Shown one piece after another: positions 1 through 37,199 of a stretch of DNA of 37,199 nt. The notes below the pieces were generated by a model. That model worked only from the letters and a program-made list of their open reading frames with translations. It had not been told where the DNA came from and made no database searches. The DNA is taken from IMG/VR virus record IMGVR_UViG_3300043397_000022, positions 1-37,199 of that record. One strand, written 5' to 3'. Within the stretch, counting starts at the first letter, position 1, and the number at the start of each line of letters is the position of its first letter. A program made the position numbers and the translations under genes. Origin of the DNA: a virus.

Positions 1-2020
1 TCCACCTGCGGTTAACAACGTGCCTGACATGAAGACCTTTAAACAGTCCGATACTGGTTGGGATAAAGACCAAGGCATTTGGGTATCCAACGACGAAGCA
101 TTTGAAAGTATTGCAACTATTGCACCTGCACACGAGCCATGGGCCCGTGGTGCCGGCAAGGGTGTTAAGAAATCTGCAAGCCAATTTGGTGCTGCACCTA
201 AGAACAGTAAACCTACTAGCGTTTGTGCGCCACCGGGTGCGCCAGCTGGGTCAGCTATTGGAAGCATGAATCCAAGCGGTGCAAACAATGAAGCAATCTT
301 AGAATCTGCATTAGGCGGTTATGGTATCACAGACAAGGTACAGTTTGCAGCTATTATGGCGCAGTGTGCCCACGAAAGTGGAAACTTCCAGTTCTTAAAA
401 GAACTAGGTGCTGACAGCTACTTCCAAAAATACGAAGGTCGTCAAGACTTAGGCAACAACCAACCAGGCGACGGTGTTAAATTTAAGGGCCGCGGCTTTA
501 TTCAAATTACCGGACGTGACATTTACACACGAGCCGGAGCATTCTTAAAAATTGACTTAGTTAACAATCCTCAGTTAGCTGAAGAGCCTGCAACAGCAGC
601 AAAGTTAGTATTGTTCTTCTTCTTTGAATACAAGAAGAGTCGCACAGCAAACTTAAACTGGGGTGATGTTACAGCAGTTACACGTTTAGTTAACGGTGGC
701 ACAAACGGTCTCAAAGATCGTGAAAACAAATACGCAGCCTATACGCAAAAGTATGCAAGCGGTGTAGTAACTTCTGGTAGTGGCGCTATTGTAACCACAG
801 GCAGCGGAGCACCTCTACAAACAGGAGCATCTCAACTTGATCCAGGTCCACAGTTGGCTAAAGGACAACCAGTTGTAAACCCTGCACCAGCAGAGTCAAT
901 GGGCAGACAGGATGCACCAAGTCCAGCAGCTATTGCAGCTATTGAAGACAAAATTCCAGGTCTAATTCCAACACAGGTCAAAGCACTGATGTTAGAAATT
1001 GGCTTTGCTGAAAGTCAGCTTGATTTTGCAGCACAAGATCAAACATTGGGACGCATTGGTCGTTACAAAGTTAATGGAAACATCTTGAAGTATTACGGTT
1101 ACCTTAAGCCAGACTACTTAACAAAGTTTGGTTCTGCGGCAGTGTTCCGTGATGACGCATACACTGGCAAAGACGGTATTACTAGCACACAAGCATTCTT
1201 AAGTGCAAAAGGCACACAAGACTCGCTAATGGAGTTGTTTATCAATGACTGCTACAAAGTACTGGTAAGCAACAAAGGTATCAAGCTCGACGATGACGTT
1301 TGTACTGTTGCTGGTATGCTGGCCGTTGCTTACTTCTTACGTGATAGTGAGCGTGGGTTAACATCGGGCCCACCACCTGATCAAGCTAAGTTCTGGAGAG
1401 AACAAGGTGCCAACATTAAAAACGCACAAGGTCAACAATGTGAAACAGCCTATAACCAAGGACGTTACGCAATTGATATTCTAAGCATTGCATCTAGTGG
1501 TACTACAGGTTCTGTTGCAAACTTTGCTCCGGCTACTGTAGACGTTAATCCAGATGATGTTATGAACTTTACTAACAGATCTGGTGACCGTACACACTTT
1601 GAAGCAGCCACAGTTGACTTTAAAGATCGCTTGTTGCAGGCAGCAAGAGACTACAAGGCACAAACTGGTAAGAAGATTACTATGAGCAGTACTGTTCGTA
1701 CACAAGAAGAACAGGATGGCATCTACAATGGATGGGTCTCAGCAGGTGGGCAGTTGCCTGGCAACCCTACTGTAAATGTAACACCGTATGGTAATATCAG
1801 TCGCCCTGTTAAGATTGTTGGCAATCACGGGTTGGGTATTGCAGCAGATATTGGTGTAGCAGATGCTATCGCAATGGAGCAAATGGGCATTTTGGCCAAG
1901 TACGGCCTATACAGATTTGATCCAAGCGGAGATCCTCCGCACGTTCAGATTAAACCTGAGCTTCGCCCTGCTAACTTGTCTACTATCCAGAGCTTGGGTA
2001 GCGGTACTAAAACTGGATAA
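1..2020 (+). CDS. Baseplate hub / tail lysozyme-like protein (gp5-like), three peptidoglycan-hydrolase-like regions, 5'-truncated
   Basis: The frame is open to base 2, so the start lies upstream; a GTG at 20 is only an internal codon, used here as residue 1. Three enzyme-like regions are visible. Residues ~85-245 resemble a GH19 chitinase/endolysin, with HESGNF (catalytic Glu 119) and GRGFIQITGR (157-166). Residues ~305-480 are a second helical, lysozyme/transglycosylase-like segment, less certain. Residues ~530-650 are an M15-type D,D-carboxypeptidase/endopeptidase, with HGLGIAAD and a later PPHVQ giving putative zinc ligands H603, D610 and H641. Low-complexity Ala/Pro/Gly/Ser linkers separate them. 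Position directly before gp25 and gp6 suggests the cell-puncturing hub protein, which cuts peptidoglycan during DNA injection. The OB-fold and beta-helix expected of T4 gp5 are not in the visible part, so a separate tail-associated hydrolase is the alternative. Confidence 0.75.
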   Translation, partial: PPAVNNVPDMKTFKQSDTGWDKDQGIWVSNDEAFESIATIAPAHEPWARGAGKGVKKSASQFGAAPKNSKPTSVCAPPGAPAGSAIGSMNPSGANNEAILESALGGYGITDKVQFAAIMAQCAHESGNFQFLKELGADSYFQKYEGRQDLGNNQPGDGVKFKGRGFIQITGRDIYTRAGAFLKIDLVNNPQLAEEPATAAKLVLFFFFEYKKSRTANLNWGDVTAVTRLVNGGTNGLKDRENKYAAYTQKYASGVVTSGSGAIVTTGSGAPLQTGASQLDPGPQLAKGQPVVNPAPAESMGRQDAPSPAAIAAIEDKIPGLIPTQVKALMLEIGFAESQLDFAAQDQTLGRIGRYKVNGNILKYYGYLKPDYLTKFGSAAVFRDDAYTGKDGITSTQAFLSAKGTQDSLMELFINDCYKVLVSNKGIKLDDDVCTVAGMLAVAYFLRDSERGLTSGPPPDQAKFWREQGANIKNAQGQQCETAYNQGRYAIDILSIASSGTTGSVANFAPATVDVNPDDVMNFTNRSGDRTHFEAATVDFKDRLLQAARDYKAQTGKKITMSSTVRTQEEQDGIYNGWVSAGGQLPGNPTVNVTPYGNISRPVKIVGNHGLGIAADIGVADAIAMEQMGILAKYGLYRFDPSGDPPHVQIKPELRPANLSTIQSLGSGTKTG

Positions 2021-2028
2021 ATATTGAT

Positions 2029-2403
2029 ATGGCAACTTACCGCGGGTTTAACACAATTGATCAATCTAAAAAGTTCAGATTAACAGATCTGGACTTGGTC
2101 AAACGCAACCTACTAAATCATTTTAAAATTCGCAAGGGCGAAAAACTAATGCAACCTAATTTTGGTAGCATTATTTGGAACACATTGTTTGAGCCCTTAA
2201 CTGAAGAAACTAAAAAGATTATCGTAGATGACGTTACTGCGGTAGTTGGATATGATCCACGTTTGATCATTGACGGAGTTATTATTCAGCAGTTGGATAG
2301 CGGACTACAGTTACAAATTAGCTTAACTTATAAGCCCGCTAACCTAACAACTACAATGAATTTAAACTTCGATAAGAACACCGAAACACTAACAGCGTCT
2401 TAA
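2029..2403 (+). CDS. 25: Baseplate wedge subunit gp25 (lysozyme-like fold)
   Basis: A 124-residue protein with the gp25/W family pattern: a charged N-terminal strand, then the conserved block RKGEKLMQPNFGSIIWNTLF followed by EPLTEETKK and a VGYDPRLIIDGV segment. In T4 and related contractile injection systems gp25 binds the sheath and the gp6 wedge core and helps start sheath assembly; the lysozyme-like label is historical. Length fits the family (T4 gp25 is 132 residues). The ATG at 2029 begins eight bases after the upstream stop codon, and gene 6 follows, the usual order in marine T4-like phages. No clear Shine-Dalgarno sequence is present, so translation may be coupled to the upstream gene. 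Confidence 0.93.
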   Translation: MATYRGFNTIDQSKKFRLTDLDLVKRNLLNHFKIRKGEKLMQPNFGSIIWNTLFEPLTEETKKIIVDDVTAVVGYDPRLIIDGVIIQQLDSGLQLQISLTYKPANLTTTMNLNFDKNTETLTAS

Positions 2404-2423
2404 TAACACCACTTTTTAGCAGC

Positions 2424-2431
2424 CATAAATA
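2424..2431 (+). promoter_or_regulatory. T4-like late promoter octamer CATAAATA before gene 6
   Basis: CATAAATA matches the T4-type late promoter (TATAAATA in T4, NATAAATA in its marine relatives), which is read by host RNA polymerase with gp55-type sigma and the sliding clamp. It lies in the 46-bp gap between genes 25 and 6, 18 nt before the gene 6 ATG, leaving a leader of roughly ten bases. The same spacing recurs before other structural genes in this window. Confidence 0.7.
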
Positions 2432-2449
2432 CTAGATATAGGTATAGAT

Positions 2450-5400
2450 ATGGCTACAACCACACGTCAAACAAGTTTATTGGTCCAACAGGATTGGACA
2501 AAATTGTATCAGACATTCCGTAACGCGGACTTCCAAAGCTACGATTACGAGACTCTACGCAAGTCAATGATTGACTATTTGCGTACATACTACCCAGAAG
2601 ATTTTAACGACTTTACTGAAAGCAGTGAATACATTGCTTTAATCGACTTGATTGCGTTTTTGGGCCAAAGTTTGGCGTTCCGCACAGACTTAAACAGTCG
2701 TGAAAACTTCCTAGACACAGCTGAACGTCGCGACAGTGTGCTAAAGCTAGCCCGCTTGATTAGCTACAATCCTAAGCGTAATATCCCTGCTAGCGGATAC
2801 TTGAAAATTGACAGTGTTAGCACAACTGAAACTATTGTAGACAGCAACGGGTTGAACTTGGCCAACTTGCTAATTACTTGGAACGATGCTGCTAACGAAA
2901 ACTGGCTAGAGCAATTTACCAGCGTCATGAACGCTACATTGGTAAGCAGCCAAGTTGTAGGCAAAGCTGGATCCAGCAATATTATCAACGGTATTTTAAA
3001 CGAAGAATACAGCGTTAACATTGTTCCCGGCGTTACTCCTGTTTACAAATTTAATGCTAGTATCGAAGGCATCAATATGCCGTTTGAGGCAGTTAGTGCA
3101 ACCAGCTATAACCAAACCTACGTATACGAAAAAGATCCAAAGCCAACAGGGGTGTTTAACTTGCTGGCCAAGAATGATAACCAAGGCAACGGATCTATTA
3201 ATACTGGTTTCTTTGTTTACTTTAAACAAGGTGAATTAAAGACCCTGGACTTTACACTCAACGATAGTTTACCTAACCGTGTAACAAACATTAACTTTGA
3301 TAACATCAACAACAATGACGTATGGTTGTATGGCTTAACAAGCCAAAACGTTCCTGGTGTTAAGTGGACTCAGATTCCTGCAATCGGTGGATTAAACGTT
3401 GTTTATAACCAAGAAAGCGAACGTAACTTATATCAAGTAAACACTCGCAGCAACGACCAAGTTGACTTGGTATTCGGCGATGGTGCGTTTGCAAACATTC
3501 CACAAGGTAACTTTAGACTTTACTATCGTCAAAGCAATGGACTAAGCTATAAAATCACTCCTGATGAAATGCAGGCTGTGAGCTTCACTATTAGCTATGT
3601 AAGTCGCAATAACAGAATCGAAACGCTAACTGTTCGTGCTAGCTTGAACTACACAGTTACAAACAGCAGCGCCAAAGAATCTATTAACGATATCCGCACA
3701 AAGGCACCTCAACAGTATTATACACAAAACCGTATGATTACTGGTGAGGACTATAACACCTTACCATACACTAGCTTTAACAACATTCTAAAAGTTAAAG
3801 CCGTTAACCGTGCAAGCTCGGGCATCAGCCGTTACCTTGATGTTATTGACAGCAGCGGAAAGTATTCTAGTACTAACATCTTTGGCGACGATGGTATGTT
3901 GTACAAGAACTATGACAATACCACTACGTCATTTACCTACACAACAGTTAACGAAGTAAACAAAGTTATCTTCAACGTTGCCAAGCCAATGGTTAGCAAA
4001 AAAGAAGTGTCGCACTTGTATTACGAAACTGCCACACGTTTTGTACCTAACACTACAGCAACATGGAATCAAAGTTCTGCAACAACCAATACCAGCACTG
4101 GCTTCTTTAACGCCGGCGTTAATATTGGTGTGGGTGCTACTGGAAATTACCAGTACATTACAATGGGTGCATTAATTAGATTTGTCCCACCATCTGGATA
4201 TTACTTTGACAAGAACAACCAATTGCAGCCAGGTGCAGCATCTTTGGTTACAGATAAAATGTATATCTATGCAAGCGTGGATTCAACATCGTCTCCGATG
4301 TTAACTGTTAGCCAGTTTATTCCTACTGGTGCAGTTGTTGAGTATATTATTCCTGTGTTTAAAAATGATTGGCCATCGTCATTGGTGTCAACTATTTCTT
4401 CACAGATTATGGCCAACAAGAACTTTGGCGTGCGTTATGATATTCCAACTATGACATGGACTATTATCAACAACATTAATCTATCGTTGGGTAGCTTTGA
4501 CTTAAGTACAGCGGGATCTAACAGCGACTCTAGCTGGTTCCTTGCATTCACATACAACAATGGTCAATACACTATTACTCAACGTAATTTGTATTACTAC
4601 ATCCAAAGCGTACTCGAAACTCGTTTCTACTTTGATCCTAAGACAAAGACTTACGATAGTACCACAGGCTTGATCCTAAAAGATCACATTAAGATTCTAC
4701 GAACAAACAGCAAGCCAGATAGTGCTGAACCATTAACAGTGGATCAGACTTGGTATGTATACGACAGTGTTATTCAACCAGATGGTTACCAAGATACACA
4801 AAAGATTTTGGTAACATTCCCTGACAATAACAATGATGGTATTCCTGATGATCCTTCATTGTTTGAAACTGTAGTGTCACCGAGCACTAACTCAAGCAGC
4901 AAATATGTATTCTTTAAACAAATTGTTGACTACAACAGTTTCATTAACTACACCGTAGTTGACACAGGTACCATTGTATCAACATATCCATCATTATCTG
5001 CAATCTCGTTGAATTCAGGATTGTACTTAGATGGACAAGTTTTCTATGCATACAGCGAAAACAATTTTTACATTTGGGCAAATGGGTTAATAACACAAAC
5101 CAGCGAGTATATTGCTAGAATTGGTCGTCAAGGTCTGCAATATCAATACCGCCACAACAGTCCAAACAACAGACGTATTGACCCAAGTCCAAACAACATC
5201 ATGGACTTGTATATTCTAACCAAGTCGTATAACACACAGTATACCGCATGGATTCGTGATACCAGCAACAAGGTTACTCAACCAGTTGCCCCTACCACTG
5301 AAGAATTGCGTACAGATTTTGGTACATTAGAAAACTTAAAGGCATTAAGTGACACCATCATTTATAACAGTGTTAAGTTTAAGCCAATCTTTGGCGCAAA

Positions 5401-5770
5401 GGCAGACTCAGTGTTGCAAGCAACATTTAAAATTGTAAAGAACCCTAACATTACTGTTAGTGACAACGACATCAAAGCACAGGTAGTATCAGCAATTAAC
5501 AATTACTTTGATATTACCAACTGGGACTTTGGTGAGAGTTTCTACTTCTCCGAATTAAGTGCATACCTACACAATAAATTAACTCCTAACGTTAGCAGTA
5601 TCATTATTGTTCCGAGTTCAAGCACTGCACAGTTCGGTGGATTGTATCAAATTAACGCAGAACCTAACGAAATTATTGTTAGTGCTGCAACAGTTGATAA
5701 TATTGAAATCATCAGTGCAATTACTGCGGCTCAATTGAACCAGACCGCAGCAGGGTTAAATATTGTATAA
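2450..5770 (+). CDS. 6: Baseplate wedge subunit gp6 (baseplate J-like), enlarged
   Basis: The first ~120 residues carry the gp6 signature: YETLRKSMIDYLRTYYPEDF, then ESSEYIALIDLIAFLGQSLA, then a LNSRENFLDTAERRDSVLKL block. The C-terminus (about 960-1060) has a second conserved stretch with KFKPIFGAK, an INNYFDITNWDFGESFYFSE segment and a terminal strand-rich domain. gp6 forms the inner iris ring of the baseplate together with gp25 and gp53. At 1106 residues it is far longer than T4 gp6 (660); the extra length lies in the middle, between the N-terminal helical region and the C-terminal J-like part, in beta-rich Asn/Thr/Ser-rich sequence. Marine T4-like phages often have enlarged wedge proteins. 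A late promoter octamer precedes it. Confidence 0.9.
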   Translation: MATTTRQTSLLVQQDWTKLYQTFRNADFQSYDYETLRKSMIDYLRTYYPEDFNDFTESSEYIALIDLIAFLGQSLAFRTDLNSRENFLDTAERRDSVLKLARLISYNPKRNIPASGYLKIDSVSTTETIVDSNGLNLANLLITWNDAANENWLEQFTSVMNATLVSSQVVGKAGSSNIINGILNEEYSVNIVPGVTPVYKFNASIEGINMPFEAVSATSYNQTYVYEKDPKPTGVFNLLAKNDNQGNGSINTGFFVYFKQGELKTLDFTLNDSLPNRVTNINFDNINNNDVWLYGLTSQNVPGVKWTQIPAIGGLNVVYNQESERNLYQVNTRSNDQVDLVFGDGAFANIPQGNFRLYYRQSNGLSYKITPDEMQAVSFTISYVSRNNRIETLTVRASLNYTVTNSSAKESINDIRTKAPQQYYTQNRMITGEDYNTLPYTSFNNILKVKAVNRASSGISRYLDVIDSSGKYSSTNIFGDDGMLYKNYDNTTTSFTYTTVNEVNKVIFNVAKPMVSKKEVSHLYYETATRFVPNTTATWNQSSATTNTSTGFFNAGVNIGVGATGNYQYITMGALIRFVPPSGYYFDKNNQLQPGAASLVTDKMYIYASVDSTSSPMLTVSQFIPTGAVVEYIIPVFKNDWPSSLVSTISSQIMANKNFGVRYDIPTMTWTIINNINLSLGSFDLSTAGSNSDSSWFLAFTYNNGQYTITQRNLYYYIQSVLETRFYFDPKTKTYDSTTGLILKDHIKILRTNSKPDSAEPLTVDQTWYVYDSVIQPDGYQDTQKILVTFPDNNNDGIPDDPSLFETVVSPSTNSSSKYVFFKQIVDYNSFINYTVVDTGTIVSTYPSLSAISLNSGLYLDGQVFYAYSENNFYIWANGLITQTSEYIARIGRQGLQYQYRHNSPNNRRIDPSPNNIMDLYILTKSYNTQYTAWIRDTSNKVTQPVAPTTEELRTDFGTLENLKALSDTIIYNSVKFKPIFGAKADSVLQATFKIVKNPNITVSDNDIKAQVVSAINNYFDITNWDFGESFYFSELSAYLHNKLTPNVSSIIIVPSSSTAQFGGLYQINAEPNEIIVSAATVDNIEIISAITAAQLNQTAAGLNIV

Positions 5771-5793
5771 GTTCACAATTTGACGAGACAAAA

Positions 5794-8700
5794 ATGGCAG
5801 TTACAAAAACAATAAACTTTTTACCAGAGATTTTCCAAACCGACACGAACAGAAAATTTCTAAATGCAACATTAGATCAATTAGTTAGCGAGCCTAACTT
5901 CAAGAAGATCAATGGCTATATTGGTAGAAAGTTTGCGCCTACCTATAAGACCACAGACAGCTACGTTACAGAAGTTGATAGTTCTCGTCAAAACTATCAG
6001 CTAGAGCCTAGCACAGTTATTATCAATCCCGAAACTGATAATGTTGACTTCTATAGCAGCTACATTGACTTGATCAACAAGATCAAGTTTTACGGCGGCA
6101 ACGTTGACAACCACAGTCGCTTATTCTCTAACGAGATGTACAGCTACGATGGTAAGTTTGATTTTGATAAGTTTGTTAACTTCTCTCAATACTACTGGAT
6201 CCCAGAAGGTCCGTCTGAAGTATTGATTAGTGCAAGTAACGTACCAACTGAATACACCTGGGATGTAAACGTTGATCCTATTACTGGCGGATTTACATTC
6301 ACTGGCGCAGCAGGTACAGACACTAACCCTAACTTAACATTGGCATACGGTGGCCGTTACAAGTTTAACATTAACTCTGGTACATTCTGGATTCAGGCTG
6401 CACCTGGCGTTAGCGGCTTTGACCCTAACCACCCTAACATTAATGTACGTGAAGTTCTTGGCGTAAGCAATAACGGTGCCACATCGGGCACTGTTGAATT
6501 TATTGTACCACAACCAGACGGGCAATCTCGTTACACTGGTATGCCACGTGCATTACTTAACGATGTTCCAGTTTCTGTTGACTATGCAACAAAGTTAACC
6601 TATATTGACCTACAAGGCAAAACTGTTGACGAATTTATTGCAGCATTTGGCGGCCTTGATGGTGCCAGCGGCAACGTGCATGGTAAGAAAGTTATTTTTG
6701 TTGGATCTGACACAGACGATCAATTCTGGACCTTTAACAATGTTATGGTTCCATTCGCTGACAGAACTAAAACATGGTTAGTTGATGTTGATCAAAACAC
6801 AAACGTTATTAACCTAGTACCATCAGAAGTAATTAACAAGAACGAAAAAGTTTACATTAAGTCTGGTAGCACAAACGCTAGCAAGAACTTCTTTGTGGAC
6901 TACACAGGTTTTTATCAAGAAATTCCGTTGCTTACTGCACCGTTGACTGCCTTGTACTATCAAAACGGAACAAGTGGTCTTGGCGCTGGTATTGTATCGT
7001 TAGTTAACCCATCATCTGCAACCATTAACCCTGCTAAAGATATCGTTGGACAAAAGTCATACATTAGCCCCAACGGTGTTGTGTTTAGTAACGGCATGAA
7101 AGTTCGTTTCGACACAACCGCAGCAGGTGAGTATGCCAGCAATGTGTATTATGTTGAAGGCGTGGGCTCATCAATTAAGCTATTGCTAGTAGATGACTTG
7201 GTTGCAACAGAATTAGACAATTTAGAAACTCCTGACTATATTACTATCAACCGTAGTAGCATGGACGTTAACGCATGGAGCCGCAGTAACCGTTGGTTCC
7301 ACATTGATGTTTTAAATGCCACCGCCAAATACAACAACGAAGATTTGTTAGTTGATCAAACAATGCGAGCACGCCGCTCTATTATTGAATTCGATCCTAA
7401 CATTCGATTGTTTAACTATGGCGAAATGGCCAAGCGTCCAATTGATATACTAGACACTCTAGTAACAAACGCATACACACAAATTGAAAACCGTGGCACC
7501 ACTAATGCTGACACTATGTCAGTTACTATCGACGGTCAAACTTTAACACTAACCCACGGTGATAGAGTTATCTTCTCTAATGACTCAAGCCCGAGCGTTC
7601 GTACTAAAGTGTACACGTTTGAGATTGTTGACATTAGCGAAAACGCAAACATTAACCAATACATTGGTACCATTGTCGAAACTGACGATGCTCCTCTAGT
7701 TGCTGGTAATAACGTTCTAGTTAAAAGCGGATTAAACGCTAGAAAAGAATTCTGGTTTGATGGTACTACTTGGATCAGCAGCCAACAAAAGACCACAGTA
7801 AACCAACCACCTATGTTTGACATGTTCAACAGTGATGGTATTAGCTTTGGCGATTTAAACTATTACATTAACAGCAGCTTCCAAGGTACAAAGATCTTCT
7901 CGTACAAAGTAGGTAACGGTGCCAAGGATGCAGTGCTTGGTTTTCCACTAAGCTACAGAACATTTAATAACGTTGGTGACATCCAGTTTGAAAACAACTT
8001 TGATGTTGACACATTCACTTACTTGGTAAGCCCAACTACACAAACGGAAAATATTAACACCGGTTACTTGCACGTAACCACAGGTGAAGGTACACATGTT
8101 GAAAGTAACATCTGGACCAAGACTGTAGAAGACAGCAAACAATATCAGATTATTAACCACACAGCCGATGGTGTTAATAACCTATTTGAAATTGATATTT
8201 TGCCTAACCCAAGTGCTAACTTACCTAACGTTAAAGTGTTGGTAAACAGCAAGTTCATTGACATCAACAACTTTGGCCTAACACAAGTTGGCGCACGTTA
8301 CGCAGTGTTGATCAACCCAACTATCTTGGCCAAGGGTGACTCTGTTGACATTTTGATTTACAGCGAAAGCGTGAGCAAAATGGGGTATTTCCAAGTACCT
8401 GCAAACATTGACAATAACTCATTGAACCAGAACTTCTTGTTATTAACATTGGGTCAACTACGTAATCACTTAATTACCCTAAGCCAAAACAGCCAAGAAG
8501 TGCAAGGATTAGTTCCTGGCAATAGTAACCTACGTGACATTAAAATCAAGTCACAAGGTGGTAACATCTTAAAGCATGCTGCTCCTTTGGTATACAGCAA
8601 TTTGTTCTTAGTAGATCCTACTATGAACTTTGTTGAGTCAGCACGTCTTGCACAGCGTGAGTATTCTAAGTTTAAAAACAAAATCTTAGAATTAGCCACA

Positions 8701-11700
8701 CAAATTGAAATTGATGTCACTGATATTGCAGGGACATTGGACAAGATCCTAGCAACTATTAACGGTGTAAAGAATAAAAACTTTGCATGGTATTACAGCG
8801 ACATGGTGCCATGGGGTGCTAACAAAACTACACTACCATCATACACAATTCTTGATCCACGTATCCGTCGTTATGAATTAAGCAAGATTTTTAATGACAA
8901 GGTTCTAAGCAATCTTGCAGTGCTAGTATATCTAGAGCGTACAGCCAATGGCGTAACCACTAAGAAGTTATTGGTTAAAGACCGTGACTACACATTCAGC
9001 ACTGGTGGTCCAAGTATTACTATCCTTGATAGTTTTGACTTAAACTATGATGATGTGTTGACGGTTGTAGAATATAACAACACAGACGGTAACTATGTTC
9101 CAGAAACTCCGACTAAACTAGGGTTGTATCCTAAGTTTGTTCCTGAAATTTTAGTTGATGATACTTACTCAGTGGCTACTAGAGTTATTCAAGGTCACGA
9201 CGGTAGTATTACACCTGCATTCGGTGACTTCCGTGACGACATCTTGTTGGAATTTGAGCGTAGAATTTACAACAACATCAAACAAGAGTTTAAGCACGAC
9301 GACTTATACTCTCATGTTCCAGGACGTTTCCGTGTTACAGACTACAGCTTAAAAGAGTTTACACAAATTCTAAGCTCTAGCTTCCTAACTTGGGTAGGCA
9401 ACAATCGTTTAGACTACACATCAAACACTTATTTCCAAAGCAACAATCCTTGGACATGGAACTACAAAAACTTTAGAGATCGCTTAACTGGTGAATTCTT
9501 GCCAGGCGCATGGCGCTCAGTGTTTAAGTATTTCTACGATACAGATCGCCCTCATACACATCCATGGGAAATGCTAGGCTTCTCGGACCAACCTGATTGG
9601 TGGGAAGAGCGTTATGGGTCTGCACCATACACTGGCGGTAACATGGTATTGTGGACAGAATTAAGTCTTGGATACATCCATGCTGGTCCACGTGCAGGTA
9701 TTGATAAGCGTTTTGCTCGCCCTGGCTTGCTAAACGTTATTCCTGTTGACGAAACTGGTGCATTGCGTAGCCCTGAGAAGTTTGCAGTATTAGACTTTGA
9801 CAGCAACAACGCCAACGCTAGCTATGCTATTGGTGACCAAGGCCCAGTTGAAACAGCATGGCGCCGTAGCAGCGACTATCCATATGCATTGCAAATTGCA
9901 TTAGCATTAACTAAGCCAGCACACTACTTTGGTTCGTTGATTAACGTTGATCGTTTCAACTTAAACACCACATTGAACCAATATGTGGTGGACAGCACTA
10001 AACAACATATTACACCTACTGCTATTGAAGTAAACGGTTTTGTTGACTCTGGCTCTAATATTCATCGCACCGCAGGTTATATTAACTGGATCAGTGATTA
10101 CCTCAAGGGACTAGGTATTGGTGACCCACAAACTCTTATTAAGAAATACTTTAAGAACTTAAACGTTCAACTAAGTTACAAGGCCGCAGGCTTCACTGAT
10201 AAGCGTTATATTAGTTTGCTTGCCGAACAAGGTAGCCCGAACTCCACAGGTGAGAACATTATCATCCCTGATGGTAACTATCGTGTTGAGTTATACAAAT
10301 CTGTACCTGTAAACAAAATTGCTTACAGTGCTGTTATTGTTGAGCGTAGCCAAAATGGTTATACTGTTAGCGGATATAACCTAAGCAGCCCATATTTTAC
10401 CATTGTGCCGAGCATTGCAAATAACAGTGCCTATACAGTTACAGTGGGTAAAGCACGTGGTACAATCTACAAAGACTATCAAAAGATTCGTGTACGTATT
10501 CCTTACGGACATGAGTTTAACACAACTCAAGAAGTAGTCGACTTCTTGGTAAGCTACCAACGTCAACTACAAAGTCAAGGCTTTATTTTCACTGACTACG
10601 ATTATGATCTTGGACAAAAACAAGACTGGATCCTAAGTGCCAAAGAGTTTTTAACTTGGGCACAACAAGGTTGGCAAGCAGGCAACGTTATTATTCTTAG
10701 CCCAGTTAACCAATCTATTAATGTTAACCTAACCAACAGCGTAGTTGACGAAATTACAAACTTACCAACAGGCTCTAAATTACTAGATCCTAACTTCAAT
10801 GTGATTAAGAAGAGTAACTTCAGTGTATTGCGTGAAGACAACACATTTAAAGTTTCTACTATTAAGAATCAAACAATCACTTATGCAGAGTTGCATCAAG
10901 TTCAATATGAACACGTGATTATCATTGATAACAAGACTTCGTTTAATGATATTATCTACAGTCCAGATACTGGTAACCGTCAATTCCGTTTGAAGTTCAT
11001 TGGTAGCAAGACTGCTGATTGGACCGGCGCATTGAATCCAAGTGGCTTTATCTATAACAACAATGTTGTTGACGAATGGCAACCCGGTAAAGACTACAAA
11101 CAAGGTGACTTGGTTTCTTATAAGGCCAACTACTATGTTGCTCTAAGCAAAGTAACAGCCACCGAATTGTTTAATATTTCTAGCTGGAAACAAATCAACC
11201 AATCTAGTATTAAGACTGGTTTGTTGCCAAACTTTGCAACCAACGCAGCCAAGTTTGAAAACATTTACGATATTGATAACCAACCTACAGACGAAACTCT
11301 AAACTTCTATAGCAACGGCATTATTGGATTTAGAGAGCGTAACTATTTGACTGACTTGGCATTGGACATTGAAACTCAAGCCAAGTTCTATCAAGGTTAC
11401 ATCAAACAAAAAGGTACAAAGAACGCGATCCTTGCACTTGCACAAGCTCAACTAGCCAACATCAGTAACGAGATTACTGTTAGCGAAGAATGGGCACTTC
11501 GTGTAGGTGAGTATGGCGCCACAGACATCAACAAGTTTGTTGAAGTAGAACTAGATGAAGCAGTAATTACTGGTAACCCAACTACAGTTGAGTTCTTGGC
11601 AGCAGACCAAGAGTATACGTATGGCGTGCCACATTACTATCCAAGAGATTTATATCAAAGTTCGTTGAACTATAGCCCTACTATGTTTAACGATTACGTT

Positions 11701-14700
11701 AAAACTGCGGATAGTCCTGCATTACCAACCGCTGGCTACGTAAACCTTGATGACGTTGATGCAACCATCTTTGATATTGCAAACTACAGCAACCTTGGTG
11801 ATATCCTAAACAAAATTGGCACAGGATTTAAAATCTGGGCAGCTAAAGGCTTTAACGGTGACTGGGATGTTTACCGAGTAAGTGAAACTGAGTGCTTGGT
11901 TACTGCTATCAATTACAGCATTGATAACCTAGCAACTATTACAACCAATAACTATCACCAACTAAGTGTTGGCGACATTATTGCTATTAAACGTTTCGAT
12001 GATCGATTCGATGGTTTCTATCAAGTATACAGCGTCAACGGTATTAACCAATTTACAATTGGCCTAAGAAAGAACTATCAGATTCTAAGCCAATTGCAAT
12101 CTGTTAGCGGCAGCGGCGTCTTGTTTAAATTAACAAGTGCTAGACTTGATATTCCAAGCAACATTGACACAATTACTCCACAATACGGTTGGGTACAAGG
12201 TGACAAGGTTTGGGTTAACACACTAGACGCTGATAACAATTGGGGTGTTTATAATAAAACAAGCCCATGGGAAACATCTACTAAGATTTTCTTAAACAGC
12301 TCTGAATATAACGGAAGTGATAACTTCGGCCAAAGTATTAAGATTTCTGCAGATGGCAAAACAATGATTGCCGGCGCTCCAAACAGCAGAACTGGTCGTG
12401 CTGCTATTTTCTTAGAAACAGCAACCGGTGACTGGATTGAGAACAGTAACTTTGTTAACGCGAGCACTGGCACATTAGGATTTGGCTCAGTGGTTGAGTC
12501 TAATGCCCGTGCATTTATTATTGCTGCACCTAAGAGCAGCAGCAATCGCGGCTATGTGTTTGTTTACACTGTAGACGTTGCTAACGGTATTGCAGTCGGT
12601 CAAGTTATTGTCGCTCCTGATGGTGCATCTAGTGCTGGATTTGGTTCAAGCCTTGCAACAAGTGCAGATGGTAACTGGTTATACATTGGTGCTCCGGGCG
12701 CCGGCAAAGTTTATGCATACGGTTGGTTAACTACATCGAGCAGTACCCAGACATTATCTGCAACTGGCAGCAACCAAGTGTTTACATTGAACGCTTCAGT
12801 CGCTGATGCTAGCAGCATTTTAGTAACTGGGTCACAACCATATATTCCTTACATTGATTACACTGTAAGTGGCACGACCCTGACATTCGCTACTCCGCCA
12901 GCGGCAGGTACTATTCTAGTTGGCTCTCGCAGCCACTACACACTAATTGACACTTGGACCAAGAGCGATAACTTTGGTGTAAGTCTTGCAACCAACGATG
13001 CTGGAGACCAAATTGTTATTGGTGCTAACACTGCAACAGTAGGTGGTGTAGCTGGCGCCGGCAAAGGCTACGTATATGACCGAATGGTAGAAGGTTTTGT
13101 TGCCAATGGTATCAACAACACATTCATTCCAGTTCGTACAATTGGTGCTACACGCCGTGTTACTGCAAATAACATTGAACAGATTGAAAACATTGATTAC
13201 AAAATCAACGGTAACATTGTTCAGTTCATGGTTCCACCTGCATCTGGCACAACCATCGGTATTGAAACTAACCAATTTAACTTGATTCAGGAAGTGTTCA
13301 GTGCTACAGCCACAAACGGTCAAGGTTTTGGTACTACAGTTGAAATTAGCCCAGATACAACCACTCTATACTTTGGTGCTCCAAGCTATAGCTTGCCTTA
13401 TTACAGAAGCGGTGCGGTGTATCGTTTCACTAACCAAGGTCGACGCTACGGTTCTATTATTGGTACTGTTGCTAACCCAACTGTTACACCGGGTCACAGT
13501 ATTCGTGTAAACACTGTTGAAGTTAAATTCACTGAATCTAGCCTTGCACACGTTGTAAGTAAGATTAACGGTGCAGGTATTCCTGGTATTACAGCAAGCA
13601 TTGAAAATAATCACATTCAGATTACTTCTGCTCGAGTAACCAACTACTCAACTGTTGGTGCAATCACACACAATAACAAGCTAGACGTATTGCCTGGTAG
13701 CGGTGCAACACTTGCTCCTGGTTCTGGTACAGCTATTGCTGACTTGGGATTGATTATTTTTGTTCAAACTCAAACAATCACCCATCCATCAAGCAACGAG
13801 AACGAGTTCTTTGGTACCACATTGAGTATTGGCACAAACAATACAACACTAGCAATCGGTAGCGTTGGCGCTAAAACTATTAACGGCACAACCTTTGATA
13901 GCAGCGACACAACATTTGACGTTGGAAGTATTAACTTCAAGGACCCAATTGCAAACAGTGGTGCAGTTTATGTATACGACTTAATGGATAACCCATTTGA
14001 GTCAGTAGAAACTCCTGCATTGTTTGCGTATGTGCAACAGTTACAAGCACCTGACATCGGTGATAACTTTAACTTTGGTGCAGCCATTGACATTGTAGGC
14101 AACTACATTGCAGTAGCAGCAACTAACGATTATGCTATTGCAACAGCAGGCGGTAGCGTATACACATTTAGCAATCCTGGGTTAACACAAGGTTGGGACT
14201 TGATTCGTTTCAACCAACCTCGTGTTGAGCCTAACACCATTGACAAAGCATACATTTACAACAAACGTTCCAATGTAATTGGCGCTCGCCTAGATTACTT
14301 TGACCCAGTTAAGGGTAAATTGTTGGGCGTGGCTCAACAAGACTTGGACTTTATTGCAGATAGCGACCCTGCTATTTACAATGACAGTGCAAGCCCGGAC
14401 ACAGGGCCAAACAATAAGTTTGATTCTAGCTTCCATTGGACTAACTTGCAAGTTGGCAAGACATGGTGGGACACTAGCTTAATGCGTTATGTGGACTACG
14501 AGCAAAGCGACATTATCTATCGCGGTAAGCACTGGGGTGATCTATTCCCTGGTAGTGAGATTAAAGTATATGAGTGGGTCGAAAGCCAATGGCTACCAAG
14601 TCAATATGTTGCCCATGGTGGTGATGGCGTGCCTAAGTACGAAGATAACAGCTCATTTGTTAGCTACACCATTGTAGACTCTTCAACTGGTTTGTTTAAG

Positions 14701-17700
14701 ACCTTGTACTACTACTGGGTTGGTGATAAGTCTAGCGTGGATACTATCCAAACTGGTAGATCTACCAGCGTTAGCACATTGCAACAAATTATTGCATCAC
14801 CTAAGGATCAAGGTATTCCTTATATTGCTGCAATGAAGAGCAATACAGTTAACTTGTATAACATTGGTAGCTACTTAACTGGCACCGATGCGGTATTACA
14901 TATCTCTCACAGTCCTCTAAACAGCACTAACATCATTCACAGCGAGTATCAGTTAGTTGAAGAGAACGTTGACACTATTCCTGTGCCACACAGAATTGTT
15001 AATAAGCTACAGGACAGCTTGTCTGGACTAGACATGGCAGGATTGGTTGTACCTGATCCAACATTAAAGCCAGCAACACAAATTGGTATTGAGATTCGTC
15101 CACGCCAAAGCATGTTTGTGGAGCGTTTGTCTGCTCTTGAGAACTTTGTTAAGTTTGTTAACAGCGTATTAATTCAGTATCCGATCATCGACAGTCGTGA
15201 CACTTCTAAATTGTACGAAGGTTCACCGCAACCTGCGGCAGGAATCGGCGAGTGGGACTTGAAAATTAACACACGCAGCGAACTTGACTACATTAAAGCA
15301 TCTGACTTAACCGATGGATACAAAGTTTTAATTGACAAAGATTCTAACCATAATGATTTGTGGACAATCTTTACTTGGTCTACTGCTACTCAGAGCTGGA
15401 CACTAGTTAAAATTCAAAGTTACTCAACTCGTCTATATTGGGATTTAGTTGATTGGTATGCAAGCGACTTTGATTACACAATTAAGCCAACATATACAGT
15501 TGACCGCTATTATCAAATTGCAGCGTTAACACTCAAAGAAGGCGAAACTATTCATTTGAAGGATGATGGTGAAGGACGCTTTGTTGTTTACAGAGTTAAT
15601 GCTACCCTTGAGTTGGACAGAGTTGGTAGCCAAAACGGAACATTGCAGTTAAGCAGCAGCATCTATGACTTGGCAGCAGGCAACATGGCGTTTGATAACG
15701 ACAACTATGATACTGTTCGCTTCGACCAAAACCCGAACCAAGAAGTTCGTTACATCTTTGATGCAATTTACCAAGACATCTTTATTAAAGACATTAAGGT
15801 AGAGTTTAACAAGTTGTTCTTCAGCTTGGTTAACTACGTATTCAGTGAACAAAAGTCCACTGACTGGATCTTCAAGACCAGCTTTATTAGTGTATTGCAC
15901 AAGATTCGTAACTTGAGCCAGTATCCAAGCTACGTTAAGGATAACCAAACCTTCTACGAAGACTACATTAACGAAGTTAAACCATATCGTACACAAATTC
16001 GTGAGTACATTCCATTGTACAATGGCGTTGACTACTTGCATACAGGTGCAACAGACTTTGATGTACCGTCATACTACGACACAGTATCTAGCACATTCCG
16101 CAGTCCAAACGGCGATTATGCAACCGATGCAGAATTGCTAACAACTGCAAGTTATGCAGACTGGAATAACAATCACAAGTACAGCGTAGTTGAGATTGAA
16201 GTTGCTAGCGGCGGTACAGGTTATACCCTAACACCTAACGTTATCATCAGTGGTGGTGACGGGTCTGGTGTAGTTGCACATGCAACCATTAACAACACCT
16301 ACGGTAACATTGCCAGCGTTACAATCGTTAACCCAGGATCAGGATTTACTACTCCTCCGGTTATCACAGTAAACGGCAACGGCACCGGTGCAGTTCTTGT
16401 TCCTAAGTTGAAGAACGTATTCTACAAGACTTCACCTAGCGATAGCTACAATACAGTTCGTACATTTAATACCACTATCAAATTTGATAGAACTGGCTTT
16501 ACTAGCAAGGTAGTTGACTGGACACCTAACACGGCCTACGCAGGTTCTGTGACAGTTGGCACAGGCAACGGAAACGTTTGGCTGGCAAGTGGTACATTGG
16601 TTGCATACAATAACCAAATTTACTTGCCAGTTGATGCAAACGTTAACACCGAAGCTACGTTTGATTCTTCATTGTATGAGTTAATCAACGCTGGTAATGC
16701 GTTAATTAGTGCAAACGATCGAATCATGGGTTACTACAGCCCGGATCTAACTATGCCAGCTCGCAACTTGTCTAGTTTGATTGACGGTATTCAGTATCCT
16801 GGTGTAACTGTCACTGGTGTCAAGTTTGATGACTTTACCAGCAACGTTAACGTAGGTGCAAACATTGCGTTCTATAGTGCAAACTCTTCAATTAAGAGTA
16901 CAAACAGTGCTGTGAACTTCATTGAGTTGGGCTATGCGTTAAACCAGCAGCTAACAGTATTTGGTTCTGCAAACAATAACAATCGTTACGGTATTGTGCA
17001 AGTGTCCGAAGACACAATTATTGTAGATACCAGCACTATTGTTAACGAAGCAGCAGGAGCAAACGTTACATTACGCTATTTGGATTATAACGATCCTAAT
17101 AAGTTTGACAGTACTATCCAAAGTAGTTACTTGGACAGTGCATTAGGTACACGCCCTGAAGATATTAATATCGATGGTGGTGCGTATGTTGATACATTCA
17201 GCAGCCACGCCCCAGAAGAGTTGGTTCCGGGATGTGTTTACGACACCTTGAGCATGACAGTGTTTACAAAGATTGACAACGATGTTGTATTAGGTCACCG
17301 CATCTTCCAAAATATGCGTGGTGAAATTGAATACACACGTATTGCTGATGCAAATACCACTGAGCTAGCACAAGATTTGGCCCTAACCGATGCAACTATT
17401 GTGGTTACAGATGCAAGCAAGTTACCAGTACCAAACCCAACATTGGGCTTACCTGGTATTGTTTACATCAATGGTGAGAAAATCACATATTACACATATG
17501 ATGCTGAAACAAACACATTAGGTCAACTACGCCGCGGTGTAGATGGCACAGGTGCAGCAACATTACATACAGCAGGTAGCAGAGTTGTTGACGGAAGTAT
17601 GCAACAAAAACTACCAGGAACTCCGCACACTGAAACTTGGTTGAACATGACAGCCAACGTAGCAGATGGAACAGGCTTTAACGGCTCTACAACCAGCGAA

Positions 17701-17739
17701 GTGGCGTTCCTAAAACTTAGCCCAAGTTATAACCCATGA
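5794..17739 (+). CDS. Giant virion structural protein, probable baseplate wedge/tail component in the gp7 position
   Basis: This uninterrupted 3981-codon frame encodes one of the largest proteins expected in such phages. The N-terminus (TINFLPEIFQ, then NATLDQLVSEPNF and NGYIGRKFAPTYKTTDSYVT) and a Trp/His-rich core near residues 1230-1265 (PGAWRSVFKYFYDTDRPHTH) match, from memory, large structural proteins of marine T4-like phages. Modules seen: a possible CBM5/12-like sugar-binding motif at 1758-1802 (W1762 to W1798), a seven-bladed FG-GAP propeller at 2175-2797, Gly-rich beta repeats at 3470-3540 (SGGTGYT and NPGSGFTTPP), a second CBM-like motif near 3573-3615, and a beta-rich C-terminal module at about 3845-3940. 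Position after gp6 suggests the gp7/gp8 wedge role, but clear gp7 homology is not visible to me. It ends overlapping the upstream-most possible start of the next gene. Confidence 0.8.
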   Translation: MAVTKTINFLPEIFQTDTNRKFLNATLDQLVSEPNFKKINGYIGRKFAPTYKTTDSYVTEVDSSRQNYQLEPSTVIINPETDNVDFYSSYIDLINKIKFYGGNVDNHSRLFSNEMYSYDGKFDFDKFVNFSQYYWIPEGPSEVLISASNVPTEYTWDVNVDPITGGFTFTGAAGTDTNPNLTLAYGGRYKFNINSGTFWIQAAPGVSGFDPNHPNINVREVLGVSNNGATSGTVEFIVPQPDGQSRYTGMPRALLNDVPVSVDYATKLTYIDLQGKTVDEFIAAFGGLDGASGNVHGKKVIFVGSDTDDQFWTFNNVMVPFADRTKTWLVDVDQNTNVINLVPSEVINKNEKVYIKSGSTNASKNFFVDYTGFYQEIPLLTAPLTALYYQNGTSGLGAGIVSLVNPSSATINPAKDIVGQKSYISPNGVVFSNGMKVRFDTTAAGEYASNVYYVEGVGSSIKLLLVDDLVATELDNLETPDYITINRSSMDVNAWSRSNRWFHIDVLNATAKYNNEDLLVDQTMRARRSIIEFDPNIRLFNYGEMAKRPIDILDTLVTNAYTQIENRGTTNADTMSVTIDGQTLTLTHGDRVIFSNDSSPSVRTKVYTFEIVDISENANINQYIGTIVETDDAPLVAGNNVLVKSGLNARKEFWFDGTTWISSQQKTTVNQPPMFDMFNSDGISFGDLNYYINSSFQGTKIFSYKVGNGAKDAVLGFPLSYRTFNNVGDIQFENNFDVDTFTYLVSPTTQTENINTGYLHVTTGEGTHVESNIWTKTVEDSKQYQIINHTADGVNNLFEIDILPNPSANLPNVKVLVNSKFIDINNFGLTQVGARYAVLINPTILAKGDSVDILIYSESVSKMGYFQVPANIDNNSLNQNFLLLTLGQLRNHLITLSQNSQEVQGLVPGNSNLRDIKIKSQGGNILKHAAPLVYSNLFLVDPTMNFVESARLAQREYSKFKNKILELATQIEIDVTDIAGTLDKILATINGVKNKNFAWYYSDMVPWGANKTTLPSYTILDPRIRRYELSKIFNDKVLSNLAVLVYLERTANGVTTKKLLVKDRDYTFSTGGPSITILDSFDLNYDDVLTVVEYNNTDGNYVPETPTKLGLYPKFVPEILVDDTYSVATRVIQGHDGSITPAFGDFRDDILLEFERRIYNNIKQEFKHDDLYSHVPGRFRVTDYSLKEFTQILSSSFLTWVGNNRLDYTSNTYFQSNNPWTWNYKNFRDRLTGEFLPGAWRSVFKYFYDTDRPHTHPWEMLGFSDQPDWWEERYGSAPYTGGNMVLWTELSLGYIHAGPRAGIDKRFARPGLLNVIPVDETGALRSPEKFAVLDFDSNNANASYAIGDQGPVETAWRRSSDYPYALQIALALTKPAHYFGSLINVDRFNLNTTLNQYVVDSTKQHITPTAIEVNGFVDSGSNIHRTAGYINWISDYLKGLGIGDPQTLIKKYFKNLNVQLSYKAAGFTDKRYISLLAEQGSPNSTGENIIIPDGNYRVELYKSVPVNKIAYSAVIVERSQNGYTVSGYNLSSPYFTIVPSIANNSAYTVTVGKARGTIYKDYQKIRVRIPYGHEFNTTQEVVDFLVSYQRQLQSQGFIFTDYDYDLGQKQDWILSAKEFLTWAQQGWQAGNVIILSPVNQSINVNLTNSVVDEITNLPTGSKLLDPNFNVIKKSNFSVLREDNTFKVSTIKNQTITYAELHQVQYEHVIIIDNKTSFNDIIYSPDTGNRQFRLKFIGSKTADWTGALNPSGFIYNNNVVDEWQPGKDYKQGDLVSYKANYYVALSKVTATELFNISSWKQINQSSIKTGLLPNFATNAAKFENIYDIDNQPTDETLNFYSNGIIGFRERNYLTDLALDIETQAKFYQGYIKQKGTKNAILALAQAQLANISNEITVSEEWALRVGEYGATDINKFVEVELDEAVITGNPTTVEFLAADQEYTYGVPHYYPRDLYQSSLNYSPTMFNDYVKTADSPALPTAGYVNLDDVDATIFDIANYSNLGDILNKIGTGFKIWAAKGFNGDWDVYRVSETECLVTAINYSIDNLATITTNNYHQLSVGDIIAIKRFDDRFDGFYQVYSVNGINQFTIGLRKNYQILSQLQSVSGSGVLFKLTSARLDIPSNIDTITPQYGWVQGDKVWVNTLDADNNWGVYNKTSPWETSTKIFLNSSEYNGSDNFGQSIKISADGKTMIAGAPNSRTGRAAIFLETATGDWIENSNFVNASTGTLGFGSVVESNARAFIIAAPKSSSNRGYVFVYTVDVANGIAVGQVIVAPDGASSAGFGSSLATSADGNWLYIGAPGAGKVYAYGWLTTSSSTQTLSATGSNQVFTLNASVADASSILVTGSQPYIPYIDYTVSGTTLTFATPPAAGTILVGSRSHYTLIDTWTKSDNFGVSLATNDAGDQIVIGANTATVGGVAGAGKGYVYDRMVEGFVANGINNTFIPVRTIGATRRVTANNIEQIENIDYKINGNIVQFMVPPASGTTIGIETNQFNLIQEVFSATATNGQGFGTTVEISPDTTTLYFGAPSYSLPYYRSGAVYRFTNQGRRYGSIIGTVANPTVTPGHSIRVNTVEVKFTESSLAHVVSKINGAGIPGITASIENNHIQITSARVTNYSTVGAITHNNKLDVLPGSGATLAPGSGTAIADLGLIIFVQTQTITHPSSNENEFFGTTLSIGTNNTTLAIGSVGAKTINGTTFDSSDTTFDVGSINFKDPIANSGAVYVYDLMDNPFESVETPALFAYVQQLQAPDIGDNFNFGAAIDIVGNYIAVAATNDYAIATAGGSVYTFSNPGLTQGWDLIRFNQPRVEPNTIDKAYIYNKRSNVIGARLDYFDPVKGKLLGVAQQDLDFIADSDPAIYNDSASPDTGPNNKFDSSFHWTNLQVGKTWWDTSLMRYVDYEQSDIIYRGKHWGDLFPGSEIKVYEWVESQWLPSQYVAHGGDGVPKYEDNSSFVSYTIVDSSTGLFKTLYYYWVGDKSSVDTIQTGRSTSVSTLQQIIASPKDQGIPYIAAMKSNTVNLYNIGSYLTGTDAVLHISHSPLNSTNIIHSEYQLVEENVDTIPVPHRIVNKLQDSLSGLDMAGLVVPDPTLKPATQIGIEIRPRQSMFVERLSALENFVKFVNSVLIQYPIIDSRDTSKLYEGSPQPAAGIGEWDLKINTRSELDYIKASDLTDGYKVLIDKDSNHNDLWTIFTWSTATQSWTLVKIQSYSTRLYWDLVDWYASDFDYTIKPTYTVDRYYQIAALTLKEGETIHLKDDGEGRFVVYRVNATLELDRVGSQNGTLQLSSSIYDLAAGNMAFDNDNYDTVRFDQNPNQEVRYIFDAIYQDIFIKDIKVEFNKLFFSLVNYVFSEQKSTDWIFKTSFISVLHKIRNLSQYPSYVKDNQTFYEDYINEVKPYRTQIREYIPLYNGVDYLHTGATDFDVPSYYDTVSSTFRSPNGDYATDAELLTTASYADWNNNHKYSVVEIEVASGGTGYTLTPNVIISGGDGSGVVAHATINNTYGNIASVTIVNPGSGFTTPPVITVNGNGTGAVLVPKLKNVFYKTSPSDSYNTVRTFNTTIKFDRTGFTSKVVDWTPNTAYAGSVTVGTGNGNVWLASGTLVAYNNQIYLPVDANVNTEATFDSSLYELINAGNALISANDRIMGYYSPDLTMPARNLSSLIDGIQYPGVTVTGVKFDDFTSNVNVGANIAFYSANSSIKSTNSAVNFIELGYALNQQLTVFGSANNNNRYGIVQVSEDTIIVDTSTIVNEAAGANVTLRYLDYNDPNKFDSTIQSSYLDSALGTRPEDINIDGGAYVDTFSSHAPEELVPGCVYDTLSMTVFTKIDNDVVLGHRIFQNMRGEIEYTRIADANTTELAQDLALTDATIVVTDASKLPVPNPTLGLPGIVYINGEKITYYTYDAETNTLGQLRRGVDGTGAATLHTAGSRVVDGSMQQKLPGTPHTETWLNMTANVADGTGFNGSTTSEVAFLKLSPSYNP
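12301..14190 (+). repeat. Seven FG-GAP-like propeller repeats inside the giant structural protein
   Basis: Residues ~2175-2797 contain seven units of the form (N/G)FG, four or five residues, a strand, then an I/L-x-I-G/A-A/S turn and an aromatic strand such as GYVFVY or GAVYVYD. Starts I can place are DNFGQSI, LGFGSVV, AGFGSSL, DNFGVSL, QGFGTTV, EFFGTTL and FNFGAAI. Units three, four and five carry inserted beta modules (for example one ending FATPPAAGTILVG). The family is the integrin-alpha type beta-propeller, and seven units would close one complete propeller. The canonical Ca-binding DxDxDG loop is mostly not evident, so the metal sites of classical FG-GAP domains may be missing. Confidence 0.75.
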
Positions 17740-17749
17740 ATATAGATAA

Positions 17750-17757
17750 AATAAATA
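17750..17757 (+). promoter_or_regulatory. T4-like late promoter octamer AATAAATA
   Basis: AATAAATA fits the NATAAATA late consensus and lies 17 nt before the ATG at 17775, the same spacing as before gene 6. It falls inside the reading frame that would start at 17736, which argues that the real translation start of the next gene is the downstream ATG. Confidence 0.6.
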
Positions 17758-17774
17758 CTGAAACGGAAAACAAA

Positions 17775-18401
17775 ATGGAAGATATCCAAAAAATCGAACA
17801 AAAAATGCCCGACGAAAAGGGCAGCATCCATATTCGTGGACACATCAAAATTCATGACCCCGAAACGGGCGAAGTGTTTATTGATAAGCCCAACGCCATT
17901 CACTATGAAAACATCAGTGAAGCACTAGCATATTCGCTAGCAGATAAGACTGGTAACTTTATTGCTACCATGAAGTTTGGTAACGGTGGCACAAGTGTTG
18001 ACCCAACTGGGGTTATTAACTATCTTCCTGCTAACACAAACAGTCAAAACTCTACGCTGTACAACGAAACGTTCAGCAAAATCGTAGATGACTCTAGTGT
18101 TGATAACTTGGACCCAACTAATAACAAGTTGGAAATCCGTCATATTCCTGGGCAAGTATACACAGACATTCTAGTTACTTGTTTAATTGACTACGGCGAA
18201 CCAGCAAACCAAGCAGCATTTGATAACAGCCAAAACTTAACAGAAGCATATGTGTTTGACGAGTTGGGACTGTTTAGTACTGCCGGCAAAATGTTAACTC
18301 ATGTAGTTTTCCACCCAGTACAAAAGGCCCTAAACCGTAAGATTCAAATCGATTACACAGTGCGTATTCAAGCCTTGACTAACCTAAGTGCGATCGGATA
18401 A
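17775..18401 (+). CDS. Conserved T4-like virion structural protein, function unknown
   Basis: About 208 residues from the ATG at 17775 (the frame is open from an ATG at 17736, overlapping the giant gene). I prefer 17775 because a late promoter octamer lies 17 nt before it and the first 13 codons of the longer version are low-complexity. Recognisable conserved patches are HIRGHIKIHDPETGEVFIDK, then NAIHYENISEAL, FGNGGTSVDPTG, LIDYGEPANQ and, near the end, FDELGLF with HVVFHPVQKALNRKIQIDYT. I recall this pattern from structural proteins of marine T4-like phages sited between the wedge genes and the tail fibres. It probably belongs to the baseplate periphery or fibre attachment; the exact role is unknown. 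It is followed after six bases by the first tail-fibre gene. Confidence 0.7.
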   Translation: MEDIQKIEQKMPDEKGSIHIRGHIKIHDPETGEVFIDKPNAIHYENISEALAYSLADKTGNFIATMKFGNGGTSVDPTGVINYLPANTNSQNSTLYNETFSKIVDDSSVDNLDPTNNKLEIRHIPGQVYTDILVTCLIDYGEPANQAAFDNSQNLTEAYVFDELGLFSTAGKMLTHVVFHPVQKALNRKIQIDYTVRIQALTNLSAIG

Positions 18402-18407
18402 TAAGAA

Positions 18408-19874
18408 ATGTCATATCTAGTTAATAAAACAAACGGGGAATTAATAGCAACGCTATTGGACGGCCAAACAAATACTTCGGTTACCAGCATTACGCTAATT
18501 GGTAAACAAGTTACTGGATATGGCGAGTTGCAGAACGAAAACTTTCTGCACATTCTAGAAAACTTTGCTAACAGTATTGACCCATCTCACCCTGTTGCAG
18601 GACAGCTATGGTGGAACACAGTTACCAACACAATGCAAGTCTATACAGGTTCTGTGTGGCGTCCAGTTACCGGCTTTACTACTGCATCTTCTGCTCCGGC
18701 ATCGCCAGTAGTGGGAGATCAATGGTGGGACACAACCAACGACCAGTTTAAAATTTATGCTGGCACCGAGTGGGCAACAGTTGGTCCAGCATACAGCAAG
18801 TTGGACAGCAAAACTGGTGCTCTAGTAGAAAACATTTATGATACAGGAGCAGCAAAGCATTCTGTTATCAAACTATATCACAACAATAACGTAACTGCAA
18901 TTATTAGCAGAGACGCAGAGTTTACTCCTAACGTGGCAATTGACGGTTTTACAACTGTTAGCCCGGGTATTACATTCTCTAGCAACGTACCAGATATTAA
19001 GTTGTATGGCACTGCAACCAATGCCGACACTGTAAACAACTTGTCAACTAGCCAGTTTATGCGTTCTGATGAAAGTACTGGCACAACTGGAACTATGTCA
19101 GTTGAAGGACAATTAAATGTTGGACAGAACAGCGAGTTCAACGTTACAGTTGATGGCCTAAGTCAAGCTACTATCAAGAGCAACGGTCTAAACAAAGACC
19201 TTACAGTTAAGACTAACATCAACGGAGTAATGACAACAGCGTTGTTGGTACACGGATCAACTGGTTTAATTACAGTATCAGGGGCACCAACTGATAACTT
19301 GGGTATTGCAACAAAACTATACACTGATACTGGAATCGCAGCGTTACGCTCTGATGTTACTGATTTTATTGCAGCCAACGTAAGTATAATCGATGGCGAA
19401 ATAGCAGCGTTATCATCTAGTCAAGGTAGTGCCGATGCAGCAATTGCAGCATTAGATAACTCTAAAGCTCCTAAGAACAGTCCTGTGTTTACAGGTGTTC
19501 CTACTGCCCCTACACCATTGGCAGGTGATGCTTCTGCTAATATTGCAACCACTGCCTTTGTGACTTCGTCTATTAGCAGTTTTGACACTACTAAAATTTA
19601 CAACAACCTAACCAACGTTAAGGCAAATGCCGGAAACATTGAGTTGACTGTGTCTGGTACTAAGGTGTTAACTGTTACAACCGCAGGGTTAACAACTTCA
19701 ACACAAGCTCAAAATGATAACAGCACTAACATTGCAACCACTGCATATGTTGACCGTGCAGATAAGAACTATGTTTTAAACTCAGTTCGATATCAGCCTA
19801 CTTGCTATATTTCAAATCAGCCACCAAACAACGCAGTTGGAGCAAACGGCGACCTTTGGTTCCAATACGTTTAA
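18408..19874 (+). CDS. Tail fibre protein, paralogue 1
   Basis: 488 residues. The first ~90 share a domain with the proteins starting at 21264 and 22741: a short strand, a DGQ/DGT turn, SITLIGKQVTGYGE, then LHILENFANSIDPSHPVAGQ and LWWNT. This is probably the virion-anchoring part. A second motif of the type WWDTTNDQFKIYAG follows, as in paralogue 3. The middle is beta-rich, and residues ~340-385 contain the tail-fibre motif SPVFTGVPTAPTP followed by IATTAFV, with a related IATTAYV later. The C-terminus ends in GDLWFQYV. Only six bases separate it from the previous gene and nine from the next (with an AAGGA ribosome-binding site in that gap), so the genes look co-transcribed. Likely role: receptor-binding or fibre subunit; no enzymatic domain seen. 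Confidence 0.8.
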   Translation: MSYLVNKTNGELIATLLDGQTNTSVTSITLIGKQVTGYGELQNENFLHILENFANSIDPSHPVAGQLWWNTVTNTMQVYTGSVWRPVTGFTTASSAPASPVVGDQWWDTTNDQFKIYAGTEWATVGPAYSKLDSKTGALVENIYDTGAAKHSVIKLYHNNNVTAIISRDAEFTPNVAIDGFTTVSPGITFSSNVPDIKLYGTATNADTVNNLSTSQFMRSDESTGTTGTMSVEGQLNVGQNSEFNVTVDGLSQATIKSNGLNKDLTVKTNINGVMTTALLVHGSTGLITVSGAPTDNLGIATKLYTDTGIAALRSDVTDFIAANVSIIDGEIAALSSSQGSADAAIAALDNSKAPKNSPVFTGVPTAPTPLAGDASANIATTAFVTSSISSFDTTKIYNNLTNVKANAGNIELTVSGTKVLTVTTAGLTTSTQAQNDNSTNIATTAYVDRADKNYVLNSVRYQPTCYISNQPPNNAVGANGDLWFQYV

Positions 19875-19883
19875 GGATCCACA

Positions 19884-21224
19884 ATGGCCGATAAATTTAC
19901 TATTGCTCTACCTTACTCTGGGAATAGATACTATGTAACTATGCCTACAAGTGGGCTTCAGAATAAGATTGATTTCAAAATGTGGGGCGGTGGTGGTGGC
20001 GCAGGTGGCGCTGACAGTCACAGTGGTGGCAATGGCGCAGGCGGTGGATTTGTTGTTGGCTCGATGAATGCTACACCAGGATCGACTATTGAAGTATTCG
20101 TGGGCCAAGGCGGCACAGGTGGCCGTGGCGGAGTAAGCGGCTGGGGCGGCGGAGCTGGTGGATATACACTTGCAGCATATGCAGGTGGCACAGGCGGTAA
20201 CGCAGGTGGCGCAGGAACATCGGGTGCCGGCGGCGGCGGCGGCGGAGCCACTGTTTTAAAGATTGCTAACTCTGTGGTTGCTGTAGCAGGTGGTGGCGGA
20301 GCCGGTGGTGGTGGTGGTAATAGAGGCCCATATCCATATGGTGAAAGTGCAACTGGCGCATTCGTTGCAGGAACAAATGCACAAACTTATCCCAACGGTG
20401 GTGCAAACGGGGCATGGAGCTGGTTATTAAACACATATAGCGTTTGGCAAGGTAACGGAAATTACACATGGTCAGTATATTTCCCAACTACACAAACATA
20501 TCAATTTGATCTAGCAGTTGACAACTACGGTTGGTTATATGTTGATGACGTTGAGATAGTATATGCTCCAAGTTACAACAGCGTATGGTCAGCAACACAA
20601 ACAATCACAGCAGGGTGGCACACAGTTAGAATCTACGGTATTAACACCGGCGGCCCCGGAGCAATTGGTGCTCAAATTTTACAAAACGGCAACGCTATAT
20701 GGACAACACGTTCTCCTATTAGCCCTGGCACAAATACACACGGATTTAACGGTGGCAATTGTGGGGGCGATGGTGGCGGTGGTGGAGCAGGTGGTGGTGG
20801 TTACTACGGCGGAGCCAACTATGGCCCACGTCCATACTACGACAATGGCGGTTATGCGGGTGCAAACGGAGCAAACTTTGTAGCAGCATCGGGCAATAAT
20901 CCTGCAGACACAGGTTTATATGGCAGCGGGGTTAACCCAGGCGGAGTTGGCGACAGCGAATATCCAGGTGGCGCAGTAGGCCGAGGCGGGTACGCAAACA
21001 GCGGCACTGGCGGCAACGGATACGTAATCTTAACATTCTACAAAGCAGCAGGATTTTATGTTAACGATCAAGGCACATATCGCAGGGTAGTTCCTAAAAT
21101 TAAGATTGCAGGATCTTACTCAAACAATGCTATTGCATGGGTTAAAGTAGACGGGGTTTGGCGACAAGTTATTGCAGAATCCACAGTCAGCTTTAGCAAT
21201 GATTCTACAGGGTGGGGCGGATAA
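19884..21224 (+). CDS. Glycine-rich adhesin-like tail protein with embedded PA14-like domain
   Basis: 446 residues. Residues ~33-160 and ~285-385 are extremely Gly-rich (runs such as WGGGGGAGG, GGGGGGATVL and GDGGGGGAGGGG), interleaved with short strands ending in AVAGGGGAGG and GNGYVILTFY. Such segments form polyglycine-II helix bundles in T-even-type gp38 adhesins and in ALK-like glycine-rich domains. Between them, residues ~183-265 look like a PA14/GLEYA-type beta-sandwich (YTWSVYFPTTQTYQFDLAVD, then GWLYVDDVEIV, then ITAGWHTVRIYGIN), a fold that often binds sugars. The last ~60 residues (KIKIAGSYSNNAIAWVKVDG then VWRQV) form a separate tip. An AAGGA Shine-Dalgarno sequence precedes the ATG. 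Placed between fibre genes, it is a good candidate for the receptor-binding tip; the gp38 link is by composition, not alignment. Confidence 0.75.
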   Translation: MADKFTIALPYSGNRYYVTMPTSGLQNKIDFKMWGGGGGAGGADSHSGGNGAGGGFVVGSMNATPGSTIEVFVGQGGTGGRGGVSGWGGGAGGYTLAAYAGGTGGNAGGAGTSGAGGGGGGATVLKIANSVVAVAGGGGAGGGGGNRGPYPYGESATGAFVAGTNAQTYPNGGANGAWSWLLNTYSVWQGNGNYTWSVYFPTTQTYQFDLAVDNYGWLYVDDVEIVYAPSYNSVWSATQTITAGWHTVRIYGINTGGPGAIGAQILQNGNAIWTTRSPISPGTNTHGFNGGNCGGDGGGGGAGGGGYYGGANYGPRPYYDNGGYAGANGANFVAASGNNPADTGLYGSGVNPGGVGDSEYPGGAVGRGGYANSGTGGNGYVILTFYKAAGFYVNDQGTYRRVVPKIKIAGSYSNNAIAWVKVDGVWRQVIAESTVSFSNDSTGWGG

Positions 21225-21236
21225 TAGGTATTTTTG

Positions 21237-21244
21237 GGTAAATA
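21237..21244 (+). promoter_or_regulatory. Possible late promoter GGTAAATA within a small hairpin
   Basis: GGTAAATA has one mismatch to NATAAATA and lies 19 nt before the ATG at 21264, the spacing seen at the better sites. A 6-bp inverted repeat (GTATTT at 21228-21233 and AAATAC at 21240-21245) overlaps it, which would fold in a read-through transcript. With no T-run it is not a convincing terminator. Confidence 0.45.
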
Positions 21245-21263
21245 CTAGAATACCGGAACAGTT

Positions 21264-22697
21264 ATGACATACCAAATTAATAATACAGCAGGCACAGTAG
21301 TTGCCACAATCCCAGATGGTACAGTAGATAATTCTACTTCACTAACTCTTGTTGGGAGAAAATACGCAGGCTACGGAGAAATCCTACAAGAAAACTTAGT
21401 AAAGATGCTAGAGAACTTTGCTAATAACATTTCTCCAGAGAATCCTGTTAACGGGCAAATTTGGTATGATACTAGCACCGATTCTTTAAGCTATTATGAC
21501 GGCGACTGGCAAGCCCTTGCAAACGTTGCACAGCTATCATCAAACATTTCTACGCTGTCTACAACGCTAACCACTGCACTAAACACAAACGTAAATGCAA
21601 TTAACGCGAATGTATCATCTACAAACGCAAACGTAACAGCAGCCAATGCAGCCATTGCTAGTTTAACAGCATTAAAAGCACCATTAGCAAGCCCAGCACT
21701 AACTGGGGCACCCACTACTCCTACTGCACCTCACTTAACTGCAAACACACAAATTGCTTCTACTCAGTTTGTGCAAATGGAATTAGCGTACTACGCTACC
21801 GATATTGATCTAGCAGGAAACGTTTCTGCTTTAATTGATCGTTTTGACGCAAACATTTCATCTAACGTTAATGCTATTAATGGAAACATTGCATCTACAA
21901 ACGCAAACGTAACAGCAGCCAATGCAGCCATTGCTAGCTTAACAACTCTAAAAGCTCCGTTGGCAAATCCTGCATTAACTGGTGTGCCTACTGCTCCTAC
22001 CGCTAACATCTCAGTTAACTCGACACAGTTAGCAACCACGGCATATGTACACAACATCTTGCCAATTGGTATGATTTTACAGTGGTACGGCGACATTGCA
22101 TCAATTCCATATGGTTACGCATTATGTAACGGGCAAACAGTTAGTGGACACACTACACCTAATTTAACAGATCGCTTTGTTGTTGCAGCAGGACCTCAGC
22201 ACCCACAAGGGTCAACTGGTGGCAACAATACTCTAACTCCAACTATGCAGGCAGCTGGTCAACACAGCCATGGCGCAAACACTGGAGCAACTATTCTTGC
22301 AGCAGAACATTTACCAACCCACAATCACAGTGTTTCGGTTACTGGTGCAACAGGCGCACACACTCACAACTTTACGGACGTTTACGCTATTGTTGGTGAC
22401 TATGAACTAGGTGGCAGCACAGCTAGCCCTTACGATAGAAACAATAACTACATCTACCCTAGCTTCTATGCAGGCAACGCATCCGATGGCGACTTTGATA
22501 ACGGGTCATATGGATTCCCAAGCAGAACAGATCCAGCAAGTGCTGCACTAAGCATTTCTGTTAGCGAAACTTCAGTAGGTCAAAGCCATGGACATACTCA
22601 CACTATGATGCCAGATGGTACTCATACACACCCAATGAACTCTGCGGAAATTGTTCCACCATACTACGCTTTATGCTACATCATGAAAGTTGTATAA
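21264..22697 (+). CDS. Tail fibre protein with C-terminal phage tail collar domain (short-tail-fibre-like), paralogue 2
   Basis: 477 residues. The N-terminal ~80 residues are the shared anchor (SLTLVGRKYAGYGEILQEN, then MLENFANNISPENPVNGQ and IWYDTSTDSL). Residues ~105-260 contain two copies of a ~92-residue unit that includes NANVTAANAAIASLT and KAPLA(S/N)PALTG(A/V)PT(T/A)PT, likely a trimeric coiled stalk. Residues from 266 match the phage tail collar domain (LPIGMILQWYGDIASIP, then GYALCNGQTV and TPNLTDRFVVAAG), followed by many His-x-His motifs (HSHGAN, THNHSV, HTHNF, HGHTHTM, THTHPMN) and a C-terminus with VPPYYALCYIMKV. In T4 gp12 comparable His residues bind iron in the trimer tip. Likely a receptor-binding short fibre. 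Confidence 0.88.
   Translation: MTYQINNTAGTVVATIPDGTVDNSTSLTLVGRKYAGYGEILQENLVKMLENFANNISPENPVNGQIWYDTSTDSLSYYDGDWQALANVAQLSSNISTLSTTLTTALNTNVNAINANVSSTNANVTAANAAIASLTALKAPLASPALTGAPTTPTAPHLTANTQIASTQFVQMELAYYATDIDLAGNVSALIDRFDANISSNVNAINGNIASTNANVTAANAAIASLTTLKAPLANPALTGVPTAPTANISVNSTQLATTAYVHNILPIGMILQWYGDIASIPYGYALCNGQTVSGHTTPNLTDRFVVAAGPQHPQGSTGGNNTLTPTMQAAGQHSHGANTGATILAAEHLPTHNHSVSVTGATGAHTHNFTDVYAIVGDYELGGSTASPYDRNNNYIYPSFYAGNASDGDFDNGSYGFPSRTDPASAALSISVSETSVGQSHGHTHTMMPDGTHTHPMNSAEIVPPYYALCYIMKVV
21616..21937 (+). repeat. 46-bp perfect direct repeat within the collar-type fibre gene
   Basis: The 46-bp sequence at 21616-21661 (beginning CATCTACAAACG, ending CATTGCTAG) recurs exactly at 21892-21937. 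The offset is 276 bp, or 92 codons, so both copies are read in the same frame as STNANVTAANAAIASL. The flanking codons have diverged although the protein repeat continues, which suggests duplication followed by local gene conversion or strong constraint. Confidence 0.9.
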
Positions 22698-22712
22698 CCG
22701 TGGAAAATAACC

Positions 22713-22720
22713 GATAAATA
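22713..22720 (+). promoter_or_regulatory. T4-like late promoter octamer GATAAATA
   Basis: GATAAATA fits NATAAATA and lies in the 43-bp gap before the third fibre paralogue, 20 nt ahead of its ATG. An AGG at 22731 offers only a weak ribosome-binding site. Confidence 0.65.
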
Positions 22721-22740
22721 ACTAATAATCAGGTAACAGA

Positions 22741-24282
22741 ATGGCATACACATTATCATTATCAAACGGAACCTCGTTGCTCGGCACATCCGGATTGCCT
22801 GACGGTACAATTGATACAACATCTACTAGCTTGGCCCTTGTTGGCAAAAACTATCCAGGCTATGGCGTTTTCCTAAACGAAAACATGATTCACATGTTAG
22901 AGAATTTCTCTAACACATCAGCACCGTCCGCAGCAGTACCGGGTCAGCTTTGGTATGATTCTGGAAATAAAGTTTTAAAAGTTAACGTAGTTGGAGCACT
23001 TGGTTCTCCAGCAACATGGAAAAGCCTAGCAGGCATCACTAATGCTGCAAACAAAGCAGCTATTACTATTGCGCCAAACGTAGGCGAGTTTTGGTGGGAC
23101 ACTACCAATAACCAACTTAAAGTATACAGTGGTTTGTTATCACAAGGCGATACCGGTTGGGTAACAGTTGGTCCTGCAAGTAACACAACAACAGGTCAAA
23201 GTGGCGCACAGCCCGACACAGTAGTTGACACAGGTTCTGTGTCGCACGTTGTGGTTAAGTTCTACATCAGCAGTGATTTGGTTGCTATCCTAAGCAAGGA
23301 TGCAGAATTTATTCCAGGCACACCAATTAACGGTTTCAACGTTATCCGTCCAGGCTTTAACTTAAGCAACGGCCTAACTAACCAATTGCAATACTTTGGT
23401 AATGCCAACGTTGCAATGAACTTAATGGTTAGTGGTACTGTTGTTAGTGCAGACAAATTTACACGTTCGGACGTTGTTACCACAAGTACAGTGCCAATGG
23501 TTACCAGTAACGTAGGTGGTTTGAGCATTGGTCCAACTAGTGACTTTGTAGTTAACGTTAGTACAGCAACAACTAGTGTTGGTGTGTACAACAACGACAA
23601 CAACTACGACACAATCTTTTATGTAAAAACTGGTGGCCTAACAACTCCAGTTATGAAAGCAAACGGTGCATTAGGCGCTGTTCAGCTATACAATGACCCA
23701 ACAACCAGTTTGGGCGTTGCAACCAAACAATACGTTGATACTGGTATTACCAGCTTAACATCTACTATGTTACGACGAGATGGTACAAATACCATCACAG
23801 GATCGTTGACACCAAGTGCCAACGTTACGTATAATCTAGGTTCTAGTACAGCCTGGTTTAACGGCGTTTATGGTAAATCATATCAAGCACAATACGCTGA
23901 CTTGGCAGAACGCTTTGAAGCAGATGCACATTATGATGCAGGTACTGTAGTTGAAATTGGTGGCACCAAAGAAGTTACCGCAGTTAAAGACGACTTAAGC
24001 GATGCAGTTTTTGGCGTAGTAAGCACAGACGCTGCTTACCTACTAAACTCTGTTGCTGGTACAAACGAAACCCATCCTGCTATTGCTTTAGCAGGGCGTG
24101 TACCTGTTAAGGTAATTGGTAAAGTTACCAAAGGCGATCGTTTGGTTAGTGCTGGAAATGGTATAGCAAGAGCAGCCCAGATGAGTGAGTTAACTCCGTT
24201 TAACGTTATTGGGCGAGCTTTAGAACACAAGGTCTCTGATGAACAGGGAACAATTCAAGCTATTGTAAAAATAAATAGCTAA
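22741..24282 (+). CDS. Tail fibre protein, paralogue 3, with YADLAERF-type C-terminal domain
   Basis: 513 residues. The N-terminus repeats the anchor of the two other fibre proteins (SLALVGKNYPGYGVFLNENM, then MLENFSNTSAP and GQLWYDSGNKVL), and a FWWDTTNNQLKVYSG motif matches paralogue 1. The mid-region DFVVNVSTATTSVGVYNN and VATKQYVDTGI are beta-stalk elements. Residues ~372-513 form a distinct domain: NLGSSTAWFNGVYGKSYQAQ, YADLAERFEADAHYDAG, VFGVVSTDAAYLLN, ALAGRVPVKVIGKVTKGDRL. This resembles C-terminal domains of long fibres in marine T4-like phages and, more loosely, peptidase G2-type intramolecular chaperones that trimerise and self-cleave; whether it cleaves itself is not visible here. 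Probably a long or side fibre subunit. Confidence 0.8.
   Translation: MAYTLSLSNGTSLLGTSGLPDGTIDTTSTSLALVGKNYPGYGVFLNENMIHMLENFSNTSAPSAAVPGQLWYDSGNKVLKVNVVGALGSPATWKSLAGITNAANKAAITIAPNVGEFWWDTTNNQLKVYSGLLSQGDTGWVTVGPASNTTTGQSGAQPDTVVDTGSVSHVVVKFYISSDLVAILSKDAEFIPGTPINGFNVIRPGFNLSNGLTNQLQYFGNANVAMNLMVSGTVVSADKFTRSDVVTTSTVPMVTSNVGGLSIGPTSDFVVNVSTATTSVGVYNNDNNYDTIFYVKTGGLTTPVMKANGALGAVQLYNDPTTSLGVATKQYVDTGITSLTSTMLRRDGTNTITGSLTPSANVTYNLGSSTAWFNGVYGKSYQAQYADLAERFEADAHYDAGTVVEIGGTKEVTAVKDDLSDAVFGVVSTDAAYLLNSVAGTNETHPAIALAGRVPVKVIGKVTKGDRLVSAGNGIARAAQMSELTPFNVIGRALEHKVSDEQGTIQAIVKINS
24270..24277 (+). promoter_or_regulatory. T4-like late promoter octamer AATAAATA inside the 3' end of the preceding gene
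   Basis: AATAAATA fits NATAAATA. It overlaps the last codons of the third fibre gene and lies 19 nt before the ATG at 24297. Placement at a fixed distance from the next start despite a coding constraint supports a functional site. Confidence 0.6.
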
Positions 24283-24296
24283 CATTGGAATAACAT

Positions 24297-25295
24297 ATGG
24301 CATACGGTTCAGGAAATACGATCCTCGCGTTGGATTACAATACGTTCGCACAAGGCGGCGCAAGCGTAAACCACGGCGTGGCAAACATTAACACAGTGTG
24401 GGGTGTAGGCTCCGGCGATAAAGGATACGGTCAAAGCACAACGTTGCCAACTGTTGCAGGCGGCACTGACACAGTAACAGCGACACAATGGTCCACAATG
24501 ATCAGTCGTTTAAACAGTATCCTAACACACCAATCTGGTTCTGGATCTGGTATTACTGCACCAACAGCAGGTGCAACCATTGCATACCTAAGCACACTAA
24601 GTTCAAGTATTACAACAGGTTTTAACAACCGTTTAAATGCAAACAGCAACGCAGTTGACGTTACAGGAACTGCACCAGCAGCATATGTGTGGAACACTAG
24701 TGCTCCAACTACTGCACAAATTATTCGTACTGCAACCTGGGCCAACGCAGACCAAGCACGTTACTTCTTTAACGCAGGCGGCAAATTGATTTTGACTTTT
24801 GCAGTGACCAACACATTAGGTAACGCAAAGGGTGCAGACTGGGCCACATTACTTGGCACCAAAATGCTAAGTTTAACCATTGGTGGTTACACTAATACTC
24901 GTAACGGCACCGGCGGCACAGCAACATCGACTAATACGGCAATTGGTTATTGGAACGCAGGAACTGCGGGTCAAAACGCAATTACATTAACATCAGCTTC
25001 TGGTACTGCTGACTATGGTAGCAACAGTGTATCTATTGGTATTAAGACAAACGGCGCACAAGGTGCTAACGGTGACGTTGGTACAGTAATGACGTTTACC
25101 ATTAACTTAAACGATGCTGCTGCTGATACAAACACTGCGCCAACAGGTATCCCGGCATACACACCGGCTGGTACAGCGCCAACTCAGGGTAACTTTAACG
25201 ATGCTCTAAACTTAAGCATCACAACCAACATTACAGTTCGCCCACCTGAAACTGTTAACTTGCCAACGGCAATCAGCAACCCAACTATCGCTTGA
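24297..25295 (+). CDS. Putative virion structural / tail fibre-associated protein
   Basis: 332 residues rich in Ala, Thr, Asn and Gly, without membrane segments or an enzymatic motif I recognise. Landmarks are ILALDYNTFAQGG near the N-terminus, ADQARYFFNAGGKLILTFAV near residue 150, and a repetitive beta-rich C-terminal half ending in LSITTNITVRPPETVN. The ARYFFNAGG segment recalls structural proteins near tail fibres in marine T4-like phages. It is preceded by a late promoter octamer, 15 bp follow the previous stop, and it is the last gene before the sigma70-type promoter. Likely a decoration or fibre-associated virion protein; the specific role is unknown. Confidence 0.65.
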   Translation: MAYGSGNTILALDYNTFAQGGASVNHGVANINTVWGVGSGDKGYGQSTTLPTVAGGTDTVTATQWSTMISRLNSILTHQSGSGSGITAPTAGATIAYLSTLSSSITTGFNNRLNANSNAVDVTGTAPAAYVWNTSAPTTAQIIRTATWANADQARYFFNAGGKLILTFAVTNTLGNAKGADWATLLGTKMLSLTIGGYTNTRNGTGGTATSTNTAIGYWNAGTAGQNAITLTSASGTADYGSNSVSIGIKTNGAQGANGDVGTVMTFTINLNDAAADTNTAPTGIPAYTPAGTAPTQGNFNDALNLSITTNITVRPPETVNLPTAISNPTIA

Positions 25296-25320
25296 CATAT
25301 AATTCACTTTCTAGTATACT
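25292..25320 (+). promoter_or_regulatory. Consensus-like sigma70 promoter opening the enzymatic cargo module
   Basis: TTGACA at 25292-25297, a 17-nt spacer and TATACT at 25315-25320 match the bacterial housekeeping promoter almost perfectly. It overlaps the stop codon of the last structural gene. The expected transcription start, about 7 nt downstream, falls on or next to the ATG at 25327. Unlike the upstream structural genes there is no late octamer here, so early or constitutive transcription by unmodified host polymerase is likely. Confidence 0.7.
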
Positions 25321-25339
25321 TGCTAGATGAGTGAATTAT
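25299..25339 (+). promoter_or_regulatory. 10-bp inverted repeat spanning the promoter -10 region and the start codon
   Basis: ATAATTCACT (25299-25308) and AGTGAATTAT (25330-25339) are perfect reverse complements. The 21-nt loop holds the -10 element and, against the right arm, the ATG at 25327; a CTAG/CTAG pair inside may extend the stem. There is no GC-rich stem or following T-run, so it is not a standard terminator. It could be an operator, or an RNA hairpin that hides the start codon in read-through transcripts only. Confidence 0.6.
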
Positions 25340-25647
25340 CTAATATTGTGGCCCAGGTTCGCGTGGCCACTGATTTTCAAACCAATAAACAAATCCTTAA
25401 AGAAAAGATCCAAACGGATCTGCACTTCGCATATAACGGCGGAATGTTTAAAGCAGATCCTGCCATTTACTCTTTTGTAATACTGTGGCAAGGTGATCAG
25501 GATGCGTTATTTTTGGAAGATGTATACGGTACTCCAATCAAAATTGTGCAAAGAGAATTCGTTGACCTTTGCACACAGCACTATCAAAGAGCCATGAATG
25601 AATGGCATCAACAGTATGCAGAACTCCGAAAAATCCGAAAAGTCTAG
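25327..25647 (+). CDS. Small conserved phage protein of unknown function
   Basis: 106 residues, not recognised as a named family. It is predicted soluble: amphipathic helix (SNIVAQVRVATDFQTNKQIL), a TDLHFAYNGGMFKADPAIYS segment, a short strand block (FLEDVYGTPIKIVQ), and a charged C-terminal helix ending YAELRKIRKV. The overall pattern resembles small hypothetical proteins of marine T4-like phages. It is the first gene after the sigma70-type promoter; the predicted transcription start coincides with its ATG and no Shine-Dalgarno sequence is present, so translation from that transcript would be leaderless. Its 3' end overlaps the first glycosyltransferase-like gene by 50 bases. Confidence 0.75.
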   Translation: MSELSNIVAQVRVATDFQTNKQILKEKIQTDLHFAYNGGMFKADPAIYSFVILWQGDQDALFLEDVYGTPIKIVQREFVDLCTQHYQRAMNEWHQQYAELRKIRKV

Positions 25648-26398
25648 AGGCGTTGTAATATTTGCAACCAACACAGCAGAAACAGACTATGTAGGGATAG
25701 CAGAGCAAAATGCCCGTTTAATAGAACGGTTTATGGGATTGCCTACTACAATTGTTAGTGCCAAGGACGCTGGGTCCAATAAACGGTTTAGTACCGACAC
25801 AGGTACTTTTGTAGAATGGAAAAATTTTGGAAGACACGAAGCATACGAAGCAAGCCCCTACCACGAAACCATCATCTTGGATGCTGACTATCTTATTTTT
25901 GACGATAGTCTTTGCAAGCTCTTTTGCAGCGATTTCGATTACTTGCTTTTTAACAAGAACCGGTACGTCAACATTGGCCAGCAGCCTAGTGTAATGGGCC
26001 CATACAGTTTGCCCTATGTGTGGGCAACTGCTGTTCTATTTCGCAAGACTCCCAAGTCTAAAATGTTTTTTGAGCTTGTGGGAAAGATTAAAAGAAACTA
26101 TGACTACTACCGGCTACTATATAACATCCAAGAAGGCAACTACCGCAACGACTATGCTTTCGCGATTGCACATTATATTCTGGAAGGAAATCAACTGGCT
26201 CCGCAGAGTTTTTCACCAGCTTCTATTCTCACATTTACTGGTGCGATTGAAAACATTACCATTGCTGAAAACATGGTTGTCAAAACATCCGATAGAGGCT
26301 ATGTGCTACCTCGTTGCAACCTTCACATCATCTCAAAGGCTTGGCTAAGTAGCCCTGCACTCAAAGAATTAGTCAATGGAGCCCTACATAGTGTTTGA
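25598..26398 (+). CDS. Glycosyltransferase-like protein (GT-A type), paralogue A
   Basis: 266 residues from the ATG at 25598 (an AAAGAG lies just upstream); M7 at 25616 is a possible shorter start, since recognisable sequence begins at residue ~17 (RGVVIFATNTAETDYVGIA). The order of a nucleotide-binding first strand, then SPYHETIILDADYLIFDDSL with a D95-x-D97 motif, resembles GT-A transferases, where DxD holds the metal and the nucleotide sugar. A later VWATAVLFRKTPKSKMFF and a DYAFAIAHYILEGN segment follow. It shares the N-terminal ETDY block and the PY(H/K)ETI.L.(A/S)D.L block with the protein encoded from 26677, so the two are paralogues. The sugar and acceptor are unknown. Family assignment is by motif, not by alignment. 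Confidence 0.65.
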   Translation: MNGINSMQNSEKSEKSRGVVIFATNTAETDYVGIAEQNARLIERFMGLPTTIVSAKDAGSNKRFSTDTGTFVEWKNFGRHEAYEASPYHETIILDADYLIFDDSLCKLFCSDFDYLLFNKNRYVNIGQQPSVMGPYSLPYVWATAVLFRKTPKSKMFFELVGKIKRNYDYYRLLYNIQEGNYRNDYAFAIAHYILEGNQLAPQSFSPASILTFTGAIENITIAENMVVKTSDRGYVLPRCNLHIISKAWLSSPALKELVNGALHSV

Positions 26399-26687
26399 TG
26401 CAACTGAAATACGAGATTTCACAATGCGGTATGGAATGACCATAACGAGTTTCAGCCGTGAACATATCAACGTGGATGTATACGGCGGCGCCCCTGTTGC
26501 TATTGCCGGAAGAGGCGGTGGCGTGACATTAGACACCACGCCAGAAAGTTTTGCGTTGTTGGTAATGGATACCGCTAAATTAAAGACTGAGCAAGATGAC
26601 ATGCTGCTCCGTGAGAAGTACCCCGCAGTCAAAGATGCATACGAAAAATATCAAGCGTTATTAGCATTAACCCGAAATGAAAAATAA
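26376..26687 (+). CDS. Small protein of unknown function between the two glycosyltransferase-like genes
   Basis: 103 residues: a beta-rich N-terminal half (YIVFDATEIRDFTMRYGMTI, then REHINVDVYGGAPVAIAG and a GRGGGVTL turn) and a helical, charged C-terminal half (LVMDTAKLKTEQDDMLLREK, then KDAYEKYQALLALTR). No signal peptide, membrane helix, Cys cluster or metal motif is present, and I do not recognise the family. It overlaps the upstream gene by 23 bases and the downstream gene by 11, so it is probably translationally coupled. It could be an accessory subunit of the neighbouring enzymes; the sequence alone does not show this. Confidence 0.7.
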   Translation: MEPYIVFDATEIRDFTMRYGMTITSFSREHINVDVYGGAPVAIAGRGGGVTLDTTPESFALLVMDTAKLKTEQDDMLLREKYPAVKDAYEKYQALLALTRNEK

Positions 26688-27519
26688 AGAGCCCCGCGGA
26701 TATCTAACACTTGCTATAAACTCAAAAGAGACAGATTACTTACGACTAGCATATCTACAAGCGTTGAACATTAAAGCAACGCAGAAAATGAATTGCTGTT
26801 CTGTTATTGTTGACCAAGACACATTCAACTTAGTAGAAGACAAGCACCGTGCAGTGTTTGATCATATCATTCCTACTAATCGGGTAGAAGGTGCAGGCCC
26901 GTATGCCAATGAATGGCATGCATGGTGGCTAACTCCTTACAAAGAAACCATTAAGCTAGAAAGTGATTTGTTATTCACTCGCAGCATTGACCACTGGTGG
27001 CCCGCATTTAGATTACACGATGTTTGCCTAAGCCACGGATGCAAAACATATCAACAAACAGCCGGGACGAGTAGACAGTATCGGCAAGTGTTTGATGATA
27101 ACCAATTGCCGGACACTTATAACGGCTTAATGTATTGGCGTTACAGCGAACCTAGTAAGCAGTTCTTCGGCATTGCCAAAGATATTTTTGAGAACTGGGA
27201 CGCAGTTAAAGCAGAGTTAAAAAACTGTGATGACCCATATCCTACCACAGATGTAGTGTATGCACTAACAGCAAAGATTATGGATACTCCTTGCTACAAT
27301 CCTAGTTTGGATTTCATTAACTTTGTGCATATGAAATCGGGCATGCAAGGGTGGAGTGACACACAGGAATGGACCGAATACTGTGTTACTGAACGCAATG
27401 AAGATATGATACGCATTAACAATATTAACCAATTGCATCCAGTTCACTATCATGTAAAAAACTTTGCAACAGATGAGTTGATTGAGTACTATGAGCAAAG
27501 AATTAGCGGAAGCATTTAA
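26677..27519 (+). CDS. Glycosyltransferase-like protein (GT-A type), paralogue B
   Basis: 280 residues. The N-terminus (RGYLTLAINSKETDYLRLAY, then LQALNIKATQKMNCC) and the central PYKETIKLESDLLFTRSID correspond to paralogue A. The motif here is ESD rather than D-x-D, so the first acidic residue is Glu, which could weaken or change metal binding. Further landmarks are ANEWHAWWLTPYKE, DTYNGLMYWRYSE, a DPYPTTDVVYALTA stretch and HMKSGMQGW toward the C-terminus. Together with A it suggests two related transferases for different sugars or positions. Alternatively it is a non-catalytic relative that binds the acceptor. It overlaps both neighbouring genes, by 11 and 29 bases. Confidence 0.6.
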   Translation: MKNKEPRGYLTLAINSKETDYLRLAYLQALNIKATQKMNCCSVIVDQDTFNLVEDKHRAVFDHIIPTNRVEGAGPYANEWHAWWLTPYKETIKLESDLLFTRSIDHWWPAFRLHDVCLSHGCKTYQQTAGTSRQYRQVFDDNQLPDTYNGLMYWRYSEPSKQFFGIAKDIFENWDAVKAELKNCDDPYPTTDVVYALTAKIMDTPCYNPSLDFINFVHMKSGMQGWSDTQEWTEYCVTERNEDMIRINNINQLHPVHYHVKNFATDELIEYYEQRISGSI

Positions 27520-27829
27520 CAACATACAAGCCATACCTCCTGTAGAGCTTGAGTATCGTTTGTACTATGACTCAAAAGGTAAGCCAATAACTATGAGCAG
27601 CCACATGCACCCAGCGGGGCAGTATGTGGTTATCACCAAACAGCATTACGACAGTGCAAACTATAACTGCCGAGTAGTTGGCGGAAAGTTACTCTTTGAC
27701 TTAAGCAGTCAGTTTCACGTACAATTAAAGAAAAGCAATACCGGCGTGCCTGTTGTAAATGGGTACGCTAATCTTGTTGTGGAAAACAATGAGTATACTG
27801 ATATAGAATATTATGACAGAAATAATTGA
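27491..27829 (+). CDS. Small conserved phage protein of unknown function
   Basis: 112 residues from the ATG at 27491; a TTG at 27482 in the same frame is a less likely start. The protein is mostly beta: VELEYRLYYDSKGKPITMSS, HPAGQYVVITKQHYDSA, YNCRVVGGKLLFDLSSQ and a tail ending in DIEYYDRNN. I recall similar proteins as hypotheticals in marine T4-like phages but know no function. There is no enzymatic motif. It sits inside the overlapping gene run (29 bases with the upstream gene, 17 with the downstream one). Confidence 0.7.
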   Translation: MSKELAEAFNNIQAIPPVELEYRLYYDSKGKPITMSSHMHPAGQYVVITKQHYDSANYNCRVVGGKLLFDLSSQFHVQLKKSNTGVPVVNGYANLVVENNEYTDIEYYDRNN

Positions 27830-28712
27830 CGTTGCGGATTTAGATTGCATCTACTTAACATATGACGAACCAAAGAAAGAAGAGTTTTGGGTCCAGATTC
27901 AAAATGTTATTCCCTGGGCCAAGCGAGTGGACGGAGTTAAGGGTTCGGATGCTGCACACAAAGCAGCCGCTGATGCTTCAGATACAGAAAGGTTCATCCT
28001 CATTGATGGGGATAACCTCCCTGATCCTGCTTTTTTTAATCAACAGATGGATCTGGATGATTCTAATCGTGATTGCGTTTTCCGATGGCGAGCACGTAAC
28101 AATATAAATGGACTAATGTATGGTAATGGTGGACTTAGCTCGTGGACTAAGGATTTTGTTTACAATATGCGGACCCACGAGGCCACCGATGGGACTGCTG
28201 AGACGCTTGTGGAGTTTTGCTTTCACCCAAAATACTGGGCCATGTCTGACTGTTATTCAACAACATATCCAAACGCATCACCTTTTCAAGCCTGGCGTGC
28301 AGGGTTTCGTGAGGGTGTTAAAATGTGTTTGGATCGCGGAGCCAAGCCAAGTCTCGCTGAGTTCAAATCACGAGTTAATGAACGTAATCTCGACAATCTC
28401 TGCATATGGCAAAGCGTGGGAGCAGACGTGGAAAATGGGCTTTGGGCAATTGCGGGTGCCCGCCAAGGTACTTACAACACTATGCTCTCAGACTGGGACT
28501 ACACAGAAGTCCAAGACTTCGACAAGCTAAAAGACTATTGGGATAACACCGTACACAAGTTTGATATTGCTAGCTTTGTGGACTTGTTTAACGATGAGCT
28601 AATCAAAAGATTGGACTTACCAATTGTTAACATGGGTGCAGAACAAAGTAAATTTTTCAAGCACCATTACATGAGTCAATTCAAGAACAGAGGAATCATG
28701 TGTCGAGAATAA
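27813..28712 (+). CDS. Glycosyltransferase family 2-like protein with DGDN motif
   Basis: 299 residues of a type I recall from marine phages. The start (DLDCIYLTYDEPKKEEFW, then PWAKRVDGVKGSDAAHKAA) looks like a GT-A nucleotide-sugar fold: after the first strand, the VKGSDAAHKAA helix precedes FILIDGDNLPDPAFF, where D65-G-D67-N68 would be the DxD-type metal site. A YGNGGLSSWTK motif, an HEATDG segment and a long region with FQAWRAGFREGVKMCLDRG and WQSVGADVENGLWAIAGARQ follow, ending in LPIVNMGAEQSKFFKHH. It is not closely similar to paralogues A and B. Function: transfer of an unknown sugar to an unknown acceptor, inferred. It overlaps the sulfotransferase gene by 13 bases. Confidence 0.7.
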   Translation: MTEIIDVADLDCIYLTYDEPKKEEFWVQIQNVIPWAKRVDGVKGSDAAHKAAADASDTERFILIDGDNLPDPAFFNQQMDLDDSNRDCVFRWRARNNINGLMYGNGGLSSWTKDFVYNMRTHEATDGTAETLVEFCFHPKYWAMSDCYSTTYPNASPFQAWRAGFREGVKMCLDRGAKPSLAEFKSRVNERNLDNLCIWQSVGADVENGLWAIAGARQGTYNTMLSDWDYTEVQDFDKLKDYWDNTVHKFDIASFVDLFNDELIKRLDLPIVNMGAEQSKFFKHHYMSQFKNRGIMCRE

Positions 28713-29269
28713 AAGGAACTATTGTTATCGGTACAGCTCGCAGCGGCAGTCATATGACCTGTGATTTGCTGTACAACAATTCGCAACTAGCCAACAAGCA
28801 TATGCTCGGCGAAGTAACAGAGTTGCCAGCGATTGAAGGTAAGTTTGTGTATTGCAGCATTGTGCAAAATTGGGCAAAGGCTAAACTAGCGGTAGACACA
28901 TCTTGGATCAAAGATTATCATGTTGTTAATCTAAGACGTCGTGATAAGGTTGCACAGTACCTAAGTTGGTGTGTGTTTAGGGCACAGACCCAAGCCAGCG
29001 TAAGCAAACATTCACCAGTGTGGGATGACTACAAAGATCTACTGCCGTGGGAATCAACAGCAGACGATATTGAAATGTTTTTGATGGAGCAGTATCTTGA
29101 TTTTGCAATTAAACCGCACGAAGTAATATATTACGAAGACATTACCAAACGTACAGTAATAAACACAAGATTTAAAAAGAATCAATATCCAGTGCAGCCA
29201 CAAGAGATAGTAACCGACTACGCATTAGTTAAAAACATGTTAGAGAAATTTTCATATGACCGCAGGTAA
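28700..29269 (+). CDS. Sulfotransferase-like protein (Stf0/P-loop type)
   Basis: 189 residues from a GTG start at 28700, supported by CAGAGGA a few bases upstream; a nearby ATG is in another frame. The N-terminal TIVIGTARSGSHMTCDLL is the 5'-phosphosulfate-binding loop of PAPS-dependent sulfotransferases (R14-S-G-S), and VVNLRRRDKVAQYLSW at ~74-90 followed by FRAQTQ matches the 3'-phosphate-binding region of Stf0-like enzymes. The rest is compact, with YYEDITKRTVINTRF near 140. It is shorter than cellular Stf0 enzymes, as phage versions often are. It would transfer sulfate from PAPS to a sugar or other hydroxyl, using PAPS from the host. Position between glycosyltransferase-like and radical SAM genes suggests a glycan substrate; the acceptor is unknown. 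Confidence 0.72.
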   Translation: MSRIKGTIVIGTARSGSHMTCDLLYNNSQLANKHMLGEVTELPAIEGKFVYCSIVQNWAKAKLAVDTSWIKDYHVVNLRRRDKVAQYLSWCVFRAQTQASVSKHSPVWDDYKDLLPWESTADDIEMFLMEQYLDFAIKPHEVIYYEDITKRTVINTRFKKNQYPVQPQEIVTDYALVKNMLEKFSYDRR

Positions 29270-30644
29270 GAGTGACTTTATGAGTGCAGCAGACGAGATG
29301 AAGGCCAAGTTAGGTCCTGCACTCTGCTTGGCTAAATGGCAGCAAGTTAGCCTACATCTTCCCACAGGGCTAACCAACAGTTGTTATCATCCACCTCTAC
29401 ACAAAATTGATGTAGCACCACTTAAAGATAATCCTGGCGCATTGCACAATACTGCTCACAAAAAAGAGCAACGTGTGATTATGCTCAAGAATGAGAAGCC
29501 AGATGAGTGTAGCTATTGCTGGAACATCGAGAAACACGGACAACTAAGCGACAGACATTATCGTTCAGGTGAACCCTGGGCAGCAGAACACTATGAAGAA
29601 ATTGTACAAGGTAACTCAGACAATCCAATTCCAAGTTATGTGGAAGTCAATTTTAACCACGCTTGTAACCTTAAGTGTAGTTATTGCAGCCCTCAGTTTA
29701 GCAGTAGTTGGGCTGACGAAGTTGGTAGGCATGGAGCATTTCCCACTAGTGTTCCTCATAATGATCCCAACCACTTCTCATCTACTAGACGACCAATCCC
29801 CGCTAGTGAGTCTAATCCTTACGTGGATGCGTTTTGGGAGTGGTGGCCTGAGCTCTACCCTAAACTTAAACACTTTAGAATGACAGGCGGCGAGCCACTA
29901 ATGGACAAGAACACTTACAAGGTGTTTGACTATGTGCTGGCATTGCCAAAGCCCGACCTACATTTGAATGTAACCAGCAACTTCAGCGTAGAGCCTAAGC
30001 TAATGGATCAGTACCTTGATTATGTAAAACGTTTGTGCAACACACAGATTGAACATTTCATGCAGTACGTTAGCATCGACACTGGCAACTTACGGCAAGC
30101 AGAATATATTAGGCATGGTATGGATGGTGACAGAGTGGTCCGTAACGTTACTCGTTATCTGCATGACATCCCGCACCGTAACAGTCTCACGTTCATTGTC
30201 ACAATGAATAACCTAAGCATTGTTGGGCTAACGGAACAGTTAAAATGGATCCTTAATTTGCGACGAGCGTTTAGCACCACATACCAACGTGTTTGGTTTG
30301 ACACTCCATTGCTACGCACACCTAGCTGGCAAAGCATTCAGATCATGCCTTGGGTATATGTCAAGCGTATGGAAGATGTACTAAAATGGATGCAGGAAAA
30401 TGCCGAAACAGCAGACACACCATTCCAGGGATTTAAGGATTACGAGATTCAACGGATGGCTCGTGACATAGAATGGATGAAGGAAGGTAGCACTCTTGAC
30501 CCTGATTATGTTAAACTGCAACGTGCTGACTTTTACCGCTTCTTCTCACATCACGATATAAGACGCGGAACCGACTTTTTAAAAACATTCCCAGAGATGA
30601 AAGAGTTCTGGGACGAATGTAGATACCATGCCCAAAATCAATAA
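29256..30644 (+). CDS. Radical SAM protein with N-terminal twitch/SPASM-type cysteine region, member 1
   Basis: 462 residues. The core starts at VEVNFNHACNLKCSYC, where C137, C141 and C144 form the CxxxCxxC site for the 4Fe-4S cluster that cleaves S-adenosylmethionine; RMTGGEPLMDK is the GGE SAM-binding motif. N-terminal to the core are C24, C43 (SCYHPP), C85 and C88 (ECSYCWNIE), which look like ligands for an auxiliary iron-sulfur cluster. In most SPASM enzymes this region is C-terminal; here it precedes the core, the arrangement I know from twitch-domain radical SAM proteins of phages and aquatic metagenomes. The C-terminus (HHDIRRGTDFLKTFPEMKEF) is a motif shared within the array. It is closest to member 2. 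Substrate and product unknown. ATG at 29256; M9 is an alternative start. Confidence 0.88.
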   Translation: MTAGKSDFMSAADEMKAKLGPALCLAKWQQVSLHLPTGLTNSCYHPPLHKIDVAPLKDNPGALHNTAHKKEQRVIMLKNEKPDECSYCWNIEKHGQLSDRHYRSGEPWAAEHYEEIVQGNSDNPIPSYVEVNFNHACNLKCSYCSPQFSSSWADEVGRHGAFPTSVPHNDPNHFSSTRRPIPASESNPYVDAFWEWWPELYPKLKHFRMTGGEPLMDKNTYKVFDYVLALPKPDLHLNVTSNFSVEPKLMDQYLDYVKRLCNTQIEHFMQYVSIDTGNLRQAEYIRHGMDGDRVVRNVTRYLHDIPHRNSLTFIVTMNNLSIVGLTEQLKWILNLRRAFSTTYQRVWFDTPLLRTPSWQSIQIMPWVYVKRMEDVLKWMQENAETADTPFQGFKDYEIQRMARDIEWMKEGSTLDPDYVKLQRADFYRFFSHHDIRRGTDFLKTFPEMKEFWDECRYHAQNQ

Positions 30645-31977
30645 CGAAACAGACTTAGAATACAAACGCAGAGTAATTGACATCAAGTCAGAAAGCTTCT
30701 GCGGAGCCAAATGGTACAACGCCACTATCTGGTTAGGTAGTGGACAGACGACCAGTTGCCATCACCCTCCGGCACACTCAATCAAACTACGCGACCTGGC
30801 TACTAATCCCAAAGCACTGCACAACACACCAGTAAAGAAACTGGATCGTGAGCAGATGCAAAAGGGTGAACGTCCTGCAGGTTGCGAGTACTGCTGGAAG
30901 ATTGAAGACATGGGCAAAGATGCGGTAAGTGACCGCGTATACAAAACAGTTATATACAACGATAAGGATTTAGATGCAGCATTTCGTACTCCCGCAAGTG
31001 AAGACGTCGACTTACAAACCCTCGAAATCGCATTCGACCGTACTTGTCAATTCGCTTGTTCTTATTGCAATCCTGCTTTTAGTAGCACTTGGGTTAAAGA
31101 CATTAAGCAACATGGACCATACACCCAATTGGTTAGTGACGGTAGGAATCATTTTACTCATGCTCACGATGGTAGTCAACTGTATAAATTCGGTGAAGTT
31201 AATCCTTACGTGGAAGCATTCCACGCATGGTGGGAATCAGATCTCCACAAGACTTTAAAAGAGTTACGCATCACAGGTGGCGAGCCATTGATGTCCGGTG
31301 AGACATGGAAGCTAATTGATTGGTTCAAAACCAACAAGGGCAAGAGTACCACACGCCTTGCTATCAACAGCAACTTAGGCACACAAGTAGACATTGATCG
31401 TTTGCTTGACAGCATTGATGGCGTAGAAGTTGACTTGTACACCAGTAACGAATCAATGGGCTTACAGGCAGAGTACATTCGCGATGGTATTAACTTTGAT
31501 GACTGGGCCAACAACGTGGAGCGACTACTAGACAGCGGTAAGTTCCGTGGCCTGCATGTGATGTGTACTGTTAACGCATTGTGCCTTAGCAGCTTAGACA
31601 GTTTCCTTGAAATGGTTATGCAATGGAAAGTAGAGTACGGCAAGGATGCCATTAACTTTTCGCTAAATATCTTACGCTTTCCAAGTTTTCAATCACTTAC
31701 AGTTCTCCCCGACGATATTCGCAAAACCTACTACACTAAGTTAAATGACTTTGCTGCTAGTTATGTCCAAATGGACTTAATGCACGAATACGAATTTAAC
31801 CAACTTACTAGGTTGATTGACTACATTGGTACAGTGGAACAGGCACACAGCGAAGCAGTTAGTCGAATCATACTGCAACGTGACTTTAAAAACTTCTTCG
31901 CACAATACGACCAACGCAGAGGCAAAGACTTCTGCAACACATTCCCTGAATTAGCAGAATGGTATAAGGCAATATAA
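30628..31977 (+). CDS. Radical SAM protein with N-terminal twitch/SPASM-type cysteine region, member 2
   Basis: 449 residues, the nearest relative of member 1. N-terminal ligand candidates are C25 (CGAKW), C44 (SCHHPP), C86 and C89 (CEYCWKIEDMG), at spacings like those of member 1. The radical SAM core begins at CQFACSYC (C140, C144, C147), followed by NPAFSSTWVKDI, RITGGEPLMSGETWKLID and LAINSNLG. The C-terminus YDQRRGKDFCNTFPELAEWY matches the end of member 1. Both keep the AKW and SC-x-HPP motifs in place of the PW and CC motifs of members 3-5. Its gene overlaps the upstream gene by 17 bases and the downstream gene by one (TAATG), a junction suited to translational coupling. Catalytic residues appear intact; function unknown. 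Confidence 0.88.
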   Translation: MPKINNETDLEYKRRVIDIKSESFCGAKWYNATIWLGSGQTTSCHHPPAHSIKLRDLATNPKALHNTPVKKLDREQMQKGERPAGCEYCWKIEDMGKDAVSDRVYKTVIYNDKDLDAAFRTPASEDVDLQTLEIAFDRTCQFACSYCNPAFSSTWVKDIKQHGPYTQLVSDGRNHFTHAHDGSQLYKFGEVNPYVEAFHAWWESDLHKTLKELRITGGEPLMSGETWKLIDWFKTNKGKSTTRLAINSNLGTQVDIDRLLDSIDGVEVDLYTSNESMGLQAEYIRDGINFDDWANNVERLLDSGKFRGLHVMCTVNALCLSSLDSFLEMVMQWKVEYGKDAINFSLNILRFPSFQSLTVLPDDIRKTYYTKLNDFAASYVQMDLMHEYEFNQLTRLIDYIGTVEQAHSEAVSRIILQRDFKNFFAQYDQRRGKDFCNTFPELAEWYKAI

Positions 31978-33293
31978 TGGCAGACGACTTAAACGATTAC
32001 TATAAAGATTACAACTACGGCGCACGTAAGCCGGTGTACATTAAGGAAGAAGACTTACGAAAAGATCAACTTGACAGATTAGTTAAGAGTGATCAGTTCT
32101 GCATGATTCCGTGGATCCACATGCATGGCTTTCCGGACGGTCGTGCTTACCCTTGCTGTCTAAGTGAACCAGAGCATCCTATTGGTAATTTTAAAACGCA
32201 AACAATGCGTGAAATTTGGAATGATGCGCCAATGAAGGATATGCGTAAACGCATGTTGCTTAACCAAGACTGTAAAGAATGCACCAAGTGCTATGAACAA
32301 GAAAAATCGAAACTCTTTAGTATGCGAGAAAGTGCCAATAAGAACTTTGGGCATCATATCGGATTGGTGGATGATACTAAGGAAGATGGCACCTACGAGG
32401 ATTTCAAACTCCGGTATTATGATATTCGTTTTAGTAATCTTTGTAATTTTGCTTGCAGAACCTGCGGTAGTATCTTTTCTTCAAACTGGTACCAAGACGA
32501 AAAGAAAGCAGGATGGGATCCAAAGCATCCTCAAATCATGTACGCTGGAAAAGATAAAGGAGACATGTGGGAGCAGATGCAAGAGCATATTCCACACCTT
32601 GAGCAAATCTATTGGGCTGGTGGTGAACCACTCATTATGGAAGAGCATTGGAAAGTTCTTGACGAGCTAGTAAAACGCAAAATGTTCCATGTGCGACTAA
32701 TCTATAACACTAACTTTAGTGAAATGAAGTTCAAGGGTCGTGACGTGTTTGAAATGTGGAAGCTGTTTGATTGTGTATCAGTTGGTGCCAGCTTAGATGG
32801 CAGCTATGCACGTGGCGAATATATGCGTAAAGGACAAGACTGGCAGCAAACAGTTGAGAATCGTAAACGTATGATTGAAGTTTGCCCCAATGTAGACTTT
32901 TACGTTAGTAGCACAGTAAGCATGATGAACGTGTTGCACATTGCAGATTTCCACAGAGACTGGAGCGAACTTGGCCTAGTACGTCCAATGGATTGGAACA
33001 TTAACATTCTGCAACATCCACATCGTTACCGTGTTGATGTATTGCCACAAGATCTTAAAGATCGTGCTAAAGCAAAGATTGAGCGTCACCTAGACTGGTT
33101 ACGCCCACTGGATAGCTTAACTCGTGCAACAAGCGGGTTTGAGGGTATTGTTAATTTTATGATGGCCAATGATAGTACAAGTCAGCTACCTGATTTTTTC
33201 AAGAACAACAATCTAATTGACAATGTACGCAATGAAAACTTCTTTGACGTATTCCCTGAACTACACGAATTGAAAAAGTATGACCCTACCTAA
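31977..33293 (+). CDS. Radical SAM protein with N-terminal SPASM/twitch domain, member 3
   Basis: 438 residues. The N-terminal SPASM/twitch pattern is clear: FCMIPWIHMHGFPDGRAYPCC (C42, C60, C61) followed by IGNFKTQTMREIWNDA and DCKECTKC (C99, C102, C105). The core begins at SNLCNFACRTC (C156, C160, C163), then IYWAGGEPLIMEEHWKVLD and LIYNTNFSEM. A GASLDGSYARGEYMRKG segment is shared in form with member 5. The C-terminus FFDVFPELHELKKYDP corresponds to the array's shared end motif, shortened. The extra Cys in the N-terminal cluster would allow an additional auxiliary cluster. The start codon overlaps the previous stop as TAATG. Substrate unknown; the domain order (auxiliary region first) resembles NCBI-style twitch-domain radical SAM proteins. 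Confidence 0.9.
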   Translation: MADDLNDYYKDYNYGARKPVYIKEEDLRKDQLDRLVKSDQFCMIPWIHMHGFPDGRAYPCCLSEPEHPIGNFKTQTMREIWNDAPMKDMRKRMLLNQDCKECTKCYEQEKSKLFSMRESANKNFGHHIGLVDDTKEDGTYEDFKLRYYDIRFSNLCNFACRTCGSIFSSNWYQDEKKAGWDPKHPQIMYAGKDKGDMWEQMQEHIPHLEQIYWAGGEPLIMEEHWKVLDELVKRKMFHVRLIYNTNFSEMKFKGRDVFEMWKLFDCVSVGASLDGSYARGEYMRKGQDWQQTVENRKRMIEVCPNVDFYVSSTVSMMNVLHIADFHRDWSELGLVRPMDWNINILQHPHRYRVDVLPQDLKDRAKAKIERHLDWLRPLDSLTRATSGFEGIVNFMMANDSTSQLPDFFKNNNLIDNVRNENFFDVFPELHELKKYDPT

Positions 33294-34488
33294 GACTATT
33301 TGTATGCTACCGTGGATTAGTATTGAAACTAGTCCAATGGGCACCACACGCCCATGCTGCCTTGCACAGGAGCAAATCACAGATGAAAACGGTAACAAGT
33401 ACGATCTCAATGAAACAGACTTAGAGACTGTATATCGCAGTGAGTACATGCAAAATCTACGTAGACAGTTTCGTGCAGGAGAAAAGCCTGCAACTTGTAG
33501 CGACTGTTGGCGCGAAGAAGAAGTTGGTCGTAACAGCAAACGCATTAACAGTCAGATACGATTAAAAGAACTATACCCGTTAGTGGACTGGGAGAATGAT
33601 ACTCCGGATCAACTGTGGTTTATTGACTTAAAGCTAGGCAATATCTGTAACTTGAAATGCCGCATCTGTGGCAGCTGGAGCAGCAGCAAGTGGGCAGAAG
33701 AAGAAATGAATTATCTCCCACCTGGTGCAGATAAGAAACAGCATATTGCATACACCTGGCTTAAGAAAGGTGCATGGCCACGAAAGACAGAAACGTTCTG
33801 GGATAACCTGCGTAAGCTGTTGCCTAATGTGCATTACTTAGAATTCACCGGTGGCGAGCCTTGGTTAATCCAGGAGCATTTTGATCTATTGCGATTTGCA
33901 GCAGATCAAGGACTTGCCAAGAACATTGATATTCACTACAACACAAATGGAACACAGTGGCCAGAGGATGCACCCGAGCTATGGAAAGAGTTTGGCCGTG
34001 TTGATATTGCATTTAGCATTGACAATGTAAACGATCGTTTTGAATACGAGCGTTACGGTGCTAAGTGGACAGAAGCAAACACAATCATTGATAACACACA
34101 CGAGTTAAGAAAAACACAGCGTAACATTACCACGCAGCTTTGTTTCACAATCAACATTCAAAACGTGTACTACATTGACGAGCTGCTAAATTGGGCTGCA
34201 CCCAAGATGTTTAACAGCATACACTTCAACATGCTACACGGCCCTAATCATATGAGTGTGCAATACATGACACCTGCTGCACAAGAGCTAGTAATTAACA
34301 AGTTACAGTCTATCAAGTGGCCCGGGCGTTACCAACAAGAAGTAGATAACGTTGTTAAGTTTATACAAAGTGGGGCAGGCAGCGATGGCAAGGAATTCCT
34401 ACGTCAAATGCAACGCACTGATGCTTACCGTAAACAAAACTTTATGACCACACACCCTGAGATTGCAAAGGCTATGGGATATGAATAA
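33280..34488 (+). CDS. Radical SAM protein with N-terminal SPASM/twitch domain, member 4
   Basis: 402 residues. The N-terminal cluster region starts almost at once: ICMLPWISIETSPMGTTRPCC (C8, C26, C27) and ATCSDCWREEEVGRNSKR (C73, C76). The core is LGNICNLKCRIC (C123, C127, C130) with GSWSSSKW, then LEFTGGEPWLIQEHFDLL and IHYNTNGTQWPE. IAFSIDNVNDRFEYERYG and LCFTINIQNVYYIDELLNW are typical barrel strands. The C-terminus DAYRKQNFMTTHPEIAKAMG is a recognisable variant of the shared end motif. C8-C26-C27 and the following pair are spaced as in member 5, so these two form a subgroup. It overlaps its neighbours by 14 and 8 bases. All SAM-cluster residues are present; substrate unknown. Confidence 0.9.
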   Translation: MTLPKTICMLPWISIETSPMGTTRPCCLAQEQITDENGNKYDLNETDLETVYRSEYMQNLRRQFRAGEKPATCSDCWREEEVGRNSKRINSQIRLKELYPLVDWENDTPDQLWFIDLKLGNICNLKCRICGSWSSSKWAEEEMNYLPPGADKKQHIAYTWLKKGAWPRKTETFWDNLRKLLPNVHYLEFTGGEPWLIQEHFDLLRFAADQGLAKNIDIHYNTNGTQWPEDAPELWKEFGRVDIAFSIDNVNDRFEYERYGAKWTEANTIIDNTHELRKTQRNITTQLCFTINIQNVYYIDELLNWAAPKMFNSIHFNMLHGPNHMSVQYMTPAAQELVINKLQSIKWPGRYQQEVDNVVKFIQSGAGSDGKEFLRQMQRTDAYRKQNFMTTHPEIAKAMGYE

Positions 34489-35776
34489 ACCCGCTACTAT
34501 GTGCCTTGCGCCGTGGACTCACACATATCTAAGCCCACAAACAGAACGCAGGATGTGCTGTGCTAGCAGGGAACCTGCACAAAACTTTCAACAGTATATC
34601 GACACCGCTGCGGGCAGTGGCAAGTATATACCTATCACGCTGGATGAACACTGGAATGGAGAGCACATGAGGTCCGTGCGCCTGCGTATGTTACGCGGGG
34701 AAACCCTCCCAGAGTGCGAAGTATGTAATGATAAACTGTTGAATACTTCCGTTTACCGCAGCTATTTTGATAGTTTATTTGGTCATAAGTATGATTACAA
34801 CTTTGTAACAAACAATACGGACGAAACAGGTTACACAAAGTTGCAACCTGTTAGTTGGGATTACAGATTTACCAATCTTTGTAATTTCAAATGCCGTATG
34901 TGTGGCGACATGTTGAGCAGTAGTTGGGAGACTGAGCAAAAGCAGCATAACATGGTAGATTGGTCTAATCCAAAGAATATTTGGATGCAACCTGAAGTCA
35001 AAAAACAAATTGAGCAATTTCAAGATAGTCAAATTGAAGCCGAATTCTCAAAGGCAGTTGAAGAGCACAGAGTTGAAGAGATATATTGGGTAGGTGGCGA
35101 ACCCCTGATGTACGAACAGCACTGGCGCTACATGACACGCATTATAGAATTAGGAGACGGACCTCGTGTTTATGCAAGATACAATACCAACCTCAGTAGA
35201 GTTAGCTATAGAGGCATTCACCTTTATCGCGATATTCTTAGCAGGGTTCGTGATTGGCAGATATGTGCGTCAATCGACGGTACGGGAGCGATTGGGGAAT
35301 ACATTAGAACAGGCCTTGACTACAATACCTGGCTTGAAAACTTCCGTGAGGGAATTACGTATGCATCTCATTATCGCCAGATGCGAATCGACTTCACCCT
35401 TACCTTGCCAGGAATGTTTGAAGTCCAACGGATTGAAGAGTTGTCCAAAGAACTTGGAGTCGACGTCCTTGCCAAAGTAATTTTTAGTTTTAGCCCGGAC
35501 ATAGTTATGTCACCGCTTGCACTACCTAGACATCTACTTGATGAATGGATAGACGAACAGCTGACCACTGGAACTGGCGGACCCTTGCGTGACATACTGG
35601 TCCAGCTAAAAACTAGACCTACGTTTGAGGAACAATGGCCCAATGAATATCAAGATGGGCTAAAGCGTGGCAAAGCTCGTATCGAAAAACTTGAACAAAT
35701 TCGCAATGACAGCTATACTATGAGGGACATACTTGCAGGCAGACCTGCGGTGTTAGAATGGTGGAATTCAATTTGA
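34481..35776 (+). CDS. Radical SAM protein with N-terminal SPASM/twitch domain, member 5
   Basis: 431 residues from the ATG at 34481, which overlaps the previous stop by eight bases; a TTG at 34463 in frame is a less likely start, because the ATG places the Cys motif at residue 8 exactly as in member 4. N-terminal ligands: MCLAPWTHTYLSPQTERRMCC (C8, C26, C27) and ECEVC (C79, C82). The core is TNLCNFKCRMCGDMLSSSW (C134, C138, C141), IYWVGGEPLMYEQHWRYM and VYARYNTNLSRV. CASIDGTGAIGEYIRTG resembles member 3. An insertion rich in Gln/Glu (QPEVKKQIEQFQDSQIEAEF) lies after the core Cys motif. The C-terminus ends DILAGRPAVLEWWNS, the weakest form of the shared end motif. Substrate unknown. Confidence 0.88.
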   Translation: MNKPATMCLAPWTHTYLSPQTERRMCCASREPAQNFQQYIDTAAGSGKYIPITLDEHWNGEHMRSVRLRMLRGETLPECEVCNDKLLNTSVYRSYFDSLFGHKYDYNFVTNNTDETGYTKLQPVSWDYRFTNLCNFKCRMCGDMLSSSWETEQKQHNMVDWSNPKNIWMQPEVKKQIEQFQDSQIEAEFSKAVEEHRVEEIYWVGGEPLMYEQHWRYMTRIIELGDGPRVYARYNTNLSRVSYRGIHLYRDILSRVRDWQICASIDGTGAIGEYIRTGLDYNTWLENFREGITYASHYRQMRIDFTLTLPGMFEVQRIEELSKELGVDVLAKVIFSFSPDIVMSPLALPRHLLDEWIDEQLTTGTGGPLRDILVQLKTRPTFEEQWPNEYQDGLKRGKARIEKLEQIRNDSYTMRDILAGRPAVLEWWNSI

Positions 35777-36855
35777 ATAAAGTAACAGTAACCCTGCAAA
35801 ACCCGTTAGACAAAAGTGACACGTTAGATTACTACATCGACGTGGCTAATACCCCAATGGGCCAGATGTGGTTTGAAGCGTTACAAGATGTAGTGCAGCG
35901 TAATCTCTATCTTGAAAAGAACTTTTGCTTTTTAGGATTTCCGGACAGCCAACGTGACTTGCGTTTTATTTGCCAGGAACTGTTTTGGGCAGTAAATGAG
36001 ATTAACAGTTTCTTCGACGACTACCATATCGAAGAACTGTACACTCATACTACATTACGCAATGGTCTAGAGCCTAACCAGGACTTGATGAACAAGCTGC
36101 ATAATCACTTTGAAATACTGCAAGGCACTGTTAACGGACTTAGTGAATATTACAAGCGGGCAGACTATACCACAAAGTTTGCTATACGCCAACTAAACTT
36201 GCTGTGCCACGAAGCAGAAAGTTTAATGCTTAGTCAACGCAAACAAGCAACGCAGCCAGAGTGGGTTCGTCCTAGTCAAATCACAACCTTTTTAAATTGC
36301 CCACGTTATGAATTCCCAGCAATACATCGAACTACATTTGACGAATCTCGATATGACAGACGCTTCGGGGAAGTATACCTACATTGGACGCAAATTGGTA
36401 AAACGTTGTATGAAGTATATCGAGACGAAAAAGGAGTCGATATTGACCAGAGCGTATGTGATGCTATTACTCACCTACGTTACTATAGCGGGGAGTTTGA
36501 CGTCGAGTGGGCGCAGGATGTGGTCTATAATGGTCCCCATCCTTGGCACACCCGAGAGCTGGCAGGATTTAGGGATTGGCTTGTACGCAACGGGTTCGAG
36601 TTGGACAACACAGAATACAACTACGGATATCACCCTGTGGGCCAAGTGGATTTACAAGCAAGTTTTGGCACAACCAACTACTCTGAGGTTTGGCCCATAC
36701 TTTCAAGGTACCTCGACATACAAGGGATCGCTACAGATGACGGGCAAGGGAATGTTCTACGCTCCGTATATCCCTACACTTGGACAGATCCGGATTATTA
36801 TGAACAGCAAATCAACAAGTTAAAGCCTGGTTATGATTATAGCAGCAGGAGATAG
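35758..36855 (+). CDS. Conserved phage protein of unknown function downstream of the radical SAM array
   Basis: 365 residues, soluble, without a recognised enzyme motif. I recall this pattern from hypothetical proteins of marine phages and aquatic metagenomes. Landmarks: YYIDVANTPMGQMWFEALQD, VQRNLYLEKNFCFLGFPDS, a helical middle (NKLHNHFEILQGTVNGLSEY, then KFAIRQLNLLCHEAESLML), RPSQITTFLNCPRYEF, FGEVYLHWTQIGKTLYEVYR, AITHLRYYSGEFDVEWAQD and a C-terminus ending in NKLKPGYDYSS. The Cys residues are scattered, with no cluster pattern. The ATG at 35758 overlaps the last radical SAM gene by 19 bases. Coupling suggests it works with the array, perhaps as a partner or substrate-presenting protein; this is inference. 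Confidence 0.75.
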   Translation: MVEFNLNKVTVTLQNPLDKSDTLDYYIDVANTPMGQMWFEALQDVVQRNLYLEKNFCFLGFPDSQRDLRFICQELFWAVNEINSFFDDYHIEELYTHTTLRNGLEPNQDLMNKLHNHFEILQGTVNGLSEYYKRADYTTKFAIRQLNLLCHEAESLMLSQRKQATQPEWVRPSQITTFLNCPRYEFPAIHRTTFDESRYDRRFGEVYLHWTQIGKTLYEVYRDEKGVDIDQSVCDAITHLRYYSGEFDVEWAQDVVYNGPHPWHTRELAGFRDWLVRNGFELDNTEYNYGYHPVGQVDLQASFGTTNYSEVWPILSRYLDIQGIATDDGQGNVLRSVYPYTWTDPDYYEQQINKLKPGYDYSSRR

Positions 36856-37199
36856 TTTTGTTTACGGCAGTGAGCTAGCGAGCCCTGCTAACACATTTAC
36901 CGCACTGCTAGGGGCCCAACAATGCGTTGCATGGCCCGGATATGGCAATGACGCCATCGCACGTACAGCTATTGAGCGTTGTGAGCAAGGCAGAGTCTCT
37001 GGCGTAATTGTGTCCTGGACATTTCCTGGTCGTTACGAGTTTAGATTTGCATACGATACACAGCAACGCAAGAGTCCGTGGTACAGTATTAACGCATGGA
37101 CTATCAAACAAGATGCCAGAGAAATTGAACAAGAATTTGTTACCAAAGATACGGCTATTCTGGATGCCCAGCTGGAATCCATACGCAGAGCGAAGGCGA
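36833..37199 (+). CDS. SGNH/GDSL-like hydrolase, 3'-truncated by the window
   Basis: The frame from the ATG at 36833 is open to the last base (122 codons visible). It begins MIIAAGDSFVYGSELASP, a clear block I (GDS, catalytic Ser in GDSF) of SGNH hydrolases, and continues with VAWPGYGNDAIARTAIERCE, which fits block II with the oxyanion-hole Gly and the conserved PG-x-x-ND-x-I-x-R form seen in phage members. Then a strand GVIVSWTFPGRYEFRF corresponds to the block III region, with W-T in place of the usual GxND. The catalytic His block lies beyond the window. Likely an esterase or deacetylase acting on acylated glycans; the substrate is unknown. It overlaps the previous gene by 23 bases and continues the overlapping run. 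Confidence 0.75.
   Translation, partial: MIIAAGDSFVYGSELASPANTFTALLGAQQCVAWPGYGNDAIARTAIERCEQGRVSGVIVSWTFPGRYEFRFAYDTQQRKSPWYSINAWTIKQDAREIEQEFVTKDTAILDAQLESIRRAKA

Follow-up and report, generated by a model that had tools for sequence, protein, structure and literature searches.

A giant protein of 3,981 residues, encoded at the position of gene 7 in a T4-like baseplate locus, was found to carry, inserted at one site, a domain that profile matches and structure prediction identify as a seven-bladed FG-GAP propeller of the integrin type. The window analyzed here (37,199 bases) comprises an entire IMG/VR virus record. We estimate at roughly 45% the probability that the scaffold of this protein sits in the baseplate and that the propeller, exposed as an accessory and bearing its variable loop domains on one face, meets the surface of the host. 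In broader terms, the propeller is probably a removable surface module that either grips the host or holds tail fibers, since most of the relatives examined carry it and some have lost or exchanged it.

A giant protein in a T4-like baseplate locus

The open reading frame at 5794-17739 (plus strand) is intact from its ATG to its stop codon, and a homologue in relative L002 is likewise 3,981 residues long and 93% identical over its full length, arguing that this size is no accident of assembly. Genes for a hub/tail-lysozyme-like protein and for gp25- and gp6-like wedge subunits precede it in this order, which places the giant protein where gp7 is encoded in T4:

20..2020, plus strand: baseplate hub/tail lysozyme-like protein with a GH19-like domain (profile matches)
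2029..2403, plus strand: gp25-like baseplate wedge subunit (profile match)
2450..5770, plus strand: gp6-like baseplate wedge subunit (phrog_10646, 4.6e-299; phrog_219, 4.3e-27)
5794..17739, plus strand: the giant gene itself, coding for a 3981-aa virion protein assigned to phrog_10938 ('virion structural protein') and lying in the place of gp7 in a T4-like wedge operon
5794..6228, plus strand: conserved N-terminal domain, residues 1-145, kept across the whole family (no match to T4 gp7 or to a PDB chain)
9076..11058, plus strand: most conserved core, residues 1095-1755, with the PWEMLGF block (conservation among relatives)
11866..12183, plus strand: predicted small beta-barrel before the propeller, residues 2025-2130 (AlphaFold2 model; endosialidase-barrel-like in relative L003)
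14206..16083, plus strand: conserved region past the propeller, residues 2805-3430 (conservation among relatives)
16183..16404, plus strand: Gly-rich repeats, residues 3464-3537 (phrog_460 match)

Seven cultured jumbo phages, namely Phosso, Atu_ph07, PA5oct, SCTP-2, RaK2, GAP32 and Vibrio phage 2.275.O, encode homologues of the giant protein at this position, the gene preceding the giant one carrying no gp6 annotation in SCTP-2 and Vibrio phage 2.275.O. The protein is present in at least about 590 relatives, hundreds of them uncultured phages, and homologues other than that of L002 are 24-48% identical in the joint alignment. With the PA5oct/RaK2-type giant virion protein (phrog_10938) the window protein shares both the conserved core and the place right after gp25-gp6, and ESI-MS/MS detection is on record for the homologue in PA5oct. 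The locus and the homologues at the same position thus bear out the initial annotation in its reading of the gene product as a structural protein of the baseplate.

T4 gp7 builds the core bundle of the wedge together with two copies of gp6. Profile comparison with five gp7 sequences revealed no similarity in any region of the giant protein (hhalign probability <=0.5%), and homology to T4 gp7 was therefore rejected; the giant protein may work like a gp7-position wedge scaffold, its likeness to gp7 being one of gene position only. No PDB relatives were found for the N-terminal domain, nor, at E<=1e-3, for the modeled residues 950-2024, and a PDB sequence search returned no structure of any member of the family.

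Cyanophage S-RSM4 gp151 (3515 aa; phrog_4406) likewise stands in a gp25-gp6-giant-gp8 order and is built of modular beta domains with a Gly-rich repeat, but it is devoid of FG-GAP blades and has no common core with the window protein in profile comparison. Pelagi- and cyanomyophages were reported to have no gp7, whose place VrlC apparently takes (PMC7029224). Neither the cyanophage giant at the gp7 position nor VrlC was accepted as a relative of the window protein, repeat modules alone being in common. The Gly-rich beta repeats, originally placed at residues 3470-3540 as possible ligand surfaces, were indeed present (3464-3537) and turned out to be a widespread phage module, matching phrog_460 at 3445-3560 and recurring in the cyanophage giant protein.

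The hub/tail-lysozyme-like protein itself includes a chitinase-like domain of the GH19 type, with matches to phrog_181 (3e-44) and to Pfam GH19 (1.8e-5, slightly below the cut-off). In T4, gp5 carries its lysozyme at the corresponding place.

A predicted seven-bladed propeller and its loop insertions

The propeller, its blades and their main loops map to the window as follows:

12307..14202, plus strand: whole propeller, predicted to have seven integrin-type FG-GAP blades, residues 2172-2803, with VYNK (about 2152-2156) and W2801 on either side of the insertion (profiles, AlphaFold2, Foldseek)
12307..12414, plus strand: blade 1, residues 2172-2207 (this and all other blades: family blade HMM, DSSP of the model)
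12463..12570, plus strand: blade 2, residues 2224-2259
12619..12720, plus strand: blade 3, residues 2276-2309
12736..12933, plus strand: blade 3 c-d loop insertion, PPAAGT-type beta domain (alignment, AlphaFold2 model; 23-221 aa in relatives)
12961..13086, plus strand: blade 4, residues 2390-2431
13087..13263, plus strand: blade 4 c-d loop insertion, PPASGT-type beta domain (alignment, AlphaFold2 model; 25-119 aa in relatives)
13309..13437, plus strand: blade 5, residues 2506-2548
13447..13758, plus strand: blade 5 c-d loop insertion of a different type, with an IPGITA motif (alignment, AlphaFold2 model; 28-240 aa in relatives)
13792..13986, plus strand: blade 6 with a long b-c loop, residues 2667-2731 (two HMM pieces)
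13897..13920, plus strand: conserved acids D2702 and D2709 (TTFD..TTFD) in the blade 6 b-c loop (conservation in relatives)
14053..14175, plus strand: blade 7, residues 2754-2794

Searched with the whole protein, Pfam FG-GAP_2 gave a match above its cut-off (9.4e-12), and all seven blades were detected by the family blade HMM with scores of 12.9-44 bits, whereas none of 200 shuffled copies scored above 5.1 bits. On sequence alone, a profile built from 51 slots found integrin alpha chains among the PDB entries (alpha-4, 4.6e-13; alpha-6, 2.1e-9; alpha-M, 1e-8; alpha-IIb, 1.1e-7). AlphaFold2 modeled residues 2004-2825 with a mean pLDDT of 87.7 and a pTM of 0.85, and DSSP assigned four strands to each blade. 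The top Foldseek matches of this model were to integrin alpha-5 (7.8e-11 and 1.1e-10), with a TM on the target of 0.63 in the case of 4wjk, and the seven-bladed CIAO1 was matched with a TM of 0.75 on the target. By profile and predicted fold, the domain is thus a complete seven-bladed FG-GAP/integrin-type propeller, as its seven FG-GAP-like units had first led the annotation to claim; the structural matches point to a closed ring of four-stranded blades, and the segmented prediction with fold comparison yielded no separate beta-sandwiches.

The integrin alpha propeller likewise consists of seven FG-GAP blades with extra loop domains and provided both the best profile and the best structural matches, but integrin alpha is a receptor subunit bearing a calcium motif, whereas the window propeller is a domain of a 3,981-residue phage virion protein devoid of it. 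The motif D-x-[DN]-x-[DNS]-[GN]-x-x-D was absent from the window protein and found in one of 131 family slots. Membership among integrin alpha subunits was rejected on this ground and because the gene belongs to a phage baseplate locus and does not encode a membrane receptor pairing with a beta subunit.

The large insertions sit after strand c, between strands c and d, in blades 3, 4 and 5. All three had been described as similar in type, and all three are present, but the DY..PP[AS]xGT signature is confined to the insertions of blades 3 and 4 (PPAAGT at 2368 and PPASGT at 2481). In propellers generally, the c-d loops of neighboring blades lie on one face of the disc, and the insertions of blades 3-5 would therefore be expected on one face. 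It is at these three blades that insertion length varies most within the propeller. Conserved positions are mostly structural Gly, Phe and Pro, the acids of blade 6 excepted: D2709 was found in 51/51 rows and D2702 in 98% of rows, in a loop modeled by AlphaFold2 with low confidence. The near-invariance of this pair would suit a fixed partner or a metal better than a changing receptor.

Insertion, absence and divergence of the propeller

The slot that holds the propeller spans residues about 2010-2830 and is bounded on both sides by conserved blocks. FG-GAP blades were detected in 131 of 158 distinct slots and none in the other 27, a proportion that is no frequency as this set includes loci retrieved with a propeller query. 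Exactly seven blades were detected in 63 of the 131 bladed slots, six in 49 and eight in 14. Among 124 distinct relatives retrieved by the conserved core alone (the best-scoring 80 per search, of at least about 590), the propeller was present in 103 and absent from 21; it was absent from every cultured member examined. In the core tree, a supported branch separated 20 rows without the propeller, among them every cultured phage in the tree, from 110 rows with it and 5 without, and presence or absence required a minimum of five changes.

Compared with L066 and L051, two relatives (L058 and L065) are missing precisely the propeller, with 2-3 residues in its stead between VYTY and a W..TR.Q motif; where the propeller is cleanly absent in this way, the flanking sequence is otherwise unchanged. 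In two others (L073 and L074), a YHYH domain stands at the propeller site (3.7e-29 and 6.1e-31; L073:6213-8330 and L074:2879-4309), with a further stretch behind it in L073. YHYH is a predicted metal-dependent, tail-associated hydrolase (PMC7824862). Throughout the fetched IMG/VR loci, blades were confined to ORFs with the core of the giant protein, except for two shorter ORFs, in L120 and L273, that resemble fragments of this protein. On the evidence of these sequences, the propeller is a plug-in module at one fixed site, and to the question whether it is present in near relatives or inserted the answer is both: an inserted module, carried by most of the uncultured clade. Prokaryote genomes searched for a clue to the host yielded nothing but contigs from MAGs of mixed kinds, most of them marine. 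Two contigs of one marine Neomarinimicrobiota MAG (L300 and L304) encode giant proteins of 4715 aa with diverged or partial FG-GAP signals and are probably jumbo-phage contigs binned into the MAG.

The exchange of the propeller for a YHYH domain in two relatives raised the possibility that the propeller is itself an enzyme, or the remnant of one, acting on polymers of the cell envelope. Propellers do include many glycan-active enzymes. The propeller matched integrin alpha chains here and no propeller of a glycosidase or lyase. No catalytic signature was identified, the conserved positions are structural for the most part apart from the blade 6 acids, and we consider this explanation very improbable.

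Pairwise distances between propellers correlated with those of the rest of the protein (r 0.78-0.88), indicating that inheritance of the propeller was mostly vertical; free recombination was not supported, the correlation being as good as that of the flanking regions. The propeller diverges faster than the scaffold, 47% of its positions differing between near pairs vs 29-37% elsewhere. Between the window and L002, dN/dS was 0.04 in the propeller and 0.02-0.05 elsewhere, with dS near saturation in places; no positive selection was seen in this one comparison, and the values indicate purifying selection throughout the giant protein. Such selection would suit a mere structural spacer, filling or stiffening an enlarged baseplate without any ligand, as would the rigidity of propellers and the integration of this one in a single polypeptide. 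The clean absence of the domain with no other change in its flanks, its replacement by an unrelated domain and the variable insertions of neighboring blades argue to the contrary and make a spacer improbable.

Host-range determinants often show free exchange or positive selection. The vertical inheritance of the propeller and its dN/dS of 0.04, with neither of these features, thus count against host contact, as do the nearly invariant D2702 and D2709, the missing integrin calcium motif and the existence of separate tail-fiber genes, which lie directly after the giant gene (18408-24282). The near-invariant loop, the mainly vertical inheritance and the adjacent fiber genes would rather suit a fixed internal partner, the propeller and its loop insertions then serving as a docking platform for tail fibers or a peripheral baseplate protein with no binding of a receptor. 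There is a precedent in SU10, where a seven-bladed nozzle propeller docks the short tail fibers by one loop and the tail needle by others (PMC9509320). We take a docking platform to be a serious rival but nonetheless less likely than host contact, in that the insertions vary widely in size and that any such partner must be dispensable, or have changed too, in the relatives that cleanly lack the propeller and in the two that carry YHYH.

Putative sugar-binding modules, precedents and possible role

Outside the propeller, candidate sugar-binding modules were located at two places in the giant protein:

11068..11202, plus strand: CBM5/12-like (chitin-binding type 3) module, residues 1759-1803 (family HMM, 65.7 bits; Pfam in relatives; Foldseek)
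16507..16686, plus strand: weak second CBM5/12-like motif, residues 3572-3631 (5.2 bits; Pfam matches in 16/43 relatives)

Both had been predicted from the start, near residues 1762 and 3576, and the first proved solid, its score of 65.7 bits comparing with a maximum of 2.6 in shuffles; the second was weak, at 5.2 bits in the window and split by about 16 residues. The Pfam CBM5/12 match to the first module is below threshold in the window (0.005) and reaches 1.8e-9 in relative L004, and the motif, written as a regular expression, was found in 126 of 158 relatives. Foldseek recovered chitin-binding domains among its local matches (rmsd 1.8 A to 2d49; 31% identity to 4tx8), with E-values of ~0.1 for a large multidomain query. 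By profile and predicted fold, the module at 1759-1803 thus belongs to the CBM5/12 family, with putative binding of chitin or some other polysaccharide. Baseplate chains of phage Milano were also among the local matches, suggesting that CBM-like modules may not be unusual in baseplates. Toward the C-terminus, segments from the family carried CBM5/12 in 16 of 43 cases, a lactonase/SGL-type propeller in 2 and a mannose-lectin domain in 1, a diversity that marks this region, by profile, as a further site for accessory domains. In relative L003 (L003:3044-16960), such a second propeller, of the lactonase type (PF10282, 4e-8), is inserted close to the place that corresponds to residue 3594 of the window protein, in addition to the FG-GAP one.

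Integrin-type propellers were unfamiliar in phage baseplates to the initial annotation; propellers as such are known there, as in phiKZ gp131C and the receptor-binding protein (RBP) of phi11, and P2 of PRD1 is another propeller engaged in phage adsorption (PMC4901313). gp131C of phiKZ (4GBF) is, like the window domain, a seven-bladed propeller of a jumbo-phage baseplate, where it lies at the periphery with a proposed but unproved role in receptor binding (PMC4901313), but gp131 is a separate protein and not an insertion in a wedge-position giant, and 4GBF was not matched by the profile of the window-family slots at E<=10 in the PDB sequence-profile search alone. The phi11 and 80alpha RBPs likewise place a propeller in a baseplate adhesin, whose platform was suggested to bind the GlcNAc of wall teichoic acid (PMC4901313, PMC7048315); theirs is five-bladed (PMC4901313), not of the FG-GAP type, and part of a trimeric RBP with a stem and a tower. 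Nozzle propellers of SU10 and T7 are also propellers of phage tails, with insertions between blades and docking of fibers in SU10 (PMC9509320), but the nozzle is a component of the tail channel in short-tailed phages, which have no contractile baseplate.

Propellers of the same class as that of the window occur in other viral FG-GAP proteins (the 'hemagglutinin' of Atu_ph07, H6WG31 of S-TIM5, giant ORFs of Phosso and proteins of giant viruses of eukaryotes). These are separate proteins, without insertion in a gp7-position baseplate protein, whereas the window propeller is an insertion within the giant wedge-position protein. The FG-GAP profile gave 55 matches in Phosso and also matched the separate 'hemagglutinin' of Atu_ph07. 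In Phosso (Sinorhizobium phage, L294), two ORFs of >3100 and >3600 aa, annotated as hypothetical, are packed with FG-GAP repeats (48338-68978 of that phage's record), and two smaller FG-GAP ORFs lie at 92124-94532 of the record, in a stretch where a minor tail protein is also encoded. A tblastn search of 50,697 phage records with the window propeller, a single divergent and thus insensitive query, returned no match. A review of jumbo phages places YHYH on tail and baseplate proteins and makes no mention of FG-GAP, integrin or propeller (PMC7824862), and no description of an integrin/FG-GAP propeller inside a baseplate wedge-position protein was found in the open-licence papers searched. Thus, a propeller in a baseplate is of a known kind, the integrin/FG-GAP subtype at the wedge position being new among the literature searched.

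In the reading that we favor, contact of an exposed propeller with the host, the giant protein would be a baseplate wedge-position protein of a T4-like jumbo phage clade, whose scaffold (residues 1-145, about 400-2030 and 2805-3430) builds the baseplate and has received accessory beta domains as insertions. An FG-GAP propeller would have entered at one permissive site (about 2156 to 2801), become fixed in a large uncultured clade and since then been inherited mostly vertically, diverging faster than the scaffold, with occasional loss or replacement. On the virion it would most likely protrude from the rim of the baseplate and contact the host envelope during adsorption, the ligand being a glycan or a surface protein, mainly through the size-variable c-d loop domains that blades 3-5 would present on one face; the CBM5/12-like module might add a weak affinity for carbohydrate, by which the giant protein could also recognize host glycans. 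Host contact is favored by the faster divergence of the propeller and the variable lengths of its insertions, a behavior of the ligand-binding type, by the other site of the same proteins, which in some members holds CBM5/12, a lactonase-type propeller or a mannose-lectin, and by the precedents of the phi11 RBP and phiKZ gp131C. More tentatively, the uncultured jumbo clade as a whole may use an integrin-type propeller in its wedge-position protein for host adhesion, as part of a rim of exchangeable domains (propeller, YHYH, lectins) set at fixed sites on one scaffold.

Laboratory phages do not show this domain, the cultured members of the family that were examined being without the propeller. 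The insertion site is exactly defined, the natural propeller-free and YHYH versions can serve as controls, and the domain is self-contained and suited to direct tests of binding and structure, either as residues 2004-2825 of the window protein or in the compact form found in L066. Were the propeller to bind the host, animal integrins and a phage injection machine would have an adhesin fold in common.

Two further observations concern the downstream part of the window. Five radical SAM genes, each with CxxxCxxC, stand in a row at 29256-35773, several with an N-terminal SPASM-type domain before the radical SAM domain; in Phosso and Atu_ph07, too, radical SAM genes come after those for the tail, which makes this a recurrent cluster beside the tail operon. 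The last ORF (36833-37198) is truncated and begins with MIIAAGDSFVYGSE, a start that by eye resembles that of a GDSL/SGNH hydrolase.

Follow-up and report, generated by a model that had tools for sequence, protein, structure and literature searches.

The window, by which we mean the whole 37,199-nucleotide stretch of viral DNA analyzed, carries five consecutive radical SAM genes on the plus strand (29256 to 35776), each of which overlaps or abuts the next. These are R1 (29256 to 30644), R2 (30628 to 31977), R3 (31977 to 33293), R4 (33280 to 34488), and R5 (34463 to 35776; the start called is a TTG at 34463, and the first ATG, read by eye from the translation, lies at 34481). All five matched NF033640, an NCBIfam model of twitch-domain radical SAM proteins, over nearly the full profile length (303.4, 304.9, 410, 335.2, and 278.1 bits for R1 to R5, respectively). 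With every one of them above the curated cutoff (170 bits), their resemblance is not due to chance. An earlier note on this DNA had reported five tandem genes with CxxxCxxC, GGEP, and a Cys-rich region ahead of the core, and both its coordinates and its count were right. It had also regarded the N-terminal auxiliary domain as unusual, which our results do not support: since all five genes pass NF033640, this placement is a trait of a named family of N-terminal twitch enzymes.

Tests with Pfam were weaker. In one scan, the model Radical_SAM (PF04055) was above its cutoff for R4 only, with R1, R2, R3, and R5 scoring 26.2 to 29.3 against a cutoff of 29.5; two of five matches were above cutoff in a second scan. 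The Pfam SPASM model PF13186 passed at the N terminus of R3 and R4, stayed below cutoff for R5, and gave no match to R1 or R2.

The N-terminal Cys residues lie at positions 24, 43, 85, and 88 in R1; 25, 44, 86, and 89 in R2; 42, 60/61, 102, and 105 in R3; 8, 26/27, 73, and 76 in R4; and 14, 32/33, 85, and 88 in R5. From R1 to R5, CxxxCxxC starts at 137, 140, 156, 123, and 140 and GGEP is found at 211, 217, 215, 191, and 211. The four N-terminal Cys, the three radical SAM Cys, and GGEP were invariant across the orthologs having a residue at the column (alignments of 125 sequences for R1, 115 for R2 [114 at three Cys columns], 117 for R3, 97 for R4, and 102 for R5). An additional Cys of R3, C99, was kept in 69/117 orthologs, and C268 of R5 was present in 102/102. 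The SPASM domain of maturases has seven Cys and forms a C-terminal Cys-rich region; in R1 to R5, the Cys-rich region is instead N terminal with four conserved Cys, and one to three Cys follow the core. R1 to R5 may bind an auxiliary 4Fe-4S cluster.

Operon partners and transcription signals

The array belongs to a longer plus-strand operon with tail-fiber genes directly upstream. The first gene of the operon (25327 to 25647) encodes a conserved 106-amino-acid protein, assigned to F11/F13/F31/F34 in the gene maps and without a match in Pfam and PHROG scans. After it come F1 (25598 to 26398), GT-A-like by eye (LDADYL); a 103-amino-acid open reading frame (26376 to 26687) that had no match in the same two scans and that the gene maps place in the window and contig L006 only; F0 (26677 to 27519), a GT8-like protein; an F23-type small conserved protein of 115 amino acids (27482 to 27829), with no Pfam match and a best PHROG E value no better than 0.04; F5/F12 (27813 to 28712), glycosyltransferase-like by eye (LTYDEP ... 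IDGDN); and F50 (28700 to 29269), by eye a sulfotransferase-like P-loop protein in a family of 7. A Pox_mRNA-cap assignment for F50 was rejected, the Pfam score being below cutoff and the family unrelated. F2 (35758 to 36855) follows R5, and F4 (36833 to 37199), SGNH-hydrolase-like by eye (GDSFVYG), runs past the window end. From R1 to F2, the genes of the window leave no gap between them on the coding strand.

The constant partners of R1 to R5 were F0, F1, F5/F12, F2, F3/F4, and a carbamoyltransferase. Among contigs with enough upstream sequence, F0 and F1 were each present in 108/109 and F5/F12 in 109/109; among those with enough downstream sequence, F2 was present in 51/52, F4 in 44/52, and a carbamoyltransferase gene near the array in 50/52. 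The best PDB profile match of F0 was glycogenin-1, at a weak E value of 0.0094. F1 had no PHROG or PDB profile match, and its ortholog in L006 had no Pfam match; F5/F12 had no library match better than an E value of 0.07 and no credible match in the PDB profile search. Neither the F4 fragment in the window (library scans) nor its ortholog in L046 (Pfam) had a credible match, and the same was true of the F7/F17 profile against the PDB. We identified no nucleotide-sugar pathway, and no flippase or polymerase either.

F2 had no match in NCBIfam, Pfam, and PHROG scans. Its structural model (pLDDT, 85.4) had no significant PDB match in Foldseek (best E value, 1.3), and its profile returned a single PDB row at an E value of 0.39. 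Cyclophilin-like and helical-bundle assignments by VIA were rejected: with Z scores up to 8.1, these matches lay inside the stated noise range, and we therefore claim no fold for F2.

A sigma70-like promoter (TTGACA-17-TATACT, 11/12 matches) stands at the operon start on the plus strand (25292 to 25320), ending just 6 nucleotides ahead of the start codon annotated for the first gene; in the window, terminator calling gave nothing at this place. Across relatives, 53 of the 90 distinct regions at operon starts contained a sigma70-like site with at least 10/12 matches, compared to 2.2 expected from shuffles (5 per region, with regions at least 80% alike merged). Terminators were likewise in excess at the operon starts of relatives, unlike at tail-fiber gene starts, where sigma70-like sites numbered 5/82 (1.8 expected) and 5/64 (3.4 expected). 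An excess was also found before F5/F12 (26/90; 3.2 expected) and before F2 (14/67; 3.2 expected); as these sites overlap coding regions, they could represent either internal promoters or codon conservation. One promoter-like site with 12/12 matches lies inside a tail-fiber gene of the window (23806 to 23835), and over the region as a whole there were 52 promoter-like sites against 38.3 expected (standard deviation, 5.9). Our first idea, a late operon acting on virions, was downgraded after these promoter and terminator counts, although the window itself holds evidence against the counts. The operon appears to be transcribed separately, perhaps early.

Gene order and relatives of R1 to R5

We compared the window with 127 related viral contigs. 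Seed scans with R1 and R3 gave 67 + 80 loci (the R1 scan keeping 80 of 289 relatives), from which twenty duplicates with the same contig name were removed; near-identical contigs are still included, and the presence of R1 or R3 is by construction. A gene received a type label if it shared >36% identity with its counterpart in the window; order was taken from the best-scoring gene per type. No rearrangement of the order R1-R2-R3-R4-R5 was seen in the 128 contigs: 90 had all five genes in this order, a further 16 had the same order with R4 fused to R3, and the remaining 22 were partial, including two (L067 and L072) that were divergent rather than cut. The possibility, raised in the earlier note, that these are isolated copies without conserved synteny thus clearly fails. 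R4 was fused to R3 in 17 of 114 R3 genes, and the fusion forced three label changes on the R3 tree. R5 stood ahead of R4 in three marine phage-like MAG contigs.

In the reverse direction, 72/72 F2 loci with enough flank carried an R5-type gene immediately upstream (79 of the best 80 of 529 examined, with L049 left out), and 60/60 F0 loci with enough flank carried radical SAM genes (from the best 80 of 246); for both, many of the contigs were seed contigs again.

In quick trees without bootstrap, phage members of R1, R2, R4, and R5 each formed one group, with the window genes R1 and R2 in the R1 and R2 clades, and R3 needed two changes. Support was 74 for R1 and 82 for the branch joining phage R3 to the copy in L174. 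This contig, a Bacteriovoracaceae MAG contig, held a sister or near relative of each of the five types in an array with Obg and Lgt genes at its flanks. Scans of four flanking proteins identified no glycosyltransferase, and no tail-fiber gene was recognized at the array. The Bacteriovoracaceae are a family with predatory members. Two further bacterial relatives (L191 and L202) had carbamoyltransferase genes, UbiA genes, and GDSL-like domains next to them, and L202 had glycosyltransferase domains as well. A Paenibacillus relative (L219) was seen by eye in a cluster with acyl-carrier, ketosynthase, and ligase genes.

The near-fixed order, the R3-R4 fusions, and the occurrence of relatives of all five types in one bacterial MAG array bear out the earlier suggestion of five related activities acting together, and we regard the evidence for functional coupling of R1 to R5 as strong. 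It is very improbable that the genes are neutral or selfish paralogs spreading by duplication without a joint pathway; extra divergent copies are common between R1 to R5 in the gene maps, and some bacterial genomes hold many (at least 69 matches in one Elusimicrobia MAG, a lower bound because 69 of its 114 candidates were scored, among 13 genomes picked for having matches), but against it, the genes fall into five distinct groups, occur as complete sets in a near-fixed order and with fusions, and have kept their motifs intact.

Possible substrates of the pathway

Our leading reading, to which we give nearly an even chance, is that R1 to R5 are non-interchangeable N-twitch enzymes of one pathway that builds or tailors a surface glycan, encoded in a separately transcribed operon. 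In favor of a glycan are the carbamoyltransferase (50/52), the weak glycogenin likeness of F0, the GT8 genes of the cultured Vibrio phage K566, and the neighbors in L191 and L202. Against it, the library scans did not back F1 and F5 as glycosyltransferases, and F0 reached only an E value of 0.009; as an LPS/O-antigen island, the operon offers one weak GT8 match (F0) and none for F1 and F5; GT8 is clear in K566. It is these neighbors, including the GT8 context of K566, that suggest a glycan, which would most likely be the host's. The sugar-handling type of the genes in the operon suggests that these large, uncultured viruses of bacteria use the five enzymes to make or modify an unusual sugar coat in the course of infection.

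On the glycan reading, host RNA polymerase would transcribe the operon early, and the glycosyltransferase-like proteins would assemble a surface glycan of the LPS/O-antigen type. Each radical SAM enzyme would remove a single H atom from a sugar residue, with epimerization, dehydrogenation, or deoxygenation as the possible outcome of each step; C268 of R5 is a candidate H donor, and R3 and R4 may act at consecutive steps. SGNH-like and carbamoyl enzymes would then complete the glycan, and the changed host surface would exclude competing phages or mask the receptor. A more specific version is possible, if doubtful: a self-contained five-step radical pathway, with R3 and R4 as consecutive enzymes able to fuse, by which jumbo phages would install a hypermodified surface sugar early in infection, with relatives of the five enzymes in the Bacteriovoracaceae array and F2 as an obligate partner of a new type.

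The structure of R3 bears on several alternatives. Its AlphaFold model (pLDDT, 93.6; pTM, 0.90) had peptide maturases, a lipid enzyme, viperins, and sugar enzymes as structural neighbors at similar scores: by VIA, the core matched BlsE, SuiB, anSME, and DesII at tied Z scores with BlsE on top, and in Foldseek the top match was the lipid enzyme GDGT-MAS, with viperins among the best. The R3 family profile had no PDB match at an E value of 0.01.

The match of the core to SuiB, anSME, CteB, and SkfB was about equal to its match to BlsE, and most characterized SPASM/twitch enzymes act on peptides. Both points favor a less likely alternative in which a phage protein is the substrate: the radical SAM enzymes would epimerize or crosslink it, and the glycosyltransferase-like proteins would glycosylate the same protein. 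The most likely target would be the upstream tail-fiber or glycine-rich protein or a small conserved operon protein, and the position of the operon beside the tail-fiber genes agrees with a target in the virion, too. The promoter and terminator excess at operon starts, the lack of a recognized tail-fiber gene at the L174 array, and the failure to find a leader or recognition element count against it.

BlsE, a blasticidin S enzyme, together with the viperins and the Paenibacillus cluster, would suit a small molecule (a modified nucleoside, cofactor, or natural product) for use inside the infected cell. We consider this rather improbable: scores were tied over many radical SAM folds, the viperin model NF038283 gave 16.9 to 28.9 bits on R1 to R5, far under its cutoff of 180, and the glycosyltransferase-like, SGNH-like, and carbamoyl neighbors suit a glycan better. 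The likeness of R3 to SPASM maturases and the conserved small proteins of the operon (104 to 119 amino acids) could also indicate a RiPP-like peptide pathway with an unrecognized precursor. This has little to recommend it, since no precursor-like open reading frame, RRE, or PqqD neighbor was found, in line with the earlier note, in scans that for the small proteins covered Pfam and PHROGs; the run from R1 to F2 leaves no gap, and by eye the small proteins are not leader-core shaped.

NF033640 is named after its domains, and we found no substrate for it in the literature as far as our search reached. The near-fixed module, its defined partners, and the L174 array make the substrate testable through expression of one operon, and F2 offers a second handle, being closely linked to R5 and having no clear counterpart among known folds. 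Should the product prove to be a glycan of the host surface, these phages would carry a large dedicated radical-chemistry pathway that remodels infected cells.

Comparison with known systems

The carriers are T4-like jumbo phages. The window contains the T4-like baseplate genes gp25 and gp6, and the nearest relatives of gp6 are in jumbo phages such as Phosso, Atu_ph07, and GAP32. Of 23 long records chosen by length from the 127, 15 had a gp23 capsid gene (none was seen in the other 8, which are possibly fragments) and 8 had an A-type Fe-S carrier gene.

Phages had been assumed in the earlier note to carry generally one or two radical SAM genes, a view contradicted by published genomes. In a T4-like marine viral genome (PMC5332604), 12 radical SAM genes occur along with an A-type Fe-S carrier, much as in contigs here; the part available gives neither order, type, nor operon context. 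Aeromonas phage 332-Vera, a giant phage of the Chimallinviridae, has eight radical SAM genes, called highly unusual by its authors; these lie within a structural-gene cluster, and their family and order are not stated in the part available (PMC12390700). In Pelagimyophages, cassettes of GT8 and radical SAM genes lie among tail fibers and glycosyltransferases in a host-recognition cluster, and the authors proposed, in the part available, the host O-chain as the target that the glycosyltransferases modify (PMC7029224). Those cassettes are described as variable within a hypervariable island, whereas R1 to R5 form a nearly fixed core.

In the sequenced phage K566, GT8 genes and N-twitch-like genes are interleaved, close to PagP and LpxC. 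The N-twitch-like genes are divergent from R1 to R5 (about 23% identity, outside the R1 to R5 groups), and only 2 N-twitch matches pass the NF033640 cutoff. All five R genes belong to NF033640, itself a subfamily model without a stated function. In the literature within reach of our search, we did not find a fixed five-type radical SAM set with fusions. Neither the N-terminal twitch family nor the abundance of radical SAM genes in some phages is new in itself; what looks new here is the module, R1 to R5 in near-fixed order with defined partners.

Five radical SAM genes in a conserved order

The window is a linear virus record of 37,199 bases. Near its start lie the T4-like baseplate genes gp25 (2029-2403) and gp6 (2450-5770), and the cultured phages that match gp6 best, at ∼35% identity, belong to the jumbo phages (Sinorhizobium Phosso, Agrobacterium Atu_ph07, Xanthomonas XaC1, and Cronobacter GAP32). 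Tail-fibre and other structural-type genes extend to 25295, and a chain of co-directional genes, each overlapping or abutting, runs from 25327 to the window end. A single 3,981-aa ORF (5794-17739) lies between the baseplate and tail-fibre genes, and a glycine-rich tail-region protein (19884-21224; Pfam Gly_rich_2) is a possible adhesin.

The earlier note described five radical SAM genes with every motif intact at 29256-35776, and this was borne out. R1 to R5 (29256-30644, 30628-31977, 31977-33293, 33280-34488, and 34463-35776, + strand) score 303.4, 304.9, 410, 335.2, and 278.1 bits, respectively, against NF033640 ("twitch domain-containing radical SAM protein"; cutoff, 170), while the Pfam Radical_SAM model gave five matches on the record, two of them above cutoff. 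R1, R2, R4, and R5 are only 22 to 26% identical to R3. The four N-terminal cysteines, CxxxCxxC, and GGEP were conserved in all orthologs having a residue at the position (125 aligned for R1, 115 for R2 [114 at three Cys columns], 117 for R3, 97 for R4, and 102 for R5). In a 36-sequence alignment reaching bacterial relatives, C42, C102, C105, and the radical-SAM cysteines were found in every row, and C60/C61 were kept in at least 90% of rows. The N-terminal auxiliary domain had been considered unusual, but this placement is a known trait of the NF033640 family. The predicted model of R3 was confident (pLDDT, 93.6; pTM, 0.90); its core matched BlsE (Z, 12.7), SuiB, anSME, DesII, and CteB at tied Z, and the first Foldseek rows were an archaeal lipid synthase, viperin, CteB, and BlsE. 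The predicted fold does not single out a substrate.

Scans seeded with R1 (best 80 of 289 relatives) and R3 yielded 147 loci and, after removal of 20 duplicates, 127 distinct contigs, in which genes were typed by >36% identity to a window gene. Including the window, the order R1-R2-R3-R4-R5 was found in 90 of 128 contigs, and a further 16, in which R4 is joined to R3 as one gene, had R1-R2-R3-R5. The other 22 were partial, with a rearranged order in none; the survey of other viral contigs that the earlier note had proposed found conserved synteny. In many contigs, additional diverged radical SAM genes and genes of other kinds interrupt the series. R4 was fused to R3 in 17 of the 114 R3 genes, and on the R3 tree the fused/unfused label must change three times. 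Two divergent relatives (L067 and L072) each have a set of five N-twitch genes, one gene being 792 aa, of which only R1 and R3 reach the type threshold.

The neighbouring families were nearly constant among contigs with enough flank: upstream, F1 (25598..26398; 108/109), F0 (26677..27519; 108/109), and F5/F12 (27813..28712; 109/109), and, in addition, F2 (35758-36855; 51/52), a carbamoyltransferase (50/52), F3 (47/52), and F4 (36833..37199; 44/52). Reverse searches, whose contigs overlap the seed set, found an R5-type gene directly upstream of F2 in all 72 loci whose flanks were long enough (best 80 of 529) and radical SAM genes downstream of F0 in 60 of 60 (best 80 of 246). F2 encodes 365 aa with a confident predicted model, for which a PDB comparison gave no significant match. 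The five-gene observation is real and strongly conserved, and action of R1 to R5 in a joint pathway, as the earlier note proposed, is well supported.

Distribution and ancestry

Twenty-three long records (118 to 357 kb), picked for length, contained 5 to 16 NF033640 matches each (E up to 0.001), at least one above cutoff in every record; 14 control genomes (bacteria and archaea) all had weak matches, with none above cutoff. gp23 was present in 15 of the 23, and 8 had an A-type Fe-S carrier gene, whose product may serve their numerous Fe-S enzymes. Matches to R3 at E 1e-5 in the phage collection were limited to four Vibrio phages (22 to 23% identity).

In a quick tree of 137 rows, phage R1, R2, R4, and R5 were each separated from all other rows by a single branch (support, 74, 97, 98, and 97); for R3, two changes were needed, since L161 to L163, phage-like marine contigs that had been binned into MAGs, nest within it. 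The order in these contigs, which hold every type, is R1-R2-R3-R5-R4, the sole reordering observed. Eight N-twitch genes occupy 6046-18042 of a Bacteriovoracaceae MAG contig (L174), with Obg and Lgt genes in the flanks; among the eight, every type from R1 to R5 has a sister or close relative, the least secure being that for R3 (support, 82). The five-type set, being found in viral contigs, L161 to L163, and L174, therefore looks old and kept whole in three settings, though the MAG contigs may be misbinned. A signal-peptide-like ORF of 143 aa lies in the middle of the L174 array.

Thirteen bacterial genomes, picked because of hits, had from 3 to at least 69 NF033640 matches. The at least 69 matches in Elusimicrobia MAG MJ-2014_bin-0981 include many within very long ORFs (600 to 1,200 aa), in head-to-tail runs. 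On another Bacteriovoracaceae MAG contig (UBA6261), N-twitch genes occur together with a match to carbamoyltransferase and a weak one to F2 (E, 2.8e-8), the sole F2-like hit among 78 loci.

Transcription signals and possible function

In the window, TTGACA-17-TATACT lies ahead of the operon, after the end of the last tail-region gene and only 6 nt before the annotated start codon. Sigma70-like sites (at least 10/12) occurred in 53 of 90 distinct operon-start regions versus 2.2 in shuffles, terminator-like hairpins in 34 (1.2 expected), and both together in 14; the operon start of the window itself yielded no terminator call. Promoter-like sites preceded tail-fibre starts in 5/82 (1.8 expected) and 5/64 (3.4 expected) cases and were absent at F1 (0/81), F4 (0/54), and the carbamoyltransferase (0/57). 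They also exceeded the 3.2 expected at F5/F12 (26/90) and F2 (14/67), and were in excess across the whole window region (52 versus 38.3; sd, 5.9). A 12/12 site lies within a tail-fibre gene (23806-23835). The operon is probably a separate transcription unit, and its sigma70-like consensus suggests early expression.

The carbamoyltransferase has a clear Pfam match, F0 weakly resembles the GT8 enzyme glycogenin (E, 0.009), and F3 matches DUF6071, with a GDSL lipase model below cutoff; F1, F5, and F4 were assigned by eye only. A carbamoyltransferase was found in 8 of 78 fetched relative loci, including phage-like L161 and four Bacteroidota relatives (L191, L201, L202, and L216). The L191 and L202 loci add UbiA genes and, just under the Pfam cutoff, GDSL-like domains, and GT domains are present in L202. 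In Vibrio phage K566 (L159, 10473-23256), two GT8 genes are interspersed among N-twitch-like genes, two of the latter being above the NF033640 cutoff, and PagP (annotated) and LpxC (Pfam) genes lie a few kilobases away; the region looks like a lipid A/LPS island. Together, the carbamoyltransferase, F0, and the K566 and Bacteroidota neighbours point to surface-glycan tailoring, and a glycan is a moderately supported candidate for the substrate. A promoter of its own speaks, moderately, for the host rather than the virion as the operon's target. The chemistry of R1 to R5 is a guess from family membership. Hints of sulfation come from APS-kinase-like genes that relatives carry downstream of the operon (families F24/F36; L007, 8656-9465) and from a gene before R1 that is sulfotransferase-like by eye only (28700-29269).

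Comparison with described phages

The earlier note held that phages generally carry one or two radical SAM genes, a view at odds with reports of a T4-like viral genome with 12 (PMC5332604) and Aeromonas phage 332-Vera with eight, which its authors call highly unusual (PMC12390700). Pelagimyophage islands are also described as containing cassettes of radical SAM genes, and their glycosyltransferases are proposed to modify the host O-chain (PMC7029224). A further study reports 261 Baltic viral "ahbD" calls, with PF13186 and PF04055 together in only three contigs (PMC9301287). Our search of open-licence PMC papers did not turn up the ordered five-type module. The NF033640 family and its multi-copy habit are already known; relative to the open-licence PMC literature searched, the ordered module, the fusions, the partner F2, and the probable own promoter appear to be new.
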